From positions 1 through 40,848 of the IMG/VR virus record IMGVR_UViG_3300032325_000533: DNA of 40,848 nt. One strand, given 5' to 3'. This document shows positions 1 to 40,848 of the stretch, in pieces; positions within the stretch are counted from its first letter, which is position 1; every line of letters starts with the position of its first letter. Source of the DNA: a virus. The notes beneath the pieces are model-generated. The model made no database searches. It was not told the origin of the DNA and worked only from the letters and a program-made list of their open reading frames with translations. Both the position numbers and the translations under genes were made by a program.

Positions 1-123
1 GACCTGGCGGCAAACGCGCTTTACACGCGACCCGACCCGGAAAGGCTGGTGGAGACGCTGACGGCGCACCGGGCGCTGGTGGCGGGGCTTTCGGTTTCGG
101 AAGAAATCAAGGGCAAGCTGAAC
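1..123. repeat. Left copy of 123-bp terminal direct repeat
   Basis: Bases 1-123 are identical to 40726-40848. The reading frame of the virion gene continues across the join in phase: 40726 is a codon start, and so is 1. The simplest reading is an assembly overlap of a circular, or circularly permuted, genome. A true terminal redundancy of this size inside a coding region is less likely. Confidence 0.95.
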
Positions 124-1572
124 GCCGAGAATGTGGATCGGTTCGGCAGCAGCTATGTGCAGGGGCTTGCCGAGCGCGACCCTTATGAGGCGCGGCGGCA
201 GATCGACGGCGGGGCCTTGAACGCCGTCTTGAACCCGGAGGATATGGCGCGGCTGCGCAACCGGGTGGACACGGAAATCCGCGGCCGGGAAGCGCAGGCG
301 CGGATGGAGGAAAATCAGCGCCGGGCGGAAGCTCGGGCAGCGCAGGCGGAAGCGCGGCGGGCACAGGCGGAGGCGCGAGCTGCCTTCCTCAATGTGGCGC
401 GGGACTTGCAGGACGGGCTGGCGGCGGGCGTCAACTATTCGCCGGCGGAGATTGCGGCGGTGAGTGGGCAGGCGGCGCGGCTGCCGGGCGGGCAGGCGCT
501 GGCGCGCAATATCGCAACGCTGGGCGAGAAGAATGCGACCCTGACGGAGCTGCGCGGGGCGCGGCCGGTGGAAGTGCAGACGGCGATCAACGGGCTGACG
601 GCCGAGCTTGCCAAGGGTGGGGCCAATGCGCCGGTCATCAAGGCGAGGCTGGATGCGGCGCTGGCCTTCAAGGCGAAGCAGGATAGCGAGCTGCGGACTG
701 ACCCGCTTTCCTATGCGACGACGCAGGGCGTGGTGGCGCTGGCGCCAATCGACTTTGCCGATCCGGCTAGCCTGGCGCGGCGGGGCAAGGATGCCTGGGC
801 GGTGAAGGCGCGCTATGGCGGGCCTTTGACGGTGCTGACCGACGAGGAGGCGGCGGACTTTGGCGCGCGGCTTTCGAGCGCCGACCCGAACCAAAAGATG
901 CAGGCCTTGCGCCAGCTGCGCGCGATGGGATCGACCGGGGCGGCGGCCGCCATGCGGCAGATTGCGCCGCAGAAGCCGGTGGAAGCGCGCGCGGGCGTGC
1001 TGCTGGGGACTGCCGGGGGCGTGCCGGTGGCGCGGACGATTTTGGACGGGCAGGCGCTGCTGAAAGACAATCCCAAGCTGGTGCCGGAAACCAATGCGCG
1101 GCGGGTGGCGGCGACCGACATGGGCGCGGCCTTCAAATTCTTTCCTGACCTTGCCATGCAGATACCGGACACGGCGCGGGCCTATTATGCCGGGTGGAAA
1201 CAGCGCGAGGGCGAGGAGGGCTTTGATGCCCTGAATTTCCGGCAATCGCTGAACGCAGCCGCCGGGGGCGTGCGCGGCAATGACGGGGTGATGCGCGGCG
1301 GGCTGGGCAAGCGATCCGGCCATGTGGTGCTGCTGCCGGACGGCAAGAGCGAAACGGAGTTCAACACGGCGCTGGAGGGATTGAGCGCAGCGGCGACGCC
1401 GGCGGCGCTCAAGCCGGTGTGGGCGGATGGCAGCGAAGTGAGCGATGCGCAGCTGCGCAGCGCGCGGCCGTTTGCGGTGGGGCCTGGACGCTATTTTCTG
1501 GCGACCGATGCGATGGGAAATAATCTCATTATGCGGCGGAATGGCCAGCCTTTCGAGGTGCTGGTGAAATGA
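1..1572 (+). CDS. Internal virion protein, T7 gp15-like position (3' part of gene split by the window ends)
   Basis: This is the C-terminal 523 residues of a protein that starts at 40249. The complete product is about 682 aa. It is rich in Ala, Arg and Glu, with long charged helices near residues 240-310 of the full protein (an RRAEARAAQAEARRAQAE stretch that looks like a coiled coil). It contains no enzyme motif that I recognise. The gene lies between a gp14-like gene and the two giant virion genes, which is the place of internal core protein gp15 in T7-type podoviruses, where gp14, gp15 and gp16 are ejected to build a DNA conduit. The assignment rests on gene order, size and composition. 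The stop TGA at 1570-1572 overlaps the next ATG. Confidence 0.7.
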   Translation, partial: DLAANALYTRPDPERLVETLTAHRALVAGLSVSEEIKGKLNAENVDRFGSSYVQGLAERDPYEARRQIDGGALNAVLNPEDMARLRNRVDTEIRGREAQARMEENQRRAEARAAQAEARRAQAEARAAFLNVARDLQDGLAAGVNYSPAEIAAVSGQAARLPGGQALARNIATLGEKNATLTELRGARPVEVQTAINGLTAELAKGGANAPVIKARLDAALAFKAKQDSELRTDPLSYATTQGVVALAPIDFADPASLARRGKDAWAVKARYGGPLTVLTDEEAADFGARLSSADPNQKMQALRQLRAMGSTGAAAAMRQIAPQKPVEARAGVLLGTAGGVPVARTILDGQALLKDNPKLVPETNARRVAATDMGAAFKFFPDLAMQIPDTARAYYAGWKQREGEEGFDALNFRQSLNAAAGGVRGNDGVMRGGLGKRSGHVVLLPDGKSETEFNTALEGLSAAATPAALKPVWADGSEVSDAQLRSARPFAVGPGRYFLATDAMGNNLIMRRNGQPFEVLVK

Positions 1573-4364
1573 GTTCACGGGCTGGATATGTGCCCGATTT
1601 GACGGGGCCTCGGACGCCGGCGGCGAAGCCGCGCCAGTGGGGCGGGCTGGTGGATTTCAGCGCCGGGATCGAGCCGGGCTTTGACCAAGGGCTGGCGGGG
1701 CCGAACGCTGGCAGCAACCAAGTGCGCTATGAGGCGCAAGTGTGGGAAGAAATCACGCGCGGGCTGAATGCGCGCGGCCGGCGGCGCGAGACGCAGGTGG
1801 ATTTCCTGGGCGTGCCGCTGGCACGGCATAGCCGGCCTTTCCGCACGCCGGACAGTGGGCGCGGCGGCGGCACGAGCCTCGACATGGTGAACGCGGCGGC
1901 GGATGCGGATGCCGAGCAACAGGCGATCCTTGCGGCGCTGGCAGCCGAACAGGCGCGCGACCCGGCTTTCTTCAAGGGGATCAACGGGCCGGACGGGATA
2001 GCGGCCGAAGTGGCGCGGCGGCGGCGGGACGCGGTGGCGCGGGCGCAAGCTGCCACTCCTGATAGTGTGGCGGGCATGGCGGGGGCCTTTGTGGGCCAGA
2101 TGGGGGCGGCCTTCACCGATCCGATCACGCTCATCACGCTCCCGCTGGGGGCCGGCCGGGCGACTGCGCAGACGGTGCTGGGGCGGATTTTGCAGACGGC
2201 GGGAACGGAAGCGCTGGTGCAAGGCGCGGTGACGGCTGCGACGACGCCGCTGATCGCGCTGGATGCTGCCGGCGCGGGCTTCGATTATGGGATCGAGGAG
2301 GCGTTGACCGATGTGGCCGTGGGAGCGGCGGCGGGCGGGGCTTTCGGTGCCGTGTTTGAAGGGGGCAGCGAAGCGATGGCGCGGGCCTTTGCGCGGGTGC
2401 GCAAGGATGCCGAGATCGTGAAGGCGGCCGAGGATGAGATTGCGGCGGCTTCGCCCTTCGAGCGGACGCCGCAGGGCGATGCGGAGCATTTGGCGCGGCT
2501 TGACGCGGTGGCGCAGGCGATTGCGAATGATGAGCCGGTGCCGGACTTTGGGGCGCCGGTGACGCCGCTAAGGCCGGAAGGGCCTGCAACGCCATTGGGA
2601 ACGGCGGCGGCGGGGATTGATGACGGGGCGGGCGAGATTGCGCGGCTTGAGGCGGAAGCGCTGGCGGAGCTGCGGGGCCTTGTGCCGGAAGCTCCTGCGG
2701 CGCCCGCTGCGCCTCCTGTGGCGCCTGCGGCGCCTGTGGTGCCTGCTGCGGCTGCATTCGACCCTGTGGGCTATCTGGACGCCGCGCGGGCCTATGTGGC
2801 GGGGAAAGGCTCTTTGAAGCCGGAAGCGATGGGGAAGGCGCTGGGCGTGTCGCCGGTGGAGGCGGGGCGCGTGCTGGGGGCTTTGGCATCGACCAAGAAT
2901 AGCGGCTTGTTCATGAGCAAGCGCAGCAATGTGATTCGCCGGCTGCCGAAGCTGACGGGGCCGGAAGATGTGATTGGCTTTCTGGCGCGGCGCGGCGGCT
3001 TGCGCGATGACGAGGGCCATAGCCTGCGCAATGTGGGCGGGCTTGACGGCATCCTGGTGGGCGGTGCCGGGCCGGTAATCCGCAAAGACGGCGGCATGGG
3101 GCTGGACGAGGCCGGGGAGCTGCTGAAAGAGGCTGGCTATTTCGGGCGGCGCGAAGCGATTGGCGATGCCAGCGCGCCGGAAACCGTCACCGTGGCCGAT
3201 GTGATCGACCTGCTGGAGCGGGCTTCGCGCCAGTGGAACGACAAGACGCGGCGCGTCTATCTGGATGAGGACAAGGCCGATGTGCTGGCCGGGGCGCGCG
3301 AGCAAGCGGGCGCGGCCGAGCTTACCGATCGGATGGATTTTGCGCGGCAGGATTTCGCGGCCGCCGGCATTACCGATTTGACCGATGCGGAGCTGGAGGC
3401 GGCGGCAAAGCTGCGCATGGAGATTGGCGAGGATGCCGACCTGGTGGAAGCCTTTGTGATGAGCGAGGCATGGGACGCGCGCGCGGCGGTGTCGGCGGCG
3501 AACCGGGCGGATGATGATTTTGACTTGGCATGGCTGGACAACAGCGATGATGCTATGGAGGCACCCGATGGACGCGATGACGCAGAACCGGATGAATTTG
3601 GCGACGGCGCTGGAGAAGGGGGCGGCAGACCCGACCCTGCCGGAAGCGCTGCGGACGCGGGCGGCGACACAGGCGGCGCGGGTGCGCGCGCTGATGGCGG
3701 CGAAGGCGAGCAAAACACAGGGATAAGCCCGGCAACGCCGGAGGAGGCGGCGGCGCGGGTTGCGGCTTCGCTGGATGACCTGAAAGGCTTTGATGGGGCG
3801 GATGCGCCAGGGGCGGTGAGCCAGACGGGGCAGTTGATGCACGACTTGCTGCCGAAGGCGGAGGGGCCTGCGGCAAAAGCTGATGCAGCGCCTGCCTTGC
3901 TCGACACGCCGGAGGCTGTTGACCCGGCGATTGCGGCGCGGAACCGGCAGAGTGCGCAGCTTGGGGCGGATAGCCCGCTGCGGCCGGGGGATCGTGCGGA
4001 ACAGGATGATGTGGATGGGCTGCCGATGTTTGATGCGGCGCGGTCGCCGGACATGTTTGGTGGGGCGGGTGCGCCTGATAGCCCGGAGGCGGCGGCATTT
4101 GCGGCGGCCTATGAGGCTGAGCGTGACGCTGGCCGGACGGCCTATTTCCGGGGGGTGAAGCGCTGGGACAAGCCGGAGGGCGCAAGCTCGGCTTGGGAGG
4201 CAGGATGGGAAATCGGGGCGCGGATCGGGCTGCACGAGCCCAAGCGTGCTGCGGTGTTGCGGGCGGCGGCGCTGGCCGACGCGAACGCGGGGCTTGCTGA
4301 CACGGTGGCGAAGCTGGACGCTGACACGGCGGCCATCGAAGCTGTGAAGGGGTGCTTGCTGTGA
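1569..4364 (+). CDS. Giant internal virion / ejection protein (931 aa), gp16-type
   Basis: The start ATG overlaps the previous stop (ATGA). Residues about 175-270 form a long hydrophobic, Ala/Gly-rich stretch suited to membrane insertion. Residues 370-405 are a Pro/Ala linker. Residues about 405-560 contain a compact domain with the phrase FLARRGGLRDDEG, which recurs in large phage and plasmid proteins. Residues 655-720 are a D/G/A-rich low-complexity linker. The C-terminus again looks folded. By size and position it is a gp16-like protein ejected with the genome. I see no clear lytic transglycosylase motif. The low-complexity linker coincides exactly with a second reading frame that carries the better coding signal (3568-3726). 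Confidence 0.65.
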   Translation: MSSRAGYVPDLTGPRTPAAKPRQWGGLVDFSAGIEPGFDQGLAGPNAGSNQVRYEAQVWEEITRGLNARGRRRETQVDFLGVPLARHSRPFRTPDSGRGGGTSLDMVNAAADADAEQQAILAALAAEQARDPAFFKGINGPDGIAAEVARRRRDAVARAQAATPDSVAGMAGAFVGQMGAAFTDPITLITLPLGAGRATAQTVLGRILQTAGTEALVQGAVTAATTPLIALDAAGAGFDYGIEEALTDVAVGAAAGGAFGAVFEGGSEAMARAFARVRKDAEIVKAAEDEIAAASPFERTPQGDAEHLARLDAVAQAIANDEPVPDFGAPVTPLRPEGPATPLGTAAAGIDDGAGEIARLEAEALAELRGLVPEAPAAPAAPPVAPAAPVVPAAAAFDPVGYLDAARAYVAGKGSLKPEAMGKALGVSPVEAGRVLGALASTKNSGLFMSKRSNVIRRLPKLTGPEDVIGFLARRGGLRDDEGHSLRNVGGLDGILVGGAGPVIRKDGGMGLDEAGELLKEAGYFGRREAIGDASAPETVTVADVIDLLERASRQWNDKTRRVYLDEDKADVLAGAREQAGAAELTDRMDFARQDFAAAGITDLTDAELEAAAKLRMEIGEDADLVEAFVMSEAWDARAAVSAANRADDDFDLAWLDNSDDAMEAPDGRDDAEPDEFGDGAGEGGGRPDPAGSAADAGGDTGGAGARADGGEGEQNTGISPATPEEAAARVAASLDDLKGFDGADAPGAVSQTGQLMHDLLPKAEGPAAKADAAPALLDTPEAVDPAIAARNRQSAQLGADSPLRPGDRAEQDDVDGLPMFDAARSPDMFGGAGAPDSPEAAAFAAAYEAERDAGRTAYFRGVKRWDKPEGASSAWEAGWEIGARIGLHEPKRAAVLRAAALADANAGLADTVAKLDADTAAIEAVKGCLL
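3568..3726 (+). CDS. Overprinted small protein (52 aa) nested inside the 931-aa virion gene
   Basis: This ORF lies in another frame of the larger gene. It starts MDAMTQNRMNL and ends KASKTQG. A strong ribosome site, GGAGG, stands 6 nt before the ATG. By hand count 45 of its 52 codons end in G or C, as in the real genes of this phage. The host frame over the same bases has only about 30 of 53 and encodes a D/G-rich low-complexity linker. The product is predicted to be helical, Ala/Arg-rich and basic, with no membrane segment. Function is unknown. Either it is a genuine nested gene, or an older small gene that the virion ORF later read through. Confidence 0.6.
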   Translation: MDAMTQNRMNLATALEKGAADPTLPEALRTRAATQAARVRALMAAKASKTQG

Positions 4365-6856
4365 GCCTGCGCAACTGCTTTCCTGACTTGCTCGCCAAGG
4401 GGCAGATCACGGCGGAGCAATCCGATGAAATGCTGCGCAACTTCGAGGATTTGCGCCGGCAGAGGGCCGGGCAATATGGCGAGAGCGCGGCCGACGCGAT
4501 GGCGGGCGAGGCGGTGCTGAAAGCGCTGGCGCACGAGAAGGCCTTGCAGAAGCGGCAGGCGCTGTTGCAGGCGGCGGCGCAGGGGAAGATTTCGATGTTT
4601 GTGCGGGCGGCGGCGGAAGCGGGCCGCGACCCGGTGCGGGCGGCAAAGGGCGTGTTGGGCTATATCCCCGGAGTGAATGGCTTTCAAAGTGTGGAAGCCA
4701 CCTTTGATGCAATCTGGAGGCTGGCGACCGGCAACAATGCGGTGCTGTTCGAGAAATATGGGGCTTCCCTGTTTCGTGGGCAGATCACCACCGGCAAGGC
4801 GCCGGCCGACCTGGTGCGGGCGCTTTTTGGCGAAGCGGTGGATGATCCGGCGATTGCCGGCATGGCAAAGGCGCTGGCCGAGACTTTCGAGTATCTACGG
4901 CTGCGCTTCAACGCCGCCGGCGGCACCATCGGCCGCCTTGAAAATTGGGGGCTGCCGCAAGCGCACGACTGGCTGAAGGTGCGCGATGCGGGATATGACG
5001 CCTGGCGGCAGTTCATCCTGCCGAAGCTCGACACCGGGCAGATGATTGACGGATTGACCGGGCAGCCGTTTGCGCCGGAGCGGCTTGAGCTGGCCTTGCG
5101 CGATGTGTGGGAGAGCATCCGCACCGGCGGGTGGAACGACCGCGAGGCCGGCATGCAGGGGCTTGGCAAGCTGGCGAACCGGCGGGGCGATCCGCGGTTC
5201 CTCAAATTCGCCAGTTCTGACGCCTGGATGGAGTATCAGGCGCGGTTCGGCAATGACGATGTTTGGGGCACCATCACCGGGCATTTGCACGGCATGGCGC
5301 GCGATATCGCGGCAATGGAAGTGCTGGGGCCGAACCCGCAACAGACGGTGCAATGGCTGCAAGGGACGCTGGAAAAGGATCTTGCGACCGGGCAGGTTGC
5401 GGGCAAGGACTTCGACCGGCTGGCGAGCAAGGTGGGGCAAGGTGCGGCGGAAATCGGCCGCATGTGGGACGCCTATACCGGCACGGCGAACGCGGTGGCG
5501 GGGCAGCGGCTTGCGGACTTCGGCAGCGGCACGCGCGCCTTTCTGACGGCCGCGCACCTGGGCGGGGCGACGATATCGGCCATCACCGATCCGCTGATCC
5601 AGCTTTTCAACCGGGCCTATAACGGGCTGCCGATGATGGAGGTATTTTCGCAGTCGCTGGGCTTTCTGAACCCGGCCAATGCCGATGACCGGATTTTTGC
5701 CGCGCAGCTCGGGGCGGGCATGGATGACGCTATTGGGCATAGCATCGCGCTGCTGCGCTATACCGGCGAGGCGACCGTGAACGGCCGGATGCAATGGGCG
5801 GCGGCGGCGGTGTTGCGCGTTTCGGGCCTGAATTTCTGGACAGAAGCGCAGAAGCGGGCAAGCGCCTGGGGCTGGAGCGGGCATTTGGCGCGGGAGCGCG
5901 GCAAGGGCTTTGCCGAGCTTTCGGAAGCGATGCAAGCGAGCTTTCAGCGGCATGGGATATCGCCCGACGAGTGGGACGCGATACGCTCCACCGAGCCGGT
6001 GATGCGGGGCGGTGCGCCATTTTTGAAGCCTGGCGATATTTATGCGAACCCGGCGATCGGCGGGACGCAGGCGGACGCGCTGGTGACGAAGCTCTTGGGC
6101 ATGATCGTGAGCGAAGAGAAGAATTCGGTTATTCAGGCGAGCCTGCGCAGCCGGGCGGTGGCGAGCGCGGGCGGCAAGCGCGGGACGGCGGCGGGCGAGG
6201 CCTGGCGCTCCATCATGCAGTTCAAGCAGTTTCCGCTGGAAATCATGCTGCGCAGCCTTGGCCGCCTGGTGCATGACACAAGCCGGCCGGCATCGGCCAA
6301 GCTCGCCTATGCGGCGATGTTTCCGGCGCTGACGCTGGCGGGCGGTATGATCCTGCAACTGAAAGCGCTTGCTGCCGGCAAAGACCCGCAGGCGATGCGG
6401 GACAATCCAAAATTCTGGATCGCGGCCGCTGCGCAAGGTGGCGGGCTGGGCCTGTTTGGCGACTTCCTGTTTTCCGACACTGGGCGCTATGGCCGCAGCT
6501 TTGCCGAAACGGCGCTGGGGCCGACCGTGGGGCTGGTGGGCGACCTGAAAGACTTTGTGCAGGGCAATCTTGCGCAAGCGGTGCAGGGCGAGGAAACGAA
6601 CGCGGGACGCGAGGCGGTCAAGCTGCTGCGCCGCTACGCGCCCGGAACCAAGCTCTGGTATATCCGCCTCGCCTGGGATCGGCATGTGAACGACCAGCTC
6701 CAGCGGATGATCGACCCGGACTATCAGGCGGCTTTCGACCGGACGGCGCAGCGCGCCGATGAGCTTTATGGGCAGCCCTATTGGTGGCGCCCTGGCGAGG
6801 ATGCGGCCGACCGCGCGCCTGACCTAGCGCGGGCATTTGAGGAGAGTGAGCAATGA
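4361..6856 (+). CDS. Giant virion-associated protein (831 aa), second gp16-type protein
   Basis: I start it at GTG 4361, which overlaps the preceding TGA (GTGA) and follows a GAAGGGG ribosome site by 8 nt. A GTG at 4352 would add three residues. The N-terminal 100 residues are charged and helical. The middle carries phrases such as TITGHLHGMARDIAAMEVLGP, which I recall from large structural proteins of podoviral prophages. Hydrophobic segments appear near residues 645-665 and 680-700. There is no recognisable catalytic motif. Together with the preceding gene it seems to divide the job of one T7 gp16 between two proteins. It may take part in genome ejection, which is inferred from position. 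Confidence 0.6.
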   Translation: MSLRNCFPDLLAKGQITAEQSDEMLRNFEDLRRQRAGQYGESAADAMAGEAVLKALAHEKALQKRQALLQAAAQGKISMFVRAAAEAGRDPVRAAKGVLGYIPGVNGFQSVEATFDAIWRLATGNNAVLFEKYGASLFRGQITTGKAPADLVRALFGEAVDDPAIAGMAKALAETFEYLRLRFNAAGGTIGRLENWGLPQAHDWLKVRDAGYDAWRQFILPKLDTGQMIDGLTGQPFAPERLELALRDVWESIRTGGWNDREAGMQGLGKLANRRGDPRFLKFASSDAWMEYQARFGNDDVWGTITGHLHGMARDIAAMEVLGPNPQQTVQWLQGTLEKDLATGQVAGKDFDRLASKVGQGAAEIGRMWDAYTGTANAVAGQRLADFGSGTRAFLTAAHLGGATISAITDPLIQLFNRAYNGLPMMEVFSQSLGFLNPANADDRIFAAQLGAGMDDAIGHSIALLRYTGEATVNGRMQWAAAAVLRVSGLNFWTEAQKRASAWGWSGHLARERGKGFAELSEAMQASFQRHGISPDEWDAIRSTEPVMRGGAPFLKPGDIYANPAIGGTQADALVTKLLGMIVSEEKNSVIQASLRSRAVASAGGKRGTAAGEAWRSIMQFKQFPLEIMLRSLGRLVHDTSRPASAKLAYAAMFPALTLAGGMILQLKALAAGKDPQAMRDNPKFWIAAAAQGGGLGLFGDFLFSDTGRYGRSFAETALGPTVGLVGDLKDFVQGNLAQAVQGEETNAGREAVKLLRRYAPGTKLWYIRLAWDRHVNDQLQRMIDPDYQAAFDRTAQRADELYGQPYWWRPGEDAADRAPDLARAFEESEQ

Positions 6857-8220
6857 CGGTTTCGACTTCGACGCGGCGGGTTGCTTATGCCGGGAACGGT
6901 GTGACGACTGTGTTTTCAGTGCCGTTTCCGTTTGCTGATCCGGCGGCGCTGCTGGTGGTGCTGACGGTGGCGGGGGTGGACGCGGTGCTGTCTCTGGCGG
7001 CTGATTACAATGTTTCGGGCGGCGCCGGCAGCGGAACGGTGACGATGGTGGCGGCGCCTCCGGTTGGCTCAACCTTGCTTATCAAGCGGGAGACGCCGCG
7101 CACGCAGAACGCCGACTATGTGCCGAACGACCCGTTCCCGGCGGAAAGCCACGAAGCCGCGCTGGACAAGCTGACGATGATTTCGCAGGAGACGGCCGAC
7201 GAGCTGGGGCGGGCTGTAATGGTGCGCGAGGCGGATCGGCCAATGGGCAATCTGCTGTTGCCGCCGCTTGCGGAAATGGCTGGCCAACTGGTGGGCTTTT
7301 CCAATGATCGGCGGCTTATTCCTGTCTCGCCGCTGGTGGGCAATCCGACCGATACGATCGCCATTGTGCATGAAAGCAAGCCGCTCGCTGACCTTTTGAA
7401 CAGTGATATTTCGCTTGACCCGGCTGAAATCGTGAGTGTGAGCGCAAATTCGATTTTGGACATTACTGCCATCAACCGGCTAGTGATGGTGTCTGGCGCG
7501 GCATCGGCCATTTCGCTCGCCATGCCGCCGGTCAACAGCTCGAACATTGGCGACGCTGTTTTCATCTTTGTGGCGCCGACTTTTCCGGGCCTGGTGACAT
7601 GCGCGGGCTTTCCTGCTTCCGGCCATTTGTTCGGCGGTCAGCCCAATCGCATCATGCACGCTGGCGAAAGCGCGCTCCTGCGCTTTGACGGCGCTGGATG
7701 GGTGAAGATCATGGGCGAAAGCCGGCCTTTTGCCGGGCAGATCGAGCAGGCGGCGCCGGTGGCGAGCAGCGGCACAACATGGGTGCGCATTCCATGCGCC
7801 ACCGTGGAAGCCGACCTTGAGCCTTCACAGCCCTGGTATGATGCAGTTAATTTCTGTGTTCGCCTGCCTCGGCCGACCATCTGGCGCTTCAATGTGCTGT
7901 TCTGGTTTGACAACATAACCATGGCGGCTCCCAATTATTCCGCGCCGGTGGGCACGGAACAGGGGGCGCCAGTGGATTTCGGCCTGGCAAATGTGATTGA
8001 TGCAAGCCCCTTGCCGAAAGAATTTAGGCGGACGCAGGTTCACTATAATCAACCGTTCGAGGCGGTTGATATGGTTTGGCAGGCGCGCATGCCGACGAGC
8101 TGGCGAGTGGGGCCGGTGTTTCGGTGCGGAAGCGCCGGCCTGACCAGTATTCGGGCGACGCATGGCGTAGGGCCAGAGCTGCGCACGCGGCTTTCTTTCG
8201 AGGAGGTGGTGGAATGGTAG
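6853..8220 (+). CDS. Tail fibre protein with T7-type N-terminal anchor domain
   Basis: Product of 455 aa. Residues 5-150 match the pattern of the T7 tail-fibre N-terminal domain (PF03906): YAGNGVTTVFSVPFPF near the start, ADYNVSG near 55, then IKRETPRTQ and NDPFPAESHEAALDKLTM. This domain attaches fibres to the tail in T7-type phages. The remaining 300 residues are a beta-rich region likely to form the shaft or receptor-binding tip. ATGA overlap couples it to the preceding virion gene. The next gene, an SGNH esterase, starts inside its last codons, which suggests that fibre and enzyme work together. Confidence 0.88.
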   Translation: MTVSTSTRRVAYAGNGVTTVFSVPFPFADPAALLVVLTVAGVDAVLSLAADYNVSGGAGSGTVTMVAAPPVGSTLLIKRETPRTQNADYVPNDPFPAESHEAALDKLTMISQETADELGRAVMVREADRPMGNLLLPPLAEMAGQLVGFSNDRRLIPVSPLVGNPTDTIAIVHESKPLADLLNSDISLDPAEIVSVSANSILDITAINRLVMVSGAASAISLAMPPVNSSNIGDAVFIFVAPTFPGLVTCAGFPASGHLFGGQPNRIMHAGESALLRFDGAGWVKIMGESRPFAGQIEQAAPVASSGTTWVRIPCATVEADLEPSQPWYDAVNFCVRLPRPTIWRFNVLFWFDNITMAAPNYSAPVGTEQGAPVDFGLANVIDASPLPKEFRRTQVHYNQPFEAVDMVWQARMPTSWRVGPVFRCGSAGLTSIRATHGVGPELRTRLSFEEVVEW

Positions 8221-9290
8221 CCTTTCGCATGCGCAATCCGCGCATTCCAACTGTGGCGCCGCCGGTGGTGACGGTGGTGGCGCCGAACAATGCCGCCTGG
8301 GCCTATTCCGACCTTGCCGGCACATGGAGCGTGACGGCGGTGCGCGCCCGGCCGACGCGCTCAATTGTGGATGGGCAGGGCTTTGAGCATTGCGCGCCTT
8401 CGGCGCGGGCACGCATTCAGGTGACGGCCGGGGCGGCAACGCTGCTGGTGCTGACCGTTCGCTATACCGGGCTGGTGACGCGCACCGATACCTATAACGA
8501 CCTGGGATCGGTGCTGGTGAACGGCAACCCGACGCGCGACTTTCAATGCCCGGTGCCCAAGGTGGGGCCGCATCCGGTCAGCGCGGCGCAAGTGCTTGTG
8601 CCGGTGCCGAGCGGCGCCAGCATTGTCGATATTCTTTGGCCCTATTGCGCGAGCATGGACTTGGAGACGCTGGGGCTTCCGGCGGGTGTGAGCGTTTCGG
8701 CCGCCACGGCGCGGCCAACCAAGCGGATCATCGCTTTCGGAGATAGCCGGGTGCATGGCTTCAACGCTTCCAAATCTAGCTCAAGCTGGGCGCAACTGGC
8801 GGCAAGCCTGAAGAGCGGGCAAGTGCTGAATATGGGCTATGGCGGCCGCGCGATTGTATCGGCGGACGGGACGGTGGCGGGTGGGTTTGGTGCGGCGGGC
8901 GCGGTTTATCTGGCGGGGTTCAACGACTTCTATCTTGGCGGCGCCAGCATCCCGGCGATGCAGGCGCGCTATGAGCTGCTGATTTCCAACTATCGGACGG
9001 CGGCAACGGCGGCGGGTGCGCCAACCTCCAAGCTGGTCATGCTTTCTGACCTCTATTCGACTTCGGACGCCGGACAGGGTGGCCCCTATCAAGCTAACAG
9101 CCCGACTTTGCAGGCATTCCGCAATGCCATGCAGGCGGCCGTAACGGCGATTGGGGACGCGAACACGGTTTTTCTTTCGGGAAACACGGGCGGAATGCCG
9201 ACCGGAAGCGGCAGTTTTCCCGATGGGGTGCATCCGAACGACGCAGCTCAAGCCACGATTGCGCCGCTGGCGGCGGCGGTGCTGCCGTGA
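8214..9290 (+). CDS. SGNH/GDSL-type hydrolase, probable tail-associated esterase
   Basis: Product of 358 aa. An AGGAGG ribosome site 7 nt upstream fixes ATG 8214, which lies inside the end of the fibre gene in another frame. Residues 1-165 are beta-rich and probably bind the particle or the glycan. The catalytic domain begins at IIAFGDSRVHG, with the block I nucleophile Ser178. A Gly follows in NMGYGG, then block III GFND (235-238) and block V DGVH with Asp337 and His340. All four SGNH blocks are therefore present. Such phage enzymes typically remove acetyl or acyl groups from surface polysaccharide, and I infer a receptor-modifying role from the adjacent fibre. Confidence 0.85.
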   Translation: MVAFRMRNPRIPTVAPPVVTVVAPNNAAWAYSDLAGTWSVTAVRARPTRSIVDGQGFEHCAPSARARIQVTAGAATLLVLTVRYTGLVTRTDTYNDLGSVLVNGNPTRDFQCPVPKVGPHPVSAAQVLVPVPSGASIVDILWPYCASMDLETLGLPAGVSVSAATARPTKRIIAFGDSRVHGFNASKSSSSWAQLAASLKSGQVLNMGYGGRAIVSADGTVAGGFGAAGAVYLAGFNDFYLGGASIPAMQARYELLISNYRTAATAAGAPTSKLVMLSDLYSTSDAGQGGPYQANSPTLQAFRNAMQAAVTAIGDANTVFLSGNTGGMPTGSGSFPDGVHPNDAAQATIAPLAAAVLP

Positions 9291-9381
9291 ACGCATTGCA
9301 CATTCCGGCTTTGGCGCGGGTTTAGCGGTTGACAAAATGTGCGCCGGACGGGGGCGCGCTGGAATGAAAGGGTTGCTGGCG

Positions 9382-9702
9382 ATGGAGACGGAGATGACAC
9401 AGGAGCAAGCGGCGACGGCGGCGCGGGTGGCCCTTCGGGATCAGGTGGCGGCGCTGGACAAGAAGATCGAGCATCACGCCAAGCTCAGCATCGAGCAGGG
9501 GCAAACGGTCAATCGCAGGCTGGCGGCCATTGAGGGCACGATGAAGAAGCTCGACCGGGTGGCCGACGACGCGGCGACGCTGACCGAAATGGTGCAGCGC
9601 TATGAGGCGGCCTCGCTGGGCGGCCGCGCCATCAAGTGGCTGACGGCGCTGGGCGCCTCGCTGGCGGCAATCGTGCTGGTTATTCGTGATTTTCTAAAGT
9701 GA
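9382..9702 (+). CDS. Coiled-coil protein with C-terminal membrane anchor
   Basis: Product of 106 aa from METEMTQEQ, chosen because AAAGGG precedes it by 9 nt. ATG 9364 would add six residues but has a poorer ribosome site. The first 80 residues are a charged helix of heptad-like type. Residues about 85-103 (WLTALGASLAAIVLVIRDF) are one membrane segment ending in Lys. Small proteins of this plan sit just before the endolysin in many phages and may be holin-related or lysis accessories. The role is inferred from position only. Confidence 0.65.
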   Translation: METEMTQEQAATAARVALRDQVAALDKKIEHHAKLSIEQGQTVNRRLAAIEGTMKKLDRVADDAATLTEMVQRYEAASLGGRAIKWLTALGASLAAIVLVIRDFLK

Positions 9703-9717
9703 TAGAAAGGGCTTGAC

Positions 9718-10107
9718 ATGGGCTTTCAACTGACGGCGCGCGACCGGCAGCGGCTGCATGGGGTGCATCTCGACCTGGTGCGGGTGGTGGAGCGAGCAGC
9801 GCTGACTTCACCGATCCGCTTCACTGTGCTCGAAGGGCTGCGGACGCTGGAGACGCAGCGGCGCTATATGGCGCAGGGCAAGAGCAAAACGCTGAATAGC
9901 CGGCACCTGACCGGGCATGCGGTGGACTTGGCGCCGCTGGAGGATGACGGCGATGTTAGCTGGCACTGGCCCTTTTATCACAAGCTGGCAGCGGCGGTGA
10001 AGGCGAGCGCTTCCGCCGCCGGGGTGCCGCTGGAGTGGGGCGGCGACTGGCGCAACTTCAAGGATGGGCCGCACTGGCAACTGCCCTTCAAGGCTTACCC
10101 GAAATGA
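9718..10107 (+). CDS. Endolysin, M15-family peptidoglycan peptidase
   Basis: Product of 129 aa. The zinc-binding pattern SxHxxGxAxD is seen as SRHLTGHAVD with His63 and Asp70. The third ligand is His119 in GPHWQLP. Glu106 in PLEWGGDW is in the place of the usual catalytic acid. This is the fold of L-alanyl-D-glutamate and related peptidases (T5 Lys, PF13539/VanY type) that cut stem peptides of the cell wall. There is no signal sequence, so a holin must release it. An AAGGG ribosome site is 6 nt upstream. The stop overlaps the next start (ATGA). Confidence 0.9.
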   Translation: MGFQLTARDRQRLHGVHLDLVRVVERAALTSPIRFTVLEGLRTLETQRRYMAQGKSKTLNSRHLTGHAVDLAPLEDDGDVSWHWPFYHKLAAAVKASASAAGVPLEWGGDWRNFKDGPHWQLPFKAYPK

Positions 10108-10199
10108 GCGATTTTCTGCTTGGCGCGCTCGGGCTGGCGGCGATGGCGCTTTCATGGGCGCTGATAGTCGGCAGCATTTTTGGCGGGTTGCAGCCATGA
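10104..10199 (+). CDS. 31-aa single-pass membrane protein of the lysis cassette
   Basis: A short ORF, MSDFLLGALGLAAMALSW to GGLQP, linked on both sides by ATGA overlaps (to the endolysin stop and to the next start at 10196). Almost the whole peptide is one hydrophobic helix with an acidic N-terminus. Coupling within the lysis cassette supports a real gene. It could be a very small holin, pinholin or antiholin. No family is recognised. Confidence 0.55.
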   Translation: MSDFLLGALGLAAMALSWALIVGSIFGGLQP

Positions 10200-10450
10200 C
10201 AGCGCGCCAGCTCAACACGCTGATCGCCTGCCTGGTGATTGGCGGCGCGCTGGCGGGCGTGGCGCTGTTTGCTGTGCTGCTGTGGCACGGAACTTCCGGC
10301 GAGGGCCTGGCGGGCTTTTCGGCGCTCGTGATGATGCTGCTGAACGCGACCTCAAACATTGTCCGCAATCGTTATCCGGGGCCGGAAATTGATGTGATGC
10401 CGCCGGGCTATGAGCATGGCTGCGCCTGCAAAAGAGAGGGTGAGCAATGA
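10196..10450 (+). CDS. Two-helix membrane protein, holin candidate
   Basis: Product of 84 aa starting MTARQLNTL. The start overlaps the previous stop (ATGA), and its own end overlaps the next gene. Two hydrophobic segments (residues about 8-30 and 38-52) are separated by a short charged turn. The C-terminal tail is polar, with Cys-Ala-Cys-Lys and acidic residues. Size, topology and position between endolysin and spanins fit a class II holin, though this is not proven by any motif. Confidence 0.6.
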   Translation: MTARQLNTLIACLVIGGALAGVALFAVLLWHGTSGEGLAGFSALVMMLLNATSNIVRNRYPGPEIDVMPPGYEHGCACKREGEQ

Positions 10451-10896
10451 TCGCACTGACTGGAATGACGGCCGCGCTTGGCACGGCGCAAGCGCTGGCC
10501 CGCCGCTGGTGGCCTGTTGCGGTGCTGGCGCTTGCTGCGCTGGCCTTTCTCACTGTGAACAATCGCGCATGGGATCGCGGCTATGAGAGGCGGCGCATGG
10601 AACAGGCGAAGCTGGCGACAGAATTGAAAGCCTTGGCCGACAGGCTGGTGATCGAGGCGAACCGGAACATGGCGGCGGCCGACGCGCGGGCCGATGCGCA
10701 GCGCGAGGGTGTTCAAACGGTGCTGCACACTTCAACACTGGAAAGGGAAATTCACTATGCGAAGCCAAGCGCTGACAATGGGACTGCTCTTGCTGCTGAC
10801 CGGGTGCGCGCACTCGACGCCCTACTTGCCGCCGTTGCAGATACCGCAGGAGCCGAAGGACGGGCGAAAGCCGATCCCACTGGTGCGAAGCGTTGA
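10447..10896 (+). CDS. i-spanin (Rz-like)
   Basis: Product of 149 aa. One N-terminal membrane segment lies at about residues 22-39 (WWPVAVLALAALAFLTV). A long periplasmic coiled coil rich in Ala, Arg and Glu follows. This is the plan of an inner-membrane spanin subunit, which bridges the periplasm to an outer-membrane lipoprotein and fuses the membranes at lysis. The identification is supported by a lipoprotein gene that starts inside it in another frame at 10757, the classic Rz/Rz1 nesting. Confidence 0.78.
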   Translation: MIALTGMTAALGTAQALARRWWPVAVLALAALAFLTVNNRAWDRGYERRRMEQAKLATELKALADRLVIEANRNMAAADARADAQREGVQTVLHTSTLEREIHYAKPSADNGTALAADRVRALDALLAAVADTAGAEGRAKADPTGAKR

Positions 10897-11071
10897 CGCC
10901 AAGCCGGACGGCACCATGACCAAGCGACAGGTTGAAACGACCGTGGCGAAGCTGGCGGCGCCGGCAGCGCAAGGCGAAATCATCCGGCAAGCCTGGGCGA
11001 AGTGGGCGGATGAAGTGCAGAAGTGGGCGGCCGCGCTGAATGCGAAGATTGCCGAGCTGGAGCGCAAATAG
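10757..11071 (+). CDS. o-spanin lipoprotein (Rz1-like), overlapping the i-spanin
   Basis: Product of 104 aa, MRSQALTMGLLLLLTGCAHS, with a lipobox LLTGC and acylated Cys17. The first half of the mature part is Pro-rich (YLPPLQIPQEPKDGRKPIP), as in Rz1. Residues 65-104 form a charged helix. It starts within the i-spanin gene in a different frame and runs 175 nt past its end, so it is partly overlapping rather than fully embedded. AAAGGG lies about 9 nt before the ATG. It should act in the outer membrane with the i-spanin. It is the last gene of the late operon. Confidence 0.82.
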   Translation: MRSQALTMGLLLLLTGCAHSTPYLPPLQIPQEPKDGRKPIPLVRSVDAKPDGTMTKRQVETTVAKLAAPAAQGEIIRQAWAKWADEVQKWAAALNAKIAELERK

Positions 11072-11085
11072 GCGGCGGCCGCGAC

Positions 11086-11104
11086 TGTGCCGCAGATTGT
11101 GCCG
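11086..11104 (+). promoter_or_regulatory. Left pair of integrase arm-type repeats (candidate)
   Basis: Two direct copies of TGTGCCG at 11086-11092 and 11098-11104, 12 bp apart, 109 bp before the attachment core. A second pair with the same orientation and spacing lies on the other side of the core. Paired short direct repeats flanking a core are typical of arm-type binding sites for lambda-class integrases. Confidence 0.55.
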
Positions 11105-11212
11105 CAACAGATCCCGCGAGGGGCGCAAATGGCCGCCTGGCGCGGCATGGGTGCGGCGGGAAATGACGATAAAACAGGGGCTTAGGCGCGCGGTGACGGC
11201 TTGGCATTGTTC

Positions 11213-11257
11213 TTCGTAATGATGGGGTCAGGTGTTCGAGTCACCTAAGCGGCACCA
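11213..11257 (+). other. attP: attP core: 3' half of a tRNA-Thr(CGT) gene
   Basis: The 45 bases from TTCGTAA to GGCACCA read as the anticodon loop (anticodon CGT), the 3' anticodon strand TGATG, the variable loop, a perfect T arm (AGGTG / TTCGAGT / CACCT), the acceptor 3' strand AAGCGGC, discriminator A and CCA. Nothing upstream can form the 5' half, so it is not a functional tRNA gene. It is the piece a phage carries to restore a host tRNA gene upon integration. The integrase gene and candidate arm repeats are next to it. Confidence 0.9.
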
Positions 11258-11269
11258 GTTACTTGCTTG

Positions 11270-11626
11270 TTATTGTTGGGGGTTTTCTTCGGGGGTGGTG
11301 GTGTTGGTGGGTGGGTGTGCCGTGGGGTGTGCCGTGTCAGGTTCGGGATGAAAGGTTAGCTTGGCCTCAATTCCCCCTCTGGCTCTTGCGTAATCGGCCA
11401 TCTCGGCGCGCTGCGTGTAAGTCCAGCGGCAGGACGAGACAAATGCAAAGGCAGTAACCGACAAGCCCAGCAACTGGTGCGGACTCTTGATGATACAAAA
11501 GCGGCAAGCCCATGCCGGGTGCAATAAAATGCCAGCGGTGGGGCTGGTAAATTCCACAGGGCCGTAATCGGCCGCGATGTCAACGCGGGCCTCATTCAGC
11601 CCGCTGGCAAAAAATACAAAGGTCAT
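11270..11626 (-). CDS. Hypothetical protein downstream of integrase
   Basis: Product of 118 aa starting MTFVFFASGLNEARVDIAAD. The ATG overlaps the integrase stop (ATGA), with AAGGA 6 nt upstream. It contains several Cys (CRFC) and a hydrophobic middle (LLGLSVTAFAFVSSC). The C-terminal 25 residues are Pro/Thr/His-rich (HTAHPTAHPP), because they are encoded by the right-hand arm repeats of attP. I do not recognise a family. Since the 3' end lies between the arm repeats and the core, its message passes through the attachment region. Confidence 0.6.
   Translation of the reverse strand: MTFVFFASGLNEARVDIAADYGPVEFTSPTAGILLHPAWACRFCIIKSPHQLLGLSVTAFAFVSSCRWTYTQRAEMADYARARGGIEAKLTFHPEPDTAHPTAHPPTNTTTPEENPQQ
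11316..11334 (+). promoter_or_regulatory. Right pair of integrase arm-type repeats (candidate)
   Basis: TGTGCCG at 11316-11322 and 11328-11334, the same 12-bp period and orientation as the left pair at 11086 and 11098. It lies 59 bp beyond the attachment core and inside the 3' end of the gene 11270-11626. Confidence 0.5.
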
Positions 11627-12708
11627 TGCTCATCCTTCTTCTGTGGTGCCGCGAAGGGGGTGGATTTTGCTACCGTGTCCCATGCGGTGGTTTGGTGCTC
11701 GGGGCTTATGTGGGCGTAGCGCATGGTCATCTGGATCGACTGGTGGCCCATTGCGTCTTTGATATCGCCAAGGTCAACGCCGGCTTTCCTGGCCCATGTG
11801 GCGAAGGTGTGGCGCAGATCGTGCCAGCGGAAATCTTGCAGGCCGCTGGCGGCGCGGGCGGCTTCCCAGCGGCGGCGCCAGTTGGGCTTGGCAAAGGCGA
11901 GGCCGCCAAGCTGGCGCGGTTGGCCCTGGGGGATGGCGGCAAGCGCGCTGGCGGCATGGCGGCGGAGCTGTTCGAGCGGGGCGCCGGAAAGGCGGGCCTG
12001 GAAGTTCTTGCCGCCCTTCACGATGACGCTGATCCGGCCGTCCACCAAGTCGATCCGCTCCCATGTGATTTGCCGCACATTCTCCCGGCGCAAGCCGGAG
12101 GCGCAGGCGATTGCCACCATGAGGCGCAGCTCGTCATCCGGGCAGGCGTCTATCAGCCGCTGATAATCGGCAAAGGTGAGGGCGCGGACGCGGCCGGGTG
12201 GCTCTTTCAGGCGCACCGCGCTCCACTTGATGCGGGGCACCGGCTGCTGGTGCACATCGGCGGCAAAGTTCATGGCGGCGCGCAGGATTGCCAGCTCACG
12301 GTTTATGCTGCTGTTCGCGCGCAGGCGGGCAACGGGCTTGCCGGCGGCATCGAGGCCGGGCTTGCCGATCCGGCGGGTGGCGACATAGCGCACCAGCATG
12401 GCGGCGGTGATATCGGCAACAAAGGTGTTGGGGCCGAGCGTGTCGGCAAGCGCCTGGAGGGGATAGAATAGCGTGGCGGCGCTGGGCTTGTGCTTGGCGT
12501 GCCCCTCCCAATAGGCGCCTAGCAAATGGCGGACGCGCCAGCGCTTCGGTTGCGCCTTCGCCTGGGTGGCGGCAAGGCGGGCCTGGCTTTCGATGATGCG
12601 GGCCTCCGCCTTATCCGCGGTGCCGGTGCTGCGGCGCTGGCGGGTGCCGCCGGCGGGGGTGATATCGAAATACCAGATGAGGCTGGGGGGGCGGCGGTAG
12701 AGGGTCAT
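11623..12708 (-). CDS. int: Tyrosine-type site-specific integrase
   Basis: Product of 361 aa. Residues 1-50 look like an arm-binding domain, about 60-160 like the core-binding SAM-like domain, and about 175-345 like the catalytic domain. Catalytic residues can be read as Arg207 (SGLRRENV), a Lys in VKGGKN near 231-234, His296 and Arg299 (WHDLRHTF), His322 (MGHQS) and the nucleophile Tyr331 (RYAHISPE). It catalyses attP x attB recombination at a tRNA-Thr gene. It is linked by ATGA overlaps to the genes before and after it, in a - strand operon under the promoter at 14358-14385. Confidence 0.95.
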   Translation of the reverse strand: MTLYRRPPSLIWYFDITPAGGTRQRRSTGTADKAEARIIESQARLAATQAKAQPKRWRVRHLLGAYWEGHAKHKPSAATLFYPLQALADTLGPNTFVADITAAMLVRYVATRRIGKPGLDAAGKPVARLRANSSINRELAILRAAMNFAADVHQQPVPRIKWSAVRLKEPPGRVRALTFADYQRLIDACPDDELRLMVAIACASGLRRENVRQITWERIDLVDGRISVIVKGGKNFQARLSGAPLEQLRRHAASALAAIPQGQPRQLGGLAFAKPNWRRRWEAARAASGLQDFRWHDLRHTFATWARKAGVDLGDIKDAMGHQSIQMTMRYAHISPEHQTTAWDTVAKSTPFAAPQKKDEQ

Positions 12709-12992
12709 TGTGGCGCCGCTGGCGCGTTCGCCAGTTCAAGCAGCGTGTCGCCGTGGCAGGGCTTATTCAGCGCGCACCAGCATGCAAGGTTCTTGCCGCG
12801 AAGCTCCTGCACCCTGTCCATGAAAAAGGCCTTGTCTGCATTCGACATGGTGGCGATCCACTGGTCAAAGTCGGCCTTGCTCGGGCCGGAATAGTTGCCC
12901 CAAGGGCCGGGCCGGGTGATGCTCACGGTGTTCTCCGGCATCCTCCAGCCTTTTGTGCGGCGGAGCTGGATGCGGATGGGGCGGTAGATCAC
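12705..12992 (-). CDS. DUF4326-type protein
   Basis: Product of 95 aa. It has the features I associate with DUF4326 (PF14216): QLRRTKGWRMPENTVSITRPGPWGN at the N-terminus and LRGKNLACWCALNKPCHGDTLLELAN at the C-terminus, with the CWC...CHGD cluster that probably binds metal. This family is common in phages and plasmids and has no settled function. It overlaps integrase and the upstream HTH gene by four bases each and so belongs to the same operon. Confidence 0.85.
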   Translation of the reverse strand: MIYRPIRIQLRRTKGWRMPENTVSITRPGPWGNYSGPSKADFDQWIATMSNADKAFFMDRVQELRGKNLACWCALNKPCHGDTLLELANAPAAPQ

Positions 12993-13291
12993 GCGGCGGC
13001 CTTTCTGCGGATGCTCTCGAAGTCGGGGACTTCGGGGTTTTGGATGGGACTAGGCCCCGGATCAAGTCCGGGGTGACGGTGGGGATTGGTGGCTTCTGTG
13101 TGGCCGCGAATTTCGGGCGCGGCTTGCTGCTTTGTGCCACCAATGGCCAGCTCTATGTCGGCCTGGTTGTAGCGGGTGCGGCCGGCGACGGTGTGGAAGG
13201 GGATTTCCCCGCGCGCCTTCATGCGGCGAAGGGTGCGCGGGGATATGGCGAGGGCCTGGCAAACGGCCTTGGGGGGGAGGAGCTGGATCAT
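12989..13291 (-). CDS. MerR/AlpA-type HTH protein, candidate excisionase
   Basis: Product of 100 aa. Residues 1-52 (LPPKAVCQALAISPRTLRRMKARGEIP then RTRYNQADIELAI) are a winged HTH_17-type domain as in excisionases and AlpA regulators. Position two genes before int in the same operon fits an Xis. The tail from residue 55 to 100 is disordered. It contains the peptide HPGLDPGPSP, encoded by a palindromic repeat of bacterial-chromosome type (13055-13073), so the tail seems to have grown by insertion of a repeat. Confidence 0.75.
   Translation of the reverse strand: MIQLLPPKAVCQALAISPRTLRRMKARGEIPFHTVAGRTRYNQADIELAIGGTKQQAAPEIRGHTEATNPHRHPGLDPGPSPIQNPEVPDFESIRRKAAA
13055..13073. repeat. Palindromic repeat element inside a coding region
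   Basis: CCCCGGA-TCAAG-TCCGGGG, a 7-bp perfect stem. The sequence CCCCGGACTTGATCCGGGG and the peptide HPGLDPG it encodes are familiar from dispersed palindromes of alphaproteobacterial chromosomes (recollection, not a search). Here it is in frame within the candidate excisionase gene. Confidence 0.7.
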
Positions 13292-13614
13292 GTCGCCGCA
13301 AGGTCGCGCGCGGCCGCGAGGCGGATGGCGGCGTGGTTGCGGTGGATTTCGGCCATCAGGAGATAGAAGGCGGCGGCGGTTTCGCAGGCCATGCCGGCGC
13401 TGTTGTGCAGACTTCCCTCCCGCGCTTGTTCCAGAAGCCTAAGCGTCTCGCTCAAGCCGCCCTCGCAATCGAACAGTGTCAGGGTTGGGCTGCGTATGTC
13501 GTCCACCATGTCCAGCGCGCGGTGAGTGCTGGCGCTGACGCCCTGGCGCAAGTCGGTTTCTGGCGTGGCGCTACCGGGGCCAGTTGTATGGGTGGAAGGC
13601 TTTGGCGGGTGCAT
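13288..13614 (-). CDS. Hypothetical protein, helical
   Basis: Product of 108 aa from MHPPKPSTHTTG. I prefer this ATG because GGAG stands 7 nt upstream. An upstream ATG at 13662 would add 16 residues without a good ribosome site. The first 35 residues are polar and probably disordered. Residues 40-108 are helical (ALDMVDDIR, LSETLRLLEQAREGS, AAAFYLLMAEIHRNHAAIRLA). It overlaps the 3' end of the 51-aa membrane gene by 44 bases and the HTH gene by four. No family is recognised. Confidence 0.65.
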   Translation of the reverse strand: MHPPKPSTHTTGPGSATPETDLRQGVSASTHRALDMVDDIRSPTLTLFDCEGGLSETLRLLEQAREGSLHNSAGMACETAAAFYLLMAEIHRNHAAIRLAAARDLAAT

Positions 13615-13726
13615 GATAAATCTCCGGGGTTGGTTCGCTCTGAACGATGGCGGCGACGCCATAGGCCAGAAGCAGGAAGGCGATGATCGCGCGCAGCCAC
13701 GGCCACCACATGGCGCGGCGGCTCAT
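13571..13726 (-). CDS. Small single-pass membrane protein (51 aa)
   Basis: MSRRAMWWPWLRAIIAFLLL begins a positively charged N-terminus followed by one membrane helix (about residues 10-28) and a polar Pro-rich tail. The ATG overlaps the stop of the preceding gene (ATGA), which supports this start over a far upstream in-frame ATG at 14092. Function unknown; its place in an immunity operon might suggest superinfection exclusion, which is speculation. Confidence 0.6.
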   Translation of the reverse strand: MSRRAMWWPWLRAIIAFLLLAYGVAAIVQSEPTPEIYHAPAKAFHPYNWPR

Positions 13727-13974
13727 CGGAAGATGCTGACGATGTTGCTGCCGGCGGCGTGCTGGCGGATGGCTTCGGCGGCCGCGAGCGCGGCGGCGGC
13801 GAAAGTCTCCAGCTCCTCCACCGTTAGCTCCACCACGAAAGTCTGCCGCTCTGCCGCTATGTGCAGATAGGCAAAGCCGCCGTCCGGGCTGGTGGCATCG
13901 GCAACGGCGCGGATGGTGTGATGCTGCGGCGGCAGGGGATGCTGCGGCGGCATGGTGCGGGCCAGCGCCGTCAT
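13723..13974 (-). CDS. Hypothetical protein (83 aa)
   Basis: Starts MTALARTMPPQHPLPPQHH, with a disordered His/Pro segment followed by a small alpha/beta domain (FAYLHIAAERQTFVVELTVEELETFAAAALAAAEAI). ATGA overlaps link it to both neighbours. No known family is recognised. Confidence 0.7.
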   Translation of the reverse strand: MTALARTMPPQHPLPPQHHTIRAVADATSPDGGFAYLHIAAERQTFVVELTVEELETFAAAALAAAEAIRQHAAGSNIVSIFR

Positions 13975-14327
13975 CGCGGCGCTCCTTCGCTTGCTGGCGG
14001 GTTGAGCCAGCCCGAAAGGGTGGTGATGACGGTGCCGATATTTTCCAGCGCGACGGCTGCGGTGGCGCTGCTATCCCGATCCCCGCGCTCAATGCGCAAC
14101 AGCGCGGTGCGCGTTTGGTTCAGGTTCAGCAGGGCGACCTGGGCTTCGAGCTGGATCCGGGTTAGCTCCTGCACGCAATCGGCGGCCATGTGGGCGAGAC
14201 GGTCAAAGACGGGATCGCGGTTGCCGTTGATGCGCACCAGCTCGGCCATTGGCGGCGGGAGTGGCGCGGGATCGACCGGCTGATCTTCGCGCTGATCTTC
14301 GGGCGACTTGATGAAGGTGATGGTCAT
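13971..14327 (-). CDS. First gene of the integrase operon, hypothetical helical protein
   Basis: Product of 118 aa starting MTITFIKSPEDQRED. A GGAGG ribosome site precedes the ATG closely. Residues 40-95 are helical and amphipathic (FDRLAHMAADCVQELTRIQLEAQVALLNLNQTRTALLRIERGD). No motif is recognised. The gene lies about 31 bp downstream of the -10 at 14358-14363, so it opens the - strand transcript that ends with integrase. Confidence 0.7.
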   Translation of the reverse strand: MTITFIKSPEDQREDQPVDPAPLPPPMAELVRINGNRDPVFDRLAHMAADCVQELTRIQLEAQVALLNLNQTRTALLRIERGDRDSSATAAVALENIGTVITTLSGWLNPPASEGAPR

Positions 14328-14357
14328 TTGTGCCTCCGTTCGGGTTGAACGGGGCGC

Positions 14358-14385
14358 AATGTAAGAGGTTCGCTTACTGTGTCAA
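14358..14385 (-). promoter_or_regulatory. Promoter of the integrase operon, with a repressor operator in its spacer
   Basis: On the - strand, TTGACA (14385-14380) is separated by 16 bp from TACATT (14363-14358). The spacer is almost filled by the 17-bp inverted repeat at 14361-14377. Bound repressor would cover both promoter elements, so the operon should be silent, or tightly limited, in the lysogen. Confidence 0.65.
14361..14377. promoter_or_regulatory. Repressor operator site 1
   Basis: GTAAGAGGTTCGCTTAC, an imperfect 17-bp dyad with GTAAG/CTTAC half-sites. It matches the site at 14821-14837 at 13 of 17 positions. It overlaps the integrase-operon promoter. Confidence 0.65.
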
Positions 14386-14393
14386 GCGATTAT

Positions 14394-14410
14394 GTCAGTG
14401 AAACGCTTAC
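14394..14410. promoter_or_regulatory. Repressor operator site 2
   Basis: On the - strand this reads GTAAGCGTTTCACTGAC and fits the consensus of the other two operators at 15 of 17 positions. It lies 8 bp upstream of the -35 of the integrase-operon promoter, 33 bp from site 1 (about three helical turns). Confidence 0.55.
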
Positions 14411-14420
14411 GTGCCGGCGG

Positions 14421-14750
14421 TCATGCTGCCTTGCCTTTGAATTTGCAGAGGGTTTCGCCAACGGCCAGTATCTGATTCTGCATGTCTGTGGGGGCGTTGC
14501 GGTAAAGATCGAGGAGCTGGCGCTCCTGTTCGGTTTGTGGTGCGGTGGGATTGTCGCCGGGGTTCAGCAGCTCGCCGGGGGTGACGCCGAGCCAAGGGGC
14601 AAGCCGCTGCATCCAGATGATATCAAGCCTGGGCCTGCCGCGCTCAAGGCCGCTGATCTGCATTTTCGAGCAGCCGGCAAGGGTGGCCAGCTCCTCCTGC
14701 GACATATCCAGCGCAAGGCGTAATTCCTTGATGCGGTTCGGTGTTTTCAT
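14421..14750 (-). CDS. CI-like repressor, Xre/HTH_3 family, without peptidase domain
   Basis: Product of 109 aa from MKTPNRIKELRLAL. Residues 5-60 are a canonical HTH: LDMSQEELATLAGCSKMQISGLERGRPRL. The remainder is a short helical region that probably dimerises. There is no LexA-like S24 peptidase domain, so RecA-driven self-cleavage is not expected and induction must use another route. It is divergent from a Cro-like gene with three matching operators nearby. No Shine-Dalgarno precedes the ATG; a -10 TACAAT lies 8 nt before it, so the message is probably leaderless, as for lambda cI from PRM. Confidence 0.85.
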   Translation of the reverse strand: MKTPNRIKELRLALDMSQEELATLAGCSKMQISGLERGRPRLDIIWMQRLAPWLGVTPGELLNPGDNPTAPQTEQERQLLDLYRNAPTDMQNQILAVGETLCKFKGKAA

Positions 14751-14758
14751 GGCAGGGA

Positions 14759-14764
14759 ATTGTA
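14759..14764 (-). promoter_or_regulatory. -10 element of the repressor maintenance promoter
   Basis: On the - strand TACAAT is followed by 8 nt and then the repressor ATG at 14750. The -35 region is poor (CTAAAC or TAAACC), as for a promoter that needs activation. The hexamer is half of a 13-bp palindrome ATTGTAAAACAAT (14759-14771). A start 7-9 nt after the -10 would leave no leader or one of 1-2 nt. Confidence 0.5.
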
Positions 14765-14810
14765 AAACAATCGCTGACACGGGTTTAGCACCTTTTTCGC
14801 TGATAGGGGC

Positions 14811-14840
14811 TTGCCATATGGTAAGCGTTTTGATTACAAC
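14811..14840 (+). promoter_or_regulatory. Promoter of the Cro operon
   Basis: TTGCCA (14811-14816), an 18-bp spacer, then TACAAC (14835-14840), followed by 8 nt and the Cro ATG. Operator site 3 lies in the spacer. The distance from -10 to ATG is the same as for the divergent repressor, so this message may also be leaderless. Confidence 0.5.
14821..14837. promoter_or_regulatory. Repressor operator site 3
   Basis: GTAAGCGTTTTGATTAC, an imperfect 17-bp dyad. It lies between the -35 and -10 of the Cro promoter. Same consensus (GTAAGMGKTTYGMTTAC) as site 1 in the other repressed promoter. Confidence 0.65.
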
Positions 14841-14848
14841 AAGCCGCC

Positions 14849-15106
14849 ATGAGCCAATCGCCACCTTCACCGCTTCGCCGCTGGCGCCTGCAAGAACAGC
14901 TTTCGGTTGCCAATGCGGCGGCGCGGGTGCCGATTGCGCGGCAGACCTGGCATAGCTGGGAGCGCGGGCAGACGATCCCGCCCAAGCCGCTGATGCAGCG
15001 GCTGTTCGAGATGACCGGCGGGGCGGTCACGGCCAATGATTTCTATGATCTGCCGCAGCAGGATGCCGCGCCGGAAGTGCGCGGGCAGCAGGACATGGCG
15101 GCATGA
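14849..15106 (+). CDS. Cro-like HTH regulator
   Basis: Product of 85 aa starting MSQSPPSPLRRWRLQEQLSV. Residues 15-60 form an HTH of Cro/CI or YdaS type (SVANAAARVPIARQTWHSWERGQTIPPKPLMQRLFEMT). It is divergent from the repressor and heads the early operon. No ribosome site is visible before the ATG. The -10 TACAAC is 8 nt upstream, which predicts a leaderless message. The stop overlaps the next start. Confidence 0.8.
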   Translation: MSQSPPSPLRRWRLQEQLSVANAAARVPIARQTWHSWERGQTIPPKPLMQRLFEMTGGAVTANDFYDLPQQDAAPEVRGQQDMAA

Positions 15107-15447
15107 GGATAGCGCCGGACACTTCGGTGCTGGTGCCGGTGACGGTGGTGACGGCGCCGGAGGCTTCGCGGCCGGTTTCGCTGGTGCTTCGCTCGCTGTG
15201 CCCTGACCCGCGCCGGGCCTTTGTGTGGTTGACCGTGGACGAGGCGGTGCAGCTTCGCCGCGACTTGAAAGATGCGGTGCTGGATGTGCGCCGGGCGCAG
15301 GCGGCTGCGGAAGCTGCGGCGGCATCGCAAGAGGATGAGTTTTCTGGCTTCCCTGCCGGCGGGATCGACCCCAAAGCCGCCGGCCACCTTCCCCCTCCGA
15401 GCGCAAGCTCGGGGGGGGATTTGTTTGCCGGGAGGCGTGGGAAATGA
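15103..15447 (+). CDS. Hypothetical early protein
   Basis: Product of 114 aa, MRIAPDTSVLVPVTVV. Residues 1-70 look like a small beta-alpha domain (RAFVWLTVDEAVQLRRDLKDAVLDVRRAQ). The last 35 residues are low-complexity (PPPSASSGGDLFAG) and are encoded by a perfect hairpin at 15391-15418, so the tail may come from an inserted repeat. ATGA overlaps couple it to Cro and to the next gene. Function unknown. Confidence 0.65.
   Translation: MRIAPDTSVLVPVTVVTAPEASRPVSLVLRSLCPDPRRAFVWLTVDEAVQLRRDLKDAVLDVRRAQAAAEAAAASQEDEFSGFPAGGIDPKAAGHLPPPSASSGGDLFAGRRGK
15391..15418. repeat. Perfect 12-bp hairpin inside a coding region
   Basis: CCCCCTCCGAGC pairs with GCTCGGGGGGGG around a GCAA tetraloop, with one G-T pair. 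It sits in frame in the tail of the gene 15103-15447. It resembles a dispersed bacterial palindrome more than a terminator, because no T-run follows. Confidence 0.6.
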
Positions 15448-15641
15448 GTGGGCCGGTGGCCGTAGTGCGGCGGATGCCGGACGGCCGGCATGGCGTGCGG
15501 GTGATTGATGCGCGCGCGCCGGGGATCGACTGCGTGACGCTGCCGGTGGCGGAATGGCGGGCGCTGCTGCCGAAGATTGCGGCGGCTTGCGACCTGGCGG
15601 AGCGGCCGGGGGAATTGCCGGCGATGGGCAACAAGCCGTGA
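15444..15641 (+). CDS. Hypothetical early protein (65 aa)
   Basis: MSGPVAVVRRMPDGRHGVRV begins a small beta-rich domain followed by a helix (VAEWRALLPKIAAACDLAE). The start overlaps the previous stop and its own stop overlaps a GTG start. No family is recognised. The coupled arrangement and the codon use typical of this phage support a real gene. Confidence 0.65.
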   Translation: MSGPVAVVRRMPDGRHGVRVIDARAPGIDCVTLPVAEWRALLPKIAAACDLAERPGELPAMGNKP

Positions 15642-16075
15642 GCCTGGACGCGGTCAAAATCGCGGTGCTTTCCAATCGCGGGCGGGTGGAAATTTCCATT
15701 GGCGGCTGCCGGGCCGAGCTTTCGCATGCCGAGCTGGTGGCCTTGCAGCGGGACTTGCACGGAGCGGCCGACCGGATCGCGCCGGGGGCTGGCACGAAAT
15801 CCAGCACGCAAGCCATGCGGCTTTTGACCGAGCTGGAGCGGGCGGCGGCGATGGGGCGGGCGTGCCCGACCAACATGGAATTGATGGAGCTGCTGGGGCT
15901 GGCGAATGTGGCCTGCGTTGCCGACATGATGCGGCGGCTGCGGGACACTGGCCGGATCGAAGTGTTCACCACCGGCACGGCGCGGATGGTGCGGATCGTG
16001 GCGACGGGTGCGCAGACGGCGGCGCCAGCGCCGGGCCGGCGGCTGCGGGCGCTGGTGGCGCTGGGGGCGGCTTGA
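15638..16075 (+). CDS. Winged-helix DNA-binding protein
   Basis: Product of 145 aa from GTG 15638, chosen because GTGA overlaps the previous stop; an in-frame start at 15554 would lie inside the previous gene. The N-terminal 50 residues (KIAVLSNRGRVEISIGGCRAELSHAELVALQRDL) form a small alpha/beta domain. Residues 55-120 look like a winged helix (TQAMRLLTELERAAAMG, PTNMELMELLGLANVACVADMMRRLRDTGRIEV), similar to LexA or MarR N-terminal domains. It may be an early regulator or act at the origin. Confidence 0.7.
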   Translation: MSLDAVKIAVLSNRGRVEISIGGCRAELSHAELVALQRDLHGAADRIAPGAGTKSSTQAMRLLTELERAAAMGRACPTNMELMELLGLANVACVADMMRRLRDTGRIEVFTTGTARMVRIVATGAQTAAPAPGRRLRALVALGAA

Positions 16076-16492
16076 ATGCGGCGCGCTTCAAATGGCCGCG
16101 AATTGACGCAACCGTCACTTCGTTCCCAAGCGCGGCGGGTGCCCGAGGAGTTCAACCTGTTGGTGGGGGTGGCGCTGGCTTTTCTGCCGGGTGCTGCATG
16201 GCGAAGCCGGCGGGATGAGGCGGCGCGGGAGCGGTTGCGGGAAGTGGTGCATGCGGCGGGGATGGCTGGCGCGGATCATTGGCCGGAACGGGCGGCGGCG
16301 CTGTGGCTGGCTTGCGGCGATGTGAGCGACGGCAAGACGGAACAGATTGAACAGGGGATGATCAACCGGGCGCTGGATGCGGCCTGGGCAGTTCCTGTTG
16401 GCCGCGAATTCCAAGCGCGGCAGGCCCGGCAGGCCTGGCAGAACCGGGCGGACATTGGCGACGGGGACTATGAGGGGGAGGAGGCGGCATGA
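16076..16492 (+). CDS. Hypothetical early protein (138 aa)
   Basis: MRRASNGRELTQPSLRSQAR, directly abutting the previous stop. A basic N-terminus precedes a helical region (ARERLREVVHAAGM, HWPERAAALWLACGD). The C-terminus is Gln/Arg-rich (ARQARQAWQNR). No known family is recognised. The stop overlaps the next ATG. It may assist the primase-helicase pair downstream, which is inference from position. Confidence 0.6.
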   Translation: MRRASNGRELTQPSLRSQARRVPEEFNLLVGVALAFLPGAAWRSRRDEAARERLREVVHAAGMAGADHWPERAAALWLACGDVSDGKTEQIEQGMINRALDAAWAVPVGREFQARQARQAWQNRADIGDGDYEGEEAA

Positions 16493-16701
16493 TGCAGATG
16501 CAGGACGCGCCTATCATTTACCTGGAGGCGGATGGGCTGACCATTTCCGAGCGGGAGGATGGCGCGCTGGTGCTGATCCTGACGCAAAGGGACGGGGCGG
16601 CGCTGGGCCTGCCGCTGCTGCAAGGCATGGCGGGGGCGCTGCGCGCGGTGCTGGATGCGGCGGATGTGGCCGGCGGGCGCTTTGTGGCGGCGGTGCATTG
16701 A
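16489..16701 (+). CDS. Hypothetical early protein (70 aa)
   Basis: Starts MMQMQDAPIIYLEADGLTIS. Beta strands (IIYLEADGLTISEREDGALVLILTQRDG) are followed by one helix. The ATG overlaps the previous stop, and the stop overlaps the next ATG (TGATG). No recognised domain. Confidence 0.6.
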   Translation: MMQMQDAPIIYLEADGLTISEREDGALVLILTQRDGAALGLPLLQGMAGALRAVLDAADVAGGRFVAAVH

Positions 16702-16772
16702 TGCGGGCGCTGCTGGTGCTGCTGCTGGGGCTGGTGATGCTGTTTGCGGCGCGGGGAGCGCTGGCGGGGTGA
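16701..16772 (+). CDS. 23-aa hydrophobic micro-protein
   Basis: MRALLVLLLGLVMLFAARGA then LAG, entirely a membrane helix or signal-like peptide. It is connected by TGATG to the gene before and by GTGA to the primase gene after. It bridges the only gap in the chain of coupled genes, so its translation may serve mainly to couple the primase. A real product is plausible but unproven. Confidence 0.4.
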   Translation: MRALLVLLLGLVMLFAARGALAG

Positions 16773-17884
16773 GTGATGGCGCCCGCCCTCCGCTTATGTC
16801 GATATCGGCTATTGTTGACCTGCTGACGGCGGGGATCGACCGGCTTGTTCCGCAGCTCCTGCCGGGCGGAAAGCGGCACGGCAAGGAGTGGGTGGAGGCT
16901 TCCACCAAGCGCGGCGGGCTGGGCGATGGGCTTTCCGTGTGCATGATCGGGGGCAAGGCTGGGGTTTGGTCGCACTTTGGGGCGGCGAAGGGCGGCGACC
17001 TGCTTGACCTGATCGCCTATCTGGAGACGGGCGGGGACAAGACGAAAGCAATTCTCTGGGCCAAGGACTGGCTGGGGATCGGAACCGGCACGGCGGGGCA
17101 GGCTTCCGGGCCTGCCCCTGCCGTGCTGGAACGGGCGCGCAAGGCACGCGAAAAGCGAGAGCAACAAGAGGCGAACGAGAGCAAACGACGATCCGCCTAT
17201 GCTCAAGCGATGTGGCTGCGTGCCCCTCAAGTGGGGCCGGACGATGCCGTGGGGCGCTATCTGGCGGGCCGTGGCATCGGGCTTCTGCACCTTGGGCGGC
17301 GGCCGGGGTGCCTGCGGGCCGGTCAATCCATTCGCCACGAAAGCGGCGGGGATTGGCCGGCCATGCTGGCGGCGATGATCGGGCCGGACGGGGCGCATGT
17401 GGCGACCCATCGCACCTATCTGACGGCGGACGGGCGCAAGGCGCCGGTGTCGCCGGTGAAATCCATCCTGGGGAGCTATGCCGGGGCGCATATCCCGCTG
17501 TGGAAGGGGCGGACGGCCGCGACCTTGCGCGAGCTGCCGGCGGACACGGTGGTTTATATCAGCGAGGGGATCGAGGACGGGTTGAGCGTGGCGCGTCACC
17601 TGCCCTGGGCGCGCGTGATCGCGGCGGCTTCGCTGGGCAACATGGCGACGGTGTGGCTGCCGCCACAAGTGCGGGAAGTGGTGCTGGTGGGGCAGCATGA
17701 CCCGGAATTTAAGGCGGATGGCAAGCCGCACCCTGCGCCGATTGCCTTTAGGGCGGCCGTTCAGGCGCATGCGGACGCGGGGCGGCGCGTGCGGGTGACG
17801 CGGCCGCCAGCGGAGTTCAAGGATTTCAACGAATGGGTGCAGGCGGTGGACTTGCAGAAACAAGAAACGGTTGGGGTTGCGTGA
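16769..17884 (+). CDS. DNA primase with Toprim domain
   Basis: Product of 371 aa from GTG 16769 (GTGA overlap); ATG 16796 would give 362 aa. The N-terminal region resembles zinc-less primase modules of phage and VirE-type proteins (GGKAGVWSHFGAAKGGDLLDLIAYL). The Toprim core is near residues 245-320: VVYISEGIEDGLSVA carries the acidic Glu, and VLVGQHDPE stands where other Toprim proteins have the DxD metal site. It should make primers for phage replication. The next gene encodes the helicase partner. Confidence 0.82.
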   Translation: MSDGARPPLMSISAIVDLLTAGIDRLVPQLLPGGKRHGKEWVEASTKRGGLGDGLSVCMIGGKAGVWSHFGAAKGGDLLDLIAYLETGGDKTKAILWAKDWLGIGTGTAGQASGPAPAVLERARKAREKREQQEANESKRRSAYAQAMWLRAPQVGPDDAVGRYLAGRGIGLLHLGRRPGCLRAGQSIRHESGGDWPAMLAAMIGPDGAHVATHRTYLTADGRKAPVSPVKSILGSYAGAHIPLWKGRTAATLRELPADTVVYISEGIEDGLSVARHLPWARVIAAASLGNMATVWLPPQVREVVLVGQHDPEFKADGKPHPAPIAFRAAVQAHADAGRRVRVTRPPAEFKDFNEWVQAVDLQKQETVGVA

Positions 17885-19770
17885 GCGAGGAAGTGACGGC
17901 TGCGCTGCTCGGCGCGGAGATTGTGGCGGAACCTGCGGCGGCCGCGCCTGGAATTCGCGGCCAACAAGACAATCGCCCGAAAGTGCCGGAAGGGGCGGCC
18001 GGCGGCGGCGGCGGGCGAGCGCGGCGGCCGCGCGGCAAGCCGGGGGGCGCTCCAGCTCCTGAACCGCAAGAGTTCGACCCGGCGGCGGCGAACGGCGGCG
18101 GGCGGGGCGGGAAGATCAAGCGGCGGGAATTGCCGGAGGGCTGCCCTGTCACGCCGCTCGGAACCTATAACGGGATGTTCTTCTATCTGGACGCGGTGGG
18201 ACAGTTGCGGGATTTGAAAGCGCGCGACCATGGCGGCAAGGATTTGCTGGCGCTGTTCGCGCCGCGCACCGATATCCTCTATTCGACCTGGCCGCGCATG
18301 AATGCAGACGGCGACATAACCGGGTGGCGGCCGGAGCTGGCGGCCGAGGAGCTTATGAACGCCTGCGCGCATGCGGGCGTGTGGAACGCGATGGACAAGG
18401 TGCGTGGGCGCGGCGCGTGGCAGGATGAAAGCGGCGGGCTTATCCTGCATGTGGGCGATGCGGTGATGATGGGCGGGCAATGGCGCGCGACGGGGCAACA
18501 TGGCGCGCATGTCTATCCGGCGGCGCCGGCGGTGGCGCGGCCGGTGGACGGGCGCGCGGGATCGGCGGCTATCGAGGAGCTGCTGACGCTGCTGAAAAGC
18601 TGGCGCTGGAAGCGGCCGGGGCTTGATCCATTTCTGCTGCTGGGCTGGCTGGCTTGCGCGAAATTCGGGGGGGCGCTGGACTGGCGGCCGCTGGCCTGGG
18701 TGACGGGCGACAAGGGGACAGGCAAGAGCACGCTGCACAAGCTGCTGGAGGGGCTGATGGGTGGGGCGATGCTTTACAGTTCCGACCCTTCGGAGGCGGG
18801 CATAAGGCAGACGCTGGGCAATCAGACGCTGCCGGTGATGGTGGATGAAGCGGAACCGGAGGCGGACAATCGCAAGCTGCTGCTGCTGGTGAAGCTGGCG
18901 CGGCAGGCATCAAGCGGGGGCAAGATCGTGCGCGGGGGATCGGATCACAATGCGCAGTCTTTCGTGGCGCGCTCCTGCTTCCTGCTTTCGTCTATCCTTA
19001 TGCCGCCGTTGCAGGGGCAGGATCGCAGCCGGATGGCGGTGCTGGAGCTGTTGCCGCTGCCGCCGGGCGCGGCCGAGCCGCAGCTTTCGGCGGACTGGAT
19101 GCGCAATGTGGGCGCGGTGATCGGGCGGCGGCTGCTGGACGGGTGGGTGCGCTGGCCGGCGACGCTGGCGGCCTATCGGGCGATGCTCAAGGAAGTGGGG
19201 CACGGCGGGCGCGGCGCGGATCAATTCGGCACGCTGTTAGCCGCGGCTGATTTGTTGATCAGCGACACGGTGCCGACGCTGGACGCGGTGCGGGACATGG
19301 CGGGGATGCTTGGGGCTGACCTGCTGGCAGAGACGGCGCACGACGAGAGCGACGGGGAAAAGTGCCTGGCGCATTTGCTGACAAGCTCGGTGCTGCTGGA
19401 CGGGGGCGCGCGGCCGCAGACGGTGGGCTGGTGGATCGGGCGGGCGGCGAAGGAGTTGGAGCCTTCAACCGAGCTGGAGCCGGACAAGAAAGCGGAGGCG
19501 GCGCTAAATGTGCTGGGCCTGCGCGTGCATGAGGACAAAAAAGGGGCGAAGTGGGTGGCGGTGGCGGCGGCGCATCAAGGCCTCGCCAAGCTGTTCGCAA
19601 ATTCGCACTGGCAAAGCACGAGCGGGGCGGCCGGTGTTTGGGGGCAGTCTTTGGGGCGGCTGCCGGGGGCGCTAACGCAGCAGACGGTGCGCTTTGGCGG
19701 GAAAGCGATGAAGTGCATTCGGCTGCCGCTGGCGCTGGCGCGCGATGATGGGCCGGAAGAGGTGTTCTAG
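17881..19770 (+). CDS. Replicative helicase / primase-associated ATPase
   Basis: Product of 629 aa from GTG 17881 (GTGA overlap). The first 90 residues are low-complexity and basic (GGGGGRARRPRGKPGG), followed by a domain with FFYLDAVGQLRDLK. The ATPase domain has Walker A GDKGTGKST (Lys about 282) and Walker B VMVDEAEPE (Asp-Glu about 322-323), and an Arg-containing sensor region near SRMAVLELL. This layout fits P4/VirE-type or SF3-like phage helicases. With the primase it forms the whole recognisable replication module; no phage DNA polymerase is encoded. The last four bases overlap the convergent gene 19767-20045. Confidence 0.82.
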   Translation: MSEEVTAALLGAEIVAEPAAAAPGIRGQQDNRPKVPEGAAGGGGGRARRPRGKPGGAPAPEPQEFDPAAANGGGRGGKIKRRELPEGCPVTPLGTYNGMFFYLDAVGQLRDLKARDHGGKDLLALFAPRTDILYSTWPRMNADGDITGWRPELAAEELMNACAHAGVWNAMDKVRGRGAWQDESGGLILHVGDAVMMGGQWRATGQHGAHVYPAAPAVARPVDGRAGSAAIEELLTLLKSWRWKRPGLDPFLLLGWLACAKFGGALDWRPLAWVTGDKGTGKSTLHKLLEGLMGGAMLYSSDPSEAGIRQTLGNQTLPVMVDEAEPEADNRKLLLLVKLARQASSGGKIVRGGSDHNAQSFVARSCFLLSSILMPPLQGQDRSRMAVLELLPLPPGAAEPQLSADWMRNVGAVIGRRLLDGWVRWPATLAAYRAMLKEVGHGGRGADQFGTLLAAADLLISDTVPTLDAVRDMAGMLGADLLAETAHDESDGEKCLAHLLTSSVLLDGGARPQTVGWWIGRAAKELEPSTELEPDKKAEAALNVLGLRVHEDKKGAKWVAVAAAHQGLAKLFANSHWQSTSGAAGVWGQSLGRLPGALTQQTVRFGGKAMKCIRLPLALARDDGPEEVF

Positions 19771-20045
19771 GCCTCGCTGCCGGCTTCGCGGCCGCGCTCC
19801 CAATATCCTTTCGGCGCAGCGGCGGCGGCGACGCGTGCCTGGGCTGCCAGCGGGGCAAGGTGAGCGGCGCGATCGAGCGCGAGCTGGGCGATGGCCTCCA
19901 GCGCGCCAGCGGGGACTGGCGCGGCGCCGGAGCGCCAGCGCTGCACGGTGCGGCGGTTGACCTGGATGGCCTCGGCCATCTCGGTAAGCCAATCGCGGCC
20001 GTATAGGGCTTCGCCTATGGTGGCTAGGAGGATGGGGGGGGTCAT
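19767..20045 (-). CDS. HTH DNA-binding protein
   Basis: Product of 92 aa. Residues 8-45 (IGEALYGRDWLTEMAEAIQVNRRTVQRWRSGAAPVP) form a helix-turn-helix typical of small phage regulators, followed by an Ala-rich helix. Codons 2-5 contain a run of eight C on the coding strand, a slippage-prone tract right after the start. Last gene of the - strand operon, coupled to 20042-20230 by ATGA. It is a candidate binder for one of the inverted repeats upstream of this operon. Confidence 0.75.
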   Translation of the reverse strand: MTPPILLATIGEALYGRDWLTEMAEAIQVNRRTVQRWRSGAAPVPAGALEAIAQLALDRAAHLAPLAAQARVAAAAAPKGYWERGREAGSEA

Positions 20046-20230
20046 GCGAATTGAAACCCGCTAGGCGCTGGCATATCTTCAGCAGTTAGTAATCCGCTGC
20101 GCGCCTCTGTGTCCGAAATACCCAGTTCGGCCAAGCGCGCCCTAGCTTCGCCATAAGTCAGGGCCTCGCTTACATCGTCCCCAGCGCGGATCACCCAGCC
20201 TGCTTCTATTTTTGTGCACCATATTTCCAT
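20042..20230 (-). CDS. Hypothetical protein (62 aa)
   Basis: MEIWCTKIEAGWVIRAGDDV continues into SEALTYGEARARLAELGIS. A small beta-alpha protein with a ribosome site GAAGGG 7 nt before the ATG. No family is recognised. It lies in the - strand operon. Confidence 0.65.
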   Translation of the reverse strand: MEIWCTKIEAGWVIRAGDDVSEALTYGEARARLAELGISDTEARSGLLTAEDMPAPSGFQFA

Positions 20231-20248
20231 TTCGTTTTCCCTTCTCTC

Positions 20249-20587
20249 TCAATAATCGCCGGTGGCGGCGGCGTCCGCAAGGTAGGTGCTGGCCTGGATC
20301 ATCCGGCCGCGATGGGTGCGGCGGCGGGCGCGGCCTTCGGGGCTTAGCGTCCGCTGCCATGCGGCGGTGAGGGCTTCCAGCGTCAATCCCCAACGGGCCT
20401 GGATCAGCGCGTCGCGCTCCTGAAAGCCCATGTCCTGGTCTAGCCGCTCGGTGTTGCGGCGCTCCATTTCGGGGCCGATGGCGGCGGCCTGGGCGTCCGC
20501 CGGCGGTGAGGCCGGCGGATCGCTGCAGGGGGTGGCGGCCGCATAGGCTTCGAAGCTGTTGCGGCCGGTGAGGCGGCGGCGGGTCAT
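20249..20587 (-). CDS. Hypothetical protein (112 aa)
   Basis: Starts MTRRRLTGRNSFEAYAAATP. The first 40 residues are low in complexity. Residues 45-105 are helical (TERLDQDMGFQERDALIQARWGLTLEALTAAWQRTL, ASTYLADAAAT). The start overlaps the previous stop (ATGA). No known domain. Confidence 0.6.
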   Translation of the reverse strand: MTRRRLTGRNSFEAYAAATPCSDPPASPPADAQAAAIGPEMERRNTERLDQDMGFQERDALIQARWGLTLEALTAAWQRTLSPEGRARRRTHRGRMIQASTYLADAAATGDY

Positions 20588-20787
20588 TGGCCGTCACCCC
20601 GCACCCAATCAAGCCAAACAAGCAAGGCCTCGACGGCGTCATCCTGTTCCATGTGCTCGGCGGCATCAATCGCGCGCTCTAGGCGCGCTTCGGCGGCCGG
20701 ATCGTCGAAATAGGCGATATCCCGGCCGCGCGCGTAGGCGGCGCGATATTCGGCGCTGCGGGCTGGCTTGGTGCGGGCGGCGCTCAT
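20584..20787 (-). CDS. Hypothetical protein (67 aa)
   Basis: MSAARTKPARSAEYRAAYAR, then acidic helices (DPAAEARLERAIDAAEHMEQDDAVEALLVWLDWV). The ATG overlaps the previous stop. An in-frame ATG at 20823 would add 12 residues inside the preceding gene and is less likely. Function unknown. Confidence 0.6.
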   Translation of the reverse strand: MSAARTKPARSAEYRAAYARGRDIAYFDDPAAEARLERAIDAAEHMEQDDAVEALLVWLDWVRGDGQ

Positions 20788-21014
20788 TGCGAGCAAACCT
20801 TGTCCGCGCCGATGACGGGACACATGGAATAGCTGCCATGGGGCTTGACGGTTTCGCGGCCGTCATAGGGGGTAATGCGCAAGGTTTTTCCCGTGCTGGT
20901 CTTGATGGTTTTTGCGGTGCGGCTGGCGACCGTGATGCGGAAAATGCAATCGGCATCGCCAATGCTGCGTGTCCAGTAAGTCTTGCCTGGCTCAAATTTG
21001 GTGATGGTCTGCAT
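20784..21014 (-). CDS. Hypothetical protein (76 aa), small beta-barrel type
   Basis: MQTITKFEPGKTYWTRSIGD then CIFRITVASRTAKTIKTSTGKTLRI suggests a compact beta-rich fold. AAGG 8 nt upstream selects this ATG over the one at 21179. It has its own likely promoter (21079-21107). The leader shares a hairpin and the ribosome block GGCAGAAAGGCC with the DUF932 gene leader. Confidence 0.7.
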   Translation of the reverse strand: MQTITKFEPGKTYWTRSIGDADCIFRITVASRTAKTIKTSTGKTLRITPYDGRETVKPHGSYSMCPVIGADKVCSQ

Positions 21015-21071
21015 GGTGTCGGCCTTTCTGCCGTTTCGAGCGCTGCACCTTGCCGCGCTCTTGGTGTTGGT

Positions 21072-21093
21072 AGCGCCGCACATAGGCGGCGCT
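21072..21093. promoter_or_regulatory. 22-bp inverted repeat in the leader/promoter of the 76-aa gene (copy 1)
   Basis: AGCGCCGC-N6-GCGGCGCT, a perfect 8-bp stem. It overlaps the spacer and -10 of the candidate promoter 21079-21107. The same two half-sites, with a different 6-bp centre, occur at 22991-23012 in front of the first gene of the same operon. It is either an operator for one regulator or an RNA hairpin in two leaders. Confidence 0.6.
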
Positions 21094-21107
21094 GGGGTGG
21101 GTGTCAA
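21079..21107 (-). promoter_or_regulatory. Internal promoter of the - strand operon
   Basis: On the - strand, consensus TTGACA (21107-21102) is followed by 17 bp and TATGTG (21084-21079). It would start a message about 60 bp before the ATG at 21014. The -10 is weak. Confidence 0.45.
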
Positions 21108-21115
21108 GCGGTGGC

Positions 21116-21991
21116 CTAGACTGCTGCCAAAATCCACCGCGCGGCGTCGCGGGCGTTGTTGGTTAGCTGCCGCTGCCATGCGCCTTCGCGCGGACTCCAG
21201 CGGAACCCGCGCTGCTTCAAGCGGTCAATTACGGCGGGTGCCGGCCGGCCGGGGAACCGGAGCTGCAACCGATCAGCGGCGATGTTTTCGAGCAGCTCAA
21301 CGCCGTTGATTTCAGAAGCGGCGGGCGCTGTGTCGGCTGCCTCGACCTGGTGCACGGCGGCCGCTTTGCGTTCCAGCTCGGCAACGCGGGCGGCAATGCG
21401 GCGGATTTCGGCGCTGTTGTTGCTCAACTGATAGGCGGCATAAGGGCGGGATTTTGGGCTGGCTGCGTTCGCGGCGCGCATTCTCTCTTGGCGCTGCTGG
21501 CGGGCGGCAAGCCTGGCGCGCGCGTCGTCCAGCGCTCCGTCTGCCAGCTCGCAGGGCGTGGACTGCCGCCGGGTGATGATGGCGCAACGGCGGCTTGCCC
21601 AATGGCAAGCGCCCTTGCCGTGCTCCAGTAGCTCGGTCAACCGGCGGTGCTCGGTTTCCATGCGCTTGCGGTTGCGCTCGACCGGGAAGTTTGCCGGGCC
21701 TGTGACTGCCCAATTGGCGGTGCGCGCGCCTGCGTGCTGAAACACGATCCACAAGCGGACGAACCGTGCCAGCCATTGGGCTTGCAGCTCGGCGGTCAAG
21801 TCGTCGCGGCCCTGGGCTGCGCATGCGGCCGCGATGGCGGCGAAGGCCTGGGCGGCCTCCTGATCGGCTGCATCAAGCTCGGCGGTGCTGCGATTGCTGC
21901 GGAACGTGCGCGCAGAAAACATGCGCTCGAAGGCTGCCGCGCCTCCCATGCTGGCGAGCAGCGTTGCGCGCAAGGTTTCTAAGGTGGTCAT
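21116..21991 (-). CDS. DUF3560-like / large polyvalent-type protein
   Basis: Product of 291 aa from MTTLETLRATLLAS; an AAAGG ribosome site is 8 nt upstream, so the longer form from 22054 is not chosen. Residues 90-200 contain His and Cys residues (EHGKGACHWASRRCAIITRRQSTP). Residues 190-240 are a coiled helix. The C-terminus (LQLRFPGRPAPAVIDRLKQRGFRWSPREGAWQRQLTN) is the closing signature of DUF3560-type proteins of mobile elements. The function of that family is not settled. Confidence 0.7.
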   Translation of the reverse strand: MTTLETLRATLLASMGGAAAFERMFSARTFRSNRSTAELDAADQEAAQAFAAIAAACAAQGRDDLTAELQAQWLARFVRLWIVFQHAGARTANWAVTGPANFPVERNRKRMETEHRRLTELLEHGKGACHWASRRCAIITRRQSTPCELADGALDDARARLAARQQRQERMRAANAASPKSRPYAAYQLSNNSAEIRRIAARVAELERKAAAVHQVEAADTAPAASEINGVELLENIAADRLQLRFPGRPAPAVIDRLKQRGFRWSPREGAWQRQLTNNARDAARWILAAV

Positions 21992-22074
21992 TTTTTGTGC
22001 CTTTCTTGGGCTATCCCTGCAACCGTTGCAGGCTGTGCCGGCGGATCGCACCACGCCGGCAAGGCCTGCGGCGG

Positions 22075-22920
22075 TTAGGCTGCCTTAAGCTGGCGCATAC
22101 CCTCGGCCAGCGTCCACAGGGCGCGGTTGACGCCGACATTCTGATCAATGCCGTTGATTGCCCTGGTGCTCTTGCGGGTGACGCGGCCGCGCTCGTCAAC
22201 GCGGCGGCCGGTCAAGCCTCCCCGAATGACATTTTCCTGCACCACGTTGAGAGTTTGCCAAAGGCTGCTGCCTGCATCGGCCGTGCGCCGGGGGCGCAAG
22301 AGCTGCTGCGCGGTCACTGGCGCGTCTGCATCCTCGCCATAGCGCGCTACAAGACTTGCATCGGCAAAAACCCGCTGTTCATCGCTGGACAAGGTCAGGG
22401 CCTTCATTTCCTGCACTTCATGGGTGAGGCGCGGGAACTCCTTTGCGATGCTGTAGGCGCCTTCGATGATTTCATGCTTGATGTTGCCCTTGTGGTGCAC
22501 GCGGACTTCATCAAATTGGCTGCCTGCTATCAGGCTGTTGGTGCAGACAAAGCGGATCAGTCCGGCGAACATTTGATAGCTGGTGCTGCCATCGTGCGAG
22601 TTGACCAGAATAATCTCGCTGGCTTCCCCTGCCCCGATATCGGCCTCGCGGCGAAGGCGTAGCATGTGCTTAGCGAACCCGAGCTTGCCAAGGTCGCGCG
22701 GCATGGCCTGCACGGCGAAAAAGGGCTGCCAGCCCTCCTGGCGCAAGCCGTCCAGAATGTTGATCGTGGGAACATACTCATAGCGCCGGCTGCGGCTATC
22801 GTGCGCCTCGCTGGCGAAGATCGCCGGGATTTGCGCGCGCAGCTGGTCATCCTGGATGGGGGTGCGGCTTCTGATTTCGAAAGCCTTGCGGGTGAAGCTG
22901 GTAGCAAGTTTGTGTGTCAT
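22075..22920 (-). CDS. DUF932 (phage/plasmid-like) protein
   Basis: Product of 281 aa. The features YVPTINILDGLRQEGWQPFF, LGKLGFAKHMLRLRR, EIILVNSHDGSTSYQMFAGLIRFVCTNSLI and HHKGN are those of DUF932 (PF06067), which is common on plasmids and phages and of unknown function. First gene of the - strand operon. AAAGG precedes the ATG by 7 nt. Its leader carries the inverted repeat 22991-23012, and its upstream region borders the mirror-symmetric GTTAC array, so that array may control it. Confidence 0.88.
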   Translation of the reverse strand: MTHKLATSFTRKAFEIRSRTPIQDDQLRAQIPAIFASEAHDSRSRRYEYVPTINILDGLRQEGWQPFFAVQAMPRDLGKLGFAKHMLRLRREADIGAGEASEIILVNSHDGSTSYQMFAGLIRFVCTNSLIAGSQFDEVRVHHKGNIKHEIIEGAYSIAKEFPRLTHEVQEMKALTLSSDEQRVFADASLVARYGEDADAPVTAQQLLRPRRTADAGSSLWQTLNVVQENVIRGGLTGRRVDERGRVTRKSTRAINGIDQNVGVNRALWTLAEGMRQLKAA

Positions 22921-22990
22921 GTCTTGGCCTTTCTGCCGATAAGCGGGCGGCCCTTTGCCGTCCCACTGACTGCCACTTAAGCGATAGCGC

Positions 22991-23012
22991 AGCGCCGCGC
23001 AAGTGCGGCGCT
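22991..23012. promoter_or_regulatory. 22-bp inverted repeat in the leader of the DUF932 gene (copy 2)
   Basis: AGCGCCGC-N6-GCGGCGCT with half-sites identical to copy 1 at 21072-21093. It lies 71 bp before the DUF932 start. On the + strand it is followed by CCTATTTATTTT, so it could alternatively stop stray + transcripts. Confidence 0.6.
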
Positions 23013-23053
23013 CCTATTTATTTTCGCGGGGCCTTGAACCGAGGGTGCAAGCA

Positions 23054-23059
23054 AGTATA
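23054..23059 (-). promoter_or_regulatory. Candidate -10 for the DUF932 operon
   Basis: TATACT on the - strand, 134 bp before the DUF932 ATG and about 40 bp inside the edge of the GTTAC array. There is no good -35, so the array may supply an activator site. Confidence 0.35.
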
Positions 23060-23096
23060 GCGTCAGCCTTGCCTGATCGGCCTGCGGGTTTGGGGG

Positions 23097-23351
23097 TGTT
23101 ACCGGGCGGTAACGCCGGTTACAAATCGGGTAACAGCTAAACGACTGAAAAGGCGGCGATTTCTGCCGTGTTACTGTGTTACCGGGCCTTCGCGCGCCGG
23201 GGATGCATGTGCGCGGGCGTGCGCGTGCGCGCGGGCGCATGCGTCTGCAAAGGGGCAAACAGCGGTAACATGGTAACAATCTAATTCTTTCATTTAGAAA
23301 CAATGGTTTATCTGTTACTTTCTCTGTAACCGCTGTTACCGGCTGGTAACA
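23097..23351. other. Mirror-symmetric 12-box GTTAC/GTAAC array: candidate origin or master control region
   Basis: Boxes start at 23098, 23109, 23118, 23130, 23170, 23178 | 23265, 23273, 23314, 23326, 23335, 23346. Box types are GTTAC, GTAAC, GTTAC, GTAAC, GTTAC, GTTAC | GTAAC, GTAAC, GTTAC, GTAAC, GTTAC, GTAAC. Steps are 11, 9, 12, 40, 8 on the left and 8, 41, 12, 9, 11 on the right, so it is a mirror image about 23224. The outer 51-bp arms (23097-23147 and 23301-23351) are inverted repeats identical at 39 of 51 positions without gaps. The centre (about 23207-23245) alternates purine and pyrimidine. The right arm contains an AT-rich stretch (23278-23313). It lies in the 500-bp noncoding gap between the - strand operon and terS. 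Confidence 0.75.
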
Positions 23352-23426
23352 GGCAGGAGGGGGCTTGCTTTTGCCATGGGGTTTCAAAGTAGTTTCCCGC
23401 CGATCCTGATTAAGTAGGGGTGGAAA

Positions 23427-23978
23427 TTGGCGAAGCTCTCGGGGATTTCGGCGGCGGTGGATGGGGCGGTTAAGGCCTCGGCGCCGATTGCTGCGCCTGG
23501 GGCACGGCAGGCGGCGCTGCCGCTGGTGGATGCGCGGGCGCTGATGGTTGAGATCGAGCGGAACCCGGTGCGGGCGGATGCGGTGGCGCAAGCGCGGCGG
23601 GTGGGGCGGCCGAAGGGGTCGCGGAACCGGCGCTCCGAAGAGCTAATCCGCTATGTGCTGGCGCGGCATGCTCATCCGATGATGGTTCTCGCTCAGGTCT
23701 ATTCGCGGCCGGTGGAGGCGCTGGCGGCGGAAGTGGGATGCACGCCGGCCGAAGCGCTGGCGATGCAGGTGCGGGCGGCTTCGGAGGCCTTGCCATATTT
23801 CGAAAGCAAAAAGCCGGTCAGCTTGCAGCTGGACGCGCGGGTAATCCAGCTCGTGATGCAGGCGGCGGACGGGAGCCTGGCGCATGAGGATCGGCCGCCG
23901 TGGGAGGAGGCAGAACAGGGCTTTTCGGGCGGCAATGGCACAATCGGCGGCACAGTTGCGGGGGGTGGCGGTGAATAG
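23427..23978 (+). CDS. terS: Terminase small subunit
   Basis: Product of 183 aa from TTG 23427, with a GGGGTGG purine tract close before it; the frame MAKLSGISAAVDG is open from there. Residues 55-72 (VGRPKGSRNRRSEEL) are a basic DNA-contact region. The region HPMMVLAQVYSRPVEALAAEVGCTPAEALAMQVRAASEALPYFESKKPVSLQ is of a type I associate with small terminases of podoviral prophages. The C-terminus is Gly-rich. It would recognise the packaging site and recruit TerL. First gene of the late operon, directly after the GTTAC array. Confidence 0.75.
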   Translation: MAKLSGISAAVDGAVKASAPIAAPGARQAALPLVDARALMVEIERNPVRADAVAQARRVGRPKGSRNRRSEELIRYVLARHAHPMMVLAQVYSRPVEALAAEVGCTPAEALAMQVRAASEALPYFESKKPVSLQLDARVIQLVMQAADGSLAHEDRPPWEEAEQGFSGGNGTIGGTVAGGGGE

Positions 23979-24253
23979 CGCAGCGATTGCAAGGGCTTGG
24001 CTGGCCTTGCGCATATCATCGCTAACCATAAGCGCAAGCTGGCGCGGCAGCGCGGCGCGCTCGGGCGCGGCGCGGCGGGCGCGCGGCGCGGGGGGGGTGG
24101 CCCCCCCCACGGCCTCGCGCGCGTCCTGTATGCCCCTCGTCGCAGGGTGCGCAAAAATTCTGGCGAAAAATTGGCCGGAAAATCAGGCGACCGGGGAAAT
24201 GGGCCTGGGGATGGGAACGGGCCTTCGGGTTTCGGGTGCTGGGGTGCGGGCGC
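23979..24253 (+). other. terS-terL gap with two competing short ORFs and a G8/C8 hairpin
   Basis: Two + frames are open here: GTG 23971-24261 (96 aa, VNSAAIARAWLALRISS) and TTG 23997-24389 (GLAHIIANHKRKLARQRGAL). Neither has a convincing ribosome site, and neither has clearly better codon use. A run of eight G, TGG and eight C (24090-24108) crosses both and would be a slippage or sequencing-error site. A gene may exist here, possibly split by a frameshift. I do not choose. Confidence 0.4.
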
Positions 24254-25726
24254 GTGGCTGACGCGGGCACGCTCAAGCTGGAATGGGTGCCGCCTGGGCC
24301 GGTGGCGGGGGCTTTCGTGGAAAGCCGGGCGCCGATTGCGGCGATTGCCGGGCCGGTGGGTTCAGGCAAAACGACTGCCAGCCTTATGAAGATCGTGAAG
24401 GCAGCGCAGCGGCAAAGACCAAGCCCGCGCGACGGGGTGCGGCGGTGGAAGCATTTGACGATCCGCGACACCTTCACCGATTTGCAGCGCACCATTTTTC
24501 CAAGCTGGTTTGAGCTTTTCCCCAAGGATTTTGGCGAGTGGGTTGGCGGGCCTCCAGCCAAGCATGTGCTGCGCTTTGCCGACAAGTTTGGCCCTATCGA
24601 GCTGCAACATGACTTCATGGGGCTTGGCGACGACCGGATCGAGAATTTGCTGCGCGGCTATCAGGGCAGCAGCTTCTACGCCAACGAAGCCGACTTGCTG
24701 GAATATGGGGCCATTGACTTCATGTTTTCGCGGATGGGGCGGTTTCCGGGCGCGATTGACGGCGGCTGCGCCTGGCGCGGCGGCTGGATGGACTTCAACA
24801 TGCCGGAGCAGGATCATTGGCTCTACACGCTGCTGGTGGAAGGGATTATTCCCGACACCGAGCCGGAGCAGGTGGCAGAGGGTTTCCAATTTTTTGTGCA
24901 GCCGGGCGGGATGGATGCGAAAGCCGAGAACCGGCACAATCTTCCGCGCGATTACTATGAGCGGATGACCGGCACAATGCCCGACTGGCGGGCGCGGCGG
25001 CTGGTGCATAACCAGTGGGGCTATTCGCGGGACGGGAAGCCGGTTTATCCCGAGTTCAGGGATGGGGTGCATGTGTCTCCGGTGGCGCTGGAGCCGGCGC
25101 GGGGGTTGCCGGTGGGCATCGGGATGGACGCGGGTGGGACGCCGGCGGCGGCCTTTGGGCAGTTCATGCCGAGCGGGCAATTCCGGGTGCTGGACGAGAT
25201 TGTGACCGGGCCGGGAACCGGGCCGAAGGCCTTTTCCGACCTGCTGATGGCAAAGATCAGCGCGCGCTTTCGCGGCCATGACATTTTCGGCTGGGCCGAT
25301 CCTTCGGCGGCAATGGGGCCTGGCAATGACGGGACGGATAGCAACTGGCTGGAGACGGTGCGCATTCGCTCCAAAATTGCTTTTCGGCCTGCCCCTACAA
25401 ATTCGCCGGGGATGCGGCAGGAGGCCTTGCGGACGCCGCTTTCGCGGATGGTGGAAGGCGAGCCGGGCTTCCTGCTGGATCCGCGCTGCCGATCCTTACG
25501 CAAGGCCTTCAACAGCGGATATCACTACCGGCGCATTCAGTTGCATGGGGCCTCCGGGCGGTTCGATACCAAGCCGGCGAAAAATCAGTGGAGCCATGTG
25601 ATCGAGGCGCTGGAATATCTTGGGCTTGGCGGGCCGGGCGGGCTGGCGGTGGTGATGGGCCGGCCGGAACGGGCCGGGCCGGTGCAGGTGGTGGACGCCT
25701 ACGATATGTATGGCGACGCGGCATGA
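24254..25726 (+). CDS. terL: Terminase large subunit
   Basis: Product of 490 aa from GTG 24254; GTG 24236 is an alternative. The ATPase domain has Walker A AGPVGSGKTT (Lys39) and a Walker B-like strand SFYANEADLL, in which Asn replaces the usual Asp before Glu. The C-terminal RNase H-like nuclease has VGIGMDAGGTPAAAFG with the first Asp and IFGWADPSA with a second. It pumps DNA into the prohead and cuts it. The Walker B variant and the HDF and YQGSSFY phrases suggest a clade of podoviral prophage terminases rather than T7 gp19 proper. Confidence 0.9.
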   Translation: MADAGTLKLEWVPPGPVAGAFVESRAPIAAIAGPVGSGKTTASLMKIVKAAQRQRPSPRDGVRRWKHLTIRDTFTDLQRTIFPSWFELFPKDFGEWVGGPPAKHVLRFADKFGPIELQHDFMGLGDDRIENLLRGYQGSSFYANEADLLEYGAIDFMFSRMGRFPGAIDGGCAWRGGWMDFNMPEQDHWLYTLLVEGIIPDTEPEQVAEGFQFFVQPGGMDAKAENRHNLPRDYYERMTGTMPDWRARRLVHNQWGYSRDGKPVYPEFRDGVHVSPVALEPARGLPVGIGMDAGGTPAAAFGQFMPSGQFRVLDEIVTGPGTGPKAFSDLLMAKISARFRGHDIFGWADPSAAMGPGNDGTDSNWLETVRIRSKIAFRPAPTNSPGMRQEALRTPLSRMVEGEPGFLLDPRCRSLRKAFNSGYHYRRIQLHGASGRFDTKPAKNQWSHVIEALEYLGLGGPGGLAVVMGRPERAGPVQVVDAYDMYGDAA

Positions 25727-25739
25727 AAGGGTGTTGGTG

Positions 25740-26006
25740 ATGGCTCAACTTGGGGTTTTGTTGGCAAAGCCGGCCGTTGCTGGCCTTGCTGCGCTGATTG
25801 GCGCGGGTGGCTCTGTTGCAGCCGCCGCAGCAAACAAGCCTAAGCCGCTGGCGCCGCAGGCGGCGCCGGTGCGCGATGATGTGGAAGAAAATGCTTCCAT
25901 GCTTGAAAAGCTGCGCCGGCGCAAAGGGAGCGGCGCCAACGAGCTGCTGGGGCCTGGCGGGGCGGAAGCGGCGACACCGAAACCGACGATGCTGGGAGGC
26001 TCTTGA
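25740..26006 (+). CDS. Small virion-region protein (88 aa)
   Basis: MAQLGVLLAKPAVAGLAALI gives a hydrophobic N-terminal segment (residues 3-27). A Pro/Lys linker and a polar tail with KLRRRKGSGANELLG follow. GAAAGG lies 9 nt before this ATG; ATG 25710 would overlap TerL. Similar short proteins between terL and structural genes are frequent in podoviral genomes. The role is unknown. Confidence 0.6.
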   Translation: MAQLGVLLAKPAVAGLAALIGAGGSVAAAAANKPKPLAPQAAPVRDDVEENASMLEKLRRRKGSGANELLGPGGAEAATPKPTMLGGS

Positions 26007-26007
26007 C

Positions 26008-26349
26008 ATGGCGAAGCGCGCAACTGGCAAAAAGGCGAGTTTGGAGGCTGCTGGCGAGGTGGTGACGCTGCCGGAAATCCGCATTTTGAACGGCGACCGG
26101 CCGGTGGACGAGATTGGGCCTTATGCGCTCATGCCTGCTGATGTGCGGGACAGTGGCGGCGGGCTGCTGGTGCTGCCGGCGATCCTGCTGGAAGCGCCGG
26201 ATGGCGTTTATGGCGGGTGGATCAGTGGGGTTCGGCTTTCGATGGATGGCCGAGACTTCGATGCCGAGCTGACGGCACCGATTGCTGTTTCTCCGGGGAC
26301 GCGGGTGGAATTTGCGGCGCGGACGCTGCTTTTCAGAAAGGGATCGTGA
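26008..26349 (+). CDS. Hypothetical structural-region protein (113 aa)
   Basis: MAKRATGKKASLEAAGEVVT, with GGAGG 8 nt upstream. A basic start is followed by a beta-rich domain (LPEIRILNGDRPVDEIGPYALMPADV, GGLLVLPAILLEAPDGVYGGWISGVRLSMDG). Probably a particle component. The stop overlaps the next ATG (TGATG). Confidence 0.6.
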   Translation: MAKRATGKKASLEAAGEVVTLPEIRILNGDRPVDEIGPYALMPADVRDSGGGLLVLPAILLEAPDGVYGGWISGVRLSMDGRDFDAELTAPIAVSPGTRVEFAARTLLFRKGS

Positions 26350-26636
26350 TGGCGGACGCAGTTGAATGGGTGAACCGTTCAGGAACGGTAACGGCTGGCG
26401 GGGCGGCGCAGGATGTGATGGCTGCCTCGCAATATCGGCAGGGGCTAATGTTCCAGAACAAGAGCGCGGGCAATCTGTTTGTGCGGATCGGGGCGACGGC
26501 GAGCGCGACGGAGGGCTTTCAGGTGGCGGCGGGGGCCACTCTGGCTTTGCCGGCGGGTGCGCAGCCGAAGGGGCGGATTTCGGTGTTTGGCGCGACGACC
26601 GGGCAGGCATTCGAGGCCTATGAGTGGGGCCTTTGA
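26349..26636 (+). CDS. Hypothetical structural protein (95 aa)
   Basis: MADAVEWVNRSGTVTAGGAA, then GLMFQNKSAGNLFVRIGATASATEGFQVAAGATLALPAG, a small beta-sandwich pattern seen in phage particle proteins of unknown role. Directly before the fibre cassette. Confidence 0.6.
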   Translation: MADAVEWVNRSGTVTAGGAAQDVMAASQYRQGLMFQNKSAGNLFVRIGATASATEGFQVAAGATLALPAGAQPKGRISVFGATTGQAFEAYEWGL

Positions 26637-26663
26637 GCCTGGTGCTGGGGAGGGATTGACGCG

Positions 26664-29000
26664 ATGGCGACGGCGAAACTGACATGGATTTTGGGCGCTT
26701 CGCGCGAGGCTATCGCGGTGGCCGGCGGAACCGCAATTTCCGGTGCGCCGGCGGTGGAAGTGAATGTTGATTTCGACGACAAAATGGGCAAGGCCGATGT
26801 GCTGCGGGGCCTCAATATGGTGCGGGACAAGCTGGTGACGCAGGGCTGGCCGCCTGTGGCGGCGGCTCCGGCGGTGGTCGAGGCTGAAATCACCGCAGTT
26901 GATGCCGATGGAAATTTTGTCACCTTGGCGGCGGCTCCGGCATCTGATGTGCCGCTGCTGCCGATTGTGGTGAAGCGGAACGGCTATAATTCGGCTGGAT
27001 CGCTGGAAGATTGGAACGAAACAATCCTGCTGACGCAGCGGAAGATTAACCCCGTGACTGTTGGCACACTGGCGGCTGGAACGGACATTGCAACAAGCTC
27101 TGTCATCTTCCAGGGCGATACCTTCACCAATCAACCGTCTGTGCCAAACGCTTCTACCCGCCTGCCCCCTCGCATCGAGGGGCGTTGGGTTGAGACATAT
27201 AGCGGCATTGTGGTCGGGAATACGGTTGCGGCGGCGGCGGATTTCATCACTTCCTATCCGGTCGATGGGCTGCCTGTGGAGCGGGTGGAATTTTACTGGT
27301 CAGACGGCACCGACACCGTCACGGCGGTGGGCGCGCTTTCTCCGTATATCGGGGTGGTGAGCGGCTACTGTGCGCACCGCTGGAGCGTGTCGGGCGTGGA
27401 CATTACCGCGCTCGACGAGGGGCGGGTGACGCTGGACTGGCGGGCTTATGGCCGATATGGCCAGCTTTACACTTCCGCCCAGGTTACGGCGGCGCTCAAT
27501 ATCAGCTCGCGCAACGGTGGTCACGATATAGGAACGCTGTATCTGCGGAAGCATGTGGCGATGGCCGCTGCCCCGGTGCATTTCTTTTTCTCCGCAACCG
27601 CCGGCAACAATGGGACTGGCGTGGCGAGCGAAGTGGTGGCGACGGCGCGGGCCAATCCTTTCGCCAATCACGGTCAAGGGCTTGTGGCGGCGGTGGCGCG
27701 CAATACGGCGCTCTATGGGGTGGCTGGTGCCGATGGCGTCGTGTGTGTCGCCCTCAACACGGGCGCAAACATTGCCCCCAATCGCAATGCCGCGACGGCC
27801 CAGCCCTGCCTCATCGCGGGTTGGACGATGATACCTGACCCGCTCGAAGTCTCATGGCCTGCTGGTGGCCCAACAATAGCCTTTGCCAGCAATGAAAACT
27901 GGTTTGTCGGCAGTTCCACCAATCCTGGTGGCGATGTGTCTCTGCACTGGCGCGGCTTCAATTACCTTCGCACGGCGAGCACCTTCACTTTCTCGAACAC
28001 TATCACGCACCCGGCTCGGATATACCTTGTCGGCGCGGCTGGTGGCTCGACATTCGATCTGGCGACGCTGGTGACTGGCACGCCCTTCATCAACGCGCCG
28101 TGGCATCCTGTTCGCTATACCTTTACCGGCGCGGCTGCTGGTTCAGGAACGGCGCTGAACTATAACACAAATGGCGGCATGGCGACCGCAATAGACTGCG
28201 ATTTCAGCGGAGTTGGCACTTCTGCGGCAAACGCTTCTGGCGTCTCTCCTTCTGGGCTGATTGCGTGCAAGGGCGGGAACCAATATCCGATTCCTTTGGC
28301 GGGATCGCTGCAAGCCGGGTTTATCGACGGCTGGACAAGCTATACTACTGGCGCGGCGGATATTGCTTTCTCCGTCCAGAACCACAATACGGCGCGCGCC
28401 TTCGTCAAGCGCAATGTGCTTTTCGTGGATTTGAACGGCACGGAAAACAACGGCACAGAGGTATCTTCGGACAACAAGACCTACAGTGTAACGGACATGG
28501 CGATGCTCGGCGTAACATTTGCCGCTGCCAGCCAAGCCTTCCGGTCTAATCACCTTTACACCGAAGGGGTTGCTGGCGGTTCGCGCCTTCATTTCGGCAA
28601 CACTATGCGGGGCTGCATCTTGCCCGCCATTGCCAACAAGGGCGCGGCCTTTGAAAATGACGCAGCGCGTGACCGGGGCTGTAGAGAGTATCGCTATGGT
28701 GTCGGTTGCATAGGCAATCACTATAACCACCTGTTCCGGGTGCCGAAAACCAGTGACACCGCCCTGATCTATCTTGGCGTCGGGGCGGACGCTCCGCCCA
28801 ACACGACAACCTATAACGACCCTCTTTTCGTGCTTGATCGCACGCCGACAGTGCTTGGCGGTGCAACCGGGGCGACTGATGGGAACTATCGATCGTCTGC
28901 GACCGTGGCACCTTACCCACGGCCCAATCGTTACGACATTCTTGGGCGCGTCCTTTCTTCGACCATCACAAAGGTCGGCGCTTATGCGGGTGAGCCATGA
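26664..29000 (+). CDS. Tailspike-type protein with a duplicated N-terminal module
   Basis: Product of 778 aa. GGGAGGG precedes the ATG by about 10 nt. Residues 1-65 are a paralogue of the 65-aa protein at 36328 (29 of 65 residues identical, no gaps), followed by a Pro/Ala linker. The remainder is beta-rich and Gly/Asn/Thr-rich, with repeats of short strands (AIDCDFSGVGTS, FVKRNVLFVDLNGTENNGTE, GSRLHFGNTMRGC) suggesting a right-handed beta-helix spike. No catalytic motif is assigned. Base composition and codons are more mixed and less G-ended than in neighbouring genes, which fits recent exchange. Probably a receptor-binding protein. Confidence 0.65.
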   Translation: MATAKLTWILGASREAIAVAGGTAISGAPAVEVNVDFDDKMGKADVLRGLNMVRDKLVTQGWPPVAAAPAVVEAEITAVDADGNFVTLAAAPASDVPLLPIVVKRNGYNSAGSLEDWNETILLTQRKINPVTVGTLAAGTDIATSSVIFQGDTFTNQPSVPNASTRLPPRIEGRWVETYSGIVVGNTVAAAADFITSYPVDGLPVERVEFYWSDGTDTVTAVGALSPYIGVVSGYCAHRWSVSGVDITALDEGRVTLDWRAYGRYGQLYTSAQVTAALNISSRNGGHDIGTLYLRKHVAMAAAPVHFFFSATAGNNGTGVASEVVATARANPFANHGQGLVAAVARNTALYGVAGADGVVCVALNTGANIAPNRNAATAQPCLIAGWTMIPDPLEVSWPAGGPTIAFASNENWFVGSSTNPGGDVSLHWRGFNYLRTASTFTFSNTITHPARIYLVGAAGGSTFDLATLVTGTPFINAPWHPVRYTFTGAAAGSGTALNYNTNGGMATAIDCDFSGVGTSAANASGVSPSGLIACKGGNQYPIPLAGSLQAGFIDGWTSYTTGAADIAFSVQNHNTARAFVKRNVLFVDLNGTENNGTEVSSDNKTYSVTDMAMLGVTFAAASQAFRSNHLYTEGVAGGSRLHFGNTMRGCILPAIANKGAAFENDAARDRGCREYRYGVGCIGNHYNHLFRVPKTSDTALIYLGVGADAPPNTTTYNDPLFVLDRTPTVLGGATGATDGNYRSSATVAPYPRPNRYDILGRVLSSTITKVGAYAGEP

Positions 29001-29031
29001 TGAACCTTTACCCATCCGATACGGGGGGAGC
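28997..29031 (+). repeat. 35-bp direct repeat, copy 1
   Basis: Begins ATGATGAACCTTTACCC and ends GGGGGGAGC. It overlaps the stop of the spike gene and forms the leader of the next gene. It differs from copy 2 at 31681-31715 by one base (T for C at the 23rd position). Confidence 0.9.
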
Positions 29032-29044
29032 CAGGAGCTTACGC

Positions 29045-31684
29045 ATGACGACCTACACGCACACCTTCCCGGATGGGGCGGTCATCACCTACACGCCGCC
29101 GGAGGCGGGCCCGCCGCCGCAGCAGTTCGCTCCGCTTCCGGCGGACTATCCCGCAGCAGTTGCAGTGCCGCCCCTCAACGAAACGGCAGGCAACTTGGGC
29201 TATCTTACCGGGCCGACTGAGGCGGAGTGCGCCAACATGTTTGGCGGGGCTTCTGTCGTGGAAGGTGCAATCGCTGTCAAAGTCAGGCTGCAACCCAGCT
29301 TTATGGGTGGGGACGGGAACAAGCCCGCGACCTACATCATGGGCCACGGAACTCCAGCGAGTCAAAATCGTGCTTGGTGTCTTTATTGGCTTGGCGGTGC
29401 TGCTGCAGCAGCAAACGCAGGACGCTTTCAGTGGCAGTATCAGCGGGGGACAGGTGACAACATAACGCCCCTTATGCCTCGCCGGATCGCGCCAAATGAG
29501 CAAGGCGTCGTTGAGGCGTTTCTGGTTTTCCGTCGCAAAGCTGATGCGGGTGGCACCTGGGAAGCACTGGCAATACAGCAGGGTGACACTGCAGTTGTCG
29601 CGCCGATCGGCGATGAAATAACTGTTGACAATGTTTTAGGTATTTCGAGTGCTTTGCAGGCGCCTCTGCGCCTGTTTACAGCCACCGCCGCAGCAGCCAA
29701 CGCTTTCAATTACGCCGGGGGCTGCGCACTCTCCGATTTGATTTACATTCAAGGCGCTGCTGGCACAGACGCAGAATGGCTGCGGGTCGCCAACGGTGAA
29801 AATCCAGCGACCGTATTTCCATCCACCCTGCACTACCATTACCCCTTAGGGGGGTCCGCCGGTCTTGCCAAAGCGGCAGGATCACGGGCAACTTCACCCT
29901 TCACTGTGCAAGGCTCAGGCGTCTATTATTCGACGCAGCTTCTCCCGACTGCTGGCACGACGACTGCGGCCAACAGCATCTATGTTCTTGGCAGCAACTG
30001 GGGGCATGTTCACCCGCTTCCGCCATCGGCGTTGATCGAGAACGAGGCGGCTGCAGGCGGCTTGGCGGGCATCATGACAAAGACGACGACCGTGCTTCTG
30101 CCGGTTTCCATCGGCGGCACGGCAACTCGCGTCGAAGCTCGTGTGTGCCGCGAAGATGACGGTGCGGTCATTCAAGACTGGACGCTGCGCGATGTGGAGG
30201 GCGGGACAGGCGCAGCGCTTACCGGTAATCACACGCTGATCATTCCTGGCGTTCGACCGGCTAACGGCCTCGGCCATGTTTATGATGTTCGCCGGCAGGA
30301 CGACCCGAGTTGCGTTTTCCGCTATCGCGCTCGGGAAGATGTCGGCATCGGCGCGGCTTGGGGGGCGTCACAGTCCCAAATGGCTCGTGTGATCTCCAAT
30401 GATGCTGGTGCAGCTGGCACCGGCCTGGTCACTCCGGTTGCAGGAGTTGGCGACACCGTCACCGTCACTTTGGAGCGGGCGGGAAAAAATGGCTTTGTGC
30501 CTCCGGCCAACGCACCGCTCAGGGCTGGTCTGACGACCAACGGGTTCATGGCCTTCGCCAACATGTGGCGCAGCAACTTCCCCACCCTTAAAGTGCATAT
30601 CACTGCACTGTCCAAGTCTGGCACCAGCACGCAGATGTGGCTGGAAGACAAGGTTAACGCGGTCACTCCCCTTAACTGGTGGGGCGATGGGGCCAATCCT
30701 GCAAGTGGGGTTGTGACGGCTCACACGCTCGCCGCCCGTCGCAGGTTCAGTGCCTTCTTGGTGTCGTGGCACACAGACGACCGTGGAAAAATCGACGGCT
30801 GGCAGGAGCGGTTCAACGAATTGTTCTCGCTGAACGAGGCTTCGGCCGGCGCGGCAGTGACAGGCTGGACTGTGCCCTACACTTCCAGAAAGAGCTTTGC
30901 CAAGTTTCCCGGGGGGCTGGTCTTTACACCCCATATCATTGGCTTCCCAGTGTCTCGTGAGTCGGAAGCTACAGGCGGGGTGGCAATGACTGCTTCTCGC
31001 AGCCGCACCTTCGCCGCTCAGCGAAAACAGCAGTTTGACTATTTCTCGAATGGGGTAGGCCGCGCCGCGGGCATCACCAGTTATGTTGCAAACTACCAGA
31101 CTGCAACGGAGATGCCTGTAGCCAGGGAGGCTCACCATACCAATGCAGCAGCGCGCGGAAATCCGCTCTTCTCTGTTCAGGTTGCGCAGGGCCTTGCTCG
31201 CGCAGCGGGCCTTACCCCCGGCTGGTATGTCGGCGCCGGCCGCGACTTGCCGAAGGTGTCTGGCGCGACTGGCGCTGGAACGCCCACCATCACCGTGTCT
31301 TTCGCTCTGCCTGCCGGTTGGACGCTGCGCACCCTGGATCCGGCAGCAACCGCCGTCGAAGAGTTCTGGGTGTCGCAAGACAACGGGGTGAATTGGGTGC
31401 GGGCGAACACGCTTGGAACGGTCACGATTGTTTCCGGGCAGGTGCGGCTCGCAAAGACTACCGGAAATTGGGCGGGCGTTGGCAACATGCTGATCCAGTA
31501 TAACGCCAGCGCCCCGGTTTCGACCGGCACTCTGGCGACTGACAATACGCAGCTTGGCCAGATGCTGTTTGCCGAAATGCCGGTGGGCGAGACTGTTCGG
31601 GCGCTTTGGCCTGCAGCAACAACGGAATTGGTGGATGGTCTGCCGATTGCGCCGGACATTGACCCTGTGGCGGTGCTGGTATGA
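29045..31684 (+). CDS. Large receptor-binding protein with SASA/SGNH-like C-terminal esterase features
   Basis: Product of 879 aa from ATG 29045 (AGGAG 7 nt upstream). ATG 28997 within the repeat would give 895 aa, MMNLYPSDTGGA. Residues 40-330 are beta-rich and probably bind the particle or a glycan. Residues about 430-730 resemble SGNH/sialate O-acetylesterase enzymes: WGASQSQM with Ser444 in the GQSNM place, VSWHTDDRG with His576, and AHHTNAAARGN with His697/698 in block V. This assignment is from motif memory only. The last 150 residues are again beta domains. The codon bias is more mixed than in the virion genes, as in the preceding spike. Confidence 0.6.
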   Translation: MTTYTHTFPDGAVITYTPPEAGPPPQQFAPLPADYPAAVAVPPLNETAGNLGYLTGPTEAECANMFGGASVVEGAIAVKVRLQPSFMGGDGNKPATYIMGHGTPASQNRAWCLYWLGGAAAAANAGRFQWQYQRGTGDNITPLMPRRIAPNEQGVVEAFLVFRRKADAGGTWEALAIQQGDTAVVAPIGDEITVDNVLGISSALQAPLRLFTATAAAANAFNYAGGCALSDLIYIQGAAGTDAEWLRVANGENPATVFPSTLHYHYPLGGSAGLAKAAGSRATSPFTVQGSGVYYSTQLLPTAGTTTAANSIYVLGSNWGHVHPLPPSALIENEAAAGGLAGIMTKTTTVLLPVSIGGTATRVEARVCREDDGAVIQDWTLRDVEGGTGAALTGNHTLIIPGVRPANGLGHVYDVRRQDDPSCVFRYRAREDVGIGAAWGASQSQMARVISNDAGAAGTGLVTPVAGVGDTVTVTLERAGKNGFVPPANAPLRAGLTTNGFMAFANMWRSNFPTLKVHITALSKSGTSTQMWLEDKVNAVTPLNWWGDGANPASGVVTAHTLAARRRFSAFLVSWHTDDRGKIDGWQERFNELFSLNEASAGAAVTGWTVPYTSRKSFAKFPGGLVFTPHIIGFPVSRESEATGGVAMTASRSRTFAAQRKQQFDYFSNGVGRAAGITSYVANYQTATEMPVAREAHHTNAAARGNPLFSVQVAQGLARAAGLTPGWYVGAGRDLPKVSGATGAGTPTITVSFALPAGWTLRTLDPAATAVEEFWVSQDNGVNWVRANTLGTVTIVSGQVRLAKTTGNWAGVGNMLIQYNASAPVSTGTLATDNTQLGQMLFAEMPVGETVRALWPAATTELVDGLPIAPDIDPVAVLV

Positions 31685-31715
31685 TGAACCTTTACCCATC
31701 CGACACGGGGGGAGC
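31681..31715 (+). repeat. 35-bp direct repeat, copy 2
   Basis: Same as 28997-29031 except for one base. It overlaps the stop of the second receptor-binding gene and leads into the portal gene. The copies are 2684 bp apart, exactly one fibre gene. Confidence 0.9.
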
Positions 31716-31728
31716 ATTTCAGCGATGA
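31681..31728 (+). CDS. 15-residue leader ORF coupled to portal
   Basis: MMNLYPSDTGGAFQR then TGA, whose bases overlap the portal ATG (ATGA). The first 12 residues are identical to the possible N-terminus of the preceding gene. It is either a translated coupling leader or the remnant of a fibre gene start left by recombination. Confidence 0.35.
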   Translation: MMNLYPSDTGGAFQR

Positions 31729-33365
31729 GGGATGCCGCGAAAGAAATTCTGTTCAATGAGGGCCGGCTTCGCGGGGAGCGCTCTAATTGGGATACGCAAT
31801 GGCAGCAGATTGCCGAGCGGTGCGCGCCTTCGCTGGCGAATTTCACTTCCGAGCTGACGCCTGGCGCCCGCAATACCAGCAAGATGCACGATAGCACGGC
31901 CTCTTTGGCGGCCACCAATTTCGCGGCCGCCATGGTGGGGATGACGGCACCGCGCCAGCAGCTTTGGCATGGGCTGCGCTCGGGGATCGACGAGCTGGAT
32001 CAACGGCCGGCGGTGAAGCGCTATTTCGAGATTTGGCAGCGGAAGCTGTTTTATCATCGCTATGCGCCGCTGGCGAATTTCGCCAACCAGTATCACGAAG
32101 TTCAACATTCGCTTGGGCTGTTTGGCCCTGGAGCGCTTTGGGTGGATGAGGATATCGGGCGGGGCATGGTCTATCGCTCGGTGCATATTGCTGAAATCGT
32201 GGGCGAGGAAGATCAGCATGGGCGGATGATGACGCTCTACCGGAAGTTCAAACTGTCTGCGACCAATGCACAAGAGCGCTGGGGCGAGGCGGCGCTGACG
32301 GCGCGGATGCGCAAGAGCATCGCGGACGGCAAGGGCCATGAGAAGTATGAGTTTGTGCATGCGCTGCGGCCGCGCCGGAAGCGGCAGCCGAATGCGCCGG
32401 GCTGGCGGAATATGCCGATCGAGAGCATTGTGGTGGGGGTGGCGGACGGGGTTATTATCACCGAGGGCGGCTATCGCTCCATGCCGCTGCTGTTCCCGCG
32501 CTATACCGCTTCGGCGCGGGAGCCTTATGGCCGTTCGCCGGCGATGCAGGCGCTGCCGGATATCAAGATGGTGAACCAGATGACGCGCGACCTGGTGAAC
32601 GCCAGCCAGCTCGCCATCAAGCCGCCAATGGTGATGCACGATGACGGGGTGCTTGGGCGCTTGCAGATGACGCCGGGGGCGCTGAACCGGGGCGGCCTTA
32701 GCATGGACGGGCGCATGCTGGTGCAGCCGCTGGCGACCGGCACCAATATCCCGATTGGGCGGGAGATTTTGAACGATAGCCGGGAGCTGATCAACAAGGC
32801 TTTCCTGGTGCCGCTGTTTTCGATCCTGACGGAAACGCCCGACCGCATGACGGCAACCGAAGTGTTGGAGCGCGCCAAGGAAAAGGGCGTGCTGCTGTCT
32901 CCTGCGGCGGGGCGGATCGAGGCCGAAGTTTTGGGGCCGATGATCGAGCGGGAAATGGATATTATCGAGCTGATGGGGCAGGCTCCACAGATCCCGCCAG
33001 AGTTGCAGGAAGCGAACGGCGAATATCGGATCACCTATGACAATCCGCTGACGCGGGCGGCAAAAAGCGAGCGCAGCATCGGCTTTCTGCGGACGGTGGA
33101 GGCGCTGGGGCCGATTGCGCAAGCCAATCCCGATGTGTGGGCTGAATTTGATCTTGGAGCGGCGGCGCGCGGGCTGGCCGAAGATAATGGAGTGCCGCCG
33201 AGCTGGATGCGCGACCCGGCCGAGCGCGAAGCCGAGAAGGCGGACAAGGCGATGCAGGAGCAAGCCGGCGCGCTGCTGCAAGGGGCCGGCATGGCCGGCG
33301 ATGCGGCGCTTTCGCTGGCGAAGGCGCAGCAAGTGGCGGCTGCACCTGGCGCTCCGGTGGTATGA
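31725..33365 (+). CDS. Portal (head-to-tail connector) protein
   Basis: Product of 546 aa. It begins MRDAAKEILFNEGRLRGERS and continues NWDTQWQQIAERCAPSLANF, HDSTASLAATNFAAAMVGMTAPRQQLWHGL, YRSMPLLFPRYTASAREPYGRSPAMQALPDIKMVNQ and ETPDRMTATEVLERAKEKG. This matches the T7 gp8-type connector family (PF12236). Size is right for the family (about 530-560 aa). Twelve copies form the channel at one head vertex. The ribosome site is the G-rich end of the 35-bp repeat, about 10 nt before the ATG. Composition returns here to that of the phage core. Confidence 0.92.
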   Translation: MRDAAKEILFNEGRLRGERSNWDTQWQQIAERCAPSLANFTSELTPGARNTSKMHDSTASLAATNFAAAMVGMTAPRQQLWHGLRSGIDELDQRPAVKRYFEIWQRKLFYHRYAPLANFANQYHEVQHSLGLFGPGALWVDEDIGRGMVYRSVHIAEIVGEEDQHGRMMTLYRKFKLSATNAQERWGEAALTARMRKSIADGKGHEKYEFVHALRPRRKRQPNAPGWRNMPIESIVVGVADGVIITEGGYRSMPLLFPRYTASAREPYGRSPAMQALPDIKMVNQMTRDLVNASQLAIKPPMVMHDDGVLGRLQMTPGALNRGGLSMDGRMLVQPLATGTNIPIGREILNDSRELINKAFLVPLFSILTETPDRMTATEVLERAKEKGVLLSPAAGRIEAEVLGPMIEREMDIIELMGQAPQIPPELQEANGEYRITYDNPLTRAAKSERSIGFLRTVEALGPIAQANPDVWAEFDLGAAARGLAEDNGVPPSWMRDPAEREAEKADKAMQEQAGALLQGAGMAGDAALSLAKAQQVAAAPGAPVV

Positions 33366-33661
33366 TGGATTGGGTAAGGCGGCAAGTTGCGGAAATCCGC
33401 AACCGGCGGCGGCTTGCGATGCGGCAGGCCTTTCTGGAAGTGTTCGGGACGCCTGGGGCGATGACGCCAGCACAGGAGGCGGTGGCGGCCGAGCTGCGGC
33501 GCTTCTGCTATGCGACGGTTTCGACCTTTCAGGCTGACGCGCGGGCGCACGCGCTTTGCGAGGGGCGGCGGGAGGTTTGGTTGCGCATTCAGGGCTTCCA
33601 GAATTTGAGCGAAGAACAGATTATCAGCCTGACGGAGATTGAGGATGACCGAGACGACTGA
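33362..33661 (+). CDS. Bbp19-like small structural protein
   Basis: Product of 99 aa. The pattern AFLEVFGTPGAM, ELRRFCY, STFQADARAHALCEGRREVWLRIQGF resembles the Bbp19 family of small proteins found next to portal genes in BPP-1-type podoviruses. The ATG overlaps the portal stop; the second ATG at 33365 is equally possible. The end overlaps the scaffold start by 17 bases. Confidence 0.7.
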   Translation: MMDWVRRQVAEIRNRRRLAMRQAFLEVFGTPGAMTPAQEAVAAELRRFCYATVSTFQADARAHALCEGRREVWLRIQGFQNLSEEQIISLTEIEDDRDD

Positions 33662-34550
33662 CGGCGGAGTGGGTGCGGCGGGCGCTGATGGTGCTGGAGC
33701 GCCTGACCCGGTTGCGGAGCTGATGGGGACGCCGGCGGCGCCTGCTGCTGCTGCGGAAGCTGGTGCGGCGGATGCGGGGGCGAAATGGTGGGAAGGCGAG
33801 CCTTTCAAGGTGTCTGCCGAGAAGGCGGATGCGAAGGCCTTGAGTGATGCCGAATGGCTGGCGAACAAGGGCTTCAAGAGCTTCGAGGATGCGGTGAAAT
33901 CGCACCGGGCGCTGGAGGGCAAGAATGGCGGGGCGGTGGTGCTGCCGAAAGACCCGGCGGACAAGGCGGGCTATGACGCGCTATACAAGGCGCTGGGGCG
34001 GCCGGACGATCCCAAGGGCTATGAAATTCCGGTGCCGGAAGGGGATGACGGAAAGCTGGCGGAAGCCTTCAAGCCGGTGGCGCACGACCTGGGGCTGACG
34101 GCGGCGCAAGCGAAGGGACTGGCCGAATGGCTGAACGGGACAGCGGCGGAAGCGGGCGAGGCAAACGCGGCGGCCGCGCGCGAAGCGCTGCAAGGCGAGT
34201 GGGGCGAGAAGATGACCGCCAACCTGGAGCTTGCGCGGCGCGGTTTTACGGAAATGGGGCTTGACAATGCGGCGGTGAACAAAATTGCGCAGGGCTATGG
34301 GCTGGCCGAGACGATGAAGCTGTTTGCCAAGCTGGCGCCAGCGCTGGGCGAGGCCGGTAGCCTGCCGGGCGGGCAAGGCGGCGGCTTTGGCAAGTCGGCA
34401 GAACAGATTGCGCAGCGCAAGCATGAGATTGTGAACACGGCGGAGCTGCGCCAAAAACTCTATGACGGCGATCCGGCGCTTCGCGCGGAGTGGGACGAAA
34501 TTGCGGCATTCGAGGCCGAGCGGGCGGAGGCGGCTCTGAAAGCCGCATAG
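33645..34550 (+). CDS. Capsid scaffolding protein
   Basis: Product of 301 aa from MTETTDGGVGAAGA (GGAG 7 nt upstream). The N-terminal 50 residues are acidic, Ala/Gly-rich and disordered. Residues 55-120 carry DAEWLANKGFKSFEDAVKSHRALEGKNG and LPKDPADKAGYDALYKALGRPDDPKGYEIP, a signature I know from podoviral capsid assembly (scaffold) proteins. The C-terminal helix is charged, as needed for coat binding. Location between portal and major capsid gene matches T7 gp9. A strong terminator follows. Confidence 0.8.
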   Translation: MTETTDGGVGAAGADGAGAPDPVAELMGTPAAPAAAAEAGAADAGAKWWEGEPFKVSAEKADAKALSDAEWLANKGFKSFEDAVKSHRALEGKNGGAVVLPKDPADKAGYDALYKALGRPDDPKGYEIPVPEGDDGKLAEAFKPVAHDLGLTAAQAKGLAEWLNGTAAEAGEANAAAAREALQGEWGEKMTANLELARRGFTEMGLDNAAVNKIAQGYGLAETMKLFAKLAPALGEAGSLPGGQGGGFGKSAEQIAQRKHEIVNTAELRQKLYDGDPALRAEWDEIAAFEAERAEAALKAA

Positions 34551-34574
34551 GTAAAGTCAAGCAAAAAAAAGATG

Positions 34575-34604
34575 AAAGGGGGGCTTGCTTTTGCCCCCCT
34601 TTTT
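34575..34604 (+). terminator. Rho-independent terminator after the scaffold gene
   Basis: AAAGGGGGGC, an 8-nt loop and GCCCCCCTTT followed by more T: a 10-bp stem with a T-run. Transcripts reaching the capsid gene from upstream must read through it. Confidence 0.85.
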
Positions 34605-34778
34605 CGTGGCACTCAACCGCCCATCAAGCCCGGACAAGGTTAGCCCAGCTTTCCCCCGGCCCTGGTGGTGGATGCCGCCCGGCGATGCGGCCGTTAAACG
34701 ACAGGAAGGCCCGGCAACTCCGACAAGCCCTCCGATTGAGCCTGATTTCTCCAATGCTTGATCGAAGGGATTTTTCCA
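34605..34778. other. Untranslated region before the capsid gene
   Basis: 174 bp without an ORF of merit. It holds the ribosome site AAGGG 9 nt before the capsid ATG. I see no consensus promoter. Because a terminator lies just upstream and another just after the capsid gene, a promoter of unusual type may be hidden here. Confidence 0.4.
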
Positions 34779-35708
34779 ATGTCTTTCACAGTTCCCGTTA
34801 CTGCCGTTTCGACCTTCACCAACAATGTGCAGCTTGCCTTGCAGCAAAAGACCAGCAAGCTTGCACCCTATGCGATGCAGCAATCCCTGACGGGTAAGCT
34901 GGTGGAAGTGCAAAACCTCGTTGGCTCTTCGCTGCCGCAACGCGCCACCACCCGCTTTGGCGCGACCAAATACAATGACACTCCGCACACGCGGCGCTGG
35001 GTTGGCAAGACGCCGGAGTATTACTTCGCTGAACCCGTTGACACGGCGGATCAACTGATGGCCGTTATCGGCCTGGAAGGCAGTTATACAACGGCAGCGG
35101 CGGCGACCATTGCCCGTTCGCGCGATATGGCCTGGCTGGAAGGTTTTTATGGCACGGCACAGACCGGCGAAACCGGCGCAACGCTGGTTGGCTTTGCCGC
35201 TGCGAATATCGTGGCGGTGGATGTGGGCGCGGCGGCCGCGACCGGCCTGAATATCGCCAAGCTGCGCGCGGCGCAAAAGGTGCTGCGCACCAACCTGGTT
35301 GATCTGGACAGTGAAGAAGCCTGGATGGTGGTGACGGCCGAACAAGTCGAGGATTTGCAATCGCAGGTTGAAGTGCAATCCAGCGACTTCAACAAGGTGG
35401 ACGGGCCGGGCTTCAACCGGGACGGCAAGCTCACCAAGCTGCTCGGCTTCAACTTCATCGAAATGCAATACGGGGATGCGGCGGTGGTGGGCGATGATAT
35501 CGCTGCGATCACGCTGCAATCGGCCGGCGTGCGGCGGGTGCCATTCTGGGTGAAATCCGGCATGTGCGTGAACACTTGGGATCCGATGCGCATGTTCATC
35601 GACCGGCTGCCCGGCAACCAGCAGATGACGCAGGTGTGGGCCGGCACGACCCTTGCCGCGACCCGCACCGAAGAAGGCAAGTGCGGGCAGGTGCTTTGCC
35701 AAGAGTGA
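34779..35708 (+). CDS. Major capsid protein
   Basis: Product of 309 aa, MSFTVPVTAVSTFTNN. Features such as LALQQKTSKLAPYAMQQSLTGKLVEVQNLVG, KTPEYYFAEPVDTADQLM, AWLEGFYGTAQTG and VKSGMCVNTWDPMRMFIDRLPGNQQMTQVW fit the podoviral coat family (Phage_capsid_2 type), which is expected to have the HK97 fold. It follows the scaffold gene as in T7-type phages and is isolated by hairpins on both sides, so it can be made at its own level. An in-frame TTG at 34758 is less likely than this ATG. Confidence 0.9.
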   Translation: MSFTVPVTAVSTFTNNVQLALQQKTSKLAPYAMQQSLTGKLVEVQNLVGSSLPQRATTRFGATKYNDTPHTRRWVGKTPEYYFAEPVDTADQLMAVIGLEGSYTTAAAATIARSRDMAWLEGFYGTAQTGETGATLVGFAAANIVAVDVGAAAATGLNIAKLRAAQKVLRTNLVDLDSEEAWMVVTAEQVEDLQSQVEVQSSDFNKVDGPGFNRDGKLTKLLGFNFIEMQYGDAAVVGDDIAAITLQSAGVRRVPFWVKSGMCVNTWDPMRMFIDRLPGNQQMTQVWAGTTLAATRTEEGKCGQVLCQE

Positions 35709-35716
35709 TGATTTGA

Positions 35717-35743
35717 CCCCGCCGGAGTGATCCGGCGGGGTTT
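35717..35743 (+). terminator. Terminator after the major capsid gene
   Basis: CCCCGCCGGA, GTGA loop, TCCGGCGGGG and TTT: a perfect 10-bp stem with a short T-run, 9 bp after the capsid stop. Confidence 0.8.
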
Positions 35744-35791
35744 CCAGCTTTTGCCGTGGTGGCGAAGTGATGATTTTTCAGGAGAAAGACA

Positions 35792-36241
35792 ATGGCAGTT
35801 CGTTATTCGAGGGAAGCAACCGGGGTGCTGGACGGAACCCGGCCGCCGCTTTCGTTCAATGGTGCGGTGCAGGGCGACCTTCGCCGGATGCGTGCCAGCA
35901 TCGACCTGGCGACCGTGGGCGCGGTGACGGCCTCCGATCAGGTGGTGCTGGGCGAGCTTCCGGCCGGCGCGGCTTTCGCTTTCGGTGTGCTGACCTGTTC
36001 GGTGACGCTGGCGACTTCGGTGGTGGCAATCGGAACGGGTGCGACCCATGCCACCAACGGGCAGTTTCGGGCTGCGGCGGTTTCGACTGCGGTGGAAACG
36101 CCGGCGCTGTTCGGCATCACCACCGGGCAGATTGCGGCACCGAGCGCGGCAAAGGCGGCGGTTTATCTGACCGTGGCGACCGCGACCCTTCCGACGACCG
36201 GGATCGTGAATGTCGATATCTTCTATAGCATGATTCACTAA
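35792..36241 (+). CDS. Head decoration-like protein
   Basis: Product of 149 aa starting MAVRYSREATGVLDGTRPPL. AGGAG is 7 nt upstream. Beta-rich, Ala/Thr/Val-rich (TASDQVVLGELPAGAAFAFGVLTCSVTLATSVVAIGTG, KAAVYLTVATATLPTTGIVNVDIFY). A protein of this kind right after the coat gene often decorates the capsid. Identified by position and fold type only. Confidence 0.6.
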   Translation: MAVRYSREATGVLDGTRPPLSFNGAVQGDLRRMRASIDLATVGAVTASDQVVLGELPAGAAFAFGVLTCSVTLATSVVAIGTGATHATNGQFRAAAVSTAVETPALFGITTGQIAAPSAAKAAVYLTVATATLPTTGIVNVDIFYSMIH

Positions 36242-36246
36242 TCGAC

Positions 36247-36275
36247 GGCGGCGCCGGGCAACCGGCGCCGCCCTT
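36247..36275 (+). terminator. Perfect 11-bp GC hairpin after the decoration gene
   Basis: GGCGGCGCCGG, GCAA tetraloop, CCGGCGCCGCC, then CTT. The stem is very strong but the T-run is poor, so it may be an attenuator or an mRNA-stabilising hairpin rather than a full stop. Confidence 0.6.
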
Positions 36276-36327
36276 GTAGCGGAAAGGTGCCGGCCGCGCC
36301 CGGAATTGGCGGCCAGAGGAGAGCAAC

Positions 36328-36525
36328 ATGGCGACACGCAAATACACTCTGGTGCTTGGCAAGGGCCATGAGGGCGTTGTGGAAGCGGCAGGCACCGCCA
36401 TCACCGGCAACCCGGCGGTGGAAGTGAATTTCGACTTCAATCCGCAGATGACACAGGCGGAAGCCTTGAAGCTCATCGACGGTGTCAAGACCTATATCAT
36501 CGAGAACAAATGGCCGCCGGCATAG
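36328..36525 (+). CDS. 65-aa particle protein, stand-alone copy of the spike N-terminal module
   Basis: MATRKYTLVLGKGHEGVVEA, with AGGAG 6 nt upstream. Without gaps it is identical at 29 of 65 positions to residues 1-65 of the spike at 26664, sharing LG, GTAI, PAVEVN, DF and the final WPP. The family is not recognised. Its place between decoration and tail tube genes, and its use as a spike N-terminus, suggest it is a particle-attachment module. Confidence 0.7.
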   Translation: MATRKYTLVLGKGHEGVVEAAGTAITGNPAVEVNFDFNPQMTQAEALKLIDGVKTYIIENKWPPA

Positions 36526-36540
36526 AAAGGCGCTTCTCCC

Positions 36541-37110
36541 ATGGCTTCAGCTACGGAGATCGCCAATCTTGCACTGACCAAGCTGGGCGATGAAGGCGAA
36601 ATAATCGAATTGACCGAGGACACGCGCGCGGCGCGTGCGGTGAATAGCTGCTTCGCGGCGATGCGCAACGCGGTGCTGCGGGATCATCCCTGGAATTTTG
36701 CCACCAAGCGCACCCAGCTTGCCGCCTCTACCGATGTGCCGGCCTGGGGCGGCTATACCGCCTTCCCGCTGCCTTCCGACTTTCTGCGACTGCTGGAAAT
36801 CGAACATGACCCGGAATGGCAGCTTGAGGGGCAGTTCATCCTGGTGCGGCAGGCTGGGCCGCTGAACCTTCGCTATACCGCGCGGATCGAGGACACCGGG
36901 CTATTTGATGCGCTGTTCGTGGAAGCGCTGGCCTGCCGGATCGCGGTGCAGGTGGCGACCCGGATTACCGGCAACGCGAGTGCGCAGGACATGGCCGAAG
37001 GACTTTACCGGGCGGCGCTGGCGGCGGCAAAGCGGGTGGACGGGCAGGACAATCCGCCGGACGAGCTGCCGGATTATAGCTGGTTTGCTTCGCGCGAATT
37101 GGACGGCTAG
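36541..37110 (+). CDS. Tail tubular protein A (T7 gp11-like)
   Basis: Product of 189 aa. MASATEIANLALTKLGDEGE and ARAVNSCFAAMRNAVLRDHPWNFATKRTQL are the signature of the podoviral tail tube/adaptor protein family (PF17212 type). The usual length is about 190-200 aa. It forms the ring between portal and tail nozzle. AAAGG stands about 10 nt upstream. The nozzle gene follows immediately. Confidence 0.9.
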   Translation: MASATEIANLALTKLGDEGEIIELTEDTRAARAVNSCFAAMRNAVLRDHPWNFATKRTQLAASTDVPAWGGYTAFPLPSDFLRLLEIEHDPEWQLEGQFILVRQAGPLNLRYTARIEDTGLFDALFVEALACRIAVQVATRITGNASAQDMAEGLYRAALAAAKRVDGQDNPPDELPDYSWFASRELDG

Positions 37111-37113
37111 GCC

Positions 37114-39357
37114 ATGGCTCCGCGCGCTGAGCTTCAAACCAGTTTCAACGGCGGCGAGCTTTCGGCGCGGATGGAGGGCAGGAGCGACCTGGCCGCCTAT
37201 GGGGTGGCGGCGCGCGAGCTGACCAACATGATTTTGACCGTGCAGGGGCCGGCGGTGAAGCGCAGCGGCACGCGGCATGTGAAGCCGGTAAAGACGGCGG
37301 CGAACCGGGTGCGGCTGATCCCGTTCATTTTCAATGTGACGCAGGCCTATATGATCGAGGCCGGGCCGCTCTATTTCCGCTTTTACACCAATGATGTGCG
37401 GATCGACGCAACGCCGGGCGTGGCCTATGAAATTGTGACGCCCTATGCCGCCGGCGACCTGGCGGCGCTTGACTATGTGCAGTCTGCCGATGTGCTTTAT
37501 ATCGTGGCGGCCGGGCATCCACCAATGGAGCTGCGGCGGACTTCTGCCGTGACCTTCTCGCTGGTGGAACAGGCGCTCGAAAAGGGGCCTTTCAAGGATC
37601 AGAACCGCGACAAGACGCTGACGCTGCAAGCGAGCGCTTCGACCGGGGCAGGCATCACCATCACGGCATCGGCCGCGCTGTTTGTGGCGGGGCATGTGGG
37701 AAGCCTGCTGGAAATCGAGTGCAAGGATTTTCGCAGCATTCGCGCCTGGGAGCCGCAGTTGCAGGTGGCGGTGGGCGACAAGCGGCGGAGCGAGGGCAAG
37801 GTTTATGAGGCCATCACCCTGCCGGCCTCGGGCAGCACGCGGACGGGCACGATCCAGCCCATCCATACCGAAGGCCGCGAGTGGGACGGAAACAGCACGG
37901 GGCAGGATATCAACAGCAAGACCGCCGGCGGGGTGCTTTGGGAATATCTCTATTCGCGCGCCGGGATTGTGCGGATTACCGGCTTCACGAGCGGGACGGT
38001 GGTGACGGCAACGGTGATCCAGCGGCTGCCGGACGAAGTGGTGAGCGCAGCAACCGACAAGTGGGCGCTGGGCCTGTTCAGCGATGCGGAAGGCTGGCCT
38101 TCCAGCGCGACGATCCGCGATGAGCGGCTGATTTTCGGCAAAAGCTATGAAGTGGCCGGGAGCGTGGTGGGCGATTTTGCCAACCATGCAACCAAAGACG
38201 AAACGGGCACGGTGCAGCCTGATCTGGCGTTTCGCCGGCGGACGCCAAGCCCGAATGTGATCCAGTGGCTGGCGAATGACCGGGATCTGTTGATTGGCAC
38301 GGCGGCGGGCGAATATGCGGCAAAGCCGGTGAACGCGGCACAGGCGCTTTCGGCCGCCAATATCCAAGTGCCGGCACAGAGCTTCTATGGCAGCGAGAAG
38401 GTGCGACCCATTCAGGCGGGGACGCGGACGCTTTATGTGAGCCGCTTCGGCAAGAAGCTGCGGGAAGCCGGGTTCGATTTCAACTCCGACCGCTATCAAT
38501 CGCCGGACATGACGGTGAGGGCGAGCCATATCAGCGGGCCGGGCATTATCGAGCTTGCATGGCAAGCCGAGCCGGAAGCGCTGGCCTGGGCGCTGCGCAG
38601 CGACGGGGCGCTGGCCTGCCTGACCTACAGCGAGGAACAGGATGTGCGGGGATGGAGCCTGCACCGCCTGGCAGGGACTGGCGTGGTGGTGGAAAGCATC
38701 GCCTGCATTCCTTCGCCGGACAACAGCCATGACCAGCTTTGGCTGGCGGTCAAGCGCACCATCGGCGGCGCGACGGTCAGGCATGTGGAAGTGTTGCAGC
38801 CCTATTGGCAGGAGGGGCAGGCGCTGAACACCGCATGGTTTGCAGATGCGGCGCTGGCGCTGGACAGTGCAACGCCGGTGACGACGATAACCGGGCTGAC
38901 GCACCTGGCAGGCGAGACGGTGGCGGTGCTGCTGGACGGGGCAACGCACCCCGATTGCGTGGTGAGCGCGGGCGGCACCATCACGCTCGCACGGCCTGGC
39001 TTCAAGGCGGTGGTGGGGCTGCTTTACCTGGCGCGGGTGACGACCTTGCAACTGGATGTGGCCGACCCGAACGGCAGCTCGCAATCGAAGATCAAGCGGG
39101 TGGTCAAGCTGGGGCTGCGGTTGCTGGAGACTTTGGGCATTCGCGTGGGGCGGCCGAAGGGGCGCAAGGATGTGATGCCTTTCCGCACCAGCGCGATGCA
39201 GATGGACAGCCCGGTGGACTTGTTCAGCGGGGACGAAGTGATCGGCTTTCCGGGCGGGTTCGAGCGGGATGCGCGGGTGACGATCGAGAGCTTCCAGCCT
39301 TTGCCCTTCACGCTGTTGAGCCTGGCGCCGCGCATGACTTCGAGCGGAGGGGAATGA
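37114..39357 (+). CDS. Tail tubular protein B / nozzle (T7 gp12-like)
   Basis: Product of 747 aa. The N-terminus (QTSFNGGELSARMEGRSDLAAYGVAARELTNMILTVQGPAVKRSGTRHV) is the signature of the podoviral tail nozzle/stabilisation family. It is entirely beta-rich, with IPFIFNVTQAYMIEAGPLYFRFYTND near 70. The length agrees with T7 gp12 (about 790 aa). It would form the hexameric nozzle to which fibres attach. There is no clear Shine-Dalgarno, so it may be translated by coupling to gp11, whose stop is 3 bp upstream. Confidence 0.9.
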   Translation: MAPRAELQTSFNGGELSARMEGRSDLAAYGVAARELTNMILTVQGPAVKRSGTRHVKPVKTAANRVRLIPFIFNVTQAYMIEAGPLYFRFYTNDVRIDATPGVAYEIVTPYAAGDLAALDYVQSADVLYIVAAGHPPMELRRTSAVTFSLVEQALEKGPFKDQNRDKTLTLQASASTGAGITITASAALFVAGHVGSLLEIECKDFRSIRAWEPQLQVAVGDKRRSEGKVYEAITLPASGSTRTGTIQPIHTEGREWDGNSTGQDINSKTAGGVLWEYLYSRAGIVRITGFTSGTVVTATVIQRLPDEVVSAATDKWALGLFSDAEGWPSSATIRDERLIFGKSYEVAGSVVGDFANHATKDETGTVQPDLAFRRRTPSPNVIQWLANDRDLLIGTAAGEYAAKPVNAAQALSAANIQVPAQSFYGSEKVRPIQAGTRTLYVSRFGKKLREAGFDFNSDRYQSPDMTVRASHISGPGIIELAWQAEPEALAWALRSDGALACLTYSEEQDVRGWSLHRLAGTGVVVESIACIPSPDNSHDQLWLAVKRTIGGATVRHVEVLQPYWQEGQALNTAWFADAALALDSATPVTTITGLTHLAGETVAVLLDGATHPDCVVSAGGTITLARPGFKAVVGLLYLARVTTLQLDVADPNGSSQSKIKRVVKLGLRLLETLGIRVGRPKGRKDVMPFRTSAMQMDSPVDLFSGDEVIGFPGGFERDARVTIESFQPLPFTLLSLAPRMTSSGGE

Positions 39358-39827
39358 TGCTGACGGTGCGCCCGATGCTTGCGGCCGATATGCCGCTGCT
39401 GCGTTTGCAGAAAGCGCAGCAATGGTTTCTTGGGCCGGAGTTGCAGCTTGACGAGGCCTATGGGGCTTCGCTGCTGGCCGCCGGGCCTGCCTGGACGGTG
39501 CTGCGGGCCGATGGCAGCATTCTCGCCTGCTGCGGCTATGGCGAGCATAATGCGCGCTATGCGAGCTGCTGGAGCCTGCTGGCGGAAGGATTGGGCCGCG
39601 ATCACCTGGCACTGACCCGGATCGTGCGGGAGCGGATTGCGGCGGCACCCTATGACGCGATTGATGCGCTGGTGCGGGCCGATCATCCGGCGGCGCTGCG
39701 CTGGGCGAGGCTGGTGGGGCTGACCTATCTGGCGCACTTGCGGCGGCGCGGGCCGGGCGGCGAGGATTATGTGGCCTATGAGCGGATTGCGCCGCTGACC
39801 TTTGCCGACTTGGCGGTGGCGGCATGA
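39354..39827 (+). CDS. GNAT-like / T7 gp13-type internal virion protein
   Basis: Product of 157 aa from ATG 39354 (or 156 from ATG 39357). It starts MMLTVRPMLAADMPLLRLQK, the opening of a GNAT-like fold, with LAADG-type strands (AWTVLRADGSILACCGYGEH) and a C-terminal strand RRRGPGGEDYVAYERI. T7 gp13 and related proteins (DUF2833) have this relation to acetyltransferases. No intact acetyl-CoA loop is evident, so an assembly role rather than catalysis is likely. Coupled to both neighbours. Confidence 0.75.
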   Translation: MMLTVRPMLAADMPLLRLQKAQQWFLGPELQLDEAYGASLLAAGPAWTVLRADGSILACCGYGEHNARYASCWSLLAEGLGRDHLALTRIVRERIAAAPYDAIDALVRADHPAALRWARLVGLTYLAHLRRRGPGGEDYVAYERIAPLTFADLAVAA

Positions 39828-40249
39828 GCGCGGCGGCGGGGCCTGTCATTGCTGCTGTGGGCAGCGTGGTGAAGGGTGTTGGCGGCTTTCAGGCTGGCAA
39901 GGCAAATGCCTACGCAGCGCGCGCTGAGGCGCGCGCTGCGACGCAGGAGGGCGTGGCACAAGAGGCGGACATTCGTGCGCAGGCGCGGCGGGCTGCTGGC
40001 GAAGCGGTGGCGGCTATCGGGGCGAACGGCGGCGGGCTGGGCACTGGCAGCGCGCTCGACCTGCTGCGGGAAACGGCGCTGGAAAGCGGGCTTGACCTGC
40101 TGCGGGTGCGCCGGGGCGCTGCGAACAAGGCAATGGGGCTGGAGGCGCAGGCGAAGAATTACCGCCGTCAAGGGGCCTTCGACCTGGTGGGTGGGCTGTT
40201 GCAGGCGGGCGCCACCGCTGCCGACGCCGCCGGCGGGGGTGGTGGCTGA
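39824..40249 (+). CDS. Internal virion protein, T7 gp14-like
   Basis: Product of 141 aa. MSAAAGPVIAAVGSVVKGVG has a hydrophobic Gly/Ala N-terminus, followed by an Arg/Ala helix (AARAEARAATQEGVAQEADIRAQARRAAGEAVAAIGANGG), GTGSALDLLRETA and a Gly-rich hydrophobic C-terminus. This is the usual pattern of gp14-like ejection proteins that insert in the outer membrane. The start and stop overlap the neighbouring genes. Confidence 0.75.
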   Translation: MSAAAGPVIAAVGSVVKGVGGFQAGKANAYAARAEARAATQEGVAQEADIRAQARRAAGEAVAAIGANGGGLGTGSALDLLRETALESGLDLLRVRRGAANKAMGLEAQAKNYRRQGAFDLVGGLLQAGATAADAAGGGGG

Positions 40250-40848
40250 TGCCTAGAATACCGGGATATGAGCGGCAGGTTGACCCGAGGGTGGGCGCTT
40301 CTTTCGACGCGCCGCGCGTGGGGCCGGATGCTTTCGGCGCGCAAGTGGGGGATGTGCTGCAGGCCATCGGCGGGCGCATGCAGCAGGTTGACGAGCGCAA
40401 GCGGCGGGAGGCGGAAGCGGCGGCCGACGATGCGGCGGCGGTGGATGCGGCGCGGTTGTTCGAGGAGACGAACGCGGCGGCCGAGAAGGCGCGGGCGACG
40501 CTCAGGGAGCAGGCAAGCGGCGACGGCGCCGGCCATGCGGAGACGGTGCTTTCCGACTTTGACCGGCGGCGGGATGCGGCGCTGGAGGGGATTACCAACC
40601 CGAAGGCGCGGAAGTGGGCCGAGCTGCAATTCATTCGGCTGCGCGGCAACCTGGATGTGCAGGAAAGCGGCTATGCGGCCGGGCTGCGCGCCACCAAGAT
40701 CGTCACCGATTATTCGACTGCCCGCGACCTGGCGGCAAACGCGCTTTACACGCGACCCGACCCGGAAAGGCTGGTGGAGACGCTGACGGCGCACCGGGCG
40801 CTGGTGGCGGGGCTTTCGGTTTCGGAAGAAATCAAGGGCAAGCTGAAC
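40249..40848 (+). CDS. Internal virion protein, T7 gp15-like position (5' part, continues at base 1)
   Basis: The N-terminal part, MPRIPGYERQVDPRVGASFD, of the roughly 682-aa protein whose C-terminal part ends at 1572. The ATG overlaps the previous stop (TGATG). Residues 50-95 form a charged coiled coil (GRMQQVDERKRREAEAAADDAAAVDAARLFEETNAAAEKARATLRE). The phrase DFDRRRDAALEGITNPKARKWAELQFIRLRGNLD resembles the start of gp15-like and similar virion proteins. The window ends after residue 200, of which the last 41 repeat bases 1-123. Confidence 0.7.
   Translation, partial: MPRIPGYERQVDPRVGASFDAPRVGPDAFGAQVGDVLQAIGGRMQQVDERKRREAEAAADDAAAVDAARLFEETNAAAEKARATLREQASGDGAGHAETVLSDFDRRRDAALEGITNPKARKWAELQFIRLRGNLDVQESGYAAGLRATKIVTDYSTARDLAANALYTRPDPERLVETLTAHRALVAGLSVSEEIKGKLN
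40726..40848. repeat. Right copy of 123-bp terminal direct repeat
   Basis: Identical to bases 1-123. See the left copy. The nonredundant circle is 40,725 bp. Confidence 0.95.

What the first reader, a model, noticed from the sequence alone, without database searches (positions are those of the whole stretch)
23097..23351. Mirror-symmetric array of twelve GTTAC/GTAAC boxes with inverted 51-bp arms
Twelve pentamer boxes occur in 255 bp where less than one is expected by chance. Box order and spacings are a mirror image about 23224: steps 11-9-12-40-8 on the left and 8-41-12-9-11 on the right. The outer arms match at 39 of 51 positions as inverted repeats. The centre is an alternating purine-pyrimidine tract (Z-DNA or cruciform prone), and one arm contains an AT-rich stretch that could melt. 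Divergent operons leave both sides. I know of no phage origin or operator of this exact plan. It may be a replication origin, a looping master switch for early and late genes, or the TerS/pac site.
Basis: partly seen in the sequence, partly recalled or inferred. Interest (0 to 1): 0.92.

Follow-up and report, generated by a model that had tools for sequence, protein, structure and literature searches.

The report
Mirror-image phage DNA replication origin
The twelve mirrored short boxes are almost certainly the start site for DNA copying in this phage, of the type known from dairy-streptococcus phages and phage-parasite islands, and the same plan turns out to occur in many unrelated phages.

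Summary
Twelve GTTAC/GTAAC boxes lie at 23098-23350, in mirror order and spacing; this is the most clustered pentamer in the 40.7-kb circular phage genome. It is best explained as the phage's replication origin, not an operator or pac site.

Three lines of evidence carry this. (1) The annotated rep_origin of Streptococcus phage Sfi19 has the same 12-box order, F R F R F F | R R F R F R, with GTTAC boxes. A 302-bp element of the related phage Sfi21 was reported to act as an independent origin. (2) Of 120 viral loci found with a four-box query, 111 have at least 8 boxes. At least 77 of these carry a D5/VapE/DUF927-type replication helicase, and in 56 of 65 first scored the array lies within 150 bp of that gene's 3' end. 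Random virus contigs had neither. (3) Twelve named phages, chosen only for homology to this phage's helicase (17833-19770), mostly carry such an array, some with a different box.

The plan is that of PICI/SaPI origins. The variant features are a GC-rich alternating purine-pyrimidine centre, an AT-rich stretch in one arm (the genome's most AT-rich), and a 3.3-kb convergent block separating rep and origin. Binding and replication remain untested.

The parts
23097..23351 (.). whole mirror array of 12 GTTAC/GTAAC boxes: proposed replication origin (ori)
23098..23134 (.). left outer cluster, boxes F R F R
23170..23182 (+). left inner direct pair GTTACtgtGTTAC (8-bp step)
   Evidence: an 8-bp direct step is by far the commonest step in 100+ viral arrays
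23183..23264 (.). 82-bp centre, 76% GC, alternating purine-pyrimidine run of 17
23265..23277 (-). right inner pair GTAACatgGTAAC (8-bp step)
23274..23323 (.). most AT-rich 50-bp stretch of the genome: candidate melting element
23314..23350 (.). right outer cluster, boxes F R F R
17833..19770 (+). proposed initiator: D5-like (SF3/AAA+) replication helicase, 645 aa
   Evidence: Walker A GDKGTGKST; PHROG 'DNA primase'; fold match to D5/E5, NrS-1, SaPI5 Rep and AsfvPrimPol; homologs L196, L183, L101 end within 0-86 bp of GTTAC arrays
16655..17884 (+). TOPRIM primase (DUF7146 + Toprim_3), overlapping the helicase gene
   Evidence: in L109, L175 and L123 one ORF matches both the primase and the helicase
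19767..22920 (-). convergent block (small HTH gene to DUF932) lying between rep and ori
   Evidence: absent in the syntenic relative L285 and in L176, where ori directly follows rep
22075..22920 (-). DUF932 protein gene, diverging from the array
23427..23978 (+). TerS-like gene (by position upstream of TerL and by homology in relatives; no family match)
24236..25726 (+). terminase large subunit

Best explanation
The array is the replication origin of a temperate, podovirus-like phage. Its nearest held relative lies in a Sandarakinorhabdus MAG. The D5-like helicase encoded at 17833-19770 (Rep) would bind the GTTAC boxes, probably through its C-terminal region, and assemble as two opposed hexamers on the two mirror halves. 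It would open the duplex at or next to the centre (the alternating tract and the AT-rich right arm) and unwind in both directions, with the adjacent TOPRIM primase and host polymerase making DNA. Shown here: the array, its recurrence at the 3' end of such helicase genes, the identity of plan with an annotated phage origin, and the helicase fold. Inferred: binding by Rep, the double hexamer, and where melting starts.
For: Sfi19 record AF077306 annotates rep_origin 5231-5531, directly 3' of 'putative primase' gp506. Inside it lie 12 GTTAC/GTAAC boxes in the window's exact orientation order, steps 8,10,13,44,8,76,8,45,13,6,14. Sfi21 has a corresponding 302-bp element reported to act as an independent, infection-activated origin (PMC6356513). 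PICI/SaPI origins have two iteron sets flanking an AT-rich region just 3' of rep, and EcCICFT073 rep-ori replicates a plasmid (PMC6092414); its sequence shows the same mirror plan with the box GGTAGA. A viral scan with only 4 of the boxes gave 120 loci, 111 with 8 or more boxes; the scrambled-pentamer scan gave 18. A D5/VapE/DUF927/Rep-like helicase is in 65 of 110 loci, with the array within 150 bp of its 3' end in 56, and in 12 further full records. Controls: 0 of 50 random records with the D5/VapE profile and 0 of 54 random loci with 7 or more boxes in 320 bp. Array-blind test on 12 named phages found by Rep homology: 4 GTTAC arrays and 5 arrays of another box. Relatives L001/L004 keep 12 boxes in the same place at 37-69% protein identity.
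Against: In this phage the array is 3.3 kb from rep, not adjacent. Its centre is GC-rich, unlike PICI and Sfi19 origins. GC skew does not switch at the array. The sequence link of Rep to D5/VapE helicases is weak: hhalign covers only the P-loop, probability 90%. Foldseek TM-scores are modest, 0.3-0.46, and the C-terminal domain matched no solved DNA-binding domain. 34 of 111 array loci had no helicase found; many are short contigs, but about a dozen records of 16 kb or more also lacked one. Three of the 12 array-blind phages (L287, L289, L295) showed no clear array in the stretch read. No experiment has been done on this phage.
Confidence: 0.9

Rival explanations
1. A regulatory operator: a phage repressor or activator binds the boxes and loops the two halves to control the diverging DUF932 and TerS operons.
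For: It lies between diverging genes; mirror-paired sites could support looping; HTH proteins are encoded nearby.
Against: Across viral loci the array follows D5/VapE/DUF927 helicase genes, not a common regulator. The window's HTH proteins have no homologs in the array loci. No sigma-70-like promoter was found. An equal array is annotated as rep_origin in Sfi19. Autoregulation as a by-product of origin binding remains possible.
Confidence: 0.05
2. A packaging site (pac/cos) recognised by TerS.
For: It lies just upstream of the TerS-like gene, and in several relatives the array also lies next to the terminase genes.
Against: In many loci the array sits at the helicase 3' end with no terminase nearby; Sfi19 and EcCICFT073 arrays or origins lie in replication modules away from terminase, and EcCICFT073 encodes no TerS (PMC6092414). 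A Rep-based search alone retrieves arrays.
Confidence: 0.04
3. A partition or plasmid-maintenance centromere for an extrachromosomal prophage.
For: Iteron-like clusters also serve as centromeres; ParB-like genes occur in some relatives such as L287 and L289.
Against: No ParA/ParB-type gene was found among the window proteins searched, and an integrase is present. The arrays track replication helicases.
Confidence: 0.01

Closest known systems
Replication origin of Streptococcus thermophilus phages Sfi19/Sfi21 (302-bp 'PER' element)
   Same: GTTAC core, 12 boxes, identical orientation order F R F R F F | R R F R F R, inner 8-bp direct pairs, mirror plan
   Different: Sfi19 centre is AT-rich and directly follows the D5-type helicase gene; window centre is GC-rich alternating and 3.3 kb from rep; primase is TOPRIM rather than Prim-Pol; unrelated host and virion type
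PICI/SaPI origins (SaPIbov1, EcCICFT073)
   Same: two mirrored sets of short iterons recognised by a self-loading Rep helicase of the D5 or DUF927 class; array downstream of rep
   Different: EcCICFT073 box is GGTAGA; the published description has an AT-rich middle; these are satellites, not autonomous phages
SCCmec Cch2 putative origin
   Same: pentamer iterons bound by the C-terminal domain of a D5-family helicase, just downstream of its gene (PMC7581432)
   Different: only three AAGTG iterons reported, no 12-box mirror plan
Lambda-type O iteron origins
   Same: phage origin with repeated initiator sites next to an AT-rich region (general knowledge, not tested here)
   Different: no O/P-type gene in the window searches; boxes here are pentamers in mirror order

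Membership tests
PICI/SaPI-type replication origin | two sets of short iterons in mirror arrangement | tested here: met
   12 of 12 boxes mirrored
PICI/SaPI-type replication origin | the two sets flank an AT-rich region | tested here: not met
   centre is 76% GC; the AT-rich stretch lies in the right arm, 23274-23323
PICI/SaPI-type replication origin | immediately 3' of the rep gene | tested here: not met
   3.3 kb downstream of rep with a convergent block between; adjacent in the syntenic relative L285
PICI/SaPI-type replication origin | cognate rep encodes a self-loading D5/SF3-like or DUF927-class helicase, with a primase | tested here: met
   fold-level match to SaPI5 Rep (7ola) and D5/E5; TOPRIM primase adjacent; sequence-level link weak
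PICI/SaPI-type replication origin | Rep binds the iterons and rep-ori supports autonomous replication | not testable with these tools
   needs gel shift and plasmid assay; C-terminal domain fold search gave no solved DNA-binding match
Sfi19/Sfi21 phage origin | GTTAC boxes in the order F R F R F F | R R F R F R | tested here: met
   identical order in both
Sfi19/Sfi21 phage origin | AT-rich centre, directly 3' of the helicase gene | tested here: not met
pac/cos packaging site | bound by TerS or is the site of the first packaging cut | not testable with these tools
   position next to the TerS-like gene only
transcriptional operator | overlaps promoters of the flanking genes | tested here: inconclusive
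   no sigma-70-like promoter in 22700-23600; other promoter types are not covered by the scan

The most novel reading that the evidence does not exclude
The window is one of a very widespread, so far unnamed class of phage origins: mirror arrays of a phage-specific 5-6-bp box (most often GTTAC) around an alternating purine-pyrimidine centre, co-evolving with D5/VapE/DUF927-class helicases across phages of many hosts. PICI origins would then be one branch of it, not a unique type, and the alternating centre would be the strand-opening element even in GC-rich genomes.
Probability: 0.5. Interest if true: 0.72.

Novelty: new variant of a known kind. Interest (0 to 1): 0.55.

Why it matters
It gives a sequence-only handle on where many uncultured phages start copying their DNA, which is rarely known. 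[quoted passage not shown] the arrays found here, in a streptococcal phage and many other virus records, argue against that and suggest satellites and phages share one initiation system. It also raises testable questions: how the box changes (GTTAC, GTTAG, GTATC, GGTTC, TGTGAG, GGTAGA) while the mirror plan stays, and how a GC-rich alternating centre is opened. Cloned Sfi21-type origins are reported to protect hosts from phage (PMC6356513), so such arrays may be usable as decoys.

Tried and rejected
DNA-level similarity of the array to phages and plasmids: only chance hits. TerL as a bait in viral contigs: no locus with the single protein, one (the L001 contig) with the two-sequence alignment. 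DUF932 as the binding partner: more than 80 homologous loci, only L001/L004 with the array, and no DUF932 homolog in the array loci; rejected. HTH proteins of the window: no homologs in the array loci. Cumulative GC skew as an origin marker: no switch at the array. PDB sequence search with the Rep profile: P-loop matches only. C-terminal domain model: no solved DNA-binding match; only two viral proteins matched well. Literature for GTTAC as an origin motif: nothing relevant; Ubeda 2007 and Foley 1998 are not held and are cited through later papers.

Full report
WHAT IS THERE. The window is a complete circular phage genome: 40,848 bp with a 123-bp terminal overlap. It has podovirus-like structural genes, an integrase, a TOPRIM primase gene 16655-17884 and a 645-aa P-loop protein 17833-19770 that PHROGs links to DNA primases. 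The reported array is exactly as described: twelve GTTAC/GTAAC boxes at 23098-23350, steps 11-9-12-40-8-87-8-41-12-9-11, arms 39/51. Expected boxes in such a stretch: 0.06. Over all strand-merged pentamers this is the strongest cluster in the genome. Every box has a mirror partner of opposite orientation.

ANATOMY. Inner direct pairs with an 8-bp step face each other across an 82-bp centre. Outer clusters of four boxes follow at 40-41 bp. The centre is 76% GC and carries a 17-base alternating purine-pyrimidine run. The genome's most AT-rich 36-bp and 50-bp windows lie in the right arm at 23274-23323. The AT-rich stretch of relative L001 lies in the corresponding arm, read from the sequence. 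The box extends to TGTTACC in the window, GGTTACG in L001, GGTTACTT in L126 and TGTTACGG in L196, so the core is shared and the flank differs from phage to phage.

RELATIVES. L001/L004 is a diverged relative (DUF932 69%, TerL 53%, helicase 37%, TerS 49% over 90 residues). It keeps 12 boxes in 253 bp between TerS and DUF932, with shifted steps. The same scan with a scrambled pentamer gave 18 loci. Some of those are arrays of the same plan built of GTATC, and 4 of 10 records checked carry a D5-type helicase. Random contigs gave no array and no D5/VapE helicase. That control was smaller and of mixed contig length, and the D5/VapE profile alone was used.

WHICH GENE GOES WITH IT. Helicases of the Pox_D5/DUF5906, VapE-like, DUF927 (Cch) and window-Rep classes are found in 65 of 110 array loci, and in 12 more when full records were searched. 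In 56 of the 65 the array lies within 150 bp of the helicase gene's 3' end. The D5/VapE profile matches SaPI Rep structures 7ola and 7pds by sequence. The window's own helicase is more distant: a P-loop-only profile match but a fold match to D5/E5, NrS-1, AsfvPrimPol and SaPI5 Rep (model pLDDT 74; Foldseek probability 1.00, E about 1e-7 to 1e-9, TM 0.3-0.46). Its homologs in L196, L183 and L101 end 0, 86 and 5 bp from GTTAC arrays.

ARRAY-BLIND TEST. Named phages were then picked only by tblastn homology to the window helicase and 12 were read. Four have GTTAC arrays: L284, L286 Serratia MQ-4, L291 Bdellovibrio phi1422 (11 bp after rep) and L294 Acinetobacter Acjo_20 (5' of rep). Five have arrays of another box: L285 GGTTC, L288 GTTAG, L292 CTTAC and L293 TGTGAG near the rep 3' end, and L290 GTTAG elsewhere. 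The L288 and L292 arrays are the weaker of these. Three show none. L285 is syntenic with the window (primase, rep, array, TerS, TerL, portal, capsid, tail), with the array directly after rep. The convergent block 19767-22920 of the window therefore looks like a later insertion between rep and origin (inference).

WHAT IS KNOWN. The array locus L108 is phage Sfi19. GenBank AF077306 annotates rep_origin 5231-5531 after the primase gene, and all 12 boxes of the array lie inside it in the window's exact order. A 302-bp element of the related phage Sfi21 is described as an independent origin activated by infection (PMC6356513). PICI origins are described as two iteron sets flanking an AT-rich region 3' of rep, and EcCICFT073 rep-ori works on a plasmid (PMC6092414). 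Its sequence shows the mirror plan with GGTAGA, steps 9,46,22,11,9,31,11,22,46,9. SaPI Rep and SCCmec Cch2 use their C-terminal domains to bind iterons (PMC7581432).

CENTRE. Over 78 non-redundant arrays the longest alternating purine-pyrimidine run in the centre averages 12.1, against 6.6 in shuffles and 6.2 in flanks (Wilcoxon p below 1e-9); 37 of 78 are individually significant at 0.05. In AT-rich phages it reads TATATA, in GC-rich ones GCGCGC or GTGTGC. This was not in the papers read.

MECHANISM. Most likely Rep binds the boxes as two opposed assemblies, the duplex opens in or beside the centre, and the two helicases leave in opposite directions. Shown: array, recurrence, co-occurrence, plan identity, helicase fold. 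Inferred: binding, double assembly, melting site. The C-terminal model matched no solved DNA-binding domain, so the binding step rests on analogy.

LIMITS. The 120 loci are a truncated, pattern-selected and partly redundant set. About a dozen longer array records had no recognised helicase. The mirror statistic over the set (62% mirrored against 43% permuted) is inflated by the query, though the window's own value is not. Key original papers are not held.

VERDICT. A real, strongly conserved element. Best read as a replication origin, a GC-rich, rep-detached variant of the Sfi21/PICI plan.

Noticed in passing
window 1-123 and 40726-40848: Exact 123-bp terminal repeat: the record is a complete circular genome of 40,725 bp.
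   Followed up: yes
L108:10713-10957: Phage Sfi19 carries a second, near-identical GTTAC array about 1.7 kb downstream of its annotated origin.
   Followed up: no
L213, L221, L220, L218, L215: The scrambled-pentamer control scan itself found same-plan arrays made of GTATC boxes; 4 of 10 such records carry a D5-type helicase.
   Followed up: partly
window 26664-31684: Two large adjacent genes (778 and 895 aa) between TerL and portal with no convincing match in PHROGs, Pfam or NCBIfam.
   Followed up: partly
window 22075-22920: DUF932 protein is 58-69% identical in at least 80 mostly alphaproteobacterial genome contigs, nearly all without the array: a common mobile-element gene of unknown role.
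   Followed up: partly
L126:1658-2764: An 11-kb contig with a 13-box GTTACT array and a centre with a 29-base alternating run, directly before TerS/TerL homologs of the window.
   Followed up: partly
window 8076-9290: GDSL-lipase-like domain in a protein next to the tail-fibre gene.
   Followed up: no
L103, L107, L182, L194, L198 records: Longer virus records with good GTTAC arrays but no helicase found by the profiles used: possibly another initiator class.
   Followed up: no

What the first reader, a model, noticed from the sequence alone, without database searches (positions are those of the whole stretch)
28997..31715. Fibre gene exactly bracketed by 35-bp direct repeats: an excisable receptor-binding cassette
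Copies at 28997-29031 and 31681-31715 differ at one base and are one gene length (2684 bp) apart. Both overlap the TGA of the gene before them. Recombination between them would remove the 879-aa protein cleanly and leave the spike gene joined to the portal leader with every start/stop overlap kept. The same geometry would allow insertion or swapping of fibre genes.
Basis: partly seen in the sequence, partly recalled or inferred. Interest (0 to 1): 0.75.

Follow-up and report, generated by a model that had tools for sequence, protein, structure and literature searches.

The report
Repeat-bracketed tail gene in a phage
In a bacterial virus genome, one long gene for a probable tail (host-attachment) protein sits exactly between two nearly identical 35-base repeats, most likely the scar left when that gene was added by recombination; other phages show the same kind of scar, and nothing shows that the gene is being switched in and out today.

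Summary
The 35-bp copies at 28997-29031 and 31681-31715 (34/35 identical, 2684 bp apart) are far beyond chance and are the only copies in the genome. Each supplies the stop codon of the gene before it (ATGA overlap) and opens the next frame. Copy 1 runs in frame into the 879-aa gene. Copy 2 is a 15-codon ORF whose stop overlaps the portal start. Homology stops sharply at both edges. In silico, recombination between the copies gives the clean deletion described.

The bracketed gene has the most foreign codon usage among the rightward genes tested. Relatives carry none or different virion/fibre-type genes at this TerL-portal spot. Two other contigs of the same portal family hold segments bracketed by gene-boundary repeats, and relatives have one copy and no insert (L103/L102; L090/L094, L095). 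Published mycobacteriophages show the same pattern (LRRHood/Cali, Island3/Brujita). So gene gain through boundary homology is the best reading.

Not shown: excision, swapping, or receptor binding. The repeat occurs nowhere else searched, no close relative shows the empty site, and no recombinase or inverted-repeat site was found at the repeats. Verdict: real, a new member of a known kind of phage mosaicism, modest interest.

The parts
28997..29031 (+). Repeat copy 1: provides the TGA of the upstream gene (28998-29000) and ATGATG opening the next frame (MMNLYPSDTGGA..., in frame with the 879-aa gene)
31681..31715 (+). Repeat copy 2 (34/35): provides the TGA of the 879-aa gene (31682-31684) and opens a 15-codon ORF
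31681..31728 (+). Mini-ORF MMNLYPSDTGGAFQR*, ATGA-overlapped with the gene before and with the portal gene after it; probably a truncated copy of the cassette gene's 5' end
   Evidence: translation inferred only
29045..31684 (+). Bracketed gene, 879 aa (895 aa if started at 28997); probable tail/receptor-binding protein; ~30% identical to 'carbohydrate esterase' proteins of Microcystis phages; codon usage z = 15.7
26664..29000 (+).
31725..33365 (+). Portal (head-tail connector), PF12236, 546 aa; its ATG overlaps the mini-ORF stop
24236..25726 (+). Terminase large subunit
25740..26006 (+). Small gene ending ...TMLGGS, resembling by eye the small gene ending ..LLGA/LLGQ that directly precedes the portal in many relatives; here 5.7 kb away from the portal
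   Evidence: one weak tblastn match, L075, E 0.001
26008..26636 (+). Two small genes (26008-26349, 26349-26636) at the start of the insert between the small gene and the portal
   Evidence: phrog_22789 for the second

Best explanation
The repeat is a gene-boundary 'hinge' (stop codon of the gene before, start codon of the gene after) that was duplicated when the 879-aa tail-type gene was gained between the upstream 778-aa gene and the portal gene. The likely event is recombination at the boundary with another phage or prophage, by homologous or illegitimate exchange. Shown: the geometry, the sharp homology edges, the foreign composition of the gene, the variable content of this spot in relatives, and two repeat-bracketed inserts with single-copy relatives in the same portal family. 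Inferred: the direction (gain rather than pending loss), and that the upstream frame, the cassette gene, the mini-ORF and the portal gene are translationally coupled through ATGA overlaps, so that insertion costs little. General or phage recombination could still delete the gene cleanly through the 35 bp at a low rate; that is a passive consequence, not a dedicated switch.
For: Sharp 35-bp identity with no flanking homology. Codon usage of the bracketed gene is the most deviant of the rightward genes (z 15.7; upstream gene 9.2; others at most 4.4). In relatives TerL, small gene(s) and portal are usually adjacent, but L039 and L049 have phrog_1645 virion structural genes there and L104/L066/L068 have three-domain laminin-G-type lectin genes. 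L103 has a 63/66 repeat bracketing a 152-aa gene behind the portal, while L102 (94% identical DNA) goes straight from portal to the next gene with one copy; as here, one L103 copy is a truncated gene start whose stop overlaps the next ATG. L090 has a bracketed ~220-bp segment where L094/L095 have one copy. Published: LRRHood 1.35 kb between 29-bp direct repeats, single copy in Cali; Island3 gene 68, ~50 bp (PMC3029335).
Against: No relative with the empty or single-copy site of this very repeat was found, so direction cannot be proved; the portal relatives are at most 43% identical. Codon bias may partly reflect the fibre-like composition of such proteins rather than foreign origin. The upstream 778-aa gene is also atypical but not repeat-bracketed, so gain of that region involved more than this repeat.
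Confidence: 0.66

Rival explanations
1. Excisable or swappable receptor-binding cassette: recombination between the repeats deletes the gene, or exchanges it for others, often enough to create variants with different host range.
For: Geometry allows clean deletion with all overlaps kept; 35 bp lies around the minimal length for RecA-type recombination (general knowledge); relatives have none or different genes at the spot.
Against: No variant between the same repeat found; repeat absent from the other records searched; no recombinase, invertase or inverted-repeat site next to the repeats; the only integrase/excisionase genes are 16-20 kb away.
Confidence: 0.12
2. Functional translation or expression leader: the 35-bp element is kept in two copies because it acts as a start-associated or coupling element, comparable to start-associated sequences of Cluster K mycobacteriophages.
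For: Both copies lie in front of gene starts, include GGGGGAG before the start, and keep the same frame; the one difference is synonymous.
Against: Only two copies, both around one gene, whereas such elements recur before many genes (PMC3203893); other genes of this genome use ATGA overlaps without it; no unusual RNA fold (z -0.22 for the repeat alone); no promoter or terminator match at either copy.
Confidence: 0.12
3. Collapsed tandem array: two tail genes once shared the same 5' end, the second was deleted, and copy 2 (MMNLYPSDTGGAFQR*) is its remnant.
For: Copy 1 is in frame with the tail-type gene, copy 2 is a truncated start; tail genes often share N-termini (general knowledge).
Against: No second tail gene with this N-terminus seen anywhere; shared part is only 12 codons, shorter than known anchor domains.
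Confidence: 0.08
4. Assembly artefact or chance repeat.
For: The record is a metagenomic virus contig.
Against: Chance excluded by simulation; 35 bp is shorter than ordinary reads; frames are open on both sides.
Confidence: 0.02

Closest known systems
Mycobacteriophage LRRHood genes 43-46 versus Cali (PMC3029335)
   Same: A gene segment bracketed by short direct repeats (29 bp) at gene ends; interpreted as acquisition through, or loss by, recombination at the repeat
   Different: There the single-copy relatives are known and four genes including a repressor are involved; here one large tail-type gene and no single-copy relative
Mycobacteriophage Island3 gene 68 versus Brujita (PMC3029335)
   Same: One extra gene with ~50-bp repeated gene-boundary sequence; general recombination proposed
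   Different: Small gene of unknown function; repeat lies at the 3' ends of coding regions
Conserved boundary sequences proposed for phage mosaicism (as cited in PMC3029335)
   Same: Short homology at gene boundaries that lets genes be joined or exchanged
   Different: Boundary sequences are shared between phages; this repeat was found in no other record searched
Start-associated sequences (SAS/ESAS) of Cluster K mycobacteriophages (PMC3203893)
   Same: Repeated sequence immediately before gene starts
   Different: 13-bp consensus in many copies per genome and shared by relatives; here 35 bp, two copies, around one gene

Membership tests
Repeat-bracketed gene gain/loss at phage gene boundaries (LRRHood/Island3 type) | Segment bracketed by near-identical direct repeats at gene ends, no homology beyond | tested here: met
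Repeat-bracketed gene gain/loss at phage gene boundaries (LRRHood/Island3 type) | Related genome with a single repeat copy and no segment | tested here: inconclusive
   No close relative of this locus in phages, viral contigs or genome-contig searches; shown for other loci of the same portal family
Start-associated sequences (SAS-like leader) | Many copies before unrelated genes | tested here: not met
   Two copies only
Site-specific or phase-variable tail cassette | Recombinase gene beside the cassette and inverted or recombinase-type sites | tested here: not met
   No recombinase match among neighbouring genes; direct repeats without notable internal symmetry; integrase is at 11623-12708
Site-specific or phase-variable tail cassette | Both states present in a population | not testable with these tools
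   No reads available
Receptor-binding protein / carbohydrate esterase | Homology to characterised esterases or tail proteins | tested here: inconclusive
   ~30% identity to genes annotated 'carbohydrate esterase'; no Pfam, PHROGs or PDB match; structure model too poor to use (mean pLDDT 30)
PF12236 head-tail connector phages (BcepC6B/BPP-1-like) | Portal of PF12236 | tested here: met
   E = 8.8e-108

The most novel reading that the evidence does not exclude
The 35-bp stop/start hinge is a reusable docking site: any gene ending in frame with its TGA and beginning after it can be added between the TerL region and the portal, so this phage lineage carries zero, one or more attachment genes that are gained, lost and exchanged through the hinge on short time scales, giving population-level host-range variation without a dedicated recombinase.
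Probability: 0.1. Interest if true: 0.6.

Novelty: new member of a known kind. Interest (0 to 1): 0.3.

Why it matters
It gives a clear anatomical picture of how a large tail-type gene can be added to a packed phage operon without breaking its translation: the repeat itself carries the stop and start codons. Together with L103/L102 and L090/L094/L095 it suggests that boundary-repeat insertion is a recurrent route in this portal family. If variants were found, it would be a simple, recombinase-free way to vary host attachment.

Tried and rejected
Chance or low-complexity repeat: rejected by simulation. Promoter, terminator or RNA-structure element: no promoter/terminator match at the repeats, fold no better than shuffles. 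More copies of the repeat elsewhere: none in the genome and none in viral contigs beyond two stray matches to a looser degenerate pattern, not followed up; only E > 1 matches in phages and plasmids. Close relatives: none by protein or DNA. Prophage search in host genomes by taxonomic centre: not possible, because only two distant genomes gave handles. Function of the 879-aa protein by PDB profile, Pfam and PHROGs: no match; single-sequence AlphaFold model useless, so no fold search was run. A GxSQ-type esterase motif in the alignment with the Microcystis phage protein is only suggestive and is not relied on.

Full report
OBSERVATION. The repeat is real and exactly where reported: 28997-29031 and 31681-31715, 34 of 35 bases identical, 2684 bp apart. 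No further copy exists on either strand of the genome. The longest exact repeat of the non-redundant genome is 23 bp, longer than in any of 200 Markov simulations (maxima 19 and 22), and sequence beyond the repeat edges is not more alike than shuffled sequence. Thus homology begins and ends sharply at the 35 bp.

ANATOMY. The repeat starts ATGATGA. Its TGA at offset 2 is the stop codon of the 778-aa gene (copy 1) and of the 879-aa gene (copy 2). Its ATG opens another frame: after copy 1 this frame runs into the 879-aa gene (895 aa if translated from 28997; an internal ATG at 29045 follows AGGAG and may be the true start). After copy 2 it is a 15-codon ORF, MMNLYPSDTGGAFQR*, whose TGA overlaps the ATG of the portal gene at 31725. 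The chain is 778-aa gene / ATGA / 879-aa gene / ATGA / mini-ORF / ATGA / portal. ATGA overlaps occur at several other gene boundaries of this genome without the repeat, so the overlap itself is ordinary here; the 35-bp identity is not.

CONTEXT. The record is a 40,848-base virus contig with a 123-bp end repeat. It encodes TerL, portal (PF12236), a phrog_3437 major head protein, tail proteins, a T7-type tail fibre N-terminus at 6853-8220, endolysin, integrase, excisionase and repressor-like genes: a temperate podovirus-like phage of the BcepC6B/BPP-1 portal type. Its portal is at most 43% identical to any relative found.

THE SPOT IN RELATIVES. In most relatives TerL, one or two small genes and the portal follow each other directly. 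In the window the small gene that looks like the usual portal neighbour (25740-26006, ending TMLGGS) is separated from the portal by 5.7 kb holding two small genes, the 778-aa gene and the 879-aa gene. Some relatives also carry extra genes here: phrog_1645 virion structural proteins in L039 and L049, and 667-679-aa proteins with three laminin-G-type lectin domains in L104, L066 and L068.

THE GENE. The 879-aa protein has no Pfam, PHROGs or PDB match. Its only relatives are proteins of two Microcystis phages annotated 'carbohydrate esterase', 29-30% identical, one of them next to a tail-fibre gene. A role in host attachment is likely but unproved. The single-sequence structure model is unusable. 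Its codon usage is the most deviant of the tested rightward genes (z 15.7; 778-aa gene 9.2; the rest at most 4.4), with low third-position G+C and no G skew, consistent with later arrival, although fibre-like proteins may differ in composition for other reasons. Leftward genes also deviate (z up to 13.2) through strand skew.

THE SAME GEOMETRY ELSEWHERE. Scanning 1.18 Mb of relatives and the window for direct repeats gave a handful of repeats bracketing segments at gene boundaries. Two can be tested against an empty relative. L103 has a 63/66 repeat bracketing a 152-aa gene behind the portal. L102, 94% identical up to the portal end, continues within a few bases at the start of the downstream gene and has one copy. 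In L103 the first copy is a truncated start of that downstream gene whose stop overlaps the next ATG, the counterpart of the mini-ORF here. L090 carries a ~220-bp segment bracketed by a repeat of the portal gene's 3' end where L094 and L095 have one copy. So in this portal family, short segments do come and go with duplication of gene-boundary sequence. Functions of those inserts are unknown.

LITERATURE. The same picture is published for mycobacteriophages: LRRHood has 1.35 kb between 29-bp direct repeats present once in Cali, and Island3 gene 68 is associated with ~50-bp repeats relative to Brujita. The authors propose recombination at the repeats; for Island3 they leave the direction open, and for LRRHood they favour acquisition (PMC3029335). 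Start-associated sequences (PMC3203893) are a different thing, short and many-copied, and are not matched here.

MECHANISM. Best supported: the 879-aa gene was gained by recombination at the gene boundary, duplicating the stop/start hinge; the operon stays translatable because the hinge supplies stop and start. Passive loss by general recombination through 35 bp is possible (general knowledge) but not shown. I found no recombinase gene or inverted-repeat site at the repeats that would suggest a programmed switch. The repeat sequence was found in no other record searched, so there is no evidence that other genes use it.

LIMITS. No reads, no close relative, and host unknown. Direction of the event, activity today, and the role of the protein remain inferred.

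Noticed in passing
window 1-123 and 40726-40848: Identical 123-bp ends lying inside coding sequence; the contig is probably a closed circle or circularly permuted genome with a redundant end.
   Followed up: no
window 11623-12708 (-), 12989-13291 (-), 14421-14870 (-): Tyrosine integrase, excisionase-like and repressor-like genes: the phage is probably temperate, yet no close prophage was found in the species genomes searched.
   Followed up: partly
L103 2270-2335 and 2777-2842; L102 7536-7583: 63/66 direct repeat bracketing a 152-aa gene behind the portal, with a 94% identical relative that has one copy and no gene; a natural occupied/empty pair.
   Followed up: yes
L090 10564-10589 and 10787-10812; L095 about 2137-2182: Duplicated portal 3' end bracketing a short insert, single copy in L094 and L095.
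   Followed up: yes
L104 615-2618, L066 2075-4090, L068 5582-7621: 667-679-aa proteins with three laminin-G-like lectin domains upstream of the portal in relatives, an unusual place for attachment-type genes.
   Followed up: partly
L106 977-1058 and 1480-1561: 81/82 direct repeat bracketing a leftward 132-aa gene far upstream of the portal; function unknown.
   Followed up: no
window 6853-8220: T7-type tail fibre N-terminal domain in a separate gene of the tail cluster, so the bracketed gene is not the only candidate attachment protein.
   Followed up: no
window 22075-22920 (-): DUF932 gene whose listed phage relatives are mostly in very large phages (about 350 kb) of enterobacteria and Xanthomonas.
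   Followed up: no
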